In this document: in pieces, positions 1 through 64,000 of the stretch
Layout: each line of letters begins with the position of its first letter
Numbering within the stretch: the stretch's first letter is position 1
Origin: Rhodospirillales bacterium
Lineage (GTDB): Bacteria > Pseudomonadota > Alphaproteobacteria > Rhodospirillales > Casp-alpha2
Direction: 5' to 3'
DNA length: 64,000 nt
Assembly (NCBI GenBank): GCA_021775095.1
Contig: JAJFII010000055.1
Coordinates: 124,001 to 188,000, forward strand
Translations under genes and position numbers: made by a program
The notes under the pieces: model-generated
Told to the model about the DNA's origin: nothing
The model's input: the letters and a program-made list of their open reading frames with translations, nothing else
The model's database searches: none

Positions 1-824
1 ATTTTTGGCAGAATCCGGTCCACAGTTTCAGCCAATTGACGGGACGTGGTAAACAGCCAGACGGGCGAATTTGTGCCATGTTCGGCCTGACCTGCCAGGT
101 CGATGGCGACGGTCATGGGATCTGCCGTTTCGTCGGCGATAACTGCACTTTCCGTTGGTCCGGCAAACACATCAATGCCGACTTCGCCAAACAACAGCCG
201 TTTGGCCTCTGCCACATAGGCGTTTCCCGGGCCAACCAGAATATCCGCCGGCGGGGCACCAAAAAGCCCAAAGGCCATGGTTGCAATCGCCTGCACCCCG
301 CCCATTTCCAGAATCATGTCGGCTCCGGCCAAATCCATGGCATAGGCAACCTGCGGGGCGATCGCATTGCCACGCGGCGGTGATGCGGCGACAACAAAGG
401 GCACACCGGCAACCTTGGCCGTGGCTATGCTCATAATTGCCGATGCCGCATGGGCGTAACGCCCGCCGGGCACGTAACATCCGGCACAATTGATCGGTAT
501 TATCCGTTGCCCGAGACGCACACCGGGCTCCGTTTCCAGGTCAAACTCGCTCAAGCTGGCACGCTGCGCCTCGGCAAACCGTTTGACCTGTTTGTGGGCG
601 AACTGAATATCCTGTTTTTCCTGGTCGGTGACCTGTGCAATCAGCTGTTGTTTTTTTTCAGCCGTCAAAACAAACGCCCCGTCCCAGTCATCCAGGGTCC
701 TTGCGTAATCGATGACCGTTTCTTCACCACCGGACCTGATGTTGGCAAGCATACCCTCGACGGTTTCGTGAATTAGATTATTTTCAGCCTGTTTCTCAAT
801 CCGCGATCGCTTTATGACTTCCAT
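1..824 (-). CDS. Histidinol-dehydrogenase-family enzyme, HpsN-like (sulfopropanediol dehydrogenase type), partial
   Basis: The reading frame begins at an ATG (824) after a GGGG-rich site and runs off the left edge, leaving about 274 residues. Visible motifs are GCYVPGGRYAH, VGPGNAYVAEAKR and FAGPTES. The family contains zinc- and NAD-dependent alcohol dehydrogenases. True HisD proteins usually carry a YVPGGTA-type and a GPSE motif, whereas the GRYAH/GPTE variant is typical of the branch containing HpsN, which oxidises 2,3-dihydroxypropane-1-sulfonate. A LysR gene lies upstream on the same strand and a TauABC-like importer is nearby, so a role in organosulfonate use is plausible. The exact substrate is inference. 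No histidine biosynthesis genes are adjacent, which argues against HisD. Confidence 0.8.
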   Translation of the reverse strand, partial: MEVIKRSRIEKQAENNLIHETVEGMLANIRSGGEETVIDYARTLDDWDGAFVLTAEKKQQLIAQVTDQEKQDIQFAHKQVKRFAEAQRASLSEFDLETEPGVRLGQRIIPINCAGCYVPGGRYAHAASAIMSIATAKVAGVPFVVAASPPRGNAIAPQVAYAMDLAGADMILEMGGVQAIATMAFGLFGAPPADILVGPGNAYVAEAKRLLFGEVGIDVFAGPTESAVIADETADPMTVAIDLAGQAEHGTNSPVWLFTTSRQLAETVDRILPK

Positions 825-860
825 AATCCAAAACCCCCATTTAATTTTCCAAATGCCACA

Positions 861-893
861 TGGGTTATACAAAAAAGCAGAGATAATAACCCA
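861..893. promoter_or_regulatory. Inverted repeat upstream of the HpsN-like gene
   Basis: TGGGTTAT (861-868) and ATAACCCA (886-893) form a perfect 8-bp inverted repeat with a 17-nt spacer. It lies about 40 nt upstream of the HpsN-like start, and a further GGGTTA half-site lies near 920. It may be an operator; the binding protein is unknown. Confidence 0.3.
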
Positions 894-995
894 TAACCGT
901 CAGTTCACTCCCAGATCAAAAGGGTTACCAGAGAGAACTTACATGTTTAGATATATTGAACAGTCATTTAGGAAAAAGTGAAAAGGTTGTTGCCG

Positions 996-1967
996 TCATG
1001 TCAGGGTTTCAATCGCGTTGGCCATATGCGGAACAATTTTGGCGAACCGGGGTATGACCTGGGTATCAATCAGATCGCGGCATTCAATTGCCAGTTGATC
1101 CGGCAATTCGCCCAGTTCCGCACTGCGAGCCACCAAATAAATGTGGCGCGAAAAAGCGGGAAATGGAACTTCAGTCACATCGACCTGCGAAATAAATCGT
1201 TCCGCATCAAGCAGGTTGAGGGGGGTTGTCAGGGTCCATCCCCTGGCCTGGACAACCATAGCAATGACGGAACGCGACGCTTCCAGCGAAAACTTTCGCG
1301 GCACATTAAAGCGGATTCTTTTCAGGTGCTGGGTGACGGATCGACCAATGGGTATGGCGTCGGAATACTGTATAAACGGGGCTTCTGTTAACTGTGAGGT
1401 CACATCGTTTTTAAGTTCTAGCAATCCCTTAACCGTCACCAGAATAAAAGGTTCACGGACCAGGGGGATTGTGCGAAAGCCGTTTACATCATCGGGCAGA
1501 CTGGCCGTTACGCATATATCGGCTTCGCGTTGGCGCAGCAATTCGAGCAGATGGTCGGAGCGACCGGAATAGGCATTAACAAAACAATCACGAAAACGAC
1601 GCTGCAGGTTGGCAACAAGAACCGGAGTCAGCGACGTGTCGAGATCATCGATAATCGCCAGAGTCAATTTCGGCATGTCAACCAGCCCATGGGCCGATAA
1701 CTCCGCCTCGGCGTCGGCAACGGTCTTCAGAATTTTGTGGGCATGGGCGCGCAACATTTGGCCGGCCGGCGTTACCTTCAGAGGGCGAGACTGGCGATCA
1801 AAAATTTTAGCCCCGACGGCGTCCTCTAAGACAGAGATTTGCTGGGAAACTGCGGATGTGCTGGTGCCCAGGCGTTTGGCACCTTCACTGATGGAACCGG
1901 TTTCTTCGACGACAACAAACGCCCGAAGGCCACGAAGCGTTAAATCAGATTTGGTTTTTGCCGACAT
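996..1967 (-). CDS. LysR-family transcriptional regulator
   Basis: A protein of 323 residues with a winged helix-turn-helix at about residues 8-66 (LRGLRAFVVVEETGSIS, then GTSTSAVSQQISVLE), followed by a LysR substrate-binding domain. I start it at the internal ATG 1967. The longer frame begins at a TTG (2039) and would add 24 residues with no family match. It is divergent from the TauA-like gene and upstream of the HpsN-like gene on the same strand, so both are candidate targets. A TTAAG-N4-CTTAA palindrome sits in the divergent spacer. The effector is unknown. Confidence 0.9.
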   Translation of the reverse strand: MSAKTKSDLTLRGLRAFVVVEETGSISEGAKRLGTSTSAVSQQISVLEDAVGAKIFDRQSRPLKVTPAGQMLRAHAHKILKTVADAEAELSAHGLVDMPKLTLAIIDDLDTSLTPVLVANLQRRFRDCFVNAYSGRSDHLLELLRQREADICVTASLPDDVNGFRTIPLVREPFILVTVKGLLELKNDVTSQLTEAPFIQYSDAIPIGRSVTQHLKRIRFNVPRKFSLEASRSVIAMVVQARGWTLTTPLNLLDAERFISQVDVTEVPFPAFSRHIYLVARSAELGELPDQLAIECRDLIDTQVIPRFAKIVPHMANAIETLT

Positions 1968-2063
1968 ATTGGAAATTTTCCGCGATATCTTGAGAATTCC
2001 GAAAGGACCAATCACCGCATGTGAAGCGACCCATTGCAAATCCTGAAATTACGGAATGACAAT

Positions 2064-2098
2064 TTAAGTTATCTTAATCTAAGCCCTTTGCCTTGACA
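2064..2098 (+). promoter_or_regulatory. Candidate LysR operator and -35 element for the TauABC-like operon
   Basis: TTAAG-TTAT-CTTAA (2064-2077) is a short perfect palindrome in the lysR/tauA-like spacer. It is followed by a consensus TTGACA (2093-2098). No convincing -10 sits at 17 nt, so this could be an activator-dependent promoter. Confidence 0.3.
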
Positions 2099-2201
2099 AA
2101 CATGGCCCTTCTAAAGGCCACTGTATCTGTTAAAGAATTGCAGGGACCGGTTCCGCCTAATTGTACTGGAAAATTTATAATAATTTCACAAGGAGACTTT
2201 A

Positions 2202-3224
2202 ATGAACCCGTTAAAATCACTACTTGCCAGGGCATCTGCCCTCGCCTTACTGACCACATCCTCATTTGCCGCAACGGTCGCGACGACCACTACCGCTGAC
2301 GCCGAGGGATTAACCGTCGCCTACTTCCTGGAATGGCCGACCCCGAACCAGTTTGCCCAGGCAAAAAAATTGTACGCGGAAAAATTGGGCATGGATATCA
2401 AGTGGGTATCCTTCGACGCCGGAACCGCGATGTCGGCAGCGATGGCGTCCGGTGACGTGCAAATTTCCTTTTCTCAAGGGATTCCGCCGTTTGTTGTTGC
2501 GGCCTCTGCCGGTCAGGATCTGCAAGTTGTCGATGTTGCTGTTTCCTATTCGGAAAATGACAATTGTGTGGTTCGCGAAAGCCACGAGATCACCAAGGAA
2601 AATGCCAAGGAACTGGAAGGCAAACAAGTGGGCGTGCCGCTTGGTACCGCTGCCCATTATGGGTTCCTGAAGCAGATGGATCATTTTGGTGTTAACACTT
2701 CGACCATGAAAATTGTCGATATGGCACCGGCCGATGGTGCGGCGGCATTTGCGTCAGGCAATCTCGATATGGTTTGTGGTTGGGGTGGTGCTCTGCGCCG
2801 CATGAAAGAACATGGCAACGTTTTGCTAAGCGGGGCCGAAAAAGAACAGCTCGGTATCCAGGTGTTTGACGCCACCACGGTTTCGGCGCAATGGGCGAAA
2901 GAGAACCCGGATGTTCTCGCTAAATTCCTGAAGGTCACGGCAGATATGAACGCCAAGTATGCCGCTGGCGGAATGGCAGAAATGTTGCCGACAATCGCCA
3001 AGGCCGCCGGCATGGATGCGGATGCGACCAAAGCCACATTGGCCGGCTTTGCCTTCCCGACCGTCGACGAGCAACTGAGCGCCAAATGGCTTGGTGGTGG
3101 AACCCAGAAGTTCCTGAAGGAAGTCGGTGACTTCTTTGTCAAACAAGGGACCATTCCAAAGGCCCGTGCCAATTACGACAGTGCCGTCGATGCCAGTTAC
3201 CTGAGAGCGGCGAAAAATATGTAA
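2202..3224 (+). CDS. TauA-like ABC transporter substrate-binding protein
   Basis: A protein of 340 residues. An N-terminal signal peptide of about 35 residues ends in a TTTTADA-type cleavage region. The mature part begins LTVAYFLEWPTPNQFAQA and contains FDAGTAMSAAMASGDVQI and KQVGVPLGTAAHYGFLKQMDHFGV, the layout of the TauA/SsuA (NMT1-like) family, which binds sulfonates such as taurine in the periplasm. A strong AGGAG lies before the ATG. It is the first gene of a three-gene operon (binding protein, ATPase, permease), with a stem-loop after it that should favour excess binding protein. Ligand: a sulfonate or amine is likely but not proven. Confidence 0.9.
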   Translation: MNPLKSLLARASALALLTTSSFAATVATTTTADAEGLTVAYFLEWPTPNQFAQAKKLYAEKLGMDIKWVSFDAGTAMSAAMASGDVQISFSQGIPPFVVAASAGQDLQVVDVAVSYSENDNCVVRESHEITKENAKELEGKQVGVPLGTAAHYGFLKQMDHFGVNTSTMKIVDMAPADGAAAFASGNLDMVCGWGGALRRMKEHGNVLLSGAEKEQLGIQVFDATTVSAQWAKENPDVLAKFLKVTADMNAKYAAGGMAEMLPTIAKAAGMDADATKATLAGFAFPTVDEQLSAKWLGGGTQKFLKEVGDFFVKQGTIPKARANYDSAVDASYLRAAKNM

Positions 3225-3244
3225 CCGTTGCGTTCACTCAAAAG

Positions 3245-3270
3245 CGGCTCGTAACTTCGGTTACGAGCCG
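3245..3270 (+). terminator. Intercistronic stem-loop with a cUUCGg tetraloop
   Basis: CGGCTCGTAAC and GTTACGAGCCG form a perfect 11-bp stem closed by a TTCG loop (C-UUCG-G). It lies 21 nt after the binding-protein stop codon. There is no U-tract, so it is more likely an attenuator or mRNA-stabilising hairpin than a full terminator. Confidence 0.7.
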
Positions 3271-3321
3271 TATTTGATTGAAAGTTCTTGTTAATAATAC
3301 GAACCATTGGGGGTGAGCACT

Positions 3322-4134
3322 TTGGCCGACGAAAAACAGTCATCTTTACTTATAGATAACATATCCATGACCTTCAACCTGCCCGATGGCAGTTCCGTCG
3401 AGGCCCTGAAGGATGTTTCACTGGGGCTGGCCACGGGCGAGTTGTTATCTGTTCTCGGCCCCTCCGGTTGTGGAAAAACCACCCTGCTCAATATCATTGC
3501 CGGTTTTTTGGCACCGACCGGCGGACAAATCATCCTCAATGACCATCAGGTCCAGGGTCCAGCGCCGGAACGGGGAATGGTGTTCCAGCGCGGTGCCCTT
3601 TTTGAATGGATGTCGGTGCGGAAAAATGTTGGTTTTGGGCCCGCCATGAAAGGGGTTCCTGAAAAACAAATCCGCACCCGGGTCGATGAACTGTTGGAAA
3701 TTGTCGGGTTACACGATTTTGGTGACAAAGCCGTTTATGAGCTTTCCGGTGGCATGCAACAACGCGTTGCCCTGGCCCGTTGCCTGGCCAACGACCCGGA
3801 CGTCATTTTGATGGACGAGCCGCTCGGTGCCCTTGACGCCCTGACCCGGGAAAAGATGCAGGGTTTGGTGCTCAAACTTTGGAAAGAAACGGGAAAAACC
3901 ATTATCCTCATAACCCACTCGGTGGAAGAAGCACTGTTGCTCGGTGAACGCCTGCTGGTAATGGCCCCGAGGCCCGGTCGTATCCACAAGGAATACCATC
4001 TGCCGTTTGCCGAAATGGGCGTCGACGCCGATTTACGTGAAGTCAAAAAACACGGTGATTATGGGTCGAAGCGCGAAGAGATCCTGTCCATGATCTGGGA
4101 GATGGAAGAAGAAATTATGGGCAGAAAGGAATAA
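3322..4134 (+). CDS. TauB-like ABC transporter ATP-binding protein
   Basis: A protein of about 270 residues. Walker A is GPSGCGKTT, the Q-loop lies in GMVFQRGALFEW, the ABC signature is LSGGMQQR, Walker B is VILMDEP, and the switch histidine is in ITHSVEEALLL. This is the nitrate/taurine-type ATPase that energises uptake of the ligand bound by the upstream protein. The start is uncertain: TTG 3322 is chosen because GGGGGTGAG sits just before it, but an in-frame TTG at 3307 and GTG at 3313 are also possible. The permease starts 4 nt after the stop codon, so the two are probably co-translated. Confidence 0.93.
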   Translation: MADEKQSSLLIDNISMTFNLPDGSSVEALKDVSLGLATGELLSVLGPSGCGKTTLLNIIAGFLAPTGGQIILNDHQVQGPAPERGMVFQRGALFEWMSVRKNVGFGPAMKGVPEKQIRTRVDELLEIVGLHDFGDKAVYELSGGMQQRVALARCLANDPDVILMDEPLGALDALTREKMQGLVLKLWKETGKTIILITHSVEEALLLGERLLVMAPRPGRIHKEYHLPFAEMGVDADLREVKKHGDYGSKREEILSMIWEMEEEIMGRKE

Positions 4135-4138
4135 CGCC

Positions 4139-5410
4139 ATGTTAGTTTTAATGATCTATGTCACGATATTTGTTCTTGCCTACGTTATATACCAGGCCGT
4201 CGCCGGGCGCAGTTCTAAAAAGGTTGGATTTAATGCGCGCAAAACGGTGACCTTCGGAGATGAGAGTGCAGTTACCGCCAACCGGGCCGCCTCGGTGATT
4301 TCGGTCGTCTCCATATTCCTCATCTGGGGTGCCTTTACCGGCTCAAATTTAACGCCGATCCACGTTCCCGGACCGTTTGTCGGAAAAACATCCTTTACCT
4401 ACACAGCGACCAATGCAGAAAACCAGACGGACGATGGCACGGTTCACATCAACGTCGCCAAAGTCGGCAACGATTCGAAAAAACCGACCCTCCCGGAATC
4501 CGGCCAATCGGGTTTTGCCAAGGACGATGCTTTGAAAGTCGGTGCCTGGCGCAGCGCCCTCATCCGCGTGCAAAACAACGATGATGGCGGTAAAATCAAG
4601 GGGTATCGGGTCACCGCGATCAATGGTCAGGCCATCGCACCAAACCAGATGGTCGAGGTTGCTGATGGGGTCGTCAGCATGACCTCAAAGGGCAGCCTGT
4701 CCTTTGCTCCGAGCAAGGGCTGGCAAATGGAACCCATTTGGTTGCCGGCACCTGAAGCCATTGTCACCCGGTTGTTTGAGATTTCCAGAGACGGTTACCA
4801 GAACGTCGCGCTTTCTGAAAACATCGGCTGGTCGCTGTTTCGCGTGGTTGTCGGGTTTTTGCTGGGCAGCCTGGTCGGTATCCCGCTTGGCTATGCCATG
4901 GGTTTAAATGACTGGTTTCGTGGCTGGTTCGACCCGATTGTCGAATTCATGCGGCCAATCCCACCGCTGGCGCTGATCCCCTTGGTCATTATCTGGTTCG
5001 GTATTTGGGAGCAGGGCAAAATCAGCTTGCTGTTCCTGGCCGCCCTTTGGATCATGACCATTTCAGCAAGAGCTGGCGTTTCCGGTGTGAACATCTCGAA
5101 GGTTCATGCCGCCTACTCGCTTGGGGCGTCCAAGCTGCAGATCCTTTTGCATGTCATCATTCCCAATTCCCTGCCCGAAATATTCACCGGGGCCCGGGTT
5201 GCCATGGGAGTCTGTTGGGGAACGGTGGTCGCGGCTGAACTGGTTGCCGCAGAAAAAGGCGCGGGAAAAATGATCATTGCCGCCTCCAAGTTTCAGCAGA
5301 CCGACATTGTCATCATGGGGATTATCCTGATCGGCATCATCGGATTTGGCATTGATATTCTCATGCGCATGGCTGAAAGCGTGCTCGTTCCGTGGAAGGG
5401 AAAGGGATAG
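4139..5410 (+). CDS. TauC-like ABC permease with an inserted cadherin/VCBS-like domain
   Basis: A protein of 423 residues, far longer than the usual TauC of about 260-280. It has an extra N-terminal helix (about 4-21) and a second helix (about 51-68). A hydrophilic segment (about 75-198) follows, then the normal permease domain from WLPAPEAIVTRL onward, with an EAA loop near HAAYSLGASKLQILLHVI. The segment carries SFTYTATNAENQTDDGTVHI and GVVSMTSKGSLSFAPSKG, which resemble strands of bacterial cadherin-like/VCBS adhesion repeats (family-style motif knowledge). It sits where TauC normally has only a short connector and would face the periplasm. It might help dock the binding protein or sense the envelope; this is inference. 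Confidence 0.88.
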   Translation: MLVLMIYVTIFVLAYVIYQAVAGRSSKKVGFNARKTVTFGDESAVTANRAASVISVVSIFLIWGAFTGSNLTPIHVPGPFVGKTSFTYTATNAENQTDDGTVHINVAKVGNDSKKPTLPESGQSGFAKDDALKVGAWRSALIRVQNNDDGGKIKGYRVTAINGQAIAPNQMVEVADGVVSMTSKGSLSFAPSKGWQMEPIWLPAPEAIVTRLFEISRDGYQNVALSENIGWSLFRVVVGFLLGSLVGIPLGYAMGLNDWFRGWFDPIVEFMRPIPPLALIPLVIIWFGIWEQGKISLLFLAALWIMTISARAGVSGVNISKVHAAYSLGASKLQILLHVIIPNSLPEIFTGARVAMGVCWGTVVAAELVAAEKGAGKMIIAASKFQQTDIVIMGIILIGIIGFGIDILMRMAESVLVPWKGKG

Positions 5411-5490
5411 TATGGCCGATAGGGACGATAAATAATTCGCTAACAGGGTTTTGCCACAACAAGCGAAAAAACCCGGCCGGGCGCTAGATT

Positions 5491-5632
5491 ATGTCTACTC
5501 AACCGATGATCAAAGTGGATCTCGAAAATGCAAAGAGAGCCGGTTTGGCCTTTGCCAGTGCCCGCCGACGGGATTCGGGGTGTGTCGGTCCGTCACACAC
5601 TGTCGGCAAAATCGGTTTTTCTTTAAGCGCCG
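5491..5632 (+). pseudogene. Truncated N-terminal ORF fragment downstream of the TauABC-like operon
   Basis: An ORF opens with MSTQPMIKVDLENAKRAGLA and looks protein-like for about 45 residues. Its continuation is only the antisense of the next real gene. It may be the N-terminus of a former fourth operon gene cut off by the insertion that brought in the next two genes and the IS30 remnant. The product is not recognised. It has only a weak ribosome-binding site. Confidence 0.3.
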
Positions 5633-6484
5633 TCAATTGTACATCTGAATTGTCAGGTGTGAATTTAGCGGCAACAAGTTTTGTTGGATACCTAGTCGAT
5701 AATGCAAGAACCTTGCTAGAAAACCCTGTGCTTCAATACGCCGATGTCGCTCACACCGAAATAACTTTTCTCGGTCAGGGTCTCGCGACAAATCTATTTT
5801 GGCATCTTGGTCATTTCGAATTAAGAAATGGACGATTCGTTGATCCAGACTTTCAGAATTCCACGTCTTTGCCTCCTGTTCGAAAATGGAGCAAAAACCG
5901 TTTAAGAACGACACCATATCATCTGCAAAGAAATCTATCGTCGCCGCCTCATCACATGCGCCCTGATTGACGCAAACCACAACTTCCGTGAAATAGGACA
6001 TAATCTTGAACACGTACCCCTTACTTGCGCCATCAAATATCATTCCATTTTCGAAGGCATCAAGTCCTGCTCCGCCAATTTTCTGCCTCAAGGTTTTTCG
6101 TTGCACATTATTTAAAGGACTTCGGTTCAGTATCTCAATATACCCTGTTTTTCCGCAATCCAATTGATCCTCAATTTGTAAATCGCCTTTCGCAATTAAA
6201 TCGAGATAAAACTGGCAACGGGTCACATCAATGATTGGTCCCAGTTTATCGTTGTATGTGTTCAATAAATCATTGAGGGATTTCTTATCGGTAAGTTCTC
6301 CGACGTAAGCGTGGTAAAGTTCTAATGTCTGCACGACCCGCTGCGCGTCATTGTTTGCTTTATACTGATAAAGGCCAAACCCTCCGGCAATCATTGCAAA
6401 CGCGAGGGTCACCCACGGAAGGAGGCGATCAGATACGAACTTTGGCGGCAATTGCCTTGCAAGCGACAAAACAAAGTTGCGCAT
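5633..6484 (-). CDS. Unknown membrane-anchored protein
   Basis: A protein of 283 residues that I do not recognise with confidence. A single transmembrane segment lies near residues 24-42 (LPWVTLAFAMIAGGFGLYQY), followed by a helix-rich soluble domain. That domain contains CVNQGACDEAATIDFFADDM, a layout seen in small uncharacterised membrane-anchored proteins with a signal-like N-terminal helix. It starts 9 nt after the stop of the Cys-rich gene, so the two form an operon. Base composition is more AT-rich than the neighbouring metabolic genes, and an IS30 remnant lies upstream, which suggests transfer. Confidence 0.7.
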   Translation of the reverse strand: MRNFVLSLARQLPPKFVSDRLLPWVTLAFAMIAGGFGLYQYKANNDAQRVVQTLELYHAYVGELTDKKSLNDLLNTYNDKLGPIIDVTRCQFYLDLIAKGDLQIEDQLDCGKTGYIEILNRSPLNNVQRKTLRQKIGGAGLDAFENGMIFDGASKGYVFKIMSYFTEVVVCVNQGACDEAATIDFFADDMVSFLNGFCSIFEQEAKTWNSESLDQRIVHFLIRNDQDAKIDLSRDPDREKLFRCERHRRIEAQGFLARFLHYRLGIQQNLLPLNSHLTIQMYN

Positions 6485-6493
6485 CCGGCGTGC

Positions 6494-7021
6494 CTATTCA
6501 AATATTCTTTGCATTGACGCATCAAACTCCGGTCGTGGAATCAGGCGCCAGTTTTTTTTGACTTCATCAATATTTGTTTTTCCCTGTTTGAAACGACTCC
6601 AATCAAACTTGAGTTCCTGATCACAACATTCGCATCGATCACAAATATCCTTGCGTGAACCAAGAAATGTGAACACATCAATTGACTTTTTATCTGGATT
6701 CAAGCGTTGCTGACGCAAGGTGATTAGACCTTCTACATCGGGTTTTGTAATTGCCATCCAATTATTTTGTAATACGGTCCCTTCATATTGTTGCGCTTGC
6801 GACCAGTCGAAGGTGGCACCGGATTCGATGCAACACCTGCAGCGGGCACAAAAATCTTTTGACGATAGAGCGCCTGTCGCACCGGTACTTTCCAACCGCT
6901 GCATTAGCGTGTCAATCACCGGATCGCCGGCAAACGCCTGCGCAGGCAACAGAACGGAACCAAGGAATATAACACTCGCCAAGGCACGCCACGGCCAGCA
7001 CTTCTGGACACGGTTCATCAT
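6494..7021 (-). CDS. Unknown secreted protein with duplicated CxxCxCC motif
   Basis: A protein of about 175 residues. The start at ATG 7021 follows AGAAGG at 5 nt; a GTG at 7027 is the only longer option. A signal peptide ends near PAQAFA. The mature part has two similar units: DFCARCRCCIESGATFDWSQ followed by NNWM, and DICDRCECCDQELKFDWSRF followed by KNWR. Each has C-x2-C-x-C-C, then FDWS about 6-9 residues later and an NW further on. The spacing suggests a metal or redox centre in each half. I know of no named family. It is the first gene of the operon with the membrane-anchored protein. Confidence 0.75.
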   Translation of the reverse strand: MMNRVQKCWPWRALASVIFLGSVLLPAQAFAGDPVIDTLMQRLESTGATGALSSKDFCARCRCCIESGATFDWSQAQQYEGTVLQNNWMAITKPDVEGLITLRQQRLNPDKKSIDVFTFLGSRKDICDRCECCDQELKFDWSRFKQGKTNIDEVKKNWRLIPRPEFDASMQRIFE

Positions 7022-7117
7022 CTGCACCTTCTAACGCCAAAGGCATTTCAGCTAATTTTCACGAACGGCGTGGATTATAGCACGCGACGCTAGAAAAGTG
7101 AAGGAAGCACCCTCTTT

Positions 7118-7384
7118 CTAGAGTGTATCTCCCATCGCGAAATATTGCTGCAGCAGTCCGTTCGTATCCTCGTTTGCACCCTGTTGCCACGGACTAACGG
7201 GGACGCAAATATAGGTCCCTCTTTGTTGCCAATGGGAACCTTTTGTAAGCGGCCAGATGTGTGCCCGATCCCATGTCAGGCTCTGCTTTAGGGTCCAGGA
7301 AGATTTTTTATCATAGGCCTGGATAATGCAGAAACAAACCTCTCTGTGTTTTTTCCATCGACTTCCAGCAAGACTGTAAAACAA
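7118..7384 (-). pseudogene. IS30-family transposase remnant
   Basis: The frame retains LKQSLTWDRAH and SPWQQGANEDTNGLLQQYF. These match the IS30 transposase landmarks around the second catalytic Asp (SLTWD) and the catalytic Glu block (SPWQRGxNENTNGLLRQYF). The N-terminal helix-turn-helix and the first Asp are gone and the spacing is disturbed, so it is not functional. It marks the edge of the foreign-looking patch upstream of the Cys-rich operon. Confidence 0.75.
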
Positions 7385-7485
7385 AATCGCCGGGGCCGGA
7401 TGCGCCCATGATACCTGAGATATGAGAAGACCGTAGCAGGTGGTTTGCTCATGGCATGAGCGATTAGAGCTAAGGGAACCCTAGG

Positions 7486-7498
7486 GTCAGGACCCATA
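7486..7498. repeat. GGGTCAGGACCC-type palindromic repeat, copy 1
   Basis: TAGGGTCAGGACCC near 7482-7498 has 5-bp arms (GGGTC/GACCC) around AG. Related copies occur near 42362 and 43797, both also at edges of low-GC accessory patches. It may be the end of a mobile element. Confidence 0.4.
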
Positions 7499-7656
7499 TA
7501 ACCGCTTTCTTCTAGTCCTTCCTCAAGGCTGATTTCTGCGTATACCGCACTCTCCCCTATAGCTAAGTCTTCAAGCTATGTTGCATCGACCCAACGTCGC
7601 CATCGCCTCCAAAAAGGGGGTAATACCGGGTCGCCAGTTAAGCGGGCCAACTGGTA

Positions 7657-8835
7657 TTACACGTCCTTTGATTTTGCTAAACGGCGCTCCACCAGCCGGG
7701 CGTAATAACTGGCGCCCAGGGCCAGGATTTCATCATTAAAATCGTACCCCGGATTGTGAATTTCACAGTCCACCACACCGCCGCCATTGCCAATATTGAT
7801 ATAGGCACCGGGGCATTTGTCGAGCATGAAAGAAAAATCTTCCGAGCCCATGATCAAAGGACCATGGCGGTTGATGTTTTCCTCGCCGACCAGTTCCGCT
7901 GCCGTATCGCCGGCAAATTCCGCCTCCTTGTTGTTATTGATCAGGGGCAGAAAGATGGTCTTAAAATCCAGGGTCGTGGTGGCACCGAAAGCCGCCGCTA
8001 CATTTTCAGCGACTTCCAGCATACGGGTTTCCGCCATGGCCATAACCTCGTTTGAAAAAGCCCGGATCGTACCGCTCATGACGGCCGACTGGGGGATCAC
8101 ATTATAGGCGTCGCCGGAATGAATTTTGGTGACACTGAGGACCAGGGGTTCGGCCGGTTTGACATTGCGTGAAACAATGGATTGCAAAGCCGTGGTGATA
8201 TGCGCGGCAATCAGTACCGGATCGATGCTCGATTCCGGGCGCCCGGCGTGGGCACCTTTGCCGTCGATGGTTAAATCAAAAAACCCGCCGCCGGCCATCA
8301 TCGGTCCGGAACGGATGGCAAACTGCCCGGCGGGTGTGCTCGGCCGGTTGTGCATGCCAAAAATCGCGTCCATGGGGAATTTTTCAAACAGGCCGTCTTG
8401 TACCATGGCGTCGCCGCCGCCTAGCCCCTCCTCCGCCGGCTGGAAGACAAAATGCACACAGCCTTCGAAGTTTTTTGTTTCCGCCAGATAGCGGGCGGCG
8501 CCCAACAACATGGTGGTATGGCCGTCATGGCCACAGGCATGCATCTTGCCATCAAAGACTGAACGATGGGCGAAGGTGTTTGCCTCCATGATCGGCAGAG
8601 CGTCCATATCCGCCCGCAGGCCAATGGTCGCGCCGTGATTACCGACCCGCAAAGTGCCGACCACACCGGTTTTACCCAGGCCCCGGTGCACATCAATGCC
8701 AAAGCAACGGAGTTTTTCCGCCACCAGATCGGATGTTCGGTTTTCTTCAAATCCCAATTCGGGATGGGCGTGGATGTCTCGCCGCCACTGGATTAAGTCC
8801 TCGTGGAACTCGGCGATTTGATCTCGTGGGCTCAT
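7657..8835 (-). CDS. M20-family amidohydrolase (hippurate hydrolase / N-acyl amino acid deacylase type)
   Basis: A protein of 392 residues. The N-terminus WRRDIHAHPELGFEE and the di-metal site motif MHACGHDGHT are diagnostic of the M20D group. PAEEGLGGGDAMVQDG carries the catalytic Glu region, and GSEDFSFMLDKCPG is near the C-terminus. These enzymes hydrolyse N-acyl or aryl amide bonds of amino acids in the cytoplasm. It is divergent from a D-2-hydroxyacid dehydrogenase across a spacer that holds one copy of the shared 32-nt motif, so it probably belongs to the TRAP-linked regulon. Substrate unknown. Confidence 0.92.
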   Translation of the reverse strand: MSPRDQIAEFHEDLIQWRRDIHAHPELGFEENRTSDLVAEKLRCFGIDVHRGLGKTGVVGTLRVGNHGATIGLRADMDALPIMEANTFAHRSVFDGKMHACGHDGHTTMLLGAARYLAETKNFEGCVHFVFQPAEEGLGGGDAMVQDGLFEKFPMDAIFGMHNRPSTPAGQFAIRSGPMMAGGGFFDLTIDGKGAHAGRPESSIDPVLIAAHITTALQSIVSRNVKPAEPLVLSVTKIHSGDAYNVIPQSAVMSGTIRAFSNEVMAMAETRMLEVAENVAAAFGATTTLDFKTIFLPLINNNKEAEFAGDTAAELVGEENINRHGPLIMGSEDFSFMLDKCPGAYINIGNGGGVVDCEIHNPGYDFNDEILALGASYYARLVERRLAKSKDV

Positions 8836-8973
8836 GGCTATCCTCTGGCTGTTATCGGGACCTGGTAAAATGCTGCCAGCCTGTTAATCCCACACGGGAG
8901 ACATAGGGATGTCTTGACGGTGGCTGGTATTCCTCCGGTTAAATCATCCAGCGCCCGGTAAATATTGTAAAGG

Positions 8974-9005
8974 ATTTTCGATTCTTTCTGTTTATACGAA
9001 AATAT
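8974..9005. promoter_or_regulatory. Shared operator motif, site A
   Basis: ATTTTCG, a 16-nt spacer, then CGAAAATAT. The arms are inverted repeats of each other (ATTTTCG/CGAAAAT). The same motif with identical spacing occurs at 15372-15403 and, with a weaker right arm, at 19957-19988. It lies in the divergent spacer of the M20 hydrolase and the dehydrogenase. Confidence 0.65.
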
Positions 9006-9047
9006 GCATGATATAAAAAACTCTGATTACAGATATGGGGGAGTTCC

Positions 9048-9977
9048 ATGAAAGCGGTATTAAAGGTCAATGGTCCACGCGCGCCCTGGTGGAAAACCCA
9101 CATGTCGTCCCTGCTTCCGGAATTCGAGGTGTTTTTGTCGGACGATGAAATGGATCGATCGACCATCGATTTTGCCATCGTCTGGAAACCCGAACCGGGG
9201 TGGTTAAAAACCTTCGAAAACCTGAAATGTATTGTTTCCATCGGTTCCGGTATTGACCACATTCTGTGTGACCCGGACCTGCCCAAACATTTACCGATCA
9301 TTCGAACCACTGGCCATGACCTGAGCGTTCGTATGCGCGAATATGTGGCCCTGCATGTGCTGCGGTTACACCGGCGGCTGCCAGAAATCGTCGCCGCCCA
9401 GGCGGTTCGCGAATGGCGCCAGATCATCGAACCGCCGGCCCATCAGCGCCGGGTCGGGATCATGGGTCTGGGCAATCTGGGGGCCGATTGCGCCCGCACC
9501 CTGGCGACCATCGGATTTGATGTGGCCGGATGGGCGCGCAGTCAAAAATCCATTGACGGCATCGACTGTTACGCTGGGCCCGAGGGCAAACAGGCGTTTT
9601 TACAACGGGCAGAAATTCTCGTTTGTATGTTGCCCTTAACGTCACAAACCGAAGGCATTCTCAACGCCGACTTGTTCCGGACCCTGCCGAAAGGGGCCTG
9701 CATTATCAACACGGCGCGCGGCCAGCATCTGGTCGAGCAAGACCTGCTCGATGCCCTGCAAAGCGGCCACATCAAAGCCGCCACCCTCGACGTTTTCCAT
9801 CGCGAACCCCTGCCCGCCGACCATGCCTTCTGGGATCATCCCAACATTTTGGTCACGCCGCACGTCGCCAGCCTGCTCGACCCGGAAGCCGGCGGCAAAA
9901 CCATCGCCGAAAACATCCGCAAATTCATCGCCGGCGAACCGATTGATAATTTAATCCCTGAGGGTAAGGATTACTGA
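9048..9977 (+). CDS. D-2-hydroxyacid dehydrogenase (GhrA-like glyoxylate/hydroxypyruvate reductase type)
   Basis: A protein of 309 residues. The Rossmann motif is VGIMGLGNLGADCART. The catalytic triad is Arg in NTARGQHLVEQ, Glu in DVFHREPLP and His in VTPHVAS. Like the GhrA branch it lacks a long N-terminal domain. It would reduce or oxidise a small 2-keto/2-hydroxy acid with NAD(P)H. An SD-like GGGGGAG precedes the ATG. It is divergent from the M20 hydrolase and convergent with the GGT-like gene, and lies under motif site A. Confidence 0.93.
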   Translation: MKAVLKVNGPRAPWWKTHMSSLLPEFEVFLSDDEMDRSTIDFAIVWKPEPGWLKTFENLKCIVSIGSGIDHILCDPDLPKHLPIIRTTGHDLSVRMREYVALHVLRLHRRLPEIVAAQAVREWRQIIEPPAHQRRVGIMGLGNLGADCARTLATIGFDVAGWARSQKSIDGIDCYAGPEGKQAFLQRAEILVCMLPLTSQTEGILNADLFRTLPKGACIINTARGQHLVEQDLLDALQSGHIKAATLDVFHREPLPADHAFWDHPNILVTPHVASLLDPEAGGKTIAENIRKFIAGEPIDNLIPEGKDY

Positions 9978-9989
9978 CCTGAGCGGTCG

Positions 9990-11585
9990 TCACGCCCGCA
10001 CCGACGGCGTGCCTGCATCTGCCCCACTGTCCAACGAAAACGGCCCCTCGGCGACCGCCCCGGCGACGGGGTTTGCCTTGTCGCCCATGCCGCAGGTGTG
10101 GCCGCTGACCGGGTCCCGGTAGACCCCGGACGGGCAGGAATAGAGTTTGGGGAACACCAGGTTCTGGGCGATTTCCAGTTCAAACTCGGTGGCCAGTTGA
10201 TCGATCACCGCTTGTCCCAGGGCCGGATCAACGCGGATGCTCGTCCGTCCGCCGGCATCAATGCGGGGCCGGTTAAAGGCGTCTTCGAGGGAGATGCCGT
10301 AGTCCAGCAACAAGGCCGTCAACTGCATGGTGCAGGGTACGATATGGTTGGCACCGGACGCGCCGACGGCAAACAGCGCCTGGTCGTCGCGCACACAAAC
10401 GGTTGGGCACATGTTTGATGAATTGATGCGTTTGCCGCCGGCCATGGTCGTCGGAAAACCGGGCCGGGGGTCAAAATAGGAGACGGAATTGTTCATCAGC
10501 ATGCCGGTCGACGGCAACATAACCTTTGAGCCGAAGCGATTAAGCAACGTATAGGTCAGAGCAACCATGTTGCCGTCGCCATCAACGGCGCTCATGTGCG
10601 ACGTGCAACCGGCATTGATAACCGGTTTGAGCCGTTGCTGATGGCTGGTAAAGGCTTTGTTCAGGCCGTGGGCATAGGTGGCAAAGGTATGAGCACCGAT
10701 CGGTTGATCCAGATCCAGGTGTTGAGCGACATATTGCAAGGCTTCGTTTAACCGCCGACCGCCGGAGTTTTCGCCTGCCGTATAAATTTCCGCACCCCGG
10801 TGATGACCGACCAGGGGCGCCATGATAACCGGTCGGTAGGCCGCTAGGTCGTCGGTAGTGATGCGGCTGCCACCGGCCTGCAGGTCGGCGGCCATGCGCT
10901 CGGCGGTTTGCCCCTGGTAAAAATCCCGGGGGCCGTGCTCGGCCAGACGTTTCAGGGTTGCCGGCAATTTACCCAGGGATAAAAACTGTTCCGGTTGAGC
11001 CGGCGCTCCACCTGGCAGATAGGTCGCGGCCGAGCTTGGGAACTTTGCCAGTTCGCCGGCTTCCAGGGCGATTTGCAGGGTGGCGAACCAGTCGACGGGC
11101 ATACCCCGTTCTGCCAGTTGCAGGGCCGGACCCAAGACCCGGTCCAGGGCCAGATTGCCATGGTTCTCGAGTGCCGTCGTCAAACCCGATACGGCGCCGG
11201 GAACGGTGATTGAACGGTACCCGACCACATGGGCATTGTCGGCGACGCCGGGGAATCCCATGATCGATTCTGGGACATTGGGGTCGAGGGGATAATCGTC
11301 GAGGGATATGGTCTGGGGCAAGGTGCCTTGAAAATCAATGACCGTGGCGCGTTTTTCGGCGGCCAGCCAAATCACCATATATCCGCTGCCACCCAATCCA
11401 CACATCCACGGCTCAACCGCCCCCAGGGCAAAGGCACAGGCAACGGCCGCATCAATGGCATTGCCACCCTTCGACAGGGCGTCGGCTCCGGCCGCTGCGG
11501 CCATCCAGTTTTGCGATGCGACGACGCCGCGCTCCGATGCCACGGCCCGTTTATGCACGTGCCATTGTTCGATGTTTTTATTCAT
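9990..11585 (-). CDS. Gamma-glutamyltransferase-family Ntn hydrolase (cytoplasmic, YwrD-like)
   Basis: A protein of 531 residues with no signal peptide. The autoprocessing site reads CTSHMSAVDGDGNMVALT. The nucleophilic Thr, the following His and the SxxD are kept, so self-cleavage into large and small subunits is expected. PSTGMLMNNSVSYFDPRPG is the usual small-subunit block. The cytoplasmic location and length resemble the YwrD/acylase branch rather than periplasmic Ggt. It is the last gene of the TRAP1 operon, suggesting hydrolysis of an imported gamma-glutamyl or N-acyl compound. Substrate is inference. Confidence 0.92.
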   Translation of the reverse strand: MNKNIEQWHVHKRAVASERGVVASQNWMAAAAGADALSKGGNAIDAAVACAFALGAVEPWMCGLGGSGYMVIWLAAEKRATVIDFQGTLPQTISLDDYPLDPNVPESIMGFPGVADNAHVVGYRSITVPGAVSGLTTALENHGNLALDRVLGPALQLAERGMPVDWFATLQIALEAGELAKFPSSAATYLPGGAPAQPEQFLSLGKLPATLKRLAEHGPRDFYQGQTAERMAADLQAGGSRITTDDLAAYRPVIMAPLVGHHRGAEIYTAGENSGGRRLNEALQYVAQHLDLDQPIGAHTFATYAHGLNKAFTSHQQRLKPVINAGCTSHMSAVDGDGNMVALTYTLLNRFGSKVMLPSTGMLMNNSVSYFDPRPGFPTTMAGGKRINSSNMCPTVCVRDDQALFAVGASGANHIVPCTMQLTALLLDYGISLEDAFNRPRIDAGGRTSIRVDPALGQAVIDQLATEFELEIAQNLVFPKLYSCPSGVYRDPVSGHTCGMGDKANPVAGAVAEGPFSLDSGADAGTPSVRA

Positions 11586-11619
11586 TACTCAGATACTCCC
11601 TGATGCCAGCCGGTCATAG

Positions 11620-11657
11620 ATAAAACAAAAAGGGGGTTCCGAGTGTCTCGGAACCCC
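11620..11657 (-). terminator. Rho-independent terminator after the TRAP binding-protein gene
   Basis: GGGGTTCCGAG and CTCGGAACCCC form an 11-bp perfect stem with a 3-nt loop (11633-11657). On the minus strand it is followed by CTTTTTGTTTTATC. It lies between the dctP-like stop and the GGT-like start, so GGT expression would need read-through or its own promoter. Confidence 0.8.
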
Positions 11658-11673
11658 AGGTCTGGGAGGCAAA

Positions 11674-12660
11674 TTACAGGTCTTGTTTACCGATCTCGAC
11701 GATTTTTTTGTAGGTCTCCTCACCCCAGCGGTTTTTACCCAATTTGTCGCGAACCGGCTGGGTCGCCGCGATGAACTCGGCCTTGTCCGGGTAGGTGATG
11801 GTGATCCCGCGCTTTTTCATATCTTCGATGAACTTTTCCTGCTGGCCGGGCAACAGGCCCTGAACCAGGGTGCGCGATGCTGCCTGGGCCTTTTTCACCA
11901 TGGCTTTTTCGGCGTCCGATAATTGGCTCCAAAAGGGCTCTCCGATCATCACGTAGGCGGGTTTGTCGATATAGTCGACCATGGCGATGCCCTTTTGTAC
12001 CTCATAAAACTTCTGGGCATAAATCGTCTCGATGGGATTTTCCTGACCGTCGACGAGTCCCGTTTGCAGGGCCGTATAAACCTCCTTGAAAGCCATCGGT
12101 GTGGGTTTGGCACCCAGCGCCGTCAGCGATTCCACGTAATAATCACGCTGCGGTGCCCGCAGTTTGAGGCCATTTAGGTCCGACATTTTGTGGATGATCT
12201 TGTTCGAACTGATCTGGCGCGGACTGCGCGGCAGGAAACCCAGCAAACTCATTTTCCGGGTTTTTACCAGGAGTTTGTTCCAGTCGCTGCCAATGTCACT
12301 GTTGATGACGGCCGCATAATTGTTGATGCCTTTCATTAAATAAGGCAGTGCCAGATATTCGATTTCCTTGATCCCGGGATCGCCACTGGCCATGATTTGG
12401 GTGGTATCCAGAGCCAGTTGGGTGTGCATTTCGCGCGGTGTTCCCAGTTGATTGCCGGGATAAACCGTGACCTTGAAGTGGCCCTTGGACTCGGCCTCCA
12501 AAACCTCCTTAAACTTCAGGGCACCGAGGTGCTGGGCTTCGCCTTCCTTGGCCCACAATCCATAACGGACGTCGACGGCATTGGCTGGTGAATAGATTCC
12601 GGTGATCAGCAACGCCGTGACGGCGAGGCTGCAGCAGATAAGCGTTTTCCTAAGTTCCAT
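11674..12660 (-). CDS. TRAP transporter substrate-binding protein (DctP family), TRAP1
   Basis: A protein of 328 residues with a signal peptide ending at about residue 29 (SPANA). Family landmarks are GNQLGTPREM, LKLRAPQRDYYVESLTALGA (with the ligand-carboxylate-binding Arg) and EVYTALQTGLVDGQENP. It binds a carboxylate-bearing solute in the periplasm for the DctQM pair encoded upstream in the same operon. The creatininase-like gene sits between dctM and dctP, an unusual placement. The ligand cannot be read from sequence. Confidence 0.93.
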   Translation of the reverse strand: MELRKTLICCSLAVTALLITGIYSPANAVDVRYGLWAKEGEAQHLGALKFKEVLEAESKGHFKVTVYPGNQLGTPREMHTQLALDTTQIMASGDPGIKEIEYLALPYLMKGINNYAAVINSDIGSDWNKLLVKTRKMSLLGFLPRSPRQISSNKIIHKMSDLNGLKLRAPQRDYYVESLTALGAKPTPMAFKEVYTALQTGLVDGQENPIETIYAQKFYEVQKGIAMVDYIDKPAYVMIGEPFWSQLSDAEKAMVKKAQAASRTLVQGLLPGQQEKFIEDMKKRGITITYPDKAEFIAATQPVRDKLGKNRWGEETYKKIVEIGKQDL

Positions 12661-12671
12661 TTGTCCTCTCC

Positions 12672-13475
12672 TTATGTGTTAATGCGGGTATTTACGGTTT
12701 TAAAATGTTTTAGAAATGCGACGGTATAGTCGGTTATGTAATCGGCAATTTGTTCGCCGATTTCGGCGGTTGAGCGGGTTGGATCGCCACCGGCAATTCC
12801 GTTACCGCACCGGTCGGTGATGTCGACCGCCATGTTCACGTCAACGCCCTGAAATTTCACGGCATTGAGACCGACCGTAGGCAGGCCGATCATCTCCCCC
12901 TTTTCCGCTTCCACCTTGATTAAATCCATGCGCATGAGTTCCGGCAACAAATGCAGATAGACGGAGGTCAGCGGATCCCCGCCGTGGCCAAAGGCCTTGG
13001 TGCCGAACCCGGGGTGAAATTCCTCCCATTTTTCCGGGGTTATGAGCCGCCAGACATTCAGGCAGGGGATCAGCACCCCCCGTTCCTCTTTGATCTTGCG
13101 GATGGTCTGGTCAATCAGCGGATAGTTTCCCGAATGACCGTTAAAGATAACCAAATGGTCCAGATCGTGGTTGAGGAAATTTTCGCAGATGTCTTCGAGC
13201 ACCCGGCGAAAGGTATCGGGCCGAAAGGCAACACCGCCGGCAATCGGCCGGAAATAATCGGCGTACCCAAAGGGCACCGTTGGCGCCGCGATGACATCGG
13301 CTTGTTCGGCAATACGCCCGGCCAGAATTTCCGTCAGCATCCAGTCGCCCATGGGCGCCATGGGCCCCTGTTCTTCCTGCGAGCCAAAAGGCAACAACAG
13401 GGTTGGTTTTTCACTGAGGCGCTCTTTAAATTCAAGCCAGGTCATTTCCTGCAACAGGTATTTTTTATTGCTCAT
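12672..13475 (-). CDS. Creatininase-family protein with altered metal ligands
   Basis: A protein of about 267 residues, started at ATG 13475 so that it follows the dctM stop by 8 nt. The longer frame overlaps dctM by 40 nt. The fold signature is visible as LLPFGSQEEQGPMAPMGDW, NGHSGN and AFGHGGDP. In creatininase the first block is normally EQHGPHLP-TD and the last HAGExxTS, so a metal-ligand His reads as Gln and the terminal Glu as Asp or lost. It is either a divergent amidohydrolase or a non-hydrolytic relative. It is embedded in the TRAP1 operon. Confidence 0.85.
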   Translation of the reverse strand: MSNKKYLLQEMTWLEFKERLSEKPTLLLPFGSQEEQGPMAPMGDWMLTEILAGRIAEQADVIAAPTVPFGYADYFRPIAGGVAFRPDTFRRVLEDICENFLNHDLDHLVIFNGHSGNYPLIDQTIRKIKEERGVLIPCLNVWRLITPEKWEEFHPGFGTKAFGHGGDPLTSVYLHLLPELMRMDLIKVEAEKGEMIGLPTVGLNAVKFQGVDVNMAVDITDRCGNGIAGGDPTRSTAEIGEQIADYITDYTVAFLKHFKTVNTRINT

Positions 13476-13483
13476 TTCGGGTC

Positions 13484-14773
13484 TCACTTTATCTCCGCGC
13501 CAAACACCATGTCCGGCAACCACAGGCTTAAATCGGGGAAAACCGCAATCACAACTACGGCACCAAATAACGGTATATAATAGGGCAACATAGCGCGAAC
13601 CATGCTCGAGAAGGGAATTTCAGCGATGTCCTGGGCGATGAACAACAAAACACCGACCGGCGGCGTGCCGCCGCCAATGATCAAAACAAAAATCATCAAA
13701 ACACCAAAGTGTACCGGGTCAACGCCAAAGGTCACCACGACCGGCACCAGGATCGGCGTCAGGACAATTTCCGCCGATGAGGCAATCATAAACAACCCGA
13801 CCAAAAACAGCAGGACAACCATGACTGCGAGAATCACGTGGGGGTTGTCGGTAAAGGTTGCGAGAAAATGAGCAATGGTCTGCGGCACCTGTTCGCGGAT
13901 CATGATCCAGCTGAACGACGACGCCACGGCGATAATGATGAGCACCCGGATACTGCCCCACGATACCTTCATCAGGGTTTCCCACAACTCCCGGAAACCG
14001 ACATTGCGATAAATACCGACGCCCAGGATCAAGCCATAAAGAACCGCCGCTGCGGCCGCTTCCGTTGGTGTAAACACACCCGACAAGATGCCGCCAACGA
14101 TGATTACGGGAAACAGCACGGCCGGCGACCCCCGCCAGGTGGCACGCGCCACCTCGGGTAATTTGGCGCGGGGATAACGGGGGTAATTGCGACGCCGGGC
14201 GAGAAACCAGGTAAAAACCATTTGCACGATAATAATGGTGATGCCCGGCAGAATTCCGGCCAGCAACAATCTGCCGATCGACACATCGGCCAAGGCCCCA
14301 TAGATCACCATCCCGATGGACGGCGGAATGATCGGCCCGACCATGGCCGAGGCGACGGTGACCGCCGCCGAAAAATTAGCCGGGTATCCTTCTTTTTTCA
14401 TGGCCGGTATGAGCACCGATCCGAGCGCTGCCGTATCAGCGGTAGCCGAACCCGACATGCCGGCAAAAATCATCGAGGCAAAGATATTGACCTGCGCCAG
14501 TCCACCATGGATGTGCCCGACAAAGGCCCGGGCCATGGCGATGATGCGATCGGTCAATTTGCAGGCGTTCATCAGTTCGCCGGCCAGGTAAAAAAACGGG
14601 ATCGCCAAAATCAAAAAAGAATCAACCGCCGTGGTCATCCGCTGGGTCATCATTGACAGGGAGATATCGGCCAGAAACATGTAAACCATGGAGGTCGTTC
14701 CCATGGCAAAGACCAGTGGCAGTCCGGAAATCAATAAGACAACCAGCAAACCGAGGACAAGCACCGTCAGCAT
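13484..14773 (-). CDS. TRAP transporter large membrane subunit (DctM family), TRAP1
   Basis: A protein of 429 residues with 11-12 hydrophobic segments. Typical blocks are GTPLxF-like SGLPLVFAMG at the N-terminus, AGMSGSATADTAALGSVLIPAM, GPIIPPSIGMVIYGA, GGILSGVFTPTEAAAAAVLYG and IGGGTPPVGVLLF. It forms the Na+-dependent translocating unit with DctQ. It starts 9 nt after the DctQ stop codon, and the creatininase-like gene follows at once. Confidence 0.95.
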   Translation of the reverse strand: MLTVLVLGLLVVLLISGLPLVFAMGTTSMVYMFLADISLSMMTQRMTTAVDSFLILAIPFFYLAGELMNACKLTDRIIAMARAFVGHIHGGLAQVNIFASMIFAGMSGSATADTAALGSVLIPAMKKEGYPANFSAAVTVASAMVGPIIPPSIGMVIYGALADVSIGRLLLAGILPGITIIIVQMVFTWFLARRRNYPRYPRAKLPEVARATWRGSPAVLFPVIIVGGILSGVFTPTEAAAAAVLYGLILGVGIYRNVGFRELWETLMKVSWGSIRVLIIIAVASSFSWIMIREQVPQTIAHFLATFTDNPHVILAVMVVLLFLVGLFMIASSAEIVLTPILVPVVVTFGVDPVHFGVLMIFVLIIGGGTPPVGVLLFIAQDIAEIPFSSMVRAMLPYYIPLFGAVVVIAVFPDLSLWLPDMVFGAEIK

Positions 14774-14782
14774 GGCCCGCCC

Positions 14783-15313
14783 CTACATCACGCTGTCTTT
14801 TTCGGCGTTGTCGGTCGTCCAGCCAGGACGGGGCCAACGCAAAAAAATACGCAGGAAAATAAAAACAATCATCAAGATGCCGCCGATTGTCGCCGGGACC
14901 CGGTAAATGGCTTCCGGCAGGTCCATGGCACCGAGGCTGACATACATGGACAATTCAACGATGGGAATTGAATACCACACCAGGAAACTTAAAAACCCGA
15001 GAGCCACGGCGCAATTGAACAGCCGCAAAGCCCGCCGCAGTTTTTTCGGCAACCGGACAAACAGCACATCAACGCTCAGGTGGCGGCCATCCCAACAAAT
15101 CACAGCAGCGCCAATGAAGGTCATCCAGACAACCAATAAGCGGACCAGTTCTTCGCTCCAGACGAGCGGGCTGTTAAGGACAAACCGAAAAAAGATCTGG
15201 GCAATGGTCAGCACAACAATTGTCGCAAATACGGAACCGACAATGATCCGCAGGGGCAGGGCCCAATCGCGCCAGCGGTCCTTGTCCTGATCTGTAACAG
15301 GTATTTTTATCAT
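14783..15313 (-). CDS. TRAP transporter small membrane subunit (DctQ family), TRAP1
   Basis: A protein of about 176 residues with four transmembrane helices. I start it at ATG 15313, which has a G-rich stretch (GGGGGCGG) upstream; ATG 15334 has none. Landmarks are VWSEELVRLLVVWMTFIGAAV and RHLSVDVLFVRLP. It is the first gene of the TRAP1 operon and is divergent from the GntR regulator, with motif site B between them. Confidence 0.92.
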   Translation of the reverse strand: MIKIPVTDQDKDRWRDWALPLRIIVGSVFATIVVLTIAQIFFRFVLNSPLVWSEELVRLLVVWMTFIGAAVICWDGRHLSVDVLFVRLPKKLRRALRLFNCAVALGFLSFLVWYSIPIVELSMYVSLGAMDLPEAIYRVPATIGGILMIVFIFLRIFLRWPRPGWTTDNAEKDSVM

Positions 15314-15371
15314 GTGAACCGCCCCCAACAGCATACAAAAACTGTGGAATTGATGTTAACACCATTCAACT

Positions 15372-15403
15372 ATTTTCGTAAATATGTTTTTTTCCGAAAA
15401 TAT
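15372..15403. promoter_or_regulatory. Shared operator motif, site B
   Basis: ATTTTCG-N16-CGAAAATAT, identical in arms and spacing to the site at 8974-9005. It lies between the divergent TRAP1 operon and the GntR gene, the natural place for autoregulation and operon control. Confidence 0.65.
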
Positions 15404-15470
15404 ATTGCACTGGATTGTTTTTGCCATGTACTATATTCGGTGTCCGCAGGACATGAGGTTCAGGAGGGTT

Positions 15471-15497
15471 ATGTTATCAAAACAGCAGAACATTTGA
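15471..15497 (+). CDS. Eight-residue leader ORF coupled to the GntR gene
   Basis: A perfect AGGAGG stands 4 nt before an ATG that encodes MLSKQQNI and stops at TGA (15495-15497). That stop overlaps the in-frame TTG (15494) of the GntR frame as TTGA. No other start of the GntR frame has a good ribosome-binding site, so the leader may deliver ribosomes by termination-reinitiation. The alternative is a one-base indel joining the two frames. Confidence 0.4.
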   Translation: MLSKQQNI

Positions 15498-16207
15498 GAA
15501 TTGATCCACAGCCGACGACCCTGGCTGTTGTTGCCTATGAAAACCTGCGCCGCGATATCCGCAGCGGCAGTTTGGTACCGGGCCAGCCCCTGCGCACCGA
15601 ATGGTTAAAGACCCACTACGAGACCGGGGTCAGCCCACTGCGCGAAGCCCTGGCGCGCCTAGCCGCCGAACATTTTGTCACGGCCGAAGGCAAACGCGGA
15701 TTTCGGGTGTCGCAGATTTCCGAAGACGATTTTGATCAGTTGATCGATTTACGCAAAGATCTGGAAGCCCGTGCCCTAAAATTATCCATCGCCAAGGGCG
15801 ACGATGACTGGGAAGCGGGCATTGTCGCCAGTTTTCACAAAATGAACCGCACCTTTCCACCGGGCCTAATCCGAGACCCGGCGGCCGAAGAGGAGCGTGA
15901 ACTGCGCCACCGCACTTTTCACCATGCCCTGTTAAAAGCCTGCGGGTCAAAATGGCAGCTCCGGTTTCTCGATCATTTGACCGGCCACCTGGAACGGTAT
16001 CGCAGGATCATGACGCCGCGCTCAAAAATCACCGATGTGGTTGCCAACGACATTGAAGAGGAACACCGTCAACTGGTCGAAAGTGTTATCGACAGAAAAA
16101 CCAAAGATGCCCTGGCAATCCTTGACGTCCACCGCCATCGCACCTATTCGGCAATCAAGGAAAAATTCACGGAACAAGGTGTCGGTTCGGCATCCGATAG
16201 CAATTAA
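15494..16207 (+). CDS. GntR-family regulator with FCD ligand domain
   Basis: About 237 residues from TTG 15494, the usual length for GntR/FCD proteins. A winged helix-turn-helix spans about residues 10-75 (AYENLRRDIRSGSLVPGQPL, then GVSPLREALARLAAE and GKRGFRVSQIS). The FCD helical domain follows with the metal-site residues in DLRKDLEARAL, HRTFHHALL and EEHRQLVESVI. The open frame extends back to GTG 15314, but that part is not GntR-like. FadR-type regulators of this group bind organic acids. Its likely targets are the three shared-motif promoters. RraA-like gene follows at 47 nt. Confidence 0.9.
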   Translation: MRIDPQPTTLAVVAYENLRRDIRSGSLVPGQPLRTEWLKTHYETGVSPLREALARLAAEHFVTAEGKRGFRVSQISEDDFDQLIDLRKDLEARALKLSIAKGDDDWEAGIVASFHKMNRTFPPGLIRDPAAEEERELRHRTFHHALLKACGSKWQLRFLDHLTGHLERYRRIMTPRSKITDVVANDIEEEHRQLVESVIDRKTKDALAILDVHRHRTYSAIKEKFTEQGVGSASDSN

Positions 16208-16254
16208 GCCCAAAATCCCGTCCTGTGGAACAGGCATAGAAGGAGTTAGAACCC

Positions 16255-16923
16255 ATGAGTTATGTGATTAAGGAAATGCCCAACCCGGTCGCACCGGCGC
16301 TGATTGAAAAATGTGCGCGCACGGAGACCGCGACCGTCGGCCACATTCGCCATATGGGGTTCGCCGACCGTTCGATCCAGAATGTTCTGGGCGACCGTTT
16401 GACCCGGGCCGGTACCGCCGTGACCCTGGCCCTTCCCGGTCAGGATTCCACCTTGCTGCATCACATCGTCCAGTTCCTGCGTCCCGGAGATATTTTGTGT
16501 ATTGACCGATTGGGCGATGACAAACATGCCTGTCTGGGCGGTGGCGTTGCGGCAGCTATTGTCGCCACGGGCTGCACCGGCGTGGTGATTGATGGACCGT
16601 GCACGGACGTGCCGGAAATCGACCAGTATCAGTTGCCCGTCTGGTGCCGGGGCACGGCACCGATTACCACCCGGCTTTATGACGTGGGTGGCAGTTTTAA
16701 CGTTCCCATTTGCATCGGCGGGGCGGTCGTTAACCCGGGTGACGTGGTGATTGCCGATTTTTCCGGCGTCCTCGTCATGCCCGCCGGCCAAGCCGAAGCC
16801 GATGTCGACTGGGCTTTGAGCAAACAACAGGCCGAACCGGAAGGACACAAACTGATGTTGGCCGGTGCCCTATTGGGAGATCGCTCCGGCGCATCGGCAA
16901 AGGTTGCGGCAAAACTCAAATAA
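16255..16923 (+). CDS. RraA / HMG-aldolase-like protein with substituted catalytic Arg
   Basis: A protein of 222 residues with an AGAAGGAG ribosome-binding site. The RraA-fold core is visible as LGGGVAAAIVATGCTGVVIDGPCTDVPEI. In 4-hydroxy-4-methyl-2-oxoglutarate aldolases the last block reads G-x-x-R-D, with Arg binding substrate and Asp holding the metal. Here the Arg position is Thr while the Asp remains. It may therefore be an altered lyase or decarboxylase, or a non-catalytic relative. It is co-directional with GntR and probably co-transcribed. Convergent with TRAP2. Confidence 0.85.
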   Translation: MSYVIKEMPNPVAPALIEKCARTETATVGHIRHMGFADRSIQNVLGDRLTRAGTAVTLALPGQDSTLLHHIVQFLRPGDILCIDRLGDDKHACLGGGVAAAIVATGCTGVVIDGPCTDVPEIDQYQLPVWCRGTAPITTRLYDVGGSFNVPICIGGAVVNPGDVVIADFSGVLVMPAGQAEADVDWALSKQQAEPEGHKLMLAGALLGDRSGASAKVAAKLK

Positions 16924-16974
16924 ACACCTGCGAGAATAACCACCAGGGCGGATCAGGGGGGCTTCGGACGGGGC

Positions 16975-18270
16975 TCAGCGAATGGGGGTGTCCGGCCCGA
17001 GGACCAGATCCGGCAACCACAGGGTCAGTTGCGGCACATAGGTAATCAGAACCAGCACAACCATCAGCGGAATCATAAACGGCAGGACGGCAATGGCGAC
17101 CTTCTCGAAGGGCACTTTGCCAACCTCAACCATGATGTACAGGCCAATTCCCATGGGTGGCGTGGCAATGCCAATGAGCAGGCCCAATTGAATGATGATG
17201 CCAAAATGCACCCGGTCGATACCAAAACTATCAATCACCGGCAATAACATGGGAACCAACATTAATTTGGCCGGCACCCCTTCAACCACACAGCCCACCA
17301 GAATGATAAAAACCAGCATCAGGGCAAGAAATACCGAACGGGATTCGGTCACGGAAAATACCGCGTCGCCGATCATTTGCGGCACCTGTTCGATCGCCAG
17401 AAGCCAGCCCATGGCAATGGAAAATCCGATTATGATCATGATCACCGATGTCATTAACATGGTATCGGTCAGGGCTTTCCATAACCGTTCCCTGGTCAGG
17501 GTTTTGTAAAACAAACCCAAAATCATCGAGTATATGCAGGCCAAAACGCCGGCTTCCGTTGCCGTGACAAAACCACCCAGAATGGATCCCAGAATAATCC
17601 CCGGTGCGATCAGCGCCAAGACCCCGTCGATGCCGGCTTCGCGGATTTCATGGAAACTGGCCCGTTCCTGGGTTGGGAATTTGTATTTAATCGCCAGCAA
17701 CCGGTTAAAAACCATCAACGAGCCACCTACCACAAGCCCGGGAATGAGCCCGGCCAGGAACATTCTCTCGACCGACTGCTGGGCCAGGAAGGCGTATATA
17801 ACAAGGCCGATGGAGGGCGGAATGATCGGTCCGACCACCGCCGAACAGACGGTCACGGCGGCGGCAAATTCCGGCTTGTAACCCCGTTCCTTCATGGCTT
17901 TGATTTCAATCGCGCCAAGCCCGGCACAATCGGCAACGGCGGCCCCGGAGACGCCAGCAAAAATCATTGACGACAACACGTTAACCTGTGCCAACCCGGC
18001 GCGAAAATGCCCGACCAGGGCATTGGCAAAATTAAATATCCGGTCGGTCATGCCAACCACATTCATCAAGTTGCCGGCCATGATGAAAAACGGCACGGCC
18101 GCCAGGGACGGTTTGTTAACCCCCTCGAGGATCTGTTGCGGGATGATGTAGAGGGAATCGGAAAATTCGCTGGTCGCAAAGGTCATCAGCACGGCCGCAC
18201 CAATCGCCATGGAAACCGGGACCCGTAACAAAATCAAGACGATAAAACCGATGAATAAAACCAGAAACAT
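16975..18270 (-). CDS. TRAP transporter large membrane subunit (DctM family), TRAP2
   Basis: A protein of 431 residues. Landmarks are LRVPVSMAIGAAVL, MIFAGVSGAAVADCAGLGAIE, GPIIPPSIGLVIYAF, LGGFVTATEAGVLACIYS and IGIATPPMGIGLY. It starts 2 nt after the DctQ stop codon. Together with 18273-18833 and 18862-19860 it makes a complete TRAP transporter, the second within 8 kb. The two large subunits differ enough that they are not a recent duplication. Confidence 0.95.
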   Translation of the reverse strand: MFLVLFIGFIVLILLRVPVSMAIGAAVLMTFATSEFSDSLYIIPQQILEGVNKPSLAAVPFFIMAGNLMNVVGMTDRIFNFANALVGHFRAGLAQVNVLSSMIFAGVSGAAVADCAGLGAIEIKAMKERGYKPEFAAAVTVCSAVVGPIIPPSIGLVIYAFLAQQSVERMFLAGLIPGLVVGGSLMVFNRLLAIKYKFPTQERASFHEIREAGIDGVLALIAPGIILGSILGGFVTATEAGVLACIYSMILGLFYKTLTRERLWKALTDTMLMTSVIMIIIGFSIAMGWLLAIEQVPQMIGDAVFSVTESRSVFLALMLVFIILVGCVVEGVPAKLMLVPMLLPVIDSFGIDRVHFGIIIQLGLLIGIATPPMGIGLYIMVEVGKVPFEKVAIAVLPFMIPLMVVLVLITYVPQLTLWLPDLVLGPDTPIR

Positions 18271-18272
18271 GA

Positions 18273-18833
18273 TTAACTGTCCGGGTCGGTGGCGTGGGAC
18301 GGTGCCAGTTCGGGCATGCCAACCCAGGTTTTCAAAATATCAAGAATGGCGTTGAGAAAGATCAACAGGCAGGAAACGCCAAGGGGAATGGACAGGGTAT
18401 ACCGTTCGATTTCCCCCCAGGGGGTGACAACCCCGTCGATCACACCAACCTGGCTGGCCAGGATCTTCGGCATTTCCAAAAGCATCATGCCCATGACGAT
18501 CAGGATCAAAACCGGCACCCCATAGCGGGTTGCCAGCAGGGCCTTCGGGCCCAGTTTGATGACCAGAAAATCAACGGCTATATCCTTGCCCAGCCGATAG
18601 ACCACATAAAACCCGATAAACGACATCCAGACAAAAAACTGCATGGTCCAGGGCCAGATCCAGTAAAAGGAAACATTGATCAGGCGCAACAAGATGGTCG
18701 CCGCTGTGCCGATTAACATCAGTCCCAGACACAAGTTCGCCAGCACCAGGAAAACCTGGGAAATCGCTCCCATGACCTGATCAAACCGATGGACCGCCGC
18801 CAGCAGCGGCCCATCTTTGATTTCACTGTTCAT
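18273..18833 (-). CDS. TRAP transporter small membrane subunit (DctQ family), TRAP2
   Basis: A protein of 186 residues with four hydrophobic helices. MQFFVWMSFIGFYVVYRLGKD followed by IAVDFLVIKLGP matches the DctQ core. It lies between the binding-protein gene (28 nt upstream) and the large subunit (2 nt downstream). Confidence 0.92.
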   Translation of the reverse strand: MNSEIKDGPLLAAVHRFDQVMGAISQVFLVLANLCLGLMLIGTAATILLRLINVSFYWIWPWTMQFFVWMSFIGFYVVYRLGKDIAVDFLVIKLGPKALLATRYGVPVLILIVMGMMLLEMPKILASQVGVIDGVVTPWGEIERYTLSIPLGVSCLLIFLNAILDILKTWVGMPELAPSHATDPDS

Positions 18834-18861
18834 TTATGCCGGCCTGAGTCACAGGGGCGCG

Positions 18862-19860
18862 TCAGCGGGTTTTTTCCACGGTCTCCAGAAACCCTTGTGG
18901 AAGCTCTCCATCGGCAGCCATCTTTTTGTAAAAATCAGCCATCACCGAGACGAAGGGACTGCGATCCACATCCATGAATGTAACGCCTTTCGAGCTCATC
19001 CGTTTGATCGATTCATCGGCAGATTTATTCATCACCTCAAAACTGAACTTTCCGGCTTGTGCATAGGCTTTGTTAACAACCGCCTGCAGGTCCGGGCTCA
19101 GTTTGTCATAGGACGGCTGGTGCACCATAAAACCGATTGACTGATAATATTCGTCATGGCGCACGACATGGGGTGCCACTTCATAAAACCGCATGGATTC
19201 AACCAGGGCGATGGGGCTGTTGACGGCACTGACAATGCCCTTGTCAATGGACTGATAAACATCCGTCCAGGCCAGGGTTTTCACATCGGCACCGATGGTT
19301 GTCCAGGTGGCGATGGCGGTTTTGTTGGGATGCATTCGGAGTTTCAGCCCCTTCATGTCATCAAAATTCTTCACATCTTTTTTGGTAACCATCACCCGGT
19401 AGGGGCCACGCAGGATCGCCGTAGGGTCCCCCAACACGCCAACGCCAGCCTGTTTTGAGGCCTTGGCGTACCACCCCTTGACCAGATCCGTATTCATAAA
19501 CCGAACCCAGTGGGCATGGCTGTCGAACAGGAATGCCGCACTGATCCAGGTAATCTCGGGGACCCACTTTTTCATGTAGGTCGAGCCTTCCGCATAGAGA
19601 TGCACGGTTCCCAGTTTAAGCTGCTCCATGACCGCATTGGTTTTGCCAAGCTGCTCATTGGGGAACATTTTGACTTTCATTTGTCCGCTGGAATATTTAT
19701 CGACAAGATCGGAAAACTTCTGAAAGACTTGGCCTTCCGGACTATCGGGCGGCATTTTATGGGCCATCCGCCAGGTCACTTCGGCAAAAGCCACATTGGT
19801 CATCAGGACCAGACCGAGAAGGCTGGCGATGGATAACAAGCCAAATTTACCCTTGAACAT
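18862..19860 (-). CDS. TRAP transporter substrate-binding protein (DctP family), TRAP2
   Basis: A protein of 332 residues with a signal peptide ending near VAFA (residue 26). Landmarks are MFPNEQLGKTNAVMEQLKLG, LKLRMHPNKTAIATWTTIGA and AWTDVYQSIDKGIVSAVNSP. The usual G-x-E-N motif after the VDG position is replaced by VSAVNSP, so the ligand probably differs from TRAP1. First gene of the TRAP2 operon, reading away from motif site C. Confidence 0.92.
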   Translation of the reverse strand: MFKGKFGLLSIASLLGLVLMTNVAFAEVTWRMAHKMPPDSPEGQVFQKFSDLVDKYSSGQMKVKMFPNEQLGKTNAVMEQLKLGTVHLYAEGSTYMKKWVPEITWISAAFLFDSHAHWVRFMNTDLVKGWYAKASKQAGVGVLGDPTAILRGPYRVMVTKKDVKNFDDMKGLKLRMHPNKTAIATWTTIGADVKTLAWTDVYQSIDKGIVSAVNSPIALVESMRFYEVAPHVVRHDEYYQSIGFMVHQPSYDKLSPDLQAVVNKAYAQAGKFSFEVMNKSADESIKRMSSKGVTFMDVDRSPFVSVMADFYKKMAADGELPQGFLETVEKTR

Positions 19861-19956
19861 TACAATCCTCCTTGCGTGATTTATGGGGACCGACAGATAT
19901 GTGAGGTCGATCCGGTTGACAAATTGGTACCAGAAAAGTATTTCCGGGGAAAGAAA

Positions 19957-19988
19957 ATTTTCGATTATTTGTGTTTTTCATAATATAT
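19957..19988. promoter_or_regulatory. Shared operator motif, site C
   Basis: ATTTTCG, 16-nt spacer, then ATAATATAT. The left arm and the spacing match sites A and B exactly and the spacer begins ATTATTTGTG, close to site A. The right arm agrees at 6 of 9 positions. It lies between TRAP2 and the second D-2-hydroxyacid dehydrogenase. Confidence 0.5.
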
Positions 19989-20016
19989 CTACAAATTCCA
20001 GAAAGTTGTCGAACCC

Positions 20017-21078
20017 ATGACGCTAACCCAGGATCGCCTTAACATTTTTATCACCTCGCCGCTTGAGCCGGTTCACGTGGAGCGCATTCGGGCGACCTGC
20101 CCGGACCGGATTGAGGTCCACTACACCCCGGAACTGCTGCCGCCGCTTCGTTACGTGGCGGATCACAAAGGCGTCGACGGGTTTGTCCGGACAGCCGAGC
20201 AGGAAATCCGGTGGCAAAACCACTTGTCCAAGGCCCATATTCTATGGGATTTTCCCGTCGGTCAAAGCGGACCAGATGAATTTCAATTGCCAGCACATGT
20301 CAAATGGGTCCAGACCACCAGTTCCGGGGTCGGGCAAATGGTCAAAAACTTGGGTTTACAATCCTCTGATCTGCTCATTACCACGGCCCGCGGCATCCAC
20401 GCACGGCCCCTGGCGGATTTTGTTTTTTCTGCCTTGCTGGGGTTTTACAAAGATCACCGTCACTTAGAGATCGAACGTCAGGCGCGGCGTTGGAACAGAT
20501 ATTGCGGTGAAGGCATTGCCGGCAAAACCCTGGCGGTCATTGGCGCCGGTGGCGTCGGCCGACAGGTCATGGCCATTGGCCGGGCCTTTGGCATGACGGT
20601 CATTGCTCTGGCCCGCCCCGGTGCCAAACACAGGGCCGAGGAGCTGGGGGCAGATGCCTTATATCCCTCCGATCAGCTCTTTGAGTTTCTCGCCGAAGCC
20701 GACGCTTTGGTCCTGAGCATGCCCCATACACCGCAGACGCAGGGCATGATCAGCCGCCAGGCCCTTGCCGCCCTAAAACCCGGCGCGGTTTTTATAAATA
20801 TTGCCCGCGGTCAGGTCGTCGACGAGCAGGCCCTGGCCGACGCCCTGGCGTCCGGCCACATTGGTTTTGCCGCCCTGGATGTGTTTGAAACGGAACCTTT
20901 GCCGAAAACCAGTCCCCTGTGGGATCTGGAAAATGTCCTGATCAGCCCCCATTCGGCCAGCACCGTGGCACAGGAAAACCAGCTCATCACCGATATTTTT
21001 TGCCACAACCTCAGCTGTTTTATCGACGGCAGAACCCGGGACATGCGCAATATTCTCGACAAAACCAGGATGTATTAA
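20017..21078 (+). CDS. D-2-hydroxyacid dehydrogenase
   Basis: A protein of 353 residues. The NAD(P)-binding motif is LAVIGAGGVGRQVMAIGRAF. Catalytic residues appear as Arg in NIARGQVVDEQ, Glu in DVFETEPLPK and His in ISPHSAST. It is longer at the N-terminus than the 9048-9977 enzyme and not its close copy. Divergent from TRAP2 across motif site C, so it probably acts on the imported acid or a product of it. Confidence 0.93.
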   Translation: MTLTQDRLNIFITSPLEPVHVERIRATCPDRIEVHYTPELLPPLRYVADHKGVDGFVRTAEQEIRWQNHLSKAHILWDFPVGQSGPDEFQLPAHVKWVQTTSSGVGQMVKNLGLQSSDLLITTARGIHARPLADFVFSALLGFYKDHRHLEIERQARRWNRYCGEGIAGKTLAVIGAGGVGRQVMAIGRAFGMTVIALARPGAKHRAEELGADALYPSDQLFEFLAEADALVLSMPHTPQTQGMISRQALAALKPGAVFINIARGQVVDEQALADALASGHIGFAALDVFETEPLPKTSPLWDLENVLISPHSASTVAQENQLITDIFCHNLSCFIDGRTRDMRNILDKTRMY

Positions 21079-21140
21079 ACCGCCATACCGCCAACCTCCG
21101 GCTATAACCTTTGCTGTGCAACCGACCGTTCAGGAAACAG

Positions 21141-21162
21141 GGCGGGCCACACCGGGCCCGCC
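21141..21162. terminator. GC-rich hairpin between convergent genes
   Basis: GGCGGGCC and GGCCCGCC form an 8-bp stem with a 6-nt loop between the dehydrogenase and hsp20 stop codons. There is no clear U-tract on either strand. Confidence 0.4.
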
Positions 21163-21185
21163 GCCGATCCACGGCACCTGGAAAT

Positions 21186-21905
21186 TCAGTGCCTTATGGG
21201 GATTGTCTTACCACCCGCGCCATTCGATGGTATTTTCGCCAGGTTGACCGTCAACACCCCGTTTTTAACGGTTGCCTGTACCTGGTCCGTATCGACCGTA
21301 TCGGGCAAAGTAAAGGACCTAAGGAAGGAACCAAAACGGCGTTCCCTGACACAGCCCTGGGCGTCTGACGCAACAGACTTTTTACCTGATATGGTTAACA
21401 CGTTGTCATCGATATTGAGATGAATGTCGTCGCTATTGAGGCCTGGCAACTCGGCCGAAATGGCATAGACGTCGTCATCTTCTTCGATATCAACCTTCAA
21501 CTTAAACAAAAATCCGTTAGGTATCCGGTACATATCAAAGGGGTTGAGGGCACTGGCCCCGGTCCAACGGCGGTTGATTTCCTCAAAATACCGATCCGCT
21601 TGCTGCTTCCAGCTCTCCAGGCTGATTGCATCATTTTTATTTTGCGACAAAGCCTCACCAAACGGCATTAACGTGCTGAGAGTCGACCAGGACTGAAACA
21701 TATCGTCCATCATCCGTCCGATGTCCTTCGACCAATCGGTCAACGCGGGGGCCGTCGCTTGCCGGTTAACGACCGGTTGTTCGAGGTTTTGATTGACCGG
21801 TTTTTCGCTTTTCTTTGGTGTCGGTTCGGTTTTCCGTGTCGGTTCGGTTTTCGCCAATATGTTTTTATCGGCCTTGTCAGTTGTCATTTGTGGTGATGCA
21901 GTCAT
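21186..21905 (-). CDS. Hsp20-family small heat-shock protein
   Basis: A protein of about 239 residues, started at ATG 21905 because GAGGAG lies directly upstream; the longer frame adds 13 residues. The first 60 residues are Lys/Thr/Pro-rich and probably disordered (TEPTRKTEPTPKKSEKP). The alpha-crystallin domain spans about 125-235 (VDIEEDDDVYAISAELPGL, then RRFGSFLRSFTLP and NGVLTVNLAK). It would hold unfolding proteins in the cytoplasm. The neighbours are other stress genes, and an FNR-type box lies 65 nt upstream of the start. Such long N-terminal extensions are found in the redox-regulated Hsp20 branch. Confidence 0.92.
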   Translation of the reverse strand: MTASPQMTTDKADKNILAKTEPTRKTEPTPKKSEKPVNQNLEQPVVNRQATAPALTDWSKDIGRMMDDMFQSWSTLSTLMPFGEALSQNKNDAISLESWKQQADRYFEEINRRWTGASALNPFDMYRIPNGFLFKLKVDIEEDDDVYAISAELPGLNSDDIHLNIDDNVLTISGKKSVASDAQGCVRERRFGSFLRSFTLPDTVDTDQVQATVKNGVLTVNLAKIPSNGAGGKTIPIRH

Positions 21906-21969
21906 TGAACCTCTCCTCGGTAAAAAGTTAAACTCAGTTGCCATGATAGGCCGTCCACCGTTTCGCGCA

Positions 21970-21983
21970 TTGATTCAAATCAG
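21970..21983. promoter_or_regulatory. FNR/FixK-type box
   Basis: TTGATTCAAATCAG differs from the TTGAT-N4-ATCAA consensus at one position. It lies in the divergent spacer of hsp20 and the kinase-fusion gene, so oxygen-responsive control of the stress module is likely. Confidence 0.6.
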
Positions 21984-22095
21984 ACCGGGCATCGTCTGTC
22001 GGATACTCGAGCGATGGTGATGAACCCAGATCAATGACCGCGACATTTGACGGGTCTAAACTGGCCCACCCGATAACTCATGTGAGCCAAACGCC

Positions 22096-23673
22096 ATGTC
22101 TAAACCGTCCCTGCAAAATCAGCAAAGCATCGATGATCAAGAGGAGATTCTTATTTTTTTGTCGGATGCCGATACCTACGGGCTGCCTGTCGGTTCGGTC
22201 AGCCGCATTGACACACACATATCCCATGTCTTTCTGGCGGGTCCCTTTGCCTACAAACTGAAAAAGGCCCTTGTCCTGCCCTATCTGAATTTTTCGACGG
22301 TGAGCCGGCGACGAAAAACCTGCGAGATTGAGCTGCGGATAAATCGCCGGACGGCGCCAGACATGTATCTCGATGTTGTACCGGTGACCCGCCAGCCGAA
22401 CGGCCGATTACAACTGGCCGGTGACGGACAAGCGGTTGACTGGCTGGTGAAAATGTTAAGATTTGATAACGCGACGCTGTTTCGTAATTTGGCTGAACGT
22501 CGACAGTTAACGGAACCTTTGACCGACCAACTGGCCGCGGCCATTGCCGACTTTCATGGGGCAAGTGAGGTCATCCGGGGCGGCTTTGAGCCCAACCGTA
22601 CCGGCGCCCTGTTGGACGTCAATTTAGCCAGTTTTCGGGCCCACGGGCGCAACCTGATCTCGGCCCAACAGGCCCGGAGCCTGACCCGGCGAACGCATCA
22701 AGTGCTTGAGCAACAGGCGTCGTTGTTAAAAAAACGGGAAGATGACGGTCGCTTGCGCCATTGCCACGGCGACCTGCATTTGGCAAATATCTGCCTGTTC
22801 CATGGCAAACCAACCCTCTTCGATGCCCTTGAATTTAATCTTGCATTTGCCGAAATCGACGTGTTTTACGATCTGGCCTTTCTATTGATGGATTTCGACC
22901 ACTGGCACCTGCGGCCGCTTGGCAATCGAACGCTCAATCGATACCTGGATAGTACCGGCGATCTGGAAGGCCTGCAGCTTTTGCCTTTGTTTTTATCTTT
23001 ACGTGCCGCCGTCCGCTCCCATGTGACCCTGGCACAAATACCACCGCAGGGTCCATCCGACCCGGATCTTCGTCGCGATGTGGAGTTATATTTTCGAAGG
23101 GCCGAAGCCTACCTGTCGCCACCGTCCCCGGCGTTGATGGCGATAGGTGGATTTTCTGGAACGGGAAAGTCCTGTCAGGCACGGGCTCTGGCACCCCATT
23201 TGGGGCCTGCACCCGGTGCCCGAATTGTCCGCACCGATGCCCTGCGCAAAGGCCTGGCGGGGATCGACCCGCACGACCGCCTGCCACCGTCCGGCTACAG
23301 TCCCGCCGCCACCGATAAAACCTATAATCAGGTTTATGCGGACGCCCGACAAATTCTGCTGGCTGGCCATTCGGCCATCTGTGACGGAGTTTTCGCAAAT
23401 CCCCGGCACCGGCAAATCCTGGAATCCCTGGCCAGGGATTTAAAGGTGCCCTTTGTGGGAATCTGGTTGAACGCACCACTCGACACCCGGGTCGGGCGGA
23501 TCCATACACGGGTGCATGACATTTCCGATGCGACGGAACCGGTCGCACGCCAACAATCGGCTGTTGATCCGGGGCCCATGAGCTGGCACCAGATCGATGC
23601 CGCCGATGATCTGAAAAGCACCACACAACGCATTCGTCAGACTTTGCGGGCTGGATGGATTGGCGAGTTGTGA
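22096..23673 (+). CDS. Fused aminoglycoside-phosphotransferase-like and P-loop kinase protein
   Basis: A protein of 525 residues with two parts. The first (about 30-320) is an APH-like domain with CHGDLHLANICLFHGKPTLFDALEFN, which carries the catalytic HGDLHxxN and metal-binding Asp. The second (about 350-520) is a P-loop kinase with GGFSGTGKS. Such fusions are a recognised uncharacterised family that often lies with universal-stress and Hsp20 genes. The phosphorylated substrate is unknown. Reading away from the FNR-type box. Confidence 0.9.
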   Translation: MSKPSLQNQQSIDDQEEILIFLSDADTYGLPVGSVSRIDTHISHVFLAGPFAYKLKKALVLPYLNFSTVSRRRKTCEIELRINRRTAPDMYLDVVPVTRQPNGRLQLAGDGQAVDWLVKMLRFDNATLFRNLAERRQLTEPLTDQLAAAIADFHGASEVIRGGFEPNRTGALLDVNLASFRAHGRNLISAQQARSLTRRTHQVLEQQASLLKKREDDGRLRHCHGDLHLANICLFHGKPTLFDALEFNLAFAEIDVFYDLAFLLMDFDHWHLRPLGNRTLNRYLDSTGDLEGLQLLPLFLSLRAAVRSHVTLAQIPPQGPSDPDLRRDVELYFRRAEAYLSPPSPALMAIGGFSGTGKSCQARALAPHLGPAPGARIVRTDALRKGLAGIDPHDRLPPSGYSPAATDKTYNQVYADARQILLAGHSAICDGVFANPRHRQILESLARDLKVPFVGIWLNAPLDTRVGRIHTRVHDISDATEPVARQQSAVDPGPMSWHQIDAADDLKSTTQRIRQTLRAGWIGEL

Positions 23674-23917
23674 CCACAATTTTGCTATCACGCGGTAACT
23701 ATTACCGGAGGTCGGCAGGCCGAATATTCTCAAATTTCCGCCAGTTCATCGGTCCGGGAACCTTATACCCAGATCATTGAAATGGGCCGCACCATGTGCT
23801 TACATGAGCCGATCAGTGAGAGGATTAGGGGGCTTCGCCCGAAGACCCGATAGCAAGGCCTGAGAACAACGCAGCCTGAAGAGGCAAAACCCTTCCCAAA
23901 CCGGTGGAGTCAAAACG

Positions 23918-24841
23918 GTGGCATCAGAATTATATGAAATTCTCAACCTGCAACCAAAGGCCTCTGAGGCAGATATTCGCAAGGCCTACCGTTCGCTTGC
24001 CAAAAAACATCATCCGGATCTGAATCCGGGTGATAAAAAATCGGCGGAGACATTTCGCAATCTCCGTTCGGCCTACGACATCCTGTCTGACCCGGAAAAA
24101 CGGCGGCAATATGATGCTGGCGAAATCGATGCCCAGGGCAATGAAAAACAGCGCCAGTTCTACAATGACTATGCAACGTCGGATCACCCCTACGGTTCCA
24201 GCGCCGGTTACGACGACATCAGTGATTTATTCTCCGACCTGCTCCGGGCCCAGCAAAATGCCGGTCAGGGCCGCCGCCGGTCGCCCATGGGCAATGACCT
24301 GCACTATCAGATGGATATTTCCTTTAGCGAAGCGGCAACGGGGGCAAAAAAACGCATTCATTTACCGGACGGAGGAACCCTGGACGTTAAAATTCCGCCC
24401 GGTCATCGGGACGGTCAGCAGTTACGGCTAAAGGGCAAGGGGGGAGCCGCTGCGGGCGGAGCTGCCAATGGCGACGCCTATATCAAAATCCAAGTGGCCC
24501 TGGACCCGGTTTTCCAGCGGCGCGACCGGGACATTGTCATGGAGCTGGACGTCAGCCTGAACGAGGCCGTGCTCGGCGGCCGGGTCCCAGTGCCAACGGT
24601 TTATGGCGTGGTTTCCATGACCCTGCCGCCGGGTTCGAACAGTGGCGACACTCTGCGCTTGAAGGGCAAAGGCATAGTCGGCAGTGGCAAACAAATGAAC
24701 GGAGATCAGTTGGTCAAACTGCGGGTCGTGTTACCCAAATCCATAGACGATGATCTTCAAGGTTTTATCACGGACTGGGCCAAAGATCACGCCTATGACC
24801 CGCGCCAGGCATCACCGGGAGGTCAGGATAATGGTCAATGA
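23918..24841 (+). CDS. cbpA: CbpA-type DnaJ co-chaperone
   Basis: A protein of 307 residues starting at GTG 23918 after GGTGGAG. The J domain spans residues 1-68 with the HPD tripeptide in KKHHPDLNPGDK. A short linker follows, then two C-terminal substrate-binding domains (DLHYQMDISFSEAATGAKK and RDRDIVMELDVSLNEAVLGG). There is no zinc-finger region, which identifies the CbpA rather than the DnaJ class. It stimulates DnaK ATP hydrolysis. The CbpM gene overlaps its 3' end by 11 nt. Confidence 0.93.
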   Translation: MASELYEILNLQPKASEADIRKAYRSLAKKHHPDLNPGDKKSAETFRNLRSAYDILSDPEKRRQYDAGEIDAQGNEKQRQFYNDYATSDHPYGSSAGYDDISDLFSDLLRAQQNAGQGRRRSPMGNDLHYQMDISFSEAATGAKKRIHLPDGGTLDVKIPPGHRDGQQLRLKGKGGAAAGGAANGDAYIKIQVALDPVFQRRDRDIVMELDVSLNEAVLGGRVPVPTVYGVVSMTLPPGSNSGDTLRLKGKGIVGSGKQMNGDQLVKLRVVLPKSIDDDLQGFITDWAKDHAYDPRQASPGGQDNGQ

Positions 24842-25163
24842 ATACGACGTTGTCGGGCGGTTTTCCGGGCTCCACCTGAAGACCCTGAAAATCTGGATCA
24901 AGCGCGGGTGGGTGACACCGACCACCGACCCCGACGGATATCATTTTCAAGAAATTGATGTCGCCCGAGTCGGCCTGATCTATGATTTTTCCAACGACCT
25001 GCAACTCGATGACGATACCGTCGATGTGCTGCTGCCACTGCTCGATCAGGTTCACGGTCTGCGCAACCAACTGCGACGCCTTGCCCAGGCGGTCGATGCC
25101 CAACCGGAAGAGGTGCGCCGCCGTATCGCACAGACTCTGGCCGATGGTGGAGAAGAGGTGTAA
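24831..25163 (+). CDS. cbpM: CbpM-like chaperone modulator (MerR-type fold)
   Basis: A protein of 110 residues. The start at ATG 24831 has GGGAGGTCAG upstream and overlaps the cbpA stop codon, implying translational coupling. The N-terminal MerR-like helix-turn-helix is visible (LHLKTLKIWIKRGWVTPTTD), followed by a coiled-coil segment with LLPLLDQVHGLRNQLRRLA. CbpM binds the J domain of CbpA and inhibits it. The gene order cbpA-cbpM is as in Escherichia coli. Confidence 0.88.
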   Translation: MVNEYDVVGRFSGLHLKTLKIWIKRGWVTPTTDPDGYHFQEIDVARVGLIYDFSNDLQLDDDTVDVLLPLLDQVHGLRNQLRRLAQAVDAQPEEVRRRIAQTLADGGEEV

Positions 25164-25199
25164 AAAAACAGGCAGAGACGTTTAAAATCGGGCCGGGTC

Positions 25200-25500
25200 C
25201 TAGAACGCGTCTTCCTTAATTGGAACCACTGAGACAGCGCGTCCGGGTCTCCGACAAGGAAGGGTCCGTGCGGCGATGCTGGCGTATCGCAAACGGGGCC
25301 TGACGCGGTTCGGTGGGCTGGACGCGTTGCCTTTGGTCGAATACGGGCTCCTCCCGCTGCGTCGAAAACGCTTGACGATGCGCCCGCTGCCCGGCAGGGC
25401 CATTGCATGGCCCGAGAGGGACATCGCCTGCGCGTCTTCTCCTGTCGGGAGGAGCCCGTATTCGATCTCAGTGAATCCAATTAAGGAAGACGCGCTCTAG
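25200..25500. mobile_element. MITE-like element with nested inverted repeats
   Basis: The 301-bp segment is bounded by 25-bp terminal inverted repeats (25200-25224 and 25476-25500) with one mismatch. Both begin CTAGA and run to the sequence CTTAATTGGA. The outermost CTAG fits a YTAR-type target as used by IS5-group elements. Inside, a second perfect 20-bp inverted repeat (25337-25356 and 25446-25465) surrounds the central part. There is no transposase gene; short ORFs in it are not protein-like. It fills the gap between cbpM and the PhoX-like gene. Confidence 0.8.
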
Positions 25501-25599
25501 AAAAAACGGACGACCGTTGAGATTTGCAACAGCCGCCCATAATTTCCTGCCCGGGGCCTCCCGGATCCGGCCACCGGGGCCGGTCCTTATACCAAACGC

Positions 25600-27269
25600 C
25601 TACCGGGCGATCCATAACATGTCGAGAACATGTTTCTTTTTGCCCGCGTCCTCACCGATCATCAGGCTGCCATCGGCCATCGCCAGAATGTTGTCGGGAT
25701 TGGCTGGCAGATCCGGGCTGCAGCGTTTTCCTTCGACGGTTTTCCCCATCACATAAGGCTCGAGACGGGTGATGTTAAAATCCGCACCGGTCGTACCGGC
25801 GTAGACACCGCCACAATCTTCAGCCGTCAGGGCAATCGCACCGGCGTTGGTTTGATCTTTTTTGCCGGTCGCCCAATCAAGATGTCCCCAGTCCTTGTCC
25901 ATGGCATAGGAAATGGCGGAAACCCCCAGATAAACCCTATTGCCGTGCGACGTTACGCCTTCCAGTTTGTCCCATTCGTTGGTCGCACCGAGCGCCGCCG
26001 CCGCTTTGCGGCTTTCCAGAAATGCCGGGCGGTCGTCTGCATAGCTGCCGATCTGGCCATCGCCATTCAGGTCTTTGCCACTTTTACCTTCGGCCCAGTT
26101 GTTGACGTCCGCATTGGACAGGTAATTTGAGCTGCCCTCCACATAATCGGCGACCGTGACCCCATCGTAGGAGCTGATCCAGCCAGTGATTTGGCTGTTG
26201 CTGGCGTGGCCCAATTTGACCCAGCTCACATCAAAACCGGATGTATGGGGGTCGTCGTTTTTATCCTGCGCCAGTTTTGCCGCATAAAGGGTGCCGGCAC
26301 TTAAGTCGCCTTTGTGGTCGGCAACGAACTTAAAGAGCACACCGCCGGAAGCCGTGTTGTAGATTTTGCCGACATAGGCGCCGGAATCATCGTCGGTCAT
26401 ATAAAGGGTTTTCATGTCGGGCATAACGGCCGCTGATTCGTGGCTCAGTCGACCCGTTGCGTAATGTTTTACCAGTTCCGGCTCCGCTTCGGCGGCGGCA
26501 TTATTGGCCTCGATCATATAGCCGTAGCGATAGGGGTTGGCCATGCGGCCCAGGTATTTGGACATGGATTTGGGTTTGATATAAGAAATATCATTGCCGC
26601 CCCTGAAGCTGGCTTTTTCGTCGGCGTCGTGATTGTTCGGGTGGTTCCAGATCTCCGTTCCATAATAAAAATATTCTTCCGCCATGAGCGGTGTACCCCA
26701 CGGTGTGACGACACCGGAACACATGACAAATCCGCCATCAATGGAACTCAAATCGAGCATTTTTGACTGTTTTAAGTCGGCTTTCCATTGCCCATTGGTA
26801 CGATGAAGCAGCAACCGGCTGACGGCGCTGGCACCCTCCCGGCCGGCCCCTTCCCGTGGCGTTGGATACGTACATAATGTTGCCGGCGTGATCATAGACA
26901 CCGCCGAACAGCTGGCCGGAACCCAGTTTATCGCCGGCCTTGGCAAAGCTCACAAACTGCCCGGCGGCCACCTGAACCGCATCTCCGACGGCCGGAATAT
27001 TCATACTGCCGGCCTGATAAGACGTCGCGTCAAACCCCTGCATATACCCAACCAGGGCTGGTTTGCCTCCGTCTTTAAAATCGTTTTTGCCATCCGGATG
27101 CTGGGCGTTAACAAACAAATCGCCAAGGGCATTGCTGCTCAGGCCGGTCACTTCCGCACCGGCCGGCATGGTAGCGATTCGGCTCAACTGGGGTTCGGCG
27201 GCGGTCGCCAGGCCGGTTGTCACCATCAGGGCCGGCAAACAGCCCGATAGCCATTTTGCTTTTTGACAT
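25600..27269 (-). pseudogene. PhoX/DUF839-family secreted phosphatase-like gene with two single-base frameshifts
   Basis: Three frames together give one protein. The start ATG (27269) has GGGAG upstream. Frame 1 gives MSKSK; then the AAAA run at 27254-27257 shifts to a frame reading WLSGCLPALMVTTGLATAAE, a good signal peptide. That frame runs to VSNATG near 26860, where an extra G in GGG shifts to the frame of the remaining 420 residues (LDLSSIDGGFVMCSGVVTPW, AEEYFYYGTEIWNH, and SLMIGEDAGKKKHVLDMLW at the end). This layout resembles the DUF839/PhoX beta-propeller phosphatases. Both shifts are one-base expansions in homopolymers, so assembly error is as likely as gene decay. Confidence 0.75.
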
Positions 27270-27327
27270 GATGAAATCTCCCTTTAGGTATTTTGTGAAT
27301 AATTCCCGTAAGGCATCTCTTATACCA

Positions 27328-27355
27328 GATGGTCGATGCCCGGGCATCGACCATC
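27328..27355 (-). terminator. Perfect 28-bp palindrome after dihydropyrimidinase
   Basis: GATGGTCGATGCCC and GGGCATCGACCATC form a 14-bp inverted repeat with no spacer. It lies 15 nt after the dihydropyrimidinase stop codon. There is no U-tract; it could stabilise the 3' end or be a protein-binding site. Confidence 0.5.
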
Positions 27356-27369
27356 AATCCGGAGATTTA

Positions 27370-28827
<1,458 letters not shown>

Positions 28828-28841
28828 TCAAGTTCCTTTAG

Positions 28842-28875
28842 GGCCATCCAGACCGGTAAACCGGCCCGGATGGCC
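28842..28875 (-). terminator. Intercistronic stem-loop after the pyrimidine ABC binding-protein gene
   Basis: GGCCATCC (28842-28849) pairs with GGATGGCC (28868-28875), and an inner CCGG-TAAA-CCGG stem closes it. It is 20 nt after the binding-protein stop and before hydA. It probably attenuates read-through into hydA. Confidence 0.5.
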
Positions 28876-28894
28876 GCCGTTTTGTGTTGGTTGA

Positions 28895-29887
28895 TTACAT
28901 CCCCATGGCTTTGTCGATGACCTTGTGGGTCCATGCACCTGTGGGTTTTTTGCTGATCACCGGTGACGAGCCACCGGACAGCAGGGTTTGCACCGTGCGC
29001 TCATAGTCAGCGGGGTCGAGTTTACCATCGGATCCCGCCGTCAGTTTATTGATCTCACCCATCATGCGAACCTGGTGTTTTTCCGTTTGTGCCCCCGACG
29101 AATCGTTTTCCAGGACGATTTCAGCCGCCGCTTGCTGATTGTCGCGGGCCCAGGCCCAGCCTTTCATACTGGCTTTGACAAACCGCGCCATCTTATCGAC
29201 AAACGCCGCATCGCTGAGGTTTTTCTCTAACACGTACAGGCCGTCTTCCATGGTTGAGACTTTTTGGTCCTGGTATTTAAACACGGTCAGTTCATCGGGC
29301 GTAAGGCCGGCATCGATAATCTGCCAGTATTCATTGTAGGTCATTGTTGACACACAGGCAGCCTGTTTTTGCAGGATGGGATCAACGTTAAATCCCTGTT
29401 TGAGGACCGTTACCCCGTCAGCGCCTCCTTCGGTCGACAGGCCGAGTTTTGCCATCCAGCTCAGGAACGGGTATTCGTTGCCGAAAAACCATACACCTAG
29501 GGTCTTGCCCTTAAAATCGGCCGGCGACTTAATCCCTGAATCTTTGCGACAGGTCAACATCATACCGGACCGTTTAAAGGGTTGCGCTATATTGACCAGT
29601 GGCACACCTTTTTCACGCGATGCCAGGGCCGAAGGCATCCAGTCAATAATCACGTCGGCACTGCCACCGGCAATGATCTGCGGCGGCGCCACGTCCGGTC
29701 CGCCGGGATTGATGGTAACGTCAAGATTGGCGTCCTTATAAAACCCTTTGTCCTTGGCGACGTAATAACCGGCAAATTGTGCCTGGGTAACCCATTTTAA
29801 CTGTAACGTCACTTTGTCAGCGGCATGAGCCGAATAGGCGGTCATACCCATAACCAGTGCCGCAGCGGTTGATAAAATTTTCCTCAT
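28895..29887 (-). CDS. NMT1/THI5-like ABC transporter substrate-binding protein
   Basis: A protein of 330 residues, started at ATG 29887 because AGGAGG lies upstream. Signal peptide ends at SAHA. The mature protein begins DKVTLQLKWVTQAQFAGYYV, typical of the pyrimidine-precursor (THI5/ThiY) group, with DVTINPGGPDVAPPQIIAGG after it. It is encoded between two permeases and dihydropyrimidinase, so a pyrimidine or its dihydro derivative is the likely ligand. This is an inference from context. Confidence 0.92.
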   Translation of the reverse strand: MRKILSTAAALVMGMTAYSAHAADKVTLQLKWVTQAQFAGYYVAKDKGFYKDANLDVTINPGGPDVAPPQIIAGGSADVIIDWMPSALASREKGVPLVNIAQPFKRSGMMLTCRKDSGIKSPADFKGKTLGVWFFGNEYPFLSWMAKLGLSTEGGADGVTVLKQGFNVDPILQKQAACVSTMTYNEYWQIIDAGLTPDELTVFKYQDQKVSTMEDGLYVLEKNLSDAAFVDKMARFVKASMKGWAWARDNQQAAAEIVLENDSSGAQTEKHQVRMMGEINKLTAGSDGKLDPADYERTVQTLLSGGSSPVISKKPTGAWTHKVIDKAMGM

Positions 29888-29924
29888 AGTTCGTCCTCCT
29901 CTGATTAACGCTTCATTCAATTCA

Positions 29925-31061
29925 TCACCGTAAATGACGATAGGAAGCATGCCAAAATGTGAATTTACGCTCGAGCAGCGCCATCACACCGTAAAACATC
30001 GAACCGGCAATGGCGGCAACGACAATTTCCGCCCAAACCATATCGACATTCATCCGCCCCACCTCGGTAGAGATGCGGAAGCCCATACCGACGATTGGCG
30101 TGCCAAAAAACTCGGCAACGATCGCTCCGATCATCGCCAACGTCGAATTAATTTTCAATGCATTAAAAATAAACGGAAGGGATACAGGAAGTCTGAGTTT
30201 GAACAGGTTCTGCCAGTATCCGGCACCGTAGGAACGCATCAGGTCTTTTTCCAGTGCTCCGGCCTCGGACAATCCGGTTACCGTATTCACCAGCATCGGA
30301 AAAAATGTCATAATGACGACAACCGCGGCTTTTGACTGCCAGTCAAAACCAAACCACATGACCATAATCGGCGCGACCCCAACAATCGGCAACGCACTGA
30401 CCAGGTTTCCCAATGGCAATAATCCGCGTTTCAGGAACGCCACCCGATCAACCAGCACGGCCACGGCAAAACCGCTGGCGCATCCCAAAACATAACCGGC
30501 CAATACGGCTTTCATGAAAGTTTGATAGAAGTCGGCCCGCAATATATCGAGAGAACTTACGAACCGCGCAGCGATGGAACTGGGCGGTGGCAATAACACA
30601 TGCGGCACCTCAAACCCGGCGACAATAACTTCCCACAAAAACAACAACCAGGCACCAAACAGCACCGGGATCATCACATCGACGAAGCGTTGCCGATTAA
30701 CCGTTAAGGACCTGAAGGCTGCCAGACAGTCAATTCCCCGCCAGGCCAGGGCCCACAGGCCAACGATGAAAACCCAAAAAGCGGCGGAAACCTTTCCCGC
30801 GCCACCATGGCCATATAACAAAACCAGGGCTGCTGTGCCACCAACACCAACAGCCGCCAAAAACCACAGGCCATCGGCAGGTGATGTTGTGCCCTTCCAG
30901 GAGAACCACAACGCCAATCCAAGCATAACGGCAAGGGCAAAAACAAACAGGGGTGCGGCAAAAATGCTGACGGTTTCCGGTGCGGCCAGGGGGTTGAGGA
31001 TCATCGCACCAATCGCCGCACAAATGGCAACGGCATAAAATTTGTCCACCGCCGGGATCAC
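29925..31061 (-). CDS. ABC transporter permease with N-terminal membrane extension
   Basis: A protein of 378 residues. The first 130 residues add about four hydrophobic helices to the usual TauC/SsuC-type permease, which begins near LFLWEVIVAGFEVPHVLLPP. The EAA loop is in MRSYGAGYWQNLFKLRLPVS. The start overlaps the stop of the next upstream permease by 4 nt. With 31058-31975 it makes a heteromeric permease for the pyrimidine-linked importer. Confidence 0.92.
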   Translation of the reverse strand: MIPAVDKFYAVAICAAIGAMILNPLAAPETVSIFAAPLFVFALAVMLGLALWFSWKGTTSPADGLWFLAAVGVGGTAALVLLYGHGGAGKVSAAFWVFIVGLWALAWRGIDCLAAFRSLTVNRQRFVDVMIPVLFGAWLLFLWEVIVAGFEVPHVLLPPPSSIAARFVSSLDILRADFYQTFMKAVLAGYVLGCASGFAVAVLVDRVAFLKRGLLPLGNLVSALPIVGVAPIMVMWFGFDWQSKAAVVVIMTFFPMLVNTVTGLSEAGALEKDLMRSYGAGYWQNLFKLRLPVSLPFIFNALKINSTLAMIGAIVAEFFGTPIVGMGFRISTEVGRMNVDMVWAEIVVAAIAGSMFYGVMALLERKFTFWHASYRHLR

Positions 31062-31975
31062 GGTTGTATGCCCATGCGTTTGAGGGTGGATTTTTCGATC
31101 ACCCCGATCAGGGCGACCATCAGCGCCGCGACAATGGCTGCGGTTAACAGGGCCGACCAGATTTGAATGGTCTGGCCATAATAGGAGCCGGCCAGCAGGC
31201 GCGCGCCGAGACCCGCCTGGGCACCGGTCGGCATTTCACCAACAATGGCACCGACCAGACTGGCGGCGATGGCGACCTTCAGGCTGGCAAACAAAAACGG
31301 CACGGAAGATGGGAACCGTAATTTCCAAAAGGTTTGCCAGCGGTTGGCATTATAGGTTTGGATCAGGTCCATTTGCAGGGGGTTAGGCGAGCGCAGGCCT
31401 TTGACCATGCCGATGGTCACCGGGAAAAAACACAGATACATGGAGATGATGGCTTTCGGCACCAGGCCCTTGAGACCGATCGCGCCCAAGACCACGATGA
31501 TCATCGGCGCGAGGGCCAGGATCGGGATGGTTTGTGAGGAAATCACCCAGGGCATCAGGCTCTTTTCCAGGGTCACCACATGGACGATGCCAACGGCGAT
31601 CAAACCACCCAAAAGCGTGCCAATAACAAACCCCAGAAAGGTCGACGACAGGGTCACCCAGGTATGGTAAACCAAGCTCCGTTTGGAGGTGATCTTTTTA
31701 CCAAAGATGGTGTTGTTCATTTCCACCAAAACCTGATGCGGTGCCGGCAATACGGGACGGTCCTGTCTAAGGGTTTCGCGCACCAGACTGGTCATGGACC
31801 AGTCGATTTTTGCCCGCTGGAATTTGTCGATTTGCCAGGGCGTGTTCATGTAAACGGCACCGCCATACCAGATCACAACAATCAATAATGAGAGTGTGGC
31901 AACGGGGCCGCTGTTACCGGCGATAAACCCCCTCCATATGCGTCCGGCCCACGAATTATTGCGATCAGTCTTCAT
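31058..31975 (-). CDS. ABC transporter permease
   Basis: A protein of 305 residues. The TauC-type core begins after VLPAPHQVLVEM, and the EAA loop is in QTYNANRWQTFWKLRFPSSV. Its 5' end overlaps the ATPase stop by 11 nt and its 3' end overlaps the second permease by 4 nt, so the three genes are translationally coupled. Confidence 0.92.
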   Translation of the reverse strand: MKTDRNNSWAGRIWRGFIAGNSGPVATLSLLIVVIWYGGAVYMNTPWQIDKFQRAKIDWSMTSLVRETLRQDRPVLPAPHQVLVEMNNTIFGKKITSKRSLVYHTWVTLSSTFLGFVIGTLLGGLIAVGIVHVVTLEKSLMPWVISSQTIPILALAPMIIVVLGAIGLKGLVPKAIISMYLCFFPVTIGMVKGLRSPNPLQMDLIQTYNANRWQTFWKLRFPSSVPFLFASLKVAIAASLVGAIVGEMPTGAQAGLGARLLAGSYYGQTIQIWSALLTAAIVAALMVALIGVIEKSTLKRMGIQP

Positions 31976-32804
31976 AACTGTGCCCGGATCTCAATCCTTC
32001 GCGAACCCGGTGGGCAACCTCAAGGAACTCGGGAGATTCGCGGATATCCAGGGTTCGGTCACGGGGAAACCCACAATCGATCACATCGATGATCCGCCCG
32101 GGGCGGGGCGACATGACAATAATTTTGCTCGACAGAAAAACCGCTTCGGGAATGGAATGGGTAACAAAAACAACGGTTTTATCCGTCTTGTCCCACAGCC
32201 TTAACAACTGTTCGTTGAGGTGATCACGGACAATTTCATCGAGCGCCCCAAAAGGTTCGTCCATGAGCAGCAGTTCCGGTTCCAGGCACAGGGCCCGGGC
32301 AATAGATACCCGTTGCTGCATTCCGCCGGACAATTGCCACGGGAATTTTTTCTCAAACCCGACCAGTTCAACCAGCTCGAGGTTTTTTGCCACCCGTTGT
32401 TTTTGCTCGGCCGCCGACAAACCCATGATCTCAAGCGGCAGGGCGACATTTTTTTCGATGGTCCGCCATGGATAAAGCGCCGAGGCCTGAAAGACATATC
32501 CATAGTCCCTGTTCATGCGGGCTTCCAGCGGTGTAACCCCGTTGACGGTGATCGAACCGCCGGTTGATTTTTCCAGATCTGCAATGGTCCGTAACAAGGT
32601 TGTTTTGCCACATCCCGACGGGCCGATAAAAGAGACAAACTCCCCATGTTCGACCCGCAGGTTGATATCAGAAAGCGCATAAACCGGCCCGTCCGCCGTC
32701 TCAAAAGTCAGCGACAAGTCCTGGCAGTTTACGACGGTTCGTGTTTTTAGGTCGACCACGCCCGCTTCGTCCTCCACATTTTGCATCTCCTCTTTGCCTA
32801 ACAT
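31965..32804 (-). CDS. ABC transporter ATP-binding protein (pyrimidine-linked)
   Basis: A protein of 279 residues. Walker A is GPSGCGKTT, the signature is LSGGMQQR, Walker B is LLLMDEP and the switch His lies in VTHSIPEAVFL. It is the TauB/SsuB type. The order ATPase, permease, permease, binding protein, dihydropyrimidinase follows the M20 amidohydrolase gene by 12 nt, so all are probably one transcript. Confidence 0.93.
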   Translation of the reverse strand: MLGKEEMQNVEDEAGVVDLKTRTVVNCQDLSLTFETADGPVYALSDINLRVEHGEFVSFIGPSGCGKTTLLRTIADLEKSTGGSITVNGVTPLEARMNRDYGYVFQASALYPWRTIEKNVALPLEIMGLSAAEQKQRVAKNLELVELVGFEKKFPWQLSGGMQQRVSIARALCLEPELLLMDEPFGALDEIVRDHLNEQLLRLWDKTDKTVVFVTHSIPEAVFLSSKIIVMSPRPGRIIDVIDCGFPRDRTLDIRESPEFLEVAHRVREGLRSGHSYED

Positions 32805-32816
32805 CCGTTCAAACCC

Positions 32817-34064
32817 TCAAACGACGTGCTCCGCCTTTTCGAGAATGGCGCGTAACAAAACATCGGCACCAGCGGTCACCCATTCCGGTTTAACGTCCTC
32901 AACTTCATTGTGGCTGATGCCGTCAATACAGGGAATAAAAATCATCGAGGTCGGTGCAACGGCGGCCACATAACAGGCATCATGGCCGGCGCCGGAAACC
33001 ATCTCACGGGTACTGTAGCCACAATCCTTGGTCGCCTGGCGCACGGCAGAGATACAACTTTCATCGAAATGGATGGGCGCATAATAAAAGATCTGCTCAA
33101 GCTCGAAACTCAATCCAACTTCGTCACAAATGCTTTCGATGTCGGCTCGCAGGGTTGCATCCATTTGCCCGAGAACGGCGTCGTCAGGATGGCGGAAATC
33201 AATGGTCAGGAAAACCTGGCCGGGGATTACGTTGCGCGAATTGGGATAAGAATTGATCATGCCAACCGTCGCACAGGCGACCGGCGCATTGTCGAGGCCG
33301 ATCTGATTGACCCGCTGAATGATCCGGGCCGCCCCCAGCAGGGCGTCCTTGCGGCGGTTCATGGGCGTCGGACCGGCGTGGGATTCAACCCCAGTTAAAT
33401 TGAGTTCGTACCAGCGCTGGCCCTGGGCATCGGTAACCACACCAATGGTTTTTTCTTCCGCTTCCAAAATCGGCCCCTGTTCGATATGCGCTTCAAAATA
33501 GGCATGCACATCGCGGCCACCGACGGCTTCCGAACCGGCGTAGCCAATGCGCTGCAGTTCTTCGCCCATGGTTTTGCCGTCGGCATCGGCACGGGACAGG
33601 CCGTATTCCAAACTGAACTCACCGGCAAAAACCCCCGATGCAACCATCGCCGGGGGAAACCGCGAACCCTCTTCATTGGTCCATACGGCAACTTCGATGG
33701 GACGTTCCGTCTGATAACCCAGATCGTTGAGACTGCGCACAACTTCCAGTCCCGACAGCACACCATAAACACCATCGAAACGGCCACCGGTCGGCTGGGT
33801 ATCTAGATGGCTGCCGGTGATCACCGGTGCCAGATCATTGTTGCGGCCCGGGCGGCGGGCAAAAATGTTGCCCATTTTATCGACTTTTATGGAGCAGCCG
33901 GCGTCTTCGCACCAGCCGACAAACATATCGCGGCCCTGTTTATCCAGGTCAGTCAAGGCCAGGCGACAGCTGCCACCTTTTTTCGTGGCACCGATTTTTG
34001 CCATTTCGGCAATGCTGTTCCACAGGCGTTCGCCACTTACGTTCAGATTGGATGTGTCATTCAT
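32817..34064 (-). CDS. M20-type N-carbamoyl amino acid hydrolase (beta-ureidopropionase / HyuC / AmaB family)
   Basis: A protein of 415 residues. Di-zinc motifs are GSHLDTQPTGGRFDGVYGV and WTNEEGSRFPPAM, with AHIEQGPILEAEEKTIGVV and SGAGHDACYVAAVAPTSMIF downstream. The family hydrolyses N-carbamoyl-beta-alanine or N-carbamoyl-L-amino acids to the free amino acid, CO2 and ammonia. It would be the third step of reductive pyrimidine breakdown. A second, unrelated enzyme for the same step lies 40 nt upstream. Confidence 0.93.
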   Translation of the reverse strand: MNDTSNLNVSGERLWNSIAEMAKIGATKKGGSCRLALTDLDKQGRDMFVGWCEDAGCSIKVDKMGNIFARRPGRNNDLAPVITGSHLDTQPTGGRFDGVYGVLSGLEVVRSLNDLGYQTERPIEVAVWTNEEGSRFPPAMVASGVFAGEFSLEYGLSRADADGKTMGEELQRIGYAGSEAVGGRDVHAYFEAHIEQGPILEAEEKTIGVVTDAQGQRWYELNLTGVESHAGPTPMNRRKDALLGAARIIQRVNQIGLDNAPVACATVGMINSYPNSRNVIPGQVFLTIDFRHPDDAVLGQMDATLRADIESICDEVGLSFELEQIFYYAPIHFDESCISAVRQATKDCGYSTREMVSGAGHDACYVAAVAPTSMIFIPCIDGISHNEVEDVKPEWVTAGADVLLRAILEKAEHVV

Positions 34065-34104
34065 GACGGAAACTCCCTATCGGCTCATATAGAAAAATAT
34101 AAAA

Positions 34105-34971
34105 TCAGTTCAGCTCAAAAAGCGGATCGTAGGTCTCGGGTCGGCGGTCCCTGAAAAACTGCCAGTTGTTGCGAATTTCCCGGATCATATCCATGTCCAT
34201 GTCGTGGACGATCAGCTCATCTTTGTCACGGCTGGCAATTTTCTCGATCTCGCCGCGGGGATTGACAAAATAACTCTGTCCGTAAAATTCGCCAACGTTC
34301 CACGGCGCTTCTGTGCCGACCCGGTTGGTCGCGCCAATAAAACAGCCATTGGCAACGGCCGAAGCTGGCTGTTCCAGCTTCCACAAATATTCTGAAACTC
34401 CGGCCACGGTGGCTGAGGGGTTAACGATATATTCAGCGCCGTTTAAGGCCAGGGCCCGCCATCCTTCGGGAAAATGGCGGTCATAACAAATATAAACGCC
34501 GAGTTTACAGTAGGCGGTATCAAACACCGGCCAGTCGGACGCGCCCGGTTTAAAAAAGAATTTTTCCCAGAACCCGGCCACATGGGGAATATGGGTTTTG
34601 CGGTATTTGCCCAGATAGGTGCCGTCCGCATCAATCACCGCAGCGGTGTTATAATACACACCGGTCATCTCCTCTTCGTATATGGGAACGACGATGACCA
34701 TATTGTGTTTCTTTGCATATTCCTGCATCAGCCGTGTCGTATGACCGTCGGGAATAACCTCCGCAGCGCCATACCATTTGCTGTCCTGACTGGGGCAGAA
34801 ATAGGGTTGCGTGAAAACTTCCTGAAAACACAAGACCTGCACACCCTGGGCACCAGCCGCATCGATCAGCGGCAGGTGCGCTTCGAGCATCTTGTCGCGA
34901 ATTTGTTCCGGCGTCATGGATGTGTCCCCCTTGAGACCCATCTGAATTAACCCACCACGCAGTTTCGTCAT
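34105..34971 (-). CDS. Nitrilase-superfamily N-carbamoyl hydrolase (beta-ureidopropionase type)
   Basis: A protein of 288 residues, started at ATG 34971 after GGGAGGG. The catalytic triad is Glu in VLCFQEVFTQPYFCP, Lys in YRKTHIPHVAGFWEK, and Cys in LGVYICYDRHFPEGWRAL. The GFWEKFFFKPG block is typical of beta-ureidopropionase and N-carbamoylputrescine amidase. Its position at the head of the pyrimidine operon, with two RutR boxes upstream, supports the first. Having this and the M20 enzyme together suggests different chain or stereo preferences. Confidence 0.92.
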   Translation of the reverse strand: MTKLRGGLIQMGLKGDTSMTPEQIRDKMLEAHLPLIDAAGAQGVQVLCFQEVFTQPYFCPSQDSKWYGAAEVIPDGHTTRLMQEYAKKHNMVIVVPIYEEEMTGVYYNTAAVIDADGTYLGKYRKTHIPHVAGFWEKFFFKPGASDWPVFDTAYCKLGVYICYDRHFPEGWRALALNGAEYIVNPSATVAGVSEYLWKLEQPASAVANGCFIGATNRVGTEAPWNVGEFYGQSYFVNPRGEIEKIASRDKDELIVHDMDMDMIREIRNNWQFFRDRRPETYDPLFELN

Positions 34972-35139
34972 GTTTGCCCTCCCTGTATGTCGGACCGTTC
35001 CGGCTTTGACATCTTCGCCCTGCCAATCGGCCAAAGCGACGAACGACCACAATGCAATATTTCGCTCGGGACGTACCCCGCACCTGTAAATTTCAGCGGA
35101 TTATTTTTGCAACAATTCAAACCCCGCACTTTTTTTAAA

Positions 35140-35155
35140 TTGACCAATTGGTCAA
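35140..35155. promoter_or_regulatory. RutR box 1
   Basis: TTGACCAATTGGTCAA is a perfect match to the RutR consensus TTGACCAnnTGGTCAA. It lies between the nitrilase-type gene and the first RutR-like gene. RutR releases this site when uracil is bound (established for E. coli). Confidence 0.88.
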
Positions 35156-35173
35156 GAACAGGCTAGACCTTTA

Positions 35174-35189
35174 TTGACCAACTGGTCAA
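35174..35189. promoter_or_regulatory. RutR box 2
   Basis: TTGACCAACTGGTCAA matches the RutR consensus apart from the free central bases. It lies 34 nt (start to start) from box 1, a little over three helical turns, so cooperative binding on one face is possible. Confidence 0.88.
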
Positions 35190-35219
35190 GGGATTTGTCG
35201 ATCATTTGCGGAGGGAAAG

Positions 35220-35864
35220 ATGACTGCACACGAGCCCACCCGAACCGGCTCTCAAAAGACGGCAATTCGTGAAGAAAACGAGCGCCTTATTCTGCGCGCG
35301 GCAGAGGATGTTTTTGCCAACTACGGTTATGAAGGAGCGACGACCAGCCGCATTGCCCGCCAGGCCGGAATCCCAAAAGCCAATCTGCATTATTATTTTG
35401 CCACCAAAAAGGACCTCTATCGTCGGGTCATCGACAACATCTTTAATATCTGGCTGGAAGCCGCCGATTCGTTCGATGCCTGTGATGATCCGGTCGAAGC
35501 CATCACCCGGTATGTTGACAAAAAAATGGATATCTCGCGGCTCAACCCGAAAGGTTCGAAAGTCTGGGCCAACGAGATCATCCAGCGCGCTCCAATCATT
35601 CAGGATTATCTGGAAACAACCCTGAAGGCGTGGACCGATTCCCGGGCCCAGGTCATCCAGAAGTGGATTGATGAGGGTCGGATCTCCGCCATAAACCCCC
35701 ATTATCTGCTGTATATGATCTGGGCAACGACCCAGCATTACGCCGACTTCGGCCATCAAATTCAGACCCTCAATGGCAACAAAGACCTGTCGGATGAACA
35801 ATATGCCCAGGCAAAAAAAGACGTTACCAACATCATTTTGCGGGGAATTGGTGCCGTTCATTAG
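35220..35864 (+). CDS. RutR-like TetR-family regulator 1
   Basis: A protein of 214 residues with GGAGGGAAAG before the ATG. Helix-turn-helix residues about 25-65 (GYEGATTSRIARQAGIPKAN, then LHYYFATKKDLYRRVI). The ligand domain keeps the RutR-like YLLYMIWATTQHYADFGHQI block. It lies directly behind two RutR boxes and is probably autoregulated. A second paralogue follows. Confidence 0.88.
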   Translation: MTAHEPTRTGSQKTAIREENERLILRAAEDVFANYGYEGATTSRIARQAGIPKANLHYYFATKKDLYRRVIDNIFNIWLEAADSFDACDDPVEAITRYVDKKMDISRLNPKGSKVWANEIIQRAPIIQDYLETTLKAWTDSRAQVIQKWIDEGRISAINPHYLLYMIWATTQHYADFGHQIQTLNGNKDLSDEQYAQAKKDVTNIILRGIGAVH

Positions 35865-35960
35865 CCTTCGTGTTTTGATTACCGCGACAATAGGTTATGA
35901 ACAACCGGGAGACCGGGATCACCGCCCGACCAACCCAAACAACCGGTAGGGAGAATTGGA

Positions 35961-36620
35961 TTGACCTTAACCAGGCCAACGGACACAGCCCGCGCATCAC
36001 AAACAAAGAAAAGAACGCGGATACAAAAGGAAAAAGAGCAGCACATTCTGAATTCCGGACTCAAGGTTTTTTCCATCTACGGGTTTCGCGGCACTACCGT
36101 TGACCAGATTGCCGACAAAGCCGGCATGTCAAAACCCAACCTCTTATATTATTACCGGCGCAAACATGACCTCTATTTGGCGGTCCTCAACCGAACCCTG
36201 GACATGTGGTTGGATCCGCTTGAGGAAATTAAGGTAAACGGTGATCCTGAAACCGAGATCGGCCGGTACATTTCGCGCAAAATCGAATATTCCCGGCTTT
36301 ATCCGGAGGCATCGCGGTTATTTATCGGTGAAATTTTACAAGGCGCTCCGGTCCTTAAACCGGTGCTCGAGACCCGGGTGCGCGAACTGGTCGAAGCAAA
36401 AGCCAAGGTCATTAAAGCCTGGATCAAACAGGGCCGGCTGTCGAAGGTTGACCCCTATCATTTGATTTTCATGATTTGGGCGGCGACCCAACATTATGCG
36501 GATTTTGAAACCCAGATCCGGGCGGTTTTACCGGGCACCGCAAAACCCGACAAGATTTTTGCCGACGCCAATACCTATGTTAAATCCGTATTGTTAAATG
36601 GCATCCTGCCGCGCTCTTAG
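35961..36620 (+). CDS. rutR: RutR-like TetR-family regulator 2
   Basis: A protein of 219 residues from TTG 35961. Helix-turn-helix: GFRGTTVDQIADKAGMSKPN, then LLYYYRRKHDLYLAVLNRTLD. EYSRLYPEASRLFIGEILQGA and HLIFMIWAATQHYADFETQI align closely with E. coli RutR as I remember it. It is the better RutR candidate of the two. Convergent with the DMT transporter. Confidence 0.88.
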   Translation: MTLTRPTDTARASQTKKRTRIQKEKEQHILNSGLKVFSIYGFRGTTVDQIADKAGMSKPNLLYYYRRKHDLYLAVLNRTLDMWLDPLEEIKVNGDPETEIGRYISRKIEYSRLYPEASRLFIGEILQGAPVLKPVLETRVRELVEAKAKVIKAWIKQGRLSKVDPYHLIFMIWAATQHYADFETQIRAVLPGTAKPDKIFADANTYVKSVLLNGILPRS

Positions 36621-36646
36621 GTCCAGGGTATTATCCCGGAAATGCT

Positions 36647-37540
36647 TTAACTCGACCGCTGCAACAAATACATCGCGACAATGGTCACGGCGATTCCAGC
36701 CAGGACGGAAAGGCCGGGCGTCGTGCCGCCGACGGCAGCAAAGGCAACGACAAAACCGGGAATCAGATAGGTATAGGCCATGGTTTTGGCCGGCGGCAAC
36801 CGGATGCTGGAATATTTGGCCAAATAAAAGGTCAATGCCGTATTAAATAACGCCAGATAGGCGATTCCCCAATAAACCGACGCGTCCACCGACGGCCAGT
36901 CCGTTGCGGCAATTTTTGTGCCGCCGGCGAGTGCCAGCATAACACTGCCACAGACCAGAACCCAAAATGTTATGGCCAGGGTGCTTTCGCCGCGGTGTAA
37001 TTTTTTTATGAGCGGTGAATAAGCGGCAAAAGACAATGTTCCCAAGGCAAACAAGGCTTCACCCCGACCCAGATCAAAGGCCAGAAGCCGCGCCAAAGAC
37101 CCGTCAAACAAAACCCATATGGCTCCCAGACTGCCGATCATCAGGGCCAGGATCTGCCGGCCGGAAACCCGGATCCCCATGAGAGCAAAACCGATCAATC
37201 CGCTGGTCAGGGGAAGCAAGGTAAAAATCGAGCCGGTTTTTACCGGTGTTGTCAGTTGCAAAGCTTCGAACATCAGAACAAAAAACAAGACAATGGACAG
37301 GCTGATCACCGAATAACGCAGCAAATCGCGCCAAGAAGGCAGGCTGATTTTTTCCCGTGCCGCATAAACCACAAAAAACACCGCCGTTGCCAAGACAAAC
37401 CGCGCAAAGGTCAGGGCAACGGGATCGACGTGATCGGTTATCGCTTTGCCGACGGGAAACGATGTGGAGACCAGGAAGGCGTATAAAAGCATGGCAGCAT
37501 GTGGGCGCGCCACGGAAGTTTCCTGTTCGTCACCTGTCAC
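36647..37540 (-). CDS. EamA/DMT-family transporter
   Basis: A protein of 297 residues with ten hydrophobic helices arranged as two EamA repeats (VGKAITDHVDPVALTFARFV and later YSSIRLPPAKTMAYTYLIPGF). It begins at GTG 37540. Probably an inner-membrane exporter. It lies between rutR and preA, so it may export a pyrimidine-derived amino acid, though this is inference. Confidence 0.88.
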   Translation of the reverse strand: MTGDEQETSVARPHAAMLLYAFLVSTSFPVGKAITDHVDPVALTFARFVLATAVFFVVYAAREKISLPSWRDLLRYSVISLSIVLFFVLMFEALQLTTPVKTGSIFTLLPLTSGLIGFALMGIRVSGRQILALMIGSLGAIWVLFDGSLARLLAFDLGRGEALFALGTLSFAAYSPLIKKLHRGESTLAITFWVLVCGSVMLALAGGTKIAATDWPSVDASVYWGIAYLALFNTALTFYLAKYSSIRLPPAKTMAYTYLIPGFVVAFAAVGGTTPGLSVLAGIAVTIVAMYLLQRSS

Positions 37541-37587
37541 GCCAAGCCCCTGTTATCGCCGGGCCCTTTTTCCGCGACCGAACACAT

Positions 37588-38892
37588 TTATTCGACCGGT
37601 ACGGCCTGCGGATTGTTGGGATGGGTTGTCCAGTTTGCATAGGTGCCACTGATCGGCAACTTGGTCCTGGGGTCAACGCCCGCCGTCATCTGCTCGAGGG
37701 TAATACAGCCTTCAACCGGACAGGTGATCGCACATAGATTACAGCCGACGCATTCGTCGTCCATAACCTCGAAGCGCCGTTCGCCATTGACCGTATGGGT
37801 GATCGCCTGGTGGGACGTATCCTCGCAGGCAATATGGCAGCGCCCACATTTGATACAGAGGTCCTGGTTGATTTTTGCTTTCACCACATAATTGAGATTG
37901 AGGTGCTGCCAGTCACTGATGTTGGGCACCGCCGCGCCGACAAACTGGTCGATCCGCTCGTAGCCCTTGTCGTCCATCCAGGTTTTCATGCCGTCGACAA
38001 GCTCTTCGACGATCTTAAACCCATAGACCATGGCCGCCGTGCAGACCTGAACATTACCGGCACCCAAAGTCATGAACTCGACCGCATCGCGCCACTGGCT
38101 AATGCCGCCGATGCCGGATATGGGCAGCCCGTGGGTTTCCGGGTCGCGGGCAATTTCGGCCACCATATTCATGGCGATGGGTTTCACCGCCGGACCGCAA
38201 TACCCGCCGTGCGAACCCTTGCCATCGGTTGTCGGCATGGGCGCCATCTGATCAAGATCCACACCAACGATCGAGTTGATGGTATTGATTAACGACACCG
38301 CATCGGCGGCACCCGCCTTCGCCGCCCGCGCCGGAAACCGCACATCGGTAATGTTGGGGGTCAATTTTACGATCACCGGCATGCGGGTGTGTTTTTTGCA
38401 CCAGCGTGCGACCATTTCAATATATTCCGGGACCTGACCAACCGCCGACCCCATGCCCCGCTCAGACATCCCGTGCGGACAGCCGAAATTGAGTTCGACC
38501 CCGTCGGCACCGGTCGCTTCAACCAGCGGCAAAATACCCTGCCAGGAGGCCTCGTCACAGGGCACCATCAAGGAAACAACAACGGCACGGTCCGGCCAGG
38601 CTTGTTTGACGGCTTTAATTTCCTGCAGGTTGATGCCCAGGGGTCGATCGGAAATTAGCTCGATATTATTAAACCCGGCGAGGCTGCGGTCGCTGCCATG
38701 GATTGCGCCATAGCGAGGACCGTTTATATTCACCACATGGGGATCAAGGCCTAAGGTTTTCCAGACGACGCCGCCCCAACCGGCCTTAAAGGCCCGCGTG
38801 ACATTAACTTCCCGGTCGGTCGGTGGCGCCGATGCCAGCCAAAACGGGTTGGGCGATTTAATGCCGAGAAAATCTGCGCGTAAATCAGCCAT
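37588..38892 (-). CDS. preA: NAD-dependent dihydropyrimidine dehydrogenase subunit PreA
   Basis: A protein of 434 residues, started at ATG 38892 after AAGGAG; the longer frame begins 24 codons earlier with no family match. An FMN-binding barrel (about 1-310) carries LNFGCPHGMSERGMGSAVGQ and KLTPNITDVRFPAR. Two 4Fe-4S clusters follow (CIKCGRCHIAC and CVGCNLCAITCPVEGC). With PreT it reduces uracil and thymine to the dihydropyrimidines. Located 4 nt after the preT stop codon. Confidence 0.95.
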   Translation of the reverse strand: MADLRADFLGIKSPNPFWLASAPPTDREVNVTRAFKAGWGGVVWKTLGLDPHVVNINGPRYGAIHGSDRSLAGFNNIELISDRPLGINLQEIKAVKQAWPDRAVVVSLMVPCDEASWQGILPLVEATGADGVELNFGCPHGMSERGMGSAVGQVPEYIEMVARWCKKHTRMPVIVKLTPNITDVRFPARAAKAGAADAVSLINTINSIVGVDLDQMAPMPTTDGKGSHGGYCGPAVKPIAMNMVAEIARDPETHGLPISGIGGISQWRDAVEFMTLGAGNVQVCTAAMVYGFKIVEELVDGMKTWMDDKGYERIDQFVGAAVPNISDWQHLNLNYVVKAKINQDLCIKCGRCHIACEDTSHQAITHTVNGERRFEVMDDECVGCNLCAITCPVEGCITLEQMTAGVDPRTKLPISGTYANWTTHPNNPQAVPVE

Positions 38893-38896
38893 AATC

Positions 38897-40279
38897 TCAA
38901 GCTCCTTGCTGCAAAAAAGTATCAATGGAACGGGCGGCAACTTTGCCGTCTTCAACCGCGGCAACGGTCAGGTCTTCGCCGTTGACGACGCAGTCACCAC
39001 CGGCCCAGACGTCGGCCAGCGAGGTCCGACGCTCCGGGTCAACGGAAATACGTCCGCCCTCCAGGGCAACGGCAGATGCGCCGCCGGTAAGCGGTTCACT
39101 TACGAGTTTCTGGCCAATCGCTTTAAACACAACATCGGCCGGCAGAGAAAAAGTATCTTTGGTTACCACTAAGCGGCCGTCATTGTCCAAACGGGTGCGG
39201 GCGAAGGTCATGCCGGTCAGTTTGCCGTCGGTCATCTGCAGATCCTGGGGTGCCGCCCAGGTTCTGATATTGACCCCGCGGGTCTGCGCCAACTCCTGCT
39301 CATAGGTACTGGCGTTCATCTGTTGCTGGCCCCGGCGGTATACCATGGTCACTTCCTCGGCCCCCAACAGTTTCGATTGCACGGCAATATCAACCGCCGT
39401 CATACCGCCTCCGATCACCAAAACCCGTTGCCCAACCTTTAGCTGTCGGCGGTCTTCGGCTTGGCGCAGCTCGGCAATATAGTCAACCGCATCTTCGACG
39501 CCGTCGGCATCCTCGCCCGCCAGGCCAAGCGCATTCACCCCGCCCATGCCAATCGCCAGGAACACCGCGTCGTATTTGGCGCGCACGTCATCCAGGGTAA
39601 AATCCTGACCCAGCCGTTGCCCGGTCTGGATCTCTATGCCGCCGATATCGAGGATATAGTCGACTTCGCGCTGGGCAAAATTATCGACGGTTTTGTAGGT
39701 GGCAATACCGTATTCATTGAGGCCGCCGGGTTTTTCCCGGGCTTCAAGAATTGTGACATTATGGCCCCGGCGGGCCAACCCGTGGGCGCACGACAGACCG
39801 GCCGGACCGCCGCCAATGACGGCGACGGTTTTGCCGCTATCGTCAGGCCGCTCAAATACTTTTTTGCCACTCGCCATCAGGTGGTCCGTGGCGTATCTTT
39901 GCAAACGGCCGATCTGCACCGGCTCACCTTCCTTGTCGTTACGCACACAGACCTGTTCGCACAGGGTTTCCGTCGGACAGACCCGGGCACACATACCGCC
40001 CATGATGTTTTCATGGAGAATGGTGGCTGCCGCGCCAGTGGTATTTCCGGTTGAAATCTGGCGAATAAACAAGGCGACGTCGATGCCGGTTGGACAGGCC
40101 TGCATGCAGGGGGCATCGTAACAGAAATAACATCGGTCGGCTTCGACCGATGCCTGGAAGGGGGTCAACAGGGGGTGCAGATCGGCAAAATTATCGCTCT
40201 CCTGCTGCGCCGAAATGCGACCCGACGCAATATTGGGGGTGATGCTGGCGGTGTCGCCACCGTCTGAATTGATGCCCAT
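38897..40279 (-). CDS. preT: NAD-dependent dihydropyrimidine dehydrogenase subunit PreT
   Basis: About 460 residues. Cys-rich N-terminus with CYFCYDAPCMQACPTGIDVA and CARVCPTETLC for 4Fe-4S clusters, an FAD motif AVIGGGPAGLSCAHGL and an NAD(P)H motif LVIGGGMTAVDIAV. It is the electron-entry subunit paired with PreA. I prefer ATG 40279 because GGGAG precedes it, but ATG 40294 is also in frame. Confidence 0.94.
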   Translation of the reverse strand: MGINSDGGDTASITPNIASGRISAQQESDNFADLHPLLTPFQASVEADRCYFCYDAPCMQACPTGIDVALFIRQISTGNTTGAAATILHENIMGGMCARVCPTETLCEQVCVRNDKEGEPVQIGRLQRYATDHLMASGKKVFERPDDSGKTVAVIGGGPAGLSCAHGLARRGHNVTILEAREKPGGLNEYGIATYKTVDNFAQREVDYILDIGGIEIQTGQRLGQDFTLDDVRAKYDAVFLAIGMGGVNALGLAGEDADGVEDAVDYIAELRQAEDRRQLKVGQRVLVIGGGMTAVDIAVQSKLLGAEEVTMVYRRGQQQMNASTYEQELAQTRGVNIRTWAAPQDLQMTDGKLTGMTFARTRLDNDGRLVVTKDTFSLPADVVFKAIGQKLVSEPLTGGASAVALEGGRISVDPERRTSLADVWAGGDCVVNGEDLTVAAVEDGKVAARSIDTFLQQGA

Positions 40280-40558
40280 CTCAAAATCTCCCATTAGCCG
40301 TGATCATTTTTTTATTTATCATTTGGACAAATTTTTTATGAAATGTCAATTGCTATTGAGGGAATTCTGACGACGAAATATTAACTGATACCCGAAGCGC
40401 TCGAGGTTAAGAAGCGACCCGAACATTTCGCATCTTCGCGTATTGTTCAAAAAAAACCACATAAATATACACGTTAATATTGTTTTTTCTGATACAATAT
40501 CAATTATAATTGCAATCTGATCTATATATCGAATTATTTATTTCCGGGAGGTGTGGCA

Positions 40559-40705
40559 ATGGATAGGCGTAAATTTATCTCGGGTTCACTCGCAGCCCTG
40601 GCGGCCGGTGTTGGACCAAGGGCGCTGAACGCCTATGAATATCTGTCCCAGTTGGACGGTGGCGGCATGCGGTTCGTTGCCAGTGTTCAATTAACCGAAA
40701 TTTAG
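40559..40705 (+). pseudogene. Truncated Tat-signal ORF
   Basis: A strong GGGAGG site precedes an ATG that encodes a 48-residue peptide starting MDRRKFISGSLAALAAGVGP. This is a clean twin-arginine signal (RRKFI) with a short hydrophobic core. The frame stops at TAG (40703-40705) soon after the cleavage region, and the expected mature exported protein is absent. It is the remaining 5' end of an exported-protein gene, or less likely a very small Tat peptide. Confidence 0.55.
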
Positions 40706-41122
40706 TGAACGTAACCTGCCCACAAGGAACTGTCTTAGTTTTACAAACCGGTCCGTTCCTTATATCGCGAGGACGGACGATGAAACAAATTATCATTGAC
40801 CAACGCGGGCAGCGTCATAAACAAGACTATAATGACTGCGGTTAGCGGGGTCATCGATCAAGGGGCAGCCTTGATAGGACTGCGACGGCGATGGAAGGAC
40901 CTTTGGCCTGCATCCAGGGCCCGTGCACTATAGTAACAGAGTCCCATAACATTAATCGGTTTTGACAATTTCTCGGGCCGGAAATCGTGGTCCCAAGCGT
41001 TGATTCAAAATGAGCAGTACCTTCCGCCCTGATCATGGATCACATCGATATTTACCATAAAATCGACGCCCCCTCAAATTTCCCAAGGGTAATTTTAAAC
41101 AACGCAATGAGACACTCCATCG
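40706..41122. other. Gene-poor spacer, probably remnant DNA
   Basis: The stretch of 417 nt between the Tat-leader fragment and the LysR gene holds only short ORFs. One, at about 40780, opens MKQIIIDQRGQRHKQDYND and stops after 21 residues. I see no transposase motif, hairpin terminator or RNA gene. Composition is lower in GC than the metabolic regions. Confidence 0.4.
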
Positions 41123-41992
41123 TTAGACAGGGTCGCCTTCGCACAGTGAAGATTTGAAATTTTTTGCGGTGATACGACGCAACCCTGCTAAGGCGGATGT
41201 GAGCTGCGGGGTGTCATGTGCGGAAGCACGGACAAGAAATACAGGCAGTGAAAAGGTTGGTGCCTTCTTGTCTTCTCGCAGACGTCCCGAATTCAGATGC
41301 TGTGATACAAGCCGTCTTGGGAAATACCCGGATCCCCCTTTGTCAAAAATATAGCCAATTCCATGCGCTCCGAGAACCAGATTTAGACGCGGGCTCGACC
41401 AGTCAGGAAATCTTACGTTGTGCCAATTTCTAAATTCTGCGCCCCAATCGACAAAGACATACTCGTCGTTTTCGGTGTTAATCGGATTAGCAACCAGAAT
41501 CAGTTCTTCGTTAAACAAAGGCTCAACAATTAAGCCCGGACGGGTTTCTGGCGTGTATAACAATCCAAAATCCAACATGCCTTCGGCCAATCGCATGGTA
41601 AGTCGATCCGGCTGCCCATATTCTGCACGAATTGCCGTTTGAGGTTGTTCGTCTCTCATCCAAGCAAGCCAATCAACTAACAGGTGATCCCAAAGGCTTG
41701 CCTGGCCGCCAACAGAAATAAACGAGGAAAAACCACTTGGAACAGCCAGGTTTTGGCAGGCTTGTTGCCAAATTTGCGTGAGGGAGAGAGAATATCTATA
41801 AAATTCTTTTCCCGCAGGGGTTAATGTTGCACCTGACCGATTGCGGACAAACAGTTGCCGCCCCAACAAATCCTCAAGCGTGCGAATTCTCGCACTGATC
41901 GTCGATTGCGTTAAATTAAGGCGCTTCGCAGAATTGACAAAACTCCCGGAGCTAACGATGTCGATGAATGTTCGGGCTAGATTTATGTCCAT
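41123..41992 (-). CDS. LysR-family transcriptional regulator
   Basis: A protein of 289 residues. Helix-turn-helix at residues 1-60 (MDINLARTFIDIVSSGSFVN, then LNLTQSTISARIRTLEDLLG). The effector domain reads GGQASLWDHLLVDWLAWMRD and EGMLDFGLLYTPETRPGL. A CAATAT-N5-ATATTG palindrome lies 62 nt upstream of the start, a typical LysR site. No obvious divergent target is close; the SulP gene starts about 400 nt away. The local target may have been lost. Confidence 0.9.
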   Translation of the reverse strand: MDINLARTFIDIVSSGSFVNSAKRLNLTQSTISARIRTLEDLLGRQLFVRNRSGATLTPAGKEFYRYSLSLTQIWQQACQNLAVPSGFSSFISVGGQASLWDHLLVDWLAWMRDEQPQTAIRAEYGQPDRLTMRLAEGMLDFGLLYTPETRPGLIVEPLFNEELILVANPINTENDEYVFVDWGAEFRNWHNVRFPDWSSPRLNLVLGAHGIGYIFDKGGSGYFPRRLVSQHLNSGRLREDKKAPTFSLPVFLVRASAHDTPQLTSALAGLRRITAKNFKSSLCEGDPV

Positions 41993-42053
41993 ATGGTTTA
42001 TCCAATTGTTCCAAATTGTCGGTTTATTAATAAGGGGTTTTTTGAAATAAGTG

Positions 42054-42070
42054 CAATATTATCGATATTG
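42054..42070. promoter_or_regulatory. LysR-type palindrome
   Basis: CAATAT-TATCG-ATATTG is a 17-bp dyad of the T-N11-A class, 62 nt upstream of the LysR start. Confidence 0.5.
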
Positions 42071-42398
42071 AACTGCAATAACATTCGTTTGTGTAATTTT
42101 AATTCAAACGACATACTCATTTTTAAGTGAATTACCTGTTTTTACTCACCGGCATATCGGCCCATCTGTTCCCGCAACTGCCTAGGCGTTCAACAAACAG
42201 ATATTTGGGAGTTTCATTGCTCCCTCATAGAACGGTTGATTTATCCTGTTGAGAGAAATTGGTTATCACTTGAGGCCGCCTTTCTGGGAGGGGGGCGGCC
42301 TCATTGCTGTCCGTTTGAATATTACCCGGAATACTGGCTTTTGAATGGCGGGAGAAACGGGTGGGTCCTGACCCTAGATCCATAAAGCGAGCAACTGC
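42071..42398. other. Long spacer with hairpin and palindromic repeat
   Basis: No protein-like frame is visible. It includes a GAGGCCGCC/GGCGGCCTC stem (42272-42302) without a U-tract, which may end a lost transcript, and a GGGTCCTGACCC repeat near 42362 just before the SulP gene. Confidence 0.4.
42362..42373. repeat. GGGTCAGGACCC-type palindromic repeat, copy 2 (inverted)
   Basis: GGGTCCTGACCC followed by TAG. It is the reverse complement of the copies near 7486 and 43797, and lies 26 nt before the SulP start. Confidence 0.4.
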
Positions 42399-43646
42399 GT
42401 GAGACAACCGAAGATATTGACGACATTACAGAGCTACTCCTGGCCTCTTTTTCTTGCCGATTTATTGGCGGGAACAACCGTCGCTATGGTTGCTTTGCCT
42501 TTAAGCCTGGCCATCGCCATCGCGTCCGGTGCAAGTCCGGCGCAAGGCCTCGTGACGGCAATCGTTGGTGGGTTTTTTATTTCGCTTTTGGGCGGCAGCC
42601 GGGTTCAAATTGGCGGACCAACCGGCGCTTTTATCGTTGTCGTCTTTGGTGTAATTGGGGATTTTGGTTACGACGGATTAATTATCGCTACTTTTATGGC
42701 AGGCTTAATTCTTTTGGTCGCCGGATATTTCCGGTTGGGCATATTGGTTTCTTATGTTCCTGAGGCTGTTGTAAATGGATTTACAATCGGAATCGCCATA
42801 CTTATAGCGACAAGCCAGCTTAAAGATTTTATGGGACTTACTTTCGATACAACTCCTGCCGATTTTCTTGCCACTCTGCACGCTCTTTGGAGCTCATTTG
42901 ATACATTGAATATTGCAGCCCTGACAATTGCGCTGGTGACAATGATTTTAATTATCTTCCTGCGATGGATCGCGCCAAAACTTCCCGGACTCATTATCGC
43001 GATATTAATCGGCTCGGGGCTGGTGATTGTGACGGGTTTTACGGTCGACACAATTGCCTCGCGTTTTGGCGAGCTTCCCAATCAAATACCCGTACCATCG
43101 CTGCCCGACATTACGGTCGGTCGAATTTTGCAATTGTTGCCATCGGCAATTGTTATTGCTTTCCTGGCCGGTATCGAGTCGCTTTTATCAGCCGTCGTCG
43201 CTGATAGGATGATCGAAGGTCATCATCGACCAAACGCTGAATTAACGGCTCAGGGGTTTGCTAATATCGCCTCCGCCCTGTTTGCGGGTATGCCTGTAAC
43301 AGGGGCAATTGCCAGAACGGCGACCAATGTGCGGGCCGGCGGCAAGACGCCTGTTGCCGGAATAGTTCATGCCATGGTTATTTTGCTTATCCTGATAATC
43401 GCAGCGCCTTTGGTTGGTTATTTGGCAATGCCTGCATTATCGGCGTTGCTCATTTTGACAGCTTGGAACATGAGTGAACCCGCCAAATGGCGGTCCTATT
43501 TGTCGGCCCCGGTGGCTGAGCGAATGTTGCTTTTGATCACTTTGGTATTAACCGTTGCTGTTGATTTATCGGTTGCCATTGGCGTCGGCACGTCTGTTGG
43601 CCTCGCCCTACGCCTTAGGTCTGGCAGGGTTCCCATCGCAGAATAA
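42399..43646 (+). CDS. SulP-family anion transporter lacking a STAS domain
   Basis: A protein of 415 residues from GTG 42399. The transmembrane core is complete, with LADLLAGTTVAMVALPLSLA, GGSRVQIGGPTGAFIVVVFG and GIESLLSAVVADRMIEGHHR. It ends just after the last helix at LRLRSGRVPIAE, where most SulP proteins (about 550 residues) continue into a cytoplasmic STAS domain. Such short forms do exist. It would move sulfate, bicarbonate or dicarboxylate. Palindromic repeats flank it on both sides and the GC content is lower than that of the surrounding genes. Confidence 0.9.
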   Translation: MRQPKILTTLQSYSWPLFLADLLAGTTVAMVALPLSLAIAIASGASPAQGLVTAIVGGFFISLLGGSRVQIGGPTGAFIVVVFGVIGDFGYDGLIIATFMAGLILLVAGYFRLGILVSYVPEAVVNGFTIGIAILIATSQLKDFMGLTFDTTPADFLATLHALWSSFDTLNIAALTIALVTMILIIFLRWIAPKLPGLIIAILIGSGLVIVTGFTVDTIASRFGELPNQIPVPSLPDITVGRILQLLPSAIVIAFLAGIESLLSAVVADRMIEGHHRPNAELTAQGFANIASALFAGMPVTGAIARTATNVRAGGKTPVAGIVHAMVILLILIIAAPLVGYLAMPALSALLILTAWNMSEPAKWRSYLSAPVAERMLLLITLVLTVAVDLSVAIGVGTSVGLALRLRSGRVPIAE

Positions 43647-43796
43647 ATTGATTTTTCCCTATTGCCGACGCTAAATTCGCAAACCAAGTTCCGGTATGGA
43701 AATCCCCCATGAAGTAAAAGTTATATGGAAAACCAGGGCGACAGTGGCCTAACGCCAAAACAAAAACTTACCGCGGGCATACCCCAGGTAGCCTTG

Positions 43797-43808
43797 GGTC
43801 AGGACCCT
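43797..43808. repeat. GGGTCAGGACCC-type palindromic repeat, copy 3
   Basis: GGGTCAGGACCC followed by TAAG, in inverted orientation to the copy before the SulP gene. The two bracket about 1.4 kb containing sulP. Confidence 0.4.
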
Positions 43809-43897
43809 AAGCGTTTCCACTTCTATGACACTCCTCCCTCGATCGACTGGGTGGCCTTCGCACCGGGCCATGAGATATTTGCAAGGAACTCCAGGCT

Positions 43898-45247
43898 TCA
43901 GGTTTTCGGGTTTGACCGACGCATCGTAAAATAAAAAGTCGAGCCGCCATTGCTCGCCGGGTCCAGCCAGATGACACCACCGTGGTTTTCGACAATTCGC
44001 CGGCATTCGGAGAGACCGAGGCCGACTCCACTGACGGTCTCCGTATCGCCGACCCGTTGCATGTAGTCGAAGATTCTGTCATTGGCCCCATCGGGCACAC
44101 CAATGCCGTTATCGGCAACCGCAAAGGTAACGATCTCGTCCTGGCAGGTGGCATTGACATTGATCTCAAGGGCTTGCGCTGGGTCCTGGTATTTGATGGC
44201 ATTATCATAGAGGTTCTGAAAAAGCCGGGTGATTTGTGTTTTATTGCCCCAGACAACGGGCAGGTCCTGGACGGAAAGAGTGCCACCCAACCGTTTGATC
44301 TGAAACTGCAGATTTTTAATGGCGTCCCGGCTGCAGCAATTGGCATCAACCCGTGCAAACAGTTGTTGGTGGTTGGCGTTGGTCGCCTGATCCAGCAAGT
44401 CATCGATAATTTCGTTCATGCGCCAGGCGGCGTCGTTGGCCAAGCCCAGGTATTCTTGCGATTTCTCGGGGTCCATGGCTTTCGGGGATCGTTTTAAAAT
44501 ACCTAAAAAGCCGGTGATGCTGCTCAATGGTGCCTTGAGATCGTGGGCGACCGTACCGGTAAACCGTTCCAAATCGGCATTGGCCCGTCGCAGCCGGTAT
44601 TCGCTCGCTCCATAGACCGTCCATAGGAACCCCACCGCCCACAAAATTGCCGCCGCGAGGGCGACCAGAGCGGCCAGGGTATCGATCAGGGTAACCTGCG
44701 GCAGAACGCCGGTACCGTTTTCAAGGAACGGTCTGATCGCGGCACGCAACGCCATGAACCCGGCAAACAAGGCAAACAGGACGCCCAGCAGACGACAACC
44801 CGGTTTTAAATCCGGGCGTTTCTCGCGCAGCAAATCAACCGCCGAAAACGCGCCGATGACGGCAAACAACGCCGAGTTCACGGTAAACATGCCAACGGCA
44901 TTTGAATGAACCAAAATAAACCAGCCATTAAATACCACGGCGCAGCCCAGGCACAGGGTTTCCAAAAGTTTGCGGCGGGCAAAATACTGCAGGTGGCGCA
45001 TGGCCCGCGCCGACAGCAATACGCCAACGACAAAACACAGGGACGCGGTGTAAAGATAAAACCTGTTAGGCGGTGGGTTTGTCGCCAGGAACGCCAGAAC
45101 GGAGCCCAGGCTGCCGATCAGCAAAGCCAAGGCTAACTCCATTATGCCTTTGACTTTTTGACCGGTTGCCGTGAACAACAACAAAACCACGGACATGATC
45201 AATTCAACCGCCGTAAAGCTAACCAACAGGGTTGCGATATCAAACAT
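43898..45247 (-). CDS. Membrane sensor histidine kinase
   Basis: A protein of 449 residues. The N-terminal half has about seven hydrophobic helices and no periplasmic sensor domain. The kinase follows with the H-box FTGTVAHDLKAPLSSITGFL, N-box LYDNAIKYQD, G1 VADNGIGVPDGA and G2 GVGLGLSECRRIVENHGG. No response regulator lies beside it, so its partner is elsewhere. The signal may be membrane-related. Confidence 0.92.
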   Translation of the reverse strand: MFDIATLLVSFTAVELIMSVVLLLFTATGQKVKGIMELALALLIGSLGSVLAFLATNPPPNRFYLYTASLCFVVGVLLSARAMRHLQYFARRKLLETLCLGCAVVFNGWFILVHSNAVGMFTVNSALFAVIGAFSAVDLLREKRPDLKPGCRLLGVLFALFAGFMALRAAIRPFLENGTGVLPQVTLIDTLAALVALAAAILWAVGFLWTVYGASEYRLRRANADLERFTGTVAHDLKAPLSSITGFLGILKRSPKAMDPEKSQEYLGLANDAAWRMNEIIDDLLDQATNANHQQLFARVDANCCSRDAIKNLQFQIKRLGGTLSVQDLPVVWGNKTQITRLFQNLYDNAIKYQDPAQALEINVNATCQDEIVTFAVADNGIGVPDGANDRIFDYMQRVGDTETVSGVGLGLSECRRIVENHGGVIWLDPASNGGSTFYFTMRRSNPKT

Positions 45248-45455
45248 ATTGCCTCTTCACTGCAGACCATTGGGGGTTGAAAACAAATATATAAAAGCGC
45301 CAGATGGTTTCTATTGAAAACGTCTCAAGGACGGATTACCAGCGTCTTTTTTTGTCTTTAGTTGCCGTCCCCCCAGAGGCGGTCTGCCGGCAACGGCGGT
45401 GACTGCAATTTTTGGTAAAACGGATGCCGATTGTGCGAACATCTGCGGGCTCTGT

Positions 45456-46730
45456 TTAAAGCGTAAAAAAAATAGCCTCATCGTGGGATCCGAGATTAAC
45501 AACCGGTGTATTCGCTGCCGTTCGGGCAATGATCCGGCCCCGGCGGATGACAAAAAGCCGGGCCGGTCGCAGGCGTATGGCTTCAACCCGGTCCTGACAC
45601 TGAAGGATGACCATATCGGCGTTACAACCCACATCCAGGCCATAACCGGTGATATCCATAATGCAGGCGGGATTTTTTGTGACCGCGTCAAACACCTGGT
45701 GCATTTCGTCGACACCGGTCATTTGCGCCACATGTAATCCCATTTGCGCCACATCAAGCATGTCGTGGCTGCCAAGGCTGTACCAGGGGTCCATCACACA
45801 ATCATGACCCATCGCCACATTGATCCCGGCCGCCATCAATTCAGGCACCCGGGTCATGCCCCGTCGTTTGGGATAACTGTCGTGGCGGCCCTGGATGGTA
45901 ATGTTGATCAGTGGATTGGCGATGGCGTGCATATGGGCTTCGGCCATCAACGGCAGCAGTTTGGAGACATAATAATTGTCCATGGAATGCATGGACGCCA
46001 GATGGGACCCGGCGACCCGTCCGCCCAGCCCCAACCGCTGGGTTTCACTGGTCAGGGTTTCAATATGACGGGACAGGGGGTCGTCGGTTTCGTCGCAATG
46101 CATATCTACCATCAGGCCACGCGCGGCGGCAATTTCACAGAGTTCGCGCACCGATTGGGCCCCGTCCGCCATGGTCCGCTCAAAGTGCGGAATACCGCCA
46201 ACCACATCGACCCCCATATCGAGGGCGCGCAGTAAATTTTCCCGGGCACCGGGGGCGCGCAAAAAACCGTCCTGGGGAAATGCCACCAGTTGCAAATCAA
46301 GCCAGGGTTTAATTTCTTCGCGCACATCAATCAGCGCCTGGACCGCCAACAGGCGATCATCGGAGGTGTCGACGTGGCTGCGAATGGCCAGGGTGCCGCG
46401 GGCGATTGACCAGCGACACAAGTGCAGGGCCCGGGCCTTGATTTCGTCAACCGTCAGGGTCGGTTTGAGTTCGCCCCACAGCGCAATGCCTTCGAGCAGG
46501 GTGCCACTTTCATTGACCCGGGGCTGGCCATAGGTCAGGGCCGAGTCCATATGAAAATGGCTGTCAACAAAAGGTGCCGTCACCAGGTGACCGCCCGCAT
46601 CAATTTCTTCAGTGGCCTGGCCCTCCAGGGAGCGCTGCAGATCGGCGATTTTACCCCCTCGCACGGCAATATCCACTGTGTCATCCGTACCGGGCAGTCG
46701 GGCATTGCGAACGATCAAATCCAACATCAT
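45456..46730 (-). CDS. codA: Cytosine deaminase (CodA-type amidohydrolase)
   Basis: A protein of 424 residues, started at ATG 46730 after AAGGAG; the longer frame is spurious. Metal and catalytic residues are visible in FVDSHFHMDSAL, MHCDETDDP, GSHLASMHSMDNYY and GHDCVMDPWYS, matching CodA in order and length (427 residues in E. coli). It converts cytosine to uracil, which feeds the PreAT pathway. It is the last gene of a BMP-type ABC operon. A related 5-methylcytosine or isoguanine deaminase activity is possible. Confidence 0.92.
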   Translation of the reverse strand: MMLDLIVRNARLPGTDDTVDIAVRGGKIADLQRSLEGQATEEIDAGGHLVTAPFVDSHFHMDSALTYGQPRVNESGTLLEGIALWGELKPTLTVDEIKARALHLCRWSIARGTLAIRSHVDTSDDRLLAVQALIDVREEIKPWLDLQLVAFPQDGFLRAPGARENLLRALDMGVDVVGGIPHFERTMADGAQSVRELCEIAAARGLMVDMHCDETDDPLSRHIETLTSETQRLGLGGRVAGSHLASMHSMDNYYVSKLLPLMAEAHMHAIANPLINITIQGRHDSYPKRRGMTRVPELMAAGINVAMGHDCVMDPWYSLGSHDMLDVAQMGLHVAQMTGVDEMHQVFDAVTKNPACIMDITGYGLDVGCNADMVILQCQDRVEAIRLRPARLFVIRRGRIIARTAANTPVVNLGSHDEAIFFTL

Positions 46731-46752
46731 ATGGTCTCCTTTTTTCGTACCC

Positions 46753-47700
46753 TCAAATCCGCTCTCCGCGCCGGAACGGTACCAGCAAGGCCTTTGGATA
46801 GCGCGCCCTGCGGGCCATGATGACCATCGCCGCAATACTCAACACGTAGGGCAGCATCAGGAAAAACTGATAGGGAATAAACGCCCCGGCAACCTGTTGA
46901 GCACGGACCTGCAGGGCATCGAGCCCGGCAAACAACAGGGCCCCGAGCAGGGCTTTGCCCGGACGCCACGAGGCAAAAATCACCAGCGCCACACAGATCC
47001 AGCCGCGACCATTGATCATGCCAAAATAGAAAGCATCAAAGGCCGACATGGTGAGATAAGCACCGCCCACGGCCATCAGGGCACTGCCGGCGGCGACGGC
47101 ACCGGTGCGCACGGTCAACACATTAATGCCCTGGGCTTCAATCGCCATGGGACTTTCGCCGGCCATGCGGACCGCCAGGCCAACGGGCGTACGATACAGC
47201 ACATAAATCACCACCGGGACAATGGCGAAACACAGATAGGTCATAGGGGTGTGGGAAAACAACGCTTCGCCGAAAAACGGCAGGTCTGATAATCCGGGCA
47301 CATGGATCGGTTTGAAAGGGACAATTTTTGGTGGCGTGGTCGACGACGGCAGCATCATACGGAAGACAAAAAAGCTGAGCGATGAAGCGAGCATGGTAAT
47401 GCCGATGCCTGACACATGTTGGGACAACCCCAAATAGACCGTGAACAAACTGTGTAACAACCCAAATAGGGCACCGACAAAGGCCGCAAATACCAACCCG
47501 GTCCACAGATCACCGCCCTGATAAACCCACATCCAGCCCGACATGGCGCCGACCGTCATAATGCCTTCGATACCCAGATTAAGGACCCCTGCCCGTTCAC
47601 AGATCAGTTCGCCAATGGTTCCCAGGATCAGCGGGCAGGCGATGCGAATGGTCGCGGCCCAAAACCCAGCGGTCAGGAAAATTTCAAAGAGATCGATCAT
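46753..47700 (-). CDS. ABC transporter permease, BMP/nucleoside type (YufQ-like)
   Basis: A protein of 315 residues with the block GTIGELICERAGVLNLGIEG typical of this branch, and PVGLAVRMAGESPMAIEAQGI later. It pairs with the YufP-like permease encoded just upstream. The importer group (BmpA/PnrA with YufOPQ or NupABC) takes up nucleosides. Confidence 0.93.
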   Translation of the reverse strand: MIDLFEIFLTAGFWAATIRIACPLILGTIGELICERAGVLNLGIEGIMTVGAMSGWMWVYQGGDLWTGLVFAAFVGALFGLLHSLFTVYLGLSQHVSGIGITMLASSLSFFVFRMMLPSSTTPPKIVPFKPIHVPGLSDLPFFGEALFSHTPMTYLCFAIVPVVIYVLYRTPVGLAVRMAGESPMAIEAQGINVLTVRTGAVAAGSALMAVGGAYLTMSAFDAFYFGMINGRGWICVALVIFASWRPGKALLGALLFAGLDALQVRAQQVAGAFIPYQFFLMLPYVLSIAAMVIMARRARYPKALLVPFRRGERI

Positions 47701-47713
47701 CGGATCATCTTTC

Positions 47714-48763
47714 CTAGCGCCACTTGACGCGGTATTGGGTCAGCATCAGACTGACCAGGACACAAAGCACCGATGCCGCCACCAGGACATCGGCAATATA
47801 ATTGGGAATATTGACCGCCCGGCTCATGGAATCTGCGCCAACGTAAATCCCGGCCAGAAATATCGCTGATACAATAACCCCCAGGGGATGCAGATTGGCC
47901 AACATGGCGACGGCAATGCCCGCATAACCAAAACCCGGTGACAGGTCCAGGGTCAAATATCCCTTGAGGCCGGCGACCTCGGTGACCCCGGCAAATCCGG
48001 CCAGACCGCCACTGATCAGGGCGACACGCAAAACCGTTCCATTGACACTGATCCCGGCAAAAGTCGCCGCCGTGGCATTGTTGCCAACGGCGCGAATTTC
48101 ATAACCCCATACGGTAAAGCGCATGGTCAGCCATATGAGGACCGCCGAAATCACCGCAATAATCAGGCCCAGGTGCAATCGGCTTTTTGCCATGATCCGG
48201 GGCAACACTCCTTCATCAATGATTGGTGCCGCCTGCGGCCACCCCATGGACATGGGGTCCCGCCAGGGCCCTTCCAGCAGGTAATTGACGAACAACAAAA
48301 TAATGAAGTTGAGCAACAAAGTGGTAACAACCTCGTCGACTTTTAATTTACTTTTGAGATAAACCGGCAGGGCCAGGGCGGCACCGCCAGCCAGGGCCCC
48401 GACGACAAACAGCAGGGGGATCATCAATAGGGGATGCAGGGTGATCAAACCGGTGCCAAAATAAGTCGCCGCCAACGCCCCGCAATAGAGCTGGCCTTCG
48501 GCGCCGATGTTCCAGAACTTGGCGCGAAAGGCGACGGCGGCAGCCAAACCGGTCAACATCAGCGGCGTCGCCCGGGTCAGGGTTTCGGCCACCGCAAAAC
48601 GCGAACCAAAGGCGCCTTTAAGCAATGCCCCATAGGCGGCAGTTATCGATTCACCGGTCCACAAAACAAGTCCCGAGCTGAGCATAAGGGCGGCACCGAT
48701 GGCGAGGATTGGCGCCGCGAGGACCAACCATACGGATGTCGATTCCCGGGGTTCCAGTCTCAT
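47714..48763 (-). CDS. ABC transporter permease, BMP/nucleoside type (YufP-like)
   Basis: A protein of 349 residues with the N-terminal block SGESITAAYGALLKGAFGSR-like region, then AFRAKFWNIGAEGQLYCGAL and EIRAVGNNATAATFAGISVN. It overlaps the ATPase stop codon by 4 nt and is followed after 13 nt by the second permease. Confidence 0.93.
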   Translation of the reverse strand: MRLEPRESTSVWLVLAAPILAIGAALMLSSGLVLWTGESITAAYGALLKGAFGSRFAVAETLTRATPLMLTGLAAAVAFRAKFWNIGAEGQLYCGALAATYFGTGLITLHPLLMIPLLFVVGALAGGAALALPVYLKSKLKVDEVVTTLLLNFIILLFVNYLLEGPWRDPMSMGWPQAAPIIDEGVLPRIMAKSRLHLGLIIAVISAVLIWLTMRFTVWGYEIRAVGNNATAATFAGISVNGTVLRVALISGGLAGFAGVTEVAGLKGYLTLDLSPGFGYAGIAVAMLANLHPLGVIVSAIFLAGIYVGADSMSRAVNIPNYIADVLVAASVLCVLVSLMLTQYRVKWR

Positions 48764-50301
48764 CGGGCGGCTCCCTGCTGGACGGTCAGGCCATGCGCCA
48801 GATCGCCGGCCATCATCAATCCTAAATCCTGGACAGTGACCGCATTGACAGAAATCGGCTGGCTGATTTTGCCGTGATAAATCACCGCGATTCGGTCGGC
48901 CAGGGCAAACAGCTCGTCCAGGTCTTCGGACACCAGCAGGATTCCGGCGCCATTGCGTTTTGCCACCAGCAGTCTTTCATGCACGGCGGCAATGGCACCT
49001 TCGTCCAATCCGCGAACCGGTTGGTTGGCCAGAATAAAGCGCGGGTTGTTCTGTAGGGCGCGGGCCAGGATTAGTTTTTGCATATTGCCGCCGGACAGCT
49101 GTTTGGCCGGCATTTCCATGGACTTACATCGGACGTCGAACTGCTCGATCAGATTTTTGGCAAAAGCCCGGCAGGCGTGGAAATCGATCAGCCGCCGGTA
49201 CCGCCAAAGCGGTGCCTGCCGCAGGTTTTCGCTGATCAGGTTTTCCCAGACAGTCATATCCCCGACCACGCCTTTTTCCTGGCGGTCTTCCGGAATCCGG
49301 CCGATACCTAAATTGATAAAAGCCTGGGGCGAAAACGACGCCAAGGTATCACCGGCCACGCCAACGGTGCCGGACGCCGGAGTGCGCAACCCGCTTAACA
49401 GATCCGCCAGCGCGGATTGTCCATTACCGGCAACCCCGGCCAGGCCAATGATTTCATGTTGATGTATGGTCAGAGACAGGCCATCGATGACCGGCCGATG
49501 GCCCTTGGCACCCGGTAAAACCACATTATCCAATTCTACAACGGGCGCGCCGGCAGTTATATGTTCGACTTTGGGTCGTTTGACCTCACGTCCCACCATC
49601 ATTTCCGCCAGGCGGTTTCGATCGGCCTTTTTGGTCTCGATCTCGCCAACCATTTTGCCCCGCCGTAACACGTTGACCCGATCACTGATGTTGAGAATTT
49701 CATGTAATTTGTGGGAGATGAAAATAATCGAAAGTCCGCGGGCGACCATGGATCTTAAGGTTTCGAACAGGTGATCGACTTCCTGCGGAGTCAGTACGGC
49801 GGTCGGTTCGTCGAGGATCAGAATTTTCGCATCCCGATACAGGGCTTTCATGATCTCGACCCGCTGGCGCTCGCCAATGGACAACTCACCGACCCATTTA
49901 TCGGGTTCGATCTGCATGCCGAAGTCGTCGGCCAGGGTCTGCAGTTTACGCCGCGCCTGATCGGTATTGGACTTCCAGGCAAACAGCGATTCAGTGCCGA
50001 GAATAATGTTTTCGAGAACGCTTAAATTATCCGCCAGGGTAAAATGTTGGTGGACCATACCCACCCCGGCATTGATCGCCGCGTCGGTGGCACCGGGTGG
50101 CAGCGGGTTGCCAAAAACTTCTATATCTCCCGTATCGGCGACATAATGGCCAAACAGGATATTCATCAGGGTCGTTTTACCGGCGCCGTTTTCGCCCAAA
50201 AGGGCCAGAACTTCGCCCTTTTGCAGGGACAGTGAAATGTTGTCATTGGCCACCAGGGAACCAAAAGATTTGGTTACGCCACGGATTTTCAATGCGGTCA
50301 T
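48760..50301 (-). CDS. ABC transporter ATPase with two nucleotide-binding domains (YufO/NupA-like)
   Basis: A protein of 513 residues with two ABC domains. The first (1-245) has Walker A GENGAGKTT, signature LSIGERQR and Walker B ILILDEPTAVL. The second (about 260-500) has a degenerate Walker A GVAGNGQSAL and a signature LSGGNMQK, with Walker B FILANQPVRGLD. This double-domain layout is standard for sugar- and nucleoside-type importers. Confidence 0.94.
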   Translation of the reverse strand: MTALKIRGVTKSFGSLVANDNISLSLQKGEVLALLGENGAGKTTLMNILFGHYVADTGDIEVFGNPLPPGATDAAINAGVGMVHQHFTLADNLSVLENIILGTESLFAWKSNTDQARRKLQTLADDFGMQIEPDKWVGELSIGERQRVEIMKALYRDAKILILDEPTAVLTPQEVDHLFETLRSMVARGLSIIFISHKLHEILNISDRVNVLRRGKMVGEIETKKADRNRLAEMMVGREVKRPKVEHITAGAPVVELDNVVLPGAKGHRPVIDGLSLTIHQHEIIGLAGVAGNGQSALADLLSGLRTPASGTVGVAGDTLASFSPQAFINLGIGRIPEDRQEKGVVGDMTVWENLISENLRQAPLWRYRRLIDFHACRAFAKNLIEQFDVRCKSMEMPAKQLSGGNMQKLILARALQNNPRFILANQPVRGLDEGAIAAVHERLLVAKRNGAGILLVSEDLDELFALADRIAVIYHGKISQPISVNAVTVQDLGLMMAGDLAHGLTVQQGAAR

Positions 50302-50342
50302 GACCCTTAACTTTCCTTGGGCTGAAGTGCCGAGGGGGTGTA

Positions 50343-50369
50343 AAGGGGGGCGAACGCCGGCCCCCCCTT
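50343..50369 (-). terminator. Intercistronic stem-loop after the BMP gene
   Basis: AAGGGGGG (50343-50350) pairs with CCCCCCTT (50362-50369), with GC-rich loop bases. It lies 27 nt after the BMP binding-protein stop and before the ATPase start, as an attenuator would. Confidence 0.55.
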
Positions 50370-50396
50370 ATCTTAACATCGGACCAAAAACAAACC

Positions 50397-51413
50397 CTAG
50401 TAGGTTGATTTCGGCTGTTCGTCGTTGATCTCCACGGTGAAGGCGCCAGACATGATCTCGGCCTTTAGGGCGCTGACCTTGGCTTTGATATCGGACGAAA
50501 TTTTGTCGTCGAATTCATAGTAGGGTGCCAGGGACGCGCCGCCTTTGGCCATCATCGTCCATTCTTTGTAGTCGGCCGCCTTGAAGGAACCGCTTTTGAC
50601 GTCGGCGATGGCGTTGCCAATGGCCGATTCCATGTGCCACAGAGCGGAGGTCACAACCACACCGGTTCCGTTTTCTTCCTTGTTCATGTCGTTGACGTTA
50701 CCGAAGGCGATGACCCCTTTTTCACGGGCCGCGTCGACAACCCCGGCGCGCTCCGCATACAGGACATCAACTCCAGCTTCCAGTTGGGCGAAAGCCGCCT
50801 CTTTGGCCTTCGGCGGATCATACCAGGAACCAATAAAGGTTACCTTGAACTGTACATCCGGATTGGTAGCGCGCGCGCCGGCCATGAAGGCATGGAACAG
50901 GCGGTTAACTTCACCAATGGGGTAACCGCCGACCATGCCGATTTTGTTGGATTTGGTCATTGAGCCGGCAATCATCCCCATCAGATAACACGGTTCGTGA
51001 ATATAGTTATCAAACACCGCAAAGTTGGAGCCGTGCGGTTTGAACGGATCGCCCATGAGAAACGCCACTTCCGGATAATCGTCGGCCACCTGGCGGGCTT
51101 CTTTGCTGATGCCAAAGGCTTCGCCAACAACCAGGTTGACGCCGCTTTCTGCATATTCCCGCAAAACCCGCACATAATCCGTATTGGCGACTTTTTCCGA
51201 ATATACATAATCAATCTCGCCGGCTTTTGCCGCCTTATCCAGGGCCTGATGCAGCCGGGCATCCCATTTCTGCTGGATCGGCTGGGTATAGATGCCGGCA
51301 ACCTTGATCTTCGCCGCCAGAGTTTCGTTGGCCGCCAGGGCGGTCACTGCCATTAAGGGTACGGCCCATAAAAATTTTAATAACTGCCGTTTTGACGGCT
51401 TAAATATGTTCAC
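50397..51413 (-). CDS. BMP/PnrA-family substrate-binding protein
   Basis: A protein of 338 residues, started at GTG 51413 because AGGAGG lies 7 nt upstream; the longer frame begins inside the RutR-box region. Signal peptide ends at ANETLAA with no lipobox Cys, so it is a soluble periplasmic protein. BMP-fold landmarks are KVAGIYTQPIQQKWDARLHQ, YPEVAFLMGDPF and KIGMVGGYPIGEVNRLFHAF. The family binds purine and pyrimidine nucleosides. First gene of the operon that ends with codA, and a RutR box lies 101 nt upstream. Confidence 0.93.
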   Translation of the reverse strand: MNIFKPSKRQLLKFLWAVPLMAVTALAANETLAAKIKVAGIYTQPIQQKWDARLHQALDKAAKAGEIDYVYSEKVANTDYVRVLREYAESGVNLVVGEAFGISKEARQVADDYPEVAFLMGDPFKPHGSNFAVFDNYIHEPCYLMGMIAGSMTKSNKIGMVGGYPIGEVNRLFHAFMAGARATNPDVQFKVTFIGSWYDPPKAKEAAFAQLEAGVDVLYAERAGVVDAAREKGVIAFGNVNDMNKEENGTGVVVTSALWHMESAIGNAIADVKSGSFKAADYKEWTMMAKGGASLAPYYEFDDKISSDIKAKVSALKAEIMSGAFTVEINDEQPKSTY

Positions 51414-51513
51414 CTTAAAACCTCCTGTTAATAGGGGGGCTGGACGGCCCCAGTTCATGCTTGGCCCCTGGTTTTTACGGCCCAGGGTTGCCAGACAGGT
51501 ACTGGACCAAAAT

Positions 51514-51529
51514 TTGACCATTCGGTCAA
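51514..51529. promoter_or_regulatory. RutR box 3 (BMP-codA operon)
   Basis: TTGACCATTCGGTCAA differs from the RutR consensus TTGACCAnnTGGTCAA at one position. It lies 101 nt upstream of the BMP gene and links this operon to the regulators encoded near 35-36 kb. Confidence 0.75.
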
Positions 51530-51614
51530 GAAAAATAAATGCGACGCGATTAACCGGATCCGGTTTTATTCCTCATCTGTATATAAGGCCTGTTTGGTTT
51601 ATCGCCGGACCCGC

Positions 51615-54053
51615 CTATTTTTTTCGGCACCAAAACTGATACATGCCCCTGAAGGTGTCCGGGTTCTCGAGTTCAAATTCATGCCACTGTGAGAGTGAGG
51701 CTTTGGATGCTGGGGTCGGGAAAAACCTGTCGATTTTCGCCTGCACCTGTTGCCCGCGTATTTCAAATCCCAAAAACTCCAGATCCAGGGCAAACAAAAG
51801 GCTTTCGATCTGCGGCAAAGAATAACGATATTCCTGGGTATGAAACAGCAAATCCCGGCATTCACTTAAACTGTAAAAGTCCTTTTTTTCAAAAAGTTTG
51901 GCGATCCTTTGATTTCCGCCCTCAGCTTGCGCAATAAGGTCCTGGCGGCAGCGTCGAATGTCTTCAGGCGACGCCGTGTAACCCATCTCGGCAATTCGGT
52001 CGCGGCCACTGATAATATCTTCGTGGGCCATTTTACTGTACAGCCCGATATGCATAAAACCGCCGGGACGCAAAAGTCCCACCAGGTTTCGCCAACCGAA
52101 AATCGGGTTTTCCAGGTGGTGCAACACACCAACACTTTCGATCAGGTCAAACCGCCGTTTGAGATTTGCCATCTCCATGATGTCCGCTTGTGCATATTCG
52201 ATATGGGAAATACCCAGCGCCTTGGTTTGCCGCGCCCCATAACATAGGCTGCTCAAACTTAAATCAACGGCCAAAACCCGGGCATCCAGAAACCGCGAAG
52301 CCGTACCCAGAGCATGCTGGCCGGTACCGCAGCCGGCCACCAGAATTTCCGGTTTTTCAGGCGACAGATAATCGCCCAGGTCCAGGTTCAGGGGCTCGCC
52401 GGATAATACGGACGAAATCGAACGGCCCCTGTCGGCCAATCCGGTTTGCACCCAGCGGGGGTACGGATTGTCTTCATACTGTTGGCGCACGGTTTGCGAT
52501 ACACCGTCGCGGATGGCGGTCAGGCGAGGAATTTGCGGCCTGAGCGATTGTTCAAAAGCCGGTTCTAAAATGTGGCGTTCCACCACTTCTTTTAGCGCAT
52601 GGCTACCGGCGTCTATGCTCAATTTACGGGACCAGGAAAAACCATGAAGCGGTCGGTAAGCGGCCAGTGCGCAAACAAAAGTAGGTGGCACAATTGCGTT
52701 GTTTTTAATTAGCGTTTCGATTTTGTGTTGAAGGGTTTCGACGGATGTTTTTTCGTCGTCTGATTCGGGAAATAGGTATTCATTGAGCAAACACTGCAGT
52801 GCCAGTGCGGCTGAGAAAGCCAATCCGCCCGCGCCGTTCCTGCCGGCTATCGCATCCGCCAACAGGGCGCGACGCATCGTCGTCATCAGGTGTTCGATCT
52901 CTAAATCATAAATCGGGCTCAATTTCATGAGTTTAAGTAACAGACCGATCGCCGACAGGTGCTCTGCGGTAACCGTATACTCAAAAGGCTTTGCGGATCT
53001 GCCGGAAGCCGTCAATTCAAGGGTCTTTTTTAAACCCGGGTGGTGGCGCAGGGCGCTGACAAGGGGCAGGACCAGGGAAGACGGACGGACCGTTGGCCAT
53101 TCCAACACCGCCATCAAATCCGGCCAAAGGGTTTCATCAACGCGGTCAAAAGATAGGCTCTCCAGGGTCGCCGCCAGCCCGGTCCAATAACGGCTGTCGT
53201 CGGGGTTCAGGGCAACCGCCTTGCGCTGAAATACCAGGGCTTCGTCCGGTTTATTCTGTTTTCTCAAAGCCAGCCCCAGATTATTGTGGGCTTGTGCATA
53301 GTCGGGTTTGAGGGCAACCGCTTTGCGGTAACTGGTTTCGGCTGCGTCGGTTTTATGCAGTTTCAGCAGCGCTGATCCAAGATTGTTGTGGGCCTCGGCG
53401 TAATCGGCCCTGATGGCGATGGCATTGGTGTAACTAACGACGGCTTCTTCATTTCTGTTTAAGTCATTCAGCACATTGCCCAAATTGTTGTGAGCCTCGG
53501 CGTAATCGGGTTTAACGGCGATCGCCTCGCGGTATTTGCCGAGGGCCGCATCCCAGTCGTTGCGTTTTTTCAAGGTCAGCCCGAGATTGTTATGGGCCTC
53601 GGCATGCCGGGGGTTATTGTCGATGGCAGAGTGGTAACTTGTTACGGCGTCATCCAGCTGGTTGAGTTCCTGATAGGCATTGCCAAGGTTATAATGGGCT
53701 TCGGCAAATCCCGGCTGCAGGGTGACGGCGTCGCGGTAATGGGTGAGCGCCGCATCGATGTTGTTTTGGGCCATATATACATTGCCGAGATTATTATGGG
53801 CTTCTGCGTAAACCGGGTTTATGGCCAGGGCCTTGCCGATCAGGTCGCCGGCAATATCGAATTTTCCGACCTGATGGGCGACCACACCCAGCAGGTGGAG
53901 GGCAACCGGTTGATCCGGTTGCGCCTGCAGGATCTGAGTATAAAGGGTTTCGGCCCGGGACAATTCGCCCGCCGCGTGGTGCTTCATCGCCAGATCAATG
54001 GCTTGCTGGATCGAGAGGGTTTGCGGCCCCGCTGTATTGTTTTGTTGGCTCAT
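51615..54053 (-). CDS. TPR-repeat protein with C-terminal methyltransferase
   Basis: A protein of 812 residues. The N-terminal third (about 10-300) consists of at least eight TPR units with the recurring phrase AEAHNNLG. A helical middle of unclear nature follows. An S-adenosylmethionine-dependent methyltransferase domain lies roughly at 570-700 with ILVAGCGTGQHALG, VLAVDLSLSSL and GVLHHLENPIFGWRNLVGLL. It may methylate a protein or a glycan held by the TPR array. The partner is unknown. Confidence 0.9.
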   Translation of the reverse strand: MSQQNNTAGPQTLSIQQAIDLAMKHHAAGELSRAETLYTQILQAQPDQPVALHLLGVVAHQVGKFDIAGDLIGKALAINPVYAEAHNNLGNVYMAQNNIDAALTHYRDAVTLQPGFAEAHYNLGNAYQELNQLDDAVTSYHSAIDNNPRHAEAHNNLGLTLKKRNDWDAALGKYREAIAVKPDYAEAHNNLGNVLNDLNRNEEAVVSYTNAIAIRADYAEAHNNLGSALLKLHKTDAAETSYRKAVALKPDYAQAHNNLGLALRKQNKPDEALVFQRKAVALNPDDSRYWTGLAATLESLSFDRVDETLWPDLMAVLEWPTVRPSSLVLPLVSALRHHPGLKKTLELTASGRSAKPFEYTVTAEHLSAIGLLLKLMKLSPIYDLEIEHLMTTMRRALLADAIAGRNGAGGLAFSAALALQCLLNEYLFPESDDEKTSVETLQHKIETLIKNNAIVPPTFVCALAAYRPLHGFSWSRKLSIDAGSHALKEVVERHILEPAFEQSLRPQIPRLTAIRDGVSQTVRQQYEDNPYPRWVQTGLADRGRSISSVLSGEPLNLDLGDYLSPEKPEILVAGCGTGQHALGTASRFLDARVLAVDLSLSSLCYGARQTKALGISHIEYAQADIMEMANLKRRFDLIESVGVLHHLENPIFGWRNLVGLLRPGGFMHIGLYSKMAHEDIISGRDRIAEMGYTASPEDIRRCRQDLIAQAEGGNQRIAKLFEKKDFYSLSECRDLLFHTQEYRYSLPQIESLLFALDLEFLGFEIRGQQVQAKIDRFFPTPASKASLSQWHEFELENPDTFRGMYQFWCRKK

Positions 54054-54249
54054 CGGTGGCGTTGCCTTCCCCTTGCCAGGCGGTTCACAAGTAGAGCAAA
54101 CGGACGCCCCCGGATAAAGGGTCCTTTTTGAATTTCCGCAACAAACCGCCCCGTTTATGGTTTAAACGGTACCCGGGTATCCCGGTTCTTTTAACCGGCG
54201 TGTCCCCTGCGCCTGCGACACCGCACGGTATTCAAAGTGCAAATTTAAG

Positions 54250-55161
54250 TTATGTGTTCCGTCGGTTGGCGGCTTCCCGGTGGGCAACGTATGTGGTCGA
54301 GCAGACAATAACCGCCCCGCCAATCCACGTCCAGATATCGATGTTTTCGTTGAATATGAAATATCCGATCAACGACGCAATAATCAGACGAATAAAATTC
54401 AGCGGCTCCAGGGCCCCGACTTCGGCCCGATTATAGGCGAAGGTTAAGGCATAATAAGCACCGCCCGCCAGAACTCCGACCATGATCATCAAAGACACCT
54501 GAATAACGTCGGGCCATTGCCAGACAAAAACCGCTAAGGAAATAGTAATGGGGATTTGTAAGAGCGCCAATAGGGCACCGTTGGCCGCCGGTGTGGTCGA
54601 ATGGGTCAGTTGTTTGGTCATCAAACGAGAACCGGCAGTACAGACCAGAGACAACAGCACGAACCCGTAACCCATACTGAACGATTGGAAACCAGGCTGG
54701 ATGATCAGCAAAGCACCCGTGACGCCTATTGCCATGGCGATCCAACGTCTCAACCGGGCGGTTTCGCCGAGGAACAATACGGCCCCCAAGGTGACGACCA
54801 AGGGCCCCATGAGAGATAAGGCGACGGCATCGGCCAGGGGTGTCAGGGTCAGGGCATAATACCAGCCGCAGATCGCGCCGACGTTAAAAACCGCACGCAC
54901 CCAGTGAGAATTTAAATGACTGGTTTTTAAGGGACGAAATCGGGTTCGTACCAACCAGGGTAAAAAAACCGCAAAGGAAAAGAGATTGGTGGTAAACGCA
55001 ATCTCGAAGGGATGTATCTCCGTTCCGATACCGCGAACAATTCCGTGCGAAATTGTAAACAACGAAACGGAAAGGATCATAAACAGCGATGCGCTGGAAA
55101 GGACGGAGTTCCTTAAGGGGGTCGCGGCCCCAGCCCCATCGGTGCCCTTAATGAAATTCAT
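54250..55161 (-). CDS. EamA/DMT-family transporter
   Basis: A protein of 303 residues with ten hydrophobic helices in two EamA repeats (GTEIHPFEIAFTTNLFSFAV and YNRAEVGALEPLNFIRLIIA). Family members export amino acids or drugs. It stands alone between the TPR-methyltransferase and a Sel1-like gene. Confidence 0.88.
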   Translation of the reverse strand: MNFIKGTDGAGAATPLRNSVLSSASLFMILSVSLFTISHGIVRGIGTEIHPFEIAFTTNLFSFAVFLPWLVRTRFRPLKTSHLNSHWVRAVFNVGAICGWYYALTLTPLADAVALSLMGPLVVTLGAVLFLGETARLRRWIAMAIGVTGALLIIQPGFQSFSMGYGFVLLSLVCTAGSRLMTKQLTHSTTPAANGALLALLQIPITISLAVFVWQWPDVIQVSLMIMVGVLAGGAYYALTFAYNRAEVGALEPLNFIRLIIASLIGYFIFNENIDIWTWIGGAVIVCSTTYVAHREAANRRNT

Positions 55162-55467
55162 TTAAATCCATACTTTCTCACGCACCAGGCAACCGCGTCC
55201 GGCAAGGCACCCGTATCCTACAGAGGTATTTGCTTAACTACCAAAGAAAAACCGGATTATCTGAACTAAGCGAATTTTACGAGCAACAGCGGACCGCCGC
55301 CCGCTGGCCGAGCGTCAACAAACACGGCCCTGACCGGGTTGGCAATGCCGATCCGTCACGCCATCGATTTAGGCAATCCGCCCCAAAAAAACAAAATATT
55401 TGCCTTGCGAACCACCGTCAAATACCGGGCACAGGGACTTATTCACAATTCTGGGGATAACTTGGGA
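55162..55467. other. Intergenic region without visible features
   Basis: About 300 nt upstream of the DMT gene. Short ORFs here have no protein-like composition. I see no hairpin or regulatory motif. Confidence 0.4.
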
Positions 55468-55953
55468 TCAACAGCCCTTAAACTTATTTCGGATGCAGAT
55501 ACGGGCCAATTCGTCGGCCTTTAGAATATCCTCAGTCGCCATCTGATCCGAGATCTGGATTTTTAACTGGTTGGCATCCGGGTCCGACGACGCGGCGGCA
55601 ATGGAAAACCACATGCGGGCCCGCCTGAAGTCCTTGGCCACGCCAAGGCCATCCCTGAACATCCGGCCGATGGCGCTCTGCGCGTAAGGATAGCCTTGTT
55701 CAGCCGCCCGATTGTACCACTCGAGCGCGGTTTGGTAGTTTTTTTCAGCGCCATAACCCTGTTCGTAAAGCCAACCCAACTGAAATTGCGGCGTTGCGTC
55801 GCCGTTGATCGCAAGCGGTGTCCAAATCGTTAAGGCCTTAACATAATCCCTGGCCAGTACTGCATTCATGCCTTGCTGATAACTGGTCGAATGAGCCGGG
55901 TTAGCGGCGAACAAAATAATCAGGAATAAACAATAAACCACCCGTCGTTGCAT
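55468..55953 (-). CDS. Secreted Sel1-repeat protein
   Basis: A protein of 161 residues, started at ATG 55953 after GAGGT. Signal peptide MQRRVVYCLFLIILFAANPA. Two Sel1-like repeats follow (AQFQLGWLYEQGYG-type and AQSAIGRMFRDGLGVAKDFR). A C-terminal stretch ends CIRNKFKGC. Sel1 proteins act as scaffolds for protein contacts. Single gene; role unknown. Confidence 0.85.
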   Translation of the reverse strand: MQRRVVYCLFLIILFAANPAHSTSYQQGMNAVLARDYVKALTIWTPLAINGDATPQFQLGWLYEQGYGAEKNYQTALEWYNRAAEQGYPYAQSAIGRMFRDGLGVAKDFRRARMWFSIAAASSDPDANQLKIQISDQMATEDILKADELARICIRNKFKGC

Positions 55954-56406
55954 TTTACAAACCTCACAGTTATTGCCAGCAGTTCTACGTCCCGGCGGTG
56001 CCGCCTTCACTGAAACCGAAAATCGACAGGGCCGTTACAAAAGCCATTTTGCGGCAACTTCATTTACAAAAAATCAAGATTAGGAAGGTTGTTTGAGCAC
56101 GCCACATGTGTTGACAATAACGGGCTCTCACACTTGAAAAGTGGAAATTGGTCGTAAGTTAATAGCCTGTCATTATTGCAAACTCGTCACATTCTGCCTG
56201 CCTCACAAGCCGTCTCTCCATTCATGGTTTGCATCCATTACAAACTGCAAATAAATTGCTAAATTTTGGAATTTCAATCGGTGCCGTTATGGCGTTACAT
56301 TATCCCTATTCGTCTTCCCCTGCCCCGGCGGTGGCCGATGGACAGGGGTCATACATAATCGAACCTTTGGAAAAAATACTGTAAATCTTCTGTAAGGTGA
56401 GTCCCC
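55954..56406. other. Intergenic region between divergent genes
   Basis: About 450 nt, AT-rich in the middle. No ORF with a ribosome-binding site, no convincing terminator and no RNA gene is visible. It must hold the promoters of the Sel1 and VOC genes. Confidence 0.4.
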
Positions 56407-56802
56407 ATGCCAGTAAATGAGTTGCACCACTTCACGATATTGACGCGTGACGTCGAAAAAACCGCGTCATTTTTTAAAACCGCCCTGGGGTTCACCAAGG
56501 GGTTTTCGCCGGAACCGGGATTTCCCGTGGAATGGTTATATCTGGGCGGGGTCCCGGTCGTTCATGTAGTTCATTCCGACAACCCCGGCGACACGGGCAG
56601 CGGCCGCATTGATCATGCCGCCTTCAATTGCACCGATTACGCAGCCGTAAAATCAAGGCTCGACGGATGCGACGTGACTGTGCGGGAACAAACCCAACCG
56701 GAAATCGCTGTCCATCAAATTTTCGTCGAAAGCCCGGAAGGGGTATGGCTCGAATTGGTTTTTGATATCGACGATTACAAGAGCTGCCAGATCAATAACT
56801 AG
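56407..56802 (+). CDS. VOC-family (glyoxalase/dioxygenase-like) protein
   Basis: A protein of 131 residues. A single VOC unit pair is seen: ELHHFTILTRDVEKTASFFK at the start, RIDHAAFNCTDYAAVKSRL in the middle, and GVWLELVFDID at the end. The candidate metal ligands are His7/His8, the His of DHAAF and the Glu of WLELVF. TAAGG lies upstream of the ATG. Function not assignable; it could be a glyoxalase or an isomerase. Confidence 0.88.
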   Translation: MPVNELHHFTILTRDVEKTASFFKTALGFTKGFSPEPGFPVEWLYLGGVPVVHVVHSDNPGDTGSGRIDHAAFNCTDYAAVKSRLDGCDVTVREQTQPEIAVHQIFVESPEGVWLELVFDIDDYKSCQINN

Positions 56803-57027
56803 GGGATAAAATCAGGGGTAACCGGTTATCAAAATCACCCGATAAGACTGCAACAGCCGCCCCCGGAAACAGACGATAATCCATTATCTAGCCCTGATTT
56901 CCTGAGGTTTATCGATTAGCAACGGTGTGCTGGTTTTTATAAAGTTGACGAAATTCTGTTAGCCCCGTTACAATGGGGTAAAAATGTAGCCGATGGTACG
57001 AATTTTGTCACTGGGGGGGTAAATACA

Positions 57028-57789
57028 TTGCAAATATCCTTATCAAAAACAGTCCTGCTTTCGCTTGGCTTGATTGTTGGTTTGACGGCAAGTGCAAAAG
57101 CTGCGGGCGATCTGGTATTAACACCCGGGTTGTTTATTGACGCAACTCTGGGCGCAAACGTAGGTCAAATTTCTGATTTTACCTTTTCAAACCCCCGTGG
57201 GGTAGCGAATGCGACCAGCCCGACATCAGGCGACACAATCACCATGGACAGCACGGATGAGAGCGATATTGTCATCGGTGGCAAGCTCGCGATCGGTAAT
57301 CGTTATCCGAATAACGTCCTGGTTCGTGTATCGTACGCCTACGTCGATGAAATGGAATATGAGGGTTTTGCGTCGTTTGGCAATTCTTTCCAGCAATTGA
57401 TGACGGTTGAAGCCCACAATGTGATGCTTGAATTGGGTTATGATCTGCCGATCAGTGACAAAATGTATGTGGAGGGATTCGTCTCGGCCGGCCTTGCGAT
57501 TGTCTCAACCGATGGCGTTCAGGGCCTTAATCAGGGCAATAACAATCCCTTTCCGGGAAATACCCGGGTAAATCCCGCCGTGGGCGTGGGCCTGGGCCTG
57601 GGATATCAACTGAGTGAGAATTGGGGGTTCATGGTGACCAGTGATTATACGCATCTGGGCCGTGCCAGCACCGGTCGGTCGGGGGCAGCGGAAGTGGCCG
57701 CTTCCGGCAACAACATGAACCTGAGCGAAGAATTGTCTGCCGATTTGAGTGTCTGGCGGACAATGGCAGGTCTGCGTTATCAATTCTGA
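57028..57789 (+). CDS. Outer-membrane beta-barrel protein
   Basis: A protein of 253 residues from TTG 57028 (after a G-run). Signal peptide ends at ASAKAAG. Alternating hydrophobic strands are visible (NVLVRVSYAYVDEM, YVEGFVSAGLAIVS and VGLGLGYQLSENWGFMVTSD), and the chain ends WRTMAGLRYQF, with the C-terminal Phe that signals barrel insertion. Length fits an 8- to 10-stranded barrel. Confidence 0.85.
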   Translation: MQISLSKTVLLSLGLIVGLTASAKAAGDLVLTPGLFIDATLGANVGQISDFTFSNPRGVANATSPTSGDTITMDSTDESDIVIGGKLAIGNRYPNNVLVRVSYAYVDEMEYEGFASFGNSFQQLMTVEAHNVMLELGYDLPISDKMYVEGFVSAGLAIVSTDGVQGLNQGNNNPFPGNTRVNPAVGVGLGLGYQLSENWGFMVTSDYTHLGRASTGRSGAAEVAASGNNMNLSEELSADLSVWRTMAGLRYQF

Positions 57790-57853
57790 TATCTTTTTTA
57801 AGTAAAACCAGATAACTCAACTCCGGTCTGTATCGGAGGGGGCGAACGGACGG

Positions 57854-57901
57854 CATGCCTTCGTCGGGATGACGTTTCATGCCTTCGTCGGGATGACGTT
57901 T
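57854..57901. repeat. Two perfect 24-nt tandem repeats
   Basis: Two identical units (57854-57877 and 57878-57901), each holding ATGCCTTCGTCGGGATGACG. Each unit contains the dyad CGTC-GGGAT-GACG, so the pair can form two hairpins. It follows the outer-membrane gene by 64 nt. No third copy is seen. Confidence 0.7.
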
Positions 57902-58182
57902 TATGCAGTTGTTTCTTTTTATACAAAAGCATTATGGAAATAGTTCCAGAACAAAGACTGCTTAGCAAAAACCGCGGAGAGAATCGACATATCGCGTTGC
58001 TGCGGCTTGCAACACTTTAATTGGATTAGTTCCCCGGAGCAGCGGCCAATCAGTCGCCTGACTACAAATGTCGATATGCCATCAGGGCGAGCGAAAGCCC
58101 GCAATAAATCACTTGCCCATCGGCAATCAGGGAGCAAAATCATTTTCGAGCAAAATTTGAATTTATTACCAGGAGTTAAAAC
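57902..58182. other. Intergenic region upstream of the serine hydrolase
   Basis: No protein-like frame. AT-rich start and a CGACATATCG/TGTCGATATG pair of similar dyads near 57990 and 58068. Otherwise nothing recognised. Confidence 0.35.
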
Positions 58183-59367
58183 GTGAACAGTGATACGCTT
58201 CGATTAAAACTTGATAAGATCCTGTCGCAGGCTGTTGATTGCGGCGACGTGGCCCATGCGGCAGGTATCGTTACCGACGCAAGCGACTTGCTCTATCAAG
58301 GACAGTCGGGGCCACGCCGTCTCGGCGAATATGCGCCACTTCAAAACGATACGGTCTATTGGATTCACTCGATGGCGAAACCCCTGACAGCCGCCTGTGT
58401 CATGCAGCTTGTTGAACAGGGCCGGATACATCTGGATGACGATTGCGGCAAATTGATACCCGACTTAGATGCTCCAAATGTATTGCAAGGTTTCGATTTC
58501 GATGGACGACCGAAGCTACGCCCGGCGCGCGGCCTGATAACACTTCGTCGACTGCTCACCCACACCGCCGGGTTCGTTTATGACAATTGGAATCCGGAGC
58601 AACGCGATTGGATAAAACGAACAGGTACCGAACGGAGTGACTTTTATACCAATCCTGCCAAGTGTCCGCCACTTGGGTTTGATCCCGGCACCCGCTGGGA
58701 ATACGGTATTAATATTGACTGGGCCGGCAAGGTGCTGGAAGCGGTTACCGGTGAAACCCTGGAAGCTTTCCTGCGAACAAACCTTTTGCAACCGCTTGGC
58801 ATGTCATCGACGGGTTTTATGTTAACAGACGCAATTCGAAACCGTTTATCCGGCGTCCACTTTCGCGATACCGAAGGCACGATCCACGCCGCCCATTTGG
58901 ATATCCCGACCGTTCAGGACCCCCGGGACTTCACCGGTGGCGGGCAGTTATATGGCTCTGCCGGTGATTACGCCCGGTTCATGCGCATGATCCTGAACAA
59001 AGGAGAACTGGATGGCAACCGGGTTCTCGCTCGTGAGACGGTTCAATTGATGGGCGAGAATCATATCGGCGATATTCAAGTCGGCTCTATGCCTGCGGCT
59101 ATTTCTGAAAACACCTTCCCGTTTAACCTCTTTCCCGGCGTCCAAAAACGTTGGGGGCTCAGCTTCATGCTCGTGATGGAAGACCTGCCGGGACGCCGCC
59201 GTGCCGGTTCCATGGCCTGGGGCGGAATACGAAATACGTATTTTTGGATCGATCCCCTGAGCGGTGTCGGTGCGGCACTGTTTACGCAAATGCTGCCTTT
59301 CGTCGATCGGAAAACACTTTTGCTGCTCGATCGGTTTGAACAGGCGATTTACGAGACAATCCATTAA
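58183..59367 (+). CDS. Serine hydrolase of the class C beta-lactamase family
   Basis: A protein of 394 residues with AGGAGTTAAAACG before the ATG (GTG-ATG region). The nucleophile motif S-x-x-K is Ser63-Lys66 in IHSMAKPLTA. The tyrosine motif is in WEYGINIDWAGK, and GGGQLYGSAGDYARFMRMIL is the usual block. No signal peptide is seen, so it is probably a cytoplasmic esterase or D-aminopeptidase-like enzyme rather than a beta-lactamase. Confidence 0.9.
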   Translation: MNSDTLRLKLDKILSQAVDCGDVAHAAGIVTDASDLLYQGQSGPRRLGEYAPLQNDTVYWIHSMAKPLTAACVMQLVEQGRIHLDDDCGKLIPDLDAPNVLQGFDFDGRPKLRPARGLITLRRLLTHTAGFVYDNWNPEQRDWIKRTGTERSDFYTNPAKCPPLGFDPGTRWEYGINIDWAGKVLEAVTGETLEAFLRTNLLQPLGMSSTGFMLTDAIRNRLSGVHFRDTEGTIHAAHLDIPTVQDPRDFTGGGQLYGSAGDYARFMRMILNKGELDGNRVLARETVQLMGENHIGDIQVGSMPAAISENTFPFNLFPGVQKRWGLSFMLVMEDLPGRRRAGSMAWGGIRNTYFWIDPLSGVGAALFTQMLPFVDRKTLLLLDRFEQAIYETIH

Positions 59368-59547
59368 ACGGTGCCATGGCGGACGTTTGACCGTGTTGCT
59401 CAGTTGTCGGCAAACCCGATCGACGGATAGCAGTGAAAATCAGGACCTGCCAGACCCGTTAGGACCAACAATTGAGTGTTGGTTTTTGCGGCAGGGCGCT
59501 GCTTCCATGTTTCAACCGCACGGCATCAAATGACCAATCGCGTCTGT

Positions 59548-60570
59548 TCAGCCCCTGAGCTCTTTTCGCAATATCTCCGCTCCCGCACCGAGTGCTTTTA
59601 GTTTGCCTTCTGCGACGTAACGGGGAAGAGGTGCCATGCCGCAGTTGGTGCATGCGATAAGACGCTCGGGATCAACGAACTCCAACGCCGCGCGCAGCGT
59701 AGAGGCTACTTTTTCAGGGGTTTCAACAACTTCGCTTGCAACATCGATGGCACCGACCAAAATCTCCTTATCTTTCAACAGGCCGAGGACGGACAAGGGA
59801 ACTTTAGAATCCGCACATTCTAAGGATACCTGATCAATGCGGCTTTCGTTCAGCGATGGGAAAAACGTTTCGTATTGCCGCCATTCATCTCCGAGCGTTT
59901 CCTTCCAGTCAATATTTTGTTGAATGCCGTAGCCATAACAAATGTGCACCGCGGTTTTACAGGTAAGGCCTTCAATCGCTTTGTGTAAGGCATCGACGCC
60001 CCAGAGCGGGACCTGGTCCATGAAAGCGTTGAAAGCCGGCTCGTCAAACTGGATGACGTCGACACCAAGCGCTTCCAGCTCGCGCGCTTCTTCATTCAGT
60101 AATTCGGCGAAAGCCATCGCCATCTCCGGGCGACTTCCGTAATGCGCATCGGCAATGGTATCACAAATGGTCATCGGGCCAGGTAAAGTAAATTTGAACT
60201 GATTGTTTGTTCGTTCACGGCAAAATTTGGCGCCGCTGCCATGGACAGATTTTTTTCGCCGAACGGCGGCGGTTACGGTCGGGACATCCGCGTCATAACG
60301 ATTATCGCGAATACCCATGGTCGTCATCTGTTGCCAGTCGATGCCTTCAACTTCTTCTAAAAAACCATGAACGAAATGTTTGCGAAATTGTTCGCCGTCG
60401 CTGACAATATCGATGCCCGCATCTTCCTGGGTTTTGATCCAGGCAAGAGCCGCATCCTGCTGGCCCTCAAGCAGTTCATCATCTTGCAAACGCCACGGTG
60501 CCCATATCATTTCCGGCTCCGCCAACCACACCGGTTTTGGTAAACTTCCCGCTATTGTCGTCGTAATCAT
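59548..60570 (-). CDS. Core-MetE methyltransferase
   Basis: A protein of 340 residues equal to the C-terminal catalytic half of cobalamin-independent methionine synthase. Zinc ligands appear as H-x-C in AVHICYGYG, Glu in QVSLECADSK, and Cys in CTNCGMAPL. It begins at GSLPKPVWLAEPEMIW. The N-terminal folate-linked half is absent, as in the folate-independent core-MetE (Mes) enzymes. The methyl donor is unknown. Confidence 0.88.
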   Translation of the reverse strand: MITTTIAGSLPKPVWLAEPEMIWAPWRLQDDELLEGQQDAALAWIKTQEDAGIDIVSDGEQFRKHFVHGFLEEVEGIDWQQMTTMGIRDNRYDADVPTVTAAVRRKKSVHGSGAKFCRERTNNQFKFTLPGPMTICDTIADAHYGSRPEMAMAFAELLNEEARELEALGVDVIQFDEPAFNAFMDQVPLWGVDALHKAIEGLTCKTAVHICYGYGIQQNIDWKETLGDEWRQYETFFPSLNESRIDQVSLECADSKVPLSVLGLLKDKEILVGAIDVASEVVETPEKVASTLRAALEFVDPERLIACTNCGMAPLPRYVAEGKLKALGAGAEILRKELRG

Positions 60571-60817
60571 GTGGTCCTCCCTTGGGTATCGATAATTTTT
60601 GGTTTTACATTTATGTGTTCACCGCACTTCGTGCTGTTAACGCGGACGGTAATACTCCCCCGCTGCAGGGGCACAGGCTCAGTTGATAACCAGACACCAA
60701 AAACCCAAAAACCGACGTAAAGGCGATTTGTGTGTTTTGCTTGCGGCACCAGGCCCTGTCAGAGGAAACGTCACTTTGCCCATGTTACTGCATTTTTATC
60801 GTGTGAAGGAATGAAAA

Positions 60818-60928
60818 TGGCATCTTGATGAGATCTTCGTGAAGATCAATGGCGGTTCACACGATTTGTGGCGCGCTGTTGACCAGGAGGATGAAGGTCT
60901 CGAAGCTGACGCCTTCTCGTTCGTCTGA
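60818..60928 (+). pseudogene. IS6-family transposase remnant
   Basis: The frame WHLDEIFVKINGGSHDLW, then RAVDQEDEGLEADAFSFV and a stop, matches the first catalytic Asp region of IS6/IS240 transposases (WHLDE-V-I-G-YWLWRAVD-EGEVLE). The rest is missing. It lies in the 400-nt spacer upstream of the core-MetE gene. The remaining spacer sequence shows nothing else recognisable. Confidence 0.8.
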
Positions 60929-60971
60929 CAGCGCCGGCAATAAAAGTTTTATATGAAATTCCTGTACGTCG

Positions 60972-62483
60972 CTAATTACCCTTCATCACCTTCGGTGTAT
61001 CGAGGTCAATTGGATAGATGGGGCGACAGATATTCCTGTACGGCACTGTATGGAAGTTCGAGTTCCCGACACCAGGTCCTGCGACCATGATAATTTCCTC
61101 GGCCATCGGCTCGAACCCGGGACGAAAATTCTGCCGCGATTTGATCAGGATGAATTTCTTTTGCGCAGGCTCAATGCCGGCATAAACAAAACATCCGGGG
61201 TCGACCGGCTCATAGGGTTGCGAACTGACAAGCACCTGAATAGGGCCCAAATCAAGAACGGCGGTGGCTCCCAATTCCTTATAAAAATTGCGCCCGCCAT
61301 AGGCTGCACGCTGATACTTGCCATCTCTAATCGTACGAATGGTACCGGAGAGCGCCAACGGACGACCTTTTAAACCACGTTTTGGAATATCCCATTTACC
61401 CCCCAGTTCTAGAGTAATTTCCGATCCCTCGCCCCGTGCAATCATTTGCTCTACGCAAGCGCGGTCGCAGAACGGGCCGGCACAGACATCCTCCAAGCCT
61501 TGGTGCAGGAGTTCCGCCAACACGTCCATGTTATCCGTTTGTCCACCGGCGCTCTGGTTGTCGCCGTGATCAACCAACACAATGGGTTGCCCTTCGGTTC
61601 TTTTCGCCCTGGCAATCGACGTCGCGACAGGTTCGTTATCAAATAGGAAATCCTTTCGACGCCGCCATCCGATGTCGAGCAATTCATCACGCAAGGCATC
61701 ACCGGCCGGCTTGTTAGTGTCTGTGACGATGACCACGGTTAAGCCTAAGTGCGGGATATCAGCCAGCGGAAAGCCACCAAGCACAGAGGCGAGAAGCACC
61801 TCGCCGTCGGCCTCCGCCTGAATGGCACGGTCCATGATATCTTTCATGGGTTGGCGCAACGGTGTCTGCCTCTCCATATGGGTTAGCAGGGGTAACGCAC
61901 CCCATGAAACGACGGGCACAACGTCGCCATTCAATGCTTCAACCAGCACCCTGCTGGCACGTTGCCCCGTTTCATAGGTATCGGTATGCGGATAGGTTCG
62001 ATACCCGGCAATTGTCGTAACGTTGTCAATCAATGTCGACGATATGTTGGCGTGAAAGTCCAGGGCAACGGCAATTGGCAGTTCAGGGAAAATCGCGCGT
62101 ATGCGCCTTAAAAGCTCCCCTTCCGCATCGCTATAGGTGTCGCTCACCATGGCGCCGTGGGTATCCAGAAACAACGCGTCACAGCCTTTCTCAACATCAG
62201 ACAAAATACGCCGACAGATCTCGTCGAAGGCGGTCGATGTGACGGGTCCCTGTGGCGCTGCAGAAAAGGCACAGGGCACGCTGATCTCCGCCCCCCGATC
62301 TTTGATCGTATCATACATTCCAGCGAACGATGCGTTTTGTTGGGCCATCACTTCGATCGCACTGGAGCCCGTCATAAGCGACCCCTCCGGCGAACCCCGA
62401 TTGAAGTGTTCAAGTTGGGTCAGGTGGGGTGAAAACGTGTTGGATTCGTGGCGCACGCTTGCAAGAATGAAACGACGGGTCAT
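60972..62483 (-). CDS. M81-family metallopeptidase (MlrC-like)
   Basis: A protein of 503 residues. The M81 signature ILASVRHESNTFSP is at the N-terminus, with LFLDTHGAMVSDTYSDAEGE, VALDFHANISSTLIDNVTT and LVDHGDNQSAGGQTDNMDVL later. MlrC is the third peptidase of microcystin breakdown, but most homologues act on other small peptides. A TRAP transporter lies directly upstream, so the substrate is probably an imported small amide-linked acid. Confidence 0.92.
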   Translation of the reverse strand: MTRRFILASVRHESNTFSPHLTQLEHFNRGSPEGSLMTGSSAIEVMAQQNASFAGMYDTIKDRGAEISVPCAFSAAPQGPVTSTAFDEICRRILSDVEKGCDALFLDTHGAMVSDTYSDAEGELLRRIRAIFPELPIAVALDFHANISSTLIDNVTTIAGYRTYPHTDTYETGQRASRVLVEALNGDVVPVVSWGALPLLTHMERQTPLRQPMKDIMDRAIQAEADGEVLLASVLGGFPLADIPHLGLTVVIVTDTNKPAGDALRDELLDIGWRRRKDFLFDNEPVATSIARAKRTEGQPIVLVDHGDNQSAGGQTDNMDVLAELLHQGLEDVCAGPFCDRACVEQMIARGEGSEITLELGGKWDIPKRGLKGRPLALSGTIRTIRDGKYQRAAYGGRNFYKELGATAVLDLGPIQVLVSSQPYEPVDPGCFVYAGIEPAQKKFILIKSRQNFRPGFEPMAEEIIMVAGPGVGNSNFHTVPYRNICRPIYPIDLDTPKVMKGN

Positions 62484-62585
62484 TTATACACCTCTGACGA
62501 TTTCAGATATTTCGTTGTTTAGGCGTAATGGCACCAGCTCAGGCCGCACATAATTCTCAGCATCCATATGCACTTTTGCCGTCAC
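62484..62585 (-). CDS. Small ORF coupled to the M81 gene
   Basis: A GTG (62585) or ATG (62567) opens an ORF of 33 or 27 residues that ends EISEIVRGV. Its TAA stop directly abuts the ATG of the M81 gene (TAA-ATG). It fills almost exactly the gap between the TRAP large-subunit stop and the M81 start. Composition is protein-like, but there is no clear ribosome-binding site. Product unknown. Confidence 0.35.
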   Translation of the reverse strand: MTAKVHMDAENYVRPELVPLRLNNEISEIVRGV

Positions 62586-62594
62586 GGCAAATTT

Positions 62595-63923
62595 CTAATT
62601 CATCAAAATACCCGGAAGCCACAGCGCGATACTCGGAAATGCGACAAGCAATGCGAGCACAACCAGGTCACACATGATAAAGGGCACACATCCTTTATAG
62701 ACCTGCTCAATGGTGACTTTCATGTTTTTTGGGATTGCGCCTTTGATTGCAAACACATTCAGTCCAACGGGCGGTGTGATGGCTCCAATTTCGGTCAACT
62801 TCATGGTAATAATACCGAACCAGATGGGATCATACCCCAGCTTGACCAAAATCGGAAAAACAATGGGAAGGGTGAGCGCGTAAATACCGACGGGGACCAT
62901 GATCATGCCAAGGAAGAACATGATTGCCATCACCCCTAAAAGGATCATAAAAGGCGATACATCTGCGGTCAGCAACATCATTGTGACTTCTGACGGCAGT
63001 CCTGAAACTGCCAACACGCGGCTGTAAAACAGCGCGCCGACATTAATCAAAAACAGCATCGCAGTTACATTTGCCGCTTCCCGCATTGAATTGGTTACGT
63101 CACCTAATTTTGTAAAGGTTTTCAGATACCAGGCAAAACCAAGGGAAACGATAGCCCCTGCTGCAGCAGATTCCGTTGGCGTAAACACGCCGGAATATAG
63201 TCCGCCTAAAACAATGAAGGCTATCGATGCAACCGGCCACATCTGAAAAACTTCCCTGGCCCTGCTCTTTGGGTTGTCATCTTCTGGTTCTATTTTTTTG
63301 TTTGGTGCAAGGCTGGGGTTTCGTTTAACCAGTATTACAATCAAAGCGGCGTAGATAAATGCAGTCAGAATGCCAGGGATTATTCCGGCCGCAAAAAGTT
63401 TACCAATGGATTGTTGGGTAAAAAGCGCATAGATGATTAACATCATGCTCGGCGGAATCATGGAAGCGAATGTACCCGCAGATGCAATCACACCGACGGA
63501 AAGCGATTTATTATAGCCGAGGCGGTTCATTTCCGGCAGCGCCATCTTACCAAAGATTGCCGTCGTCGCGATCGTTGAACCCGATACGGCGCCGAAAACC
63601 GCACAGCTAAAACACGTGGCGACCATCAATGACCCGGGAAGTTTTCTGGCTAACGCATGAACACCATCATAGGCGCGTCGTGCCAAACCGCCATTCGATG
63701 CAAAGGCACCCATCAGAATAAACAGCGGTATGGCTGTCCATGTTGGTGTGGCAATCGAATAATAGGAAGCCTGCCCCAACAACGAAATAGAGCTATCAAG
63801 ACCGAGCAAGTAAACGCAAACGACGAAGCCGCCAAGCAAAAATGCCAACCCGATCTGCATGCCGATCGACATCAAGATCAATAAGAGGACGATGCAGACA
63901 ACTCCTGCAATAATAAAATCCAT
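62595..63923 (-). CDS. TRAP transporter large membrane subunit (DctM family), TRAP3
   Basis: A protein of 442 residues. Landmarks are MQIGLAFLLGGFVVCVYLLG, AVFGAVSGSTIATTAIFGKM, MIPPSMMLIIYALFTQQSIG, GLYSGVFTPTESAAAGAIVS and GAITPPVGLNVFAIKG. It starts 3 nt after the stop codon of the small subunit and precedes the M81 peptidase gene. Confidence 0.94.
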   Translation of the reverse strand: MDFIIAGVVCIVLLLILMSIGMQIGLAFLLGGFVVCVYLLGLDSSISLLGQASYYSIATPTWTAIPLFILMGAFASNGGLARRAYDGVHALARKLPGSLMVATCFSCAVFGAVSGSTIATTAIFGKMALPEMNRLGYNKSLSVGVIASAGTFASMIPPSMMLIIYALFTQQSIGKLFAAGIIPGILTAFIYAALIVILVKRNPSLAPNKKIEPEDDNPKSRAREVFQMWPVASIAFIVLGGLYSGVFTPTESAAAGAIVSLGFAWYLKTFTKLGDVTNSMREAANVTAMLFLINVGALFYSRVLAVSGLPSEVTMMLLTADVSPFMILLGVMAIMFFLGMIMVPVGIYALTLPIVFPILVKLGYDPIWFGIITMKLTEIGAITPPVGLNVFAIKGAIPKNMKVTIEQVYKGCVPFIMCDLVVLALLVAFPSIALWLPGILMN

Positions 63924-63926
63924 AGC

Positions 63927-64000
63927 TTAGCTTCCTGTTCGTGGGTCGGCCCCAATTGGCCTGTACCAAAAGTCATATTGGCTATTCGAATGCGCTATGG
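63927..64000 (-). CDS. TRAP transporter small membrane subunit (DctQ family), partial
   Basis: Only the C-terminal 23-24 residues are present. The open frame ends YRPIGADPRTGS and a TAA (63927-63929), 3 nt before the DctM start. The position matches DctQ; the sequence alone would be too short to assign. The rest lies beyond the right edge. Confidence 0.65.
   Translation of the reverse strand, partial: IAHSNSQYDFWYRPIGADPRTGS

Follow-up and report, generated by a model that had tools for sequence, protein, structure and literature searches.

A candidate two-box operator at three divergent promoters suggests a CsiR/GlaR-like regulon around a catabolic gene cluster of a Rhodospirillales bacterium

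The Escherichia coli regulator CsiR has been described as a glutarate-released repressor whose two primary boxes are separated by six nucleotides (PMC6265302). In the sequence of strain MG1655, the CsiR boxes are visible before csiD/glaH at -96 and -77. For the FadR subfamily, the sections of Suvorova et al. (2015) that deal with operator layout describe paired sites, set a fixed distance apart within divergons and read as cooperative control of both operons, and additional weaker half-sites beside the palindromes, 7-12 nucleotides from the centre (PMC4494728). Here, a stretch of 64,000 nucleotides from a Rhodospirillales genome (the window), in which a first-pass annotation had noted one operator shared by three divergent promoters of a catabolic cluster, is compared with these systems.

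The GntR/FCD regulator of the window (15494..16207, plus strand; Pfam GntR and FCD) is CsiR/GlaR-related; its start is uncertain, with a TTG at 15494 and a better-placed ATG at 15471 that is out of frame. NF008576 (CsiR) is its best curated model, with 145.5 bits (145.9 on repeat) below the equivalog cut-off of 218. The similarity to E. coli CsiR is nevertheless near full length (34% identity over 209 aa), and covers a GntR HTH and an FCD domain, both proteins having an LRHxxFH stretch and, in the HTH, GV-x-PLREAL. Two candidate operator boxes approximately 6 nucleotides apart extend the likeness, the two boxes of CsiR being separated equally. On the other hand, the boxes of the window are ATTTTCGAAAAT-like whereas those of CsiR read TTGTN5TTTT, the distance from box to box is 18 bp and not 19 bp, and the regulator resides beside TRAP and hydrolase genes instead of glutarate genes. 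One contig scan for relatives of the regulator in the named genomes gave a single match, 36% identical. With the FadR subfamily the locus shares paired fixed-distance sites in divergent spacers and a weaker second element beside a palindrome, which in FadR-type operators is a half-site 7-12 nucleotides from the centre, whereas the GT...AC pairs of the canonical operator, as far as its consensus is displayed in PMC4494728, are found neither in the window boxes nor in their consensus ATTTTCGWWWAT.

The pattern ATTTTCG-N16-CGAAAATAT occurs exactly at 8974-9005 and 15372-15403 and imperfectly at 19957-19988, where three mismatches fall in the right arm only. All three copies reside, as annotated before, in divergent spacers, and define on the plus strand candidate operator 1 (8974..9003; boxes 8974-8985 and 8992-9003; exact arms) between M20 (minus) and HADH1 (plus), operator 2 (15372..15401; boxes 15372-15383 and 15390-15401; exact arms) between DctQ1 (minus) and GntR (plus), and operator 3 (19957..19986; boxes 19957-19968 and 19975-19986) between DctP2 (minus) and HADH2 (plus). 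For the two exact sites, 0.0016 occurrences would be expected in 64 kb (P(>=2) approximately 1e-6 by Poisson), and when spacers N0-N40 were scanned in the window, pairs with fewer than 2 mismatches, namely these two, occurred at N16 only. Taken alone, the window scan at 3 mismatches is weak (5 rows versus a shuffled mean of 1.08; 1/100 shuffles reach 5). When a weight matrix was built from four sites of G025 and G078, two other genomes, the three highest-scoring distinct positions of the window were 15372 (37.1), 19957 (28.3) and 8974 (19.7), and the next distinct position scored 13.6.

That a single operator type is present at three promoters has been upheld. The long operator first noted, however, is described better by two 12-bp boxes (ATTTTCGWWWAT, then a weaker box after a gap of 6 bp; box centres at 18 bp, conserved direction) than by a single palindrome interrupted by 16 bases. 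A strong plus a weaker box fits better because, in the seven sites compared, 28/35 positions of the left inner half agree with a full 12-bp palindrome (shuffled mean 12.6; 28/35 reached in 0/20,000 shuffles), and 19/35 of the right inner half do so (p 0.25). The left box of operator 1 is the poorest, with 3/6 palindromic pairs versus 4-6 at the other sites. The right box of operator 3, TTTTCATAATAT, is weak, with a similar right box at the DctP2 site of both relatives (TTTTCATAAAAT in G025, GTTTCACAAAAT in G078).

Conservation upstream of orthologues, proposed as a check at the outset, was observed at the GntR and TRAP-2 promoters of G025 and G078. The GntR-promoter site is exact in G025 and carries 1 mismatch in G078, and with ATTTTCG-N16-SGAAAAT the GntR operator is the only 0-mismatch place in G025 and likewise in G078. 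The TRAP-2 site of G078 is located 90 bp before the orthologous operon (DctP 65%, DctQ 60%, DctM 84% identity), at a distance of approximately 15 kb from the cluster and 21 kb from gntR, and was chosen from the 2-mismatch matches of that scan for its perfect left box and its proximity. These comparisons are partly circular, as the sites in G025 and G078 were found with the arms of the window, the S was introduced to accommodate the G078 site, and the three-genome sites recovered by the refined pattern are those from which it was derived; independent evidence is provided by the genome positions of the matches and the finds in G258 and G264 described below.

A search of the whole genome to which the window belongs (5.92 Mb) retrieved exact matches only at 8974 and 15372. 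With at most 2 mismatches, 28 rows (22 distinct positions) were obtained versus 4 for a reversed-pattern control; excluding the two exact sites and the C15 site, an ORF of at least 150 aa covers 15/19 distinct positions and leaves 4/19 uncovered, a rough test because over-long mechanical ORFs cover both exact sites too. Two-mismatch matches without long-ORF cover are L008, L012, L026 and L027. The one-mismatch matches C93 and C99, considered as extra regulon members, are inside genes and were therefore dropped as chance, and the promoter of the C7 paralogue in the same genome displays TTTCGAAA-like boxes with no good pair. Bare arms are not specific, since exact arms with spacers 6-26 were found in 138/317 genomes; there may be a mild N16 excess outside G000 and G025, with at least seven N16 places (in G009, G020, G048, G056, G089, G112 and G116) among the matches listed. 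The refined double box, searched in 15 genomes, matched 7 sites with at most one mismatch. All 7 belong to the three genomes that encode the regulator, 4 of them at CsiR-like GntR genes and the other 3 at TRAP-2; the 12/12 chosen genomes that lack a close orthologue had no site. Throughout 317 genomes of the order, 18 sites were retrieved and 304/317 genomes had no site at this threshold. Seven of the 18 are at the GntR regulator, TRAP-2 or a paralogue, two are within approximately 1.1 kb of other CsiR-like regulators and nine are unexplained. Of the former two, G258 carries a perfect double box that has TRAP genes on one side and an FCD regulator (37% to E. coli CsiR) on the other, with three 12-bp palindromes in a row at an 18-19 bp repeat, and G264 a site approximately 1.1 kb from another CsiR-like regulator (39% over 157 aa). 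One operator type at three divergent promoters, with orthologous sites in two genomes and a refined site that is rare elsewhere, argues for one regulon, and a three-promoter regulon governed by the candidate operators appears well supported.

The gene calls were confirmed by Pfam, with Peptidase_M20, two 2-Hacid_dh_C, G_glu_transpept, Creatininase, RraA-like and GntR plus FCD, and two DctP/DctQ/DctM sets make up two complete TRAP transporters. Operator 1 is flanked by the M20 amidohydrolase of the TIGR01891 subfamily (7657..8835, minus; PF01546; 376 bits, cut-off 153.75) and the D-2-hydroxyacid dehydrogenase HADH1 (9048..9977, plus; PF02826), for which the nearest curated model is GhrA with a score of 218 bits below the cut-off of 403 (NF012013). 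Then follow the GGT-family Ntn-hydrolase (9990..11585, minus; PF01019) and, in the DctP1/GGT spacer, a terminator-like hairpin from a pattern search (11633..11657, minus), a type of pattern found 21 times in the region versus 18.8 expected by chance; the same spacer of G078 equally harbours a GC-rich inverted repeat followed by T's. TRAP-1 consists of the solute-binding protein DctP (11674..12660, minus; PF03480), DctM (13484..14773, minus; PF06808; 84% identity in G078) and DctQ (14783..15334, minus; PF04290), with the creatininase-like gene (12672..13523, minus; PF02633) between DctM1 and DctP1, as in G078. Downstream of GntR, in G025 and G078 too, is the RraA-like gene (16255..16923, plus; PF03737), followed by TRAP-2 with DctM (16975..18270, minus; PF06808; 90% identity in G025, 84% in G078), DctQ (18273..18833, minus; PF04290) and DctP (18862..19860, minus; PF03480), from which HADH2, a second D-2-hydroxyacid dehydrogenase (20017..21078, plus; PF02826), diverges as it does in G025. 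The cluster appears to be built from modules, with TRAP-2/HADH2/RraA/GntR/GGT/HADH1 in G025 and TRAP-1/creatininase/GGT/HADH1/GntR/RraA in G078. The RraA-like protein is of the same sequence family as the RraA-type aldolase 3noj, but has 'TD' in place of 'RD', the Arg of which presumably precedes the metal Asp.

The explanation that we regard as probable is a CsiR/GlaR-like GntR/FCD repressor with two-box operators controlling a cluster for an amide-bearing carboxylate. In all three divergent spacers the repressor, probably as two adjacent dimers, would occupy the paired 12-bp boxes (centre-to-centre distance 18 bp) and block both promoters of each pair. Its release by a carboxylate inducer, which is probably either the substrate taken up or a product of its breakdown, would turn on the two TRAP importers, GntR-RraA, the creatininase-like and GGT-like hydrolases and HADH2, and, probably in this genome, also HADH1 and M20. 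The imported carboxylate with an amide bond, possibly cyclic, would be cut in the cytoplasm, and a hydroxy- or oxo-acid thus freed would be oxidised or reduced, the order of steps being conjectural. For the substrate itself, a carboxylate with an amide group, split in the cytoplasm, is a tentative proposal. No description of such a cluster was found in the portions of the open-licence literature that were accessible, which does not contradict the earlier notion of an undescribed pathway. An oxamate route was rejected, 5hft, which we take to be HpxW, being a weaker match to the GGT-like protein than true GGTs; useful literature on HpxW/oxamate was not found. Pantothenate/pantoate was also considered and set aside.

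It is possible, if somewhat unlikely, that the cluster degrades a cyclic amide or ureide resembling allantoin, a hydantoin or a lactam, in which case the creatininase-like and GGT-like proteins would act one after the other as amidohydrolases. In two opened plasmid records, out of 733 with a GGT match, GGT homologues of approximately 40% identity are accompanied by polysaccharide deacetylase, and by amidohydrolase or RidA together with peptide-type ABC genes, and in G036 allantoate-amidohydrolase-family and FdrA-family genes, above cut-off, are found approximately 4 and 8 kb from GGT-HADH1, neighbours which may, however, be unrelated. Furthermore, although the creatininase-like protein belongs to the sequence family of creatininase (3a6e), His36 is replaced by Gln and Glu122 by Gly, which we take to be metal ligands. 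With 82.4 bits and these two ligand positions changed, it departs from the creatininase model (TIGR04448, 235 bits with both metal sites). The G025 cluster, equally, has no close creatininase-like relative, a 33%-identical one being located approximately 10 kb beyond HADH1.

Operator 1 is strong in the window only, judged from the sequences compared. It is unlikely, in our estimate, that it is a recent or chance site, which would put M20 and HADH1 outside the core regulon. At HADH1, nothing within 2 mismatches is found in G025, and the match immediately preceding the HADH1 coding match of G078 is weak (3 mismatches, reduced to 2 with the S-bearing pattern); five M20 homologue loci elsewhere have no promoter site, a 2-mismatch match upstream of the G025 homologue being inside the preceding 340-aa ORF, and operator 1 falls outside the double-box set at one mismatch. 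Against this, its arms are exact with the same N16, it is third-ranked among distinct window positions by the foreign matrix, and HADH1 adjoins GGT in every one of the five further genomes whose GGT is 69-75% identical.

The assignment of the GntR/FCD protein to the sites builds on co-occurrence, and it is improbable that they are bound by another regulator and that the GntR gene just happens to adjoin one of them. Operators 1 and 3, like the TRAP-2 operator of G078, are not next to gntR, and nine of the eleven other order-wide matches lack a CsiR-like regulator in the fetched locus, which has no similarity to 18 window query proteins; yet the site recurs at promoters of CsiR-like regulators in the window, G025, G078, C15 of the same genome (a 46% paralogue) and G258, and, at no more than one mismatch, is absent from the 12/12 genomes above that lack a close orthologue and from 304/317 genomes of the order.

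The GGT-like protein matches G_glu_transpept (E 8e-95) and keeps the Thr nucleophile at the start of the small subunit, Thr328 aligning with residue 391 of E. coli GGT (2e0w) and with residue 1 of solved B chains. Of six E. coli residues that we take to be gamma-glutamyl-binding, Arg114, Asn411, Gln430, Asp433 and Ser463 are replaced by Gln, Leu, Ser, Tyr and Asn, and Ser462 is kept; the Arg114 position, read by eye, holds Gln in 8 and Ser in 1 of 9 aligned sequences including the window protein. A true gamma-glutamyl hydrolase acting on an imported gamma-glutamyl hydroxy acid, as first proposed, is consistent with the family match, the nucleophile, the TRAP importers and the hydroxyacid dehydrogenases, but is very improbable because five of the six presumed ligand residues are replaced, and the TIGR00066 score (276.6 bits, cut-off 357.85) and a sequence with no apparent hydrophobic leader equally speak against it.

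Returning to the CsiR/GlaR-like repressor, we tentatively propose, as a conjecture somewhat short of probable, that CsiR/GlaR-like regulators of the order use tandem 12-bp TTTTCGAAAA palindromes every 18-19 bp, which would allow regulon members to be predicted from the DNA sequence alone, and here control an undescribed catabolic route with a cytoplasmic, pocket-stripped GGT-family Ntn-hydrolase as amidase. A motif spotted by eye has become a testable regulon with an operator that recurs in bacteria of two families, and provides a searchable operator pattern for CsiR/GlaR-like regulators. The findings suggest that gamma-glutamyltransferase labels, which predominate where a label is shown among 20 listed of the 733 plasmid records, may be wrong for the closest relatives of the GGT-like enzyme. 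Furthermore, a small enzyme set and two importers have been singled out, the common substrate of which could be found by screening.

The motif ATTTTCG-N16-CGAAAATAT, reported in the first-pass annotation with the same N16 spacing at 8974 and 15372 and with a weaker right arm at 19957, was borne out by search, with exact matches in the window at 8974 and 15372 and a third site at 19957 with three mismatches, all confined to the right arm. Equally, the gene calls place each of the three sites inside a spacer of divergent genes, as had been claimed, and the gene names hold on domain and profile search. Operator 1 (8974-9003) separates the M20 hydrolase gene (7657-8835, minus strand) from the D-2-hydroxyacid dehydrogenase gene HADH1, operator 2 (15372-15401) separates DctQ1 of the first TRAP transporter from the GntR/FCD regulator gene (GntR; 15494-16207, plus strand) and operator 3 (19957-19986) separates DctP2 of the second transporter (TRAP-2) from the dehydrogenase gene HADH2. 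The Poisson probability of two exact sites per 64 kb is approximately 1e-6. The permissive window search at three mismatches is by itself not impressive (five rows versus a shuffled mean of 1.08), so that the site at 19957 had to be decided by conservation. As the main explanation, we consider it probable that GntR is a CsiR/GlaR-like repressor acting on two-box operators in the three divergent spacers.

In the aligned sites, a 12-bp box, ATTTTCGWWWAT, stands on the left, and the centre of the right box is 18 bp away, which leaves 6 bp between the two; the left box fits the full palindrome far above shuffles, and the palindrome match of the right box in the same sites is not far above them. 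In ten operators, themselves selected for their boxes, offset 0 gives a mean of 11.2 matches of 12 to ATTTTCGAAAAT, offset 18 a mean of 8.8 and offset 17 one of 7.2, compared with 3.5 averaged over all offsets. The left box is directed towards M20, DctQ1 and DctP2 and the right box towards HADH1, GntR and HADH2, and the box side towards GntR or TRAP-2 is identical in the window and in G025 and G078, two other genomes in the 317-genome set of the order.

Conservation of the motif upstream of orthologues, proposed earlier as a check, was found at the GntR and TRAP-2 promoters of both these genomes. In a scan with ATTTTCG-N16-SGAAAAT, where S was picked so as to fit the G078 site, the GntR operator is the single place without mismatch in G025 and likewise in G078; with up to two mismatches, the rows by strand numbered 67 and 71 in G025, against 19 and 15 for the controls, and 44 and 38 in G078, against 7 and 5. 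Among the matches listed, one G078 place is conspicuous by its perfect left box with the cluster near, situated 90 bp upstream of an orthologous TRAP-2 operon, with HADH1 approximately 15 kb and gntR 21 kb away. Since operator 3 and the TRAP-2 operators of G025 and G078 share a right box with CA(T/C)AA instead of CGAA, the weaker right arm noted at 19957 seems to be a conserved trait of TRAP-2 operators. Furthermore, under a matrix built from the four G025 and G078 sites only, the top three distinct window positions are 15372, 19957 and 8974, in that order, and all three score best on the plus strand; this test is not fully independent, as the four sites were located using the window's arms. 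This circularity, together with the fitted S, slightly weakens the main explanation and makes occupation of the sites by a regulator other than GntR a little more likely, although we still consider it unlikely.

Operator 1 is strong in its own genome only. In G078, a weak match lies directly upstream of HADH1, in G025 no site within two mismatches was found at HADH1, and none of five M20 homologues has a site at its promoter. Approximately 2 kb before the M20 gene, within 996-5410, a LysR regulator gene is transcribed away from genes encoding an NMT1-type binding protein and permease.

The nearest NCBIfam model to GntR is CsiR, with a score below the cut-off. E. coli CsiR is described as a repressor that glutarate releases, its two primary sites being separated by six nucleotides (PMC6265302), and P. 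putida CsiR as protecting two regions, one of which covers -10/-35 (PMC6667623). In the MG1655 sequence upstream of csiD/glaH, boxes are visible at -96 and -77; the six-nucleotide distance between two boxes is common to E. coli CsiR and, as judged by sequence, to GntR of the window. By analogy to these CsiR proteins, GntR would repress, bind as two dimers and answer to a carboxylate. The 350 bases upstream of the more distant GntR relatives (43-45%) in G250, G211, G152 and G175 are without a site within three mismatches, and the promoter of the own-genome paralogue at locus C7 has boxes, with a clear pair absent. Just upstream of GntR, an ATG preceded by a good ribosome-binding site opens an eight-codon frame, MLSKQQNI (15471-15497), whose TGA stop overlaps the in-frame TTG of GntR at 15494; this frame could represent either a leader peptide with coupled start, a frameshift or an assembly error.

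With at most one mismatch, a set which operator 1 falls outside, the refined pattern gave seven sites in three of 15 chosen genomes (control two); in the 317 genomes it gave 19 rows, which reduce to 18 distinct sites and come from 13 genomes, against nine for the control. Seven of the 18 are cluster sites and the site of the own paralogue at locus C15, the other eleven being spread over ten other genomes. Two of these eleven have a CsiR-related FCD regulator nearby. In G258, a perfect double box separates such a regulator from TRAP genes; in G264, the site lies approximately 1.1 kb from another one, in a FAA-hydrolase/glyoxalase/aldehyde dehydrogenase cluster. Queries with 18 window proteins found no similarity at the remaining nine, which stay unexplained. 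Perfect double boxes occur at six of the 18 sites, five in the three cluster genomes and one in G258. The G258 spacer (contig C153, L177 6086-6135) contains three consecutive TTTTCGAAAA-like palindromes at centre-to-centre spacings of 19 and 18 bp, and a molybdopterin oxidoreductase gene with a pyrogallol hydroxytransferase-like domain comes after the regulator.

The suggestion of a gamma-glutamyl substrate fared less well. In alignment to E. coli GGT, the GGT-like protein (9990-11585, minus strand) lacks five of the six residues which we take to form the gamma-glutamyl pocket, and no hydrophobic leader is apparent in its sequence; because both are absent, it is likelier to be a cytoplasmic amidase acting on another substrate. 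The creatininase-like (12672-13523, minus strand) and RraA-like (16255-16923, plus strand) proteins equally differ from reference residues of presumed role, departures also kept in the G078 orthologue of the former and in the G025 and G078 orthologues of the latter. GGT homologues of approximately 40% are located beside cyclic-amide type genes in the two plasmid records examined of 733. Together, enzyme departures and plasmid neighbours are hints at, rather than an assignment of, amide or ureide chemistry. A terminator-like hairpin between DctP1 and GGT (11633-11657) could reduce expression of GGT compared with that of the importer; the corresponding spacer of G078 has a GC-rich inverted repeat and a T run.

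Among the 317 genomes, GGT matches of 69-75% identity occur in five others, in all of which HADH1 adjoins GGT. Three of these (G035, G036 and G039), which have no GntR match at 1e-30, contain no site within two mismatches in the fetched loci. The HADH1 match in G035 (contig C98, L080 10399-11324) is in two overlapping, frameshift-like pieces, and in G036 (C70, L079 9978-19391) the GGT-HADH1 pair is followed by D-amino-acid dehydrogenase-like, TPP enzyme, allantoate-amidohydrolase-family, aminotransferase and FdrA-family genes. Directly upstream of HADH1 in G025 (C67, L041 13842-19307) are genes of an oligopeptide-type ABC importer with two ATPase domains, permeases and a family 5 binding protein. 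A phage-integrase gene separates the G025 cluster from an adjoining group (L041 237-4246) of four-carbon acid sugar kinase-like, PdxA-like and further TRAP genes, the DctM of which is 46% identical to DctM1.

At E <= 1e-44 in the 317 genomes, GntR relatives above 50% identity are restricted to the own genome, G025 (75%) and G078 (58%), matches of 43-45% are present in four more genomes and the own genome has two paralogues of 46% and 42%; a sample of 385 genomes from the class, which included the own one, gave no match outside the own genome at 1e-48. The gene order in G025 is HADH2, site, TRAP-2, then RraA-GntR, exact site, GGT and HADH1; G078, a member of another family, keeps the window's own order of HADH1, GGT, DctP1, creatininase, DctM1 and DctQ1, site, GntR-RraA. 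From these separate gene orders, the window is a combination of two modules which occur apart elsewhere. As GntR has no match at 1e-30 in the remaining three genomes from the genus, the cluster is accessory.
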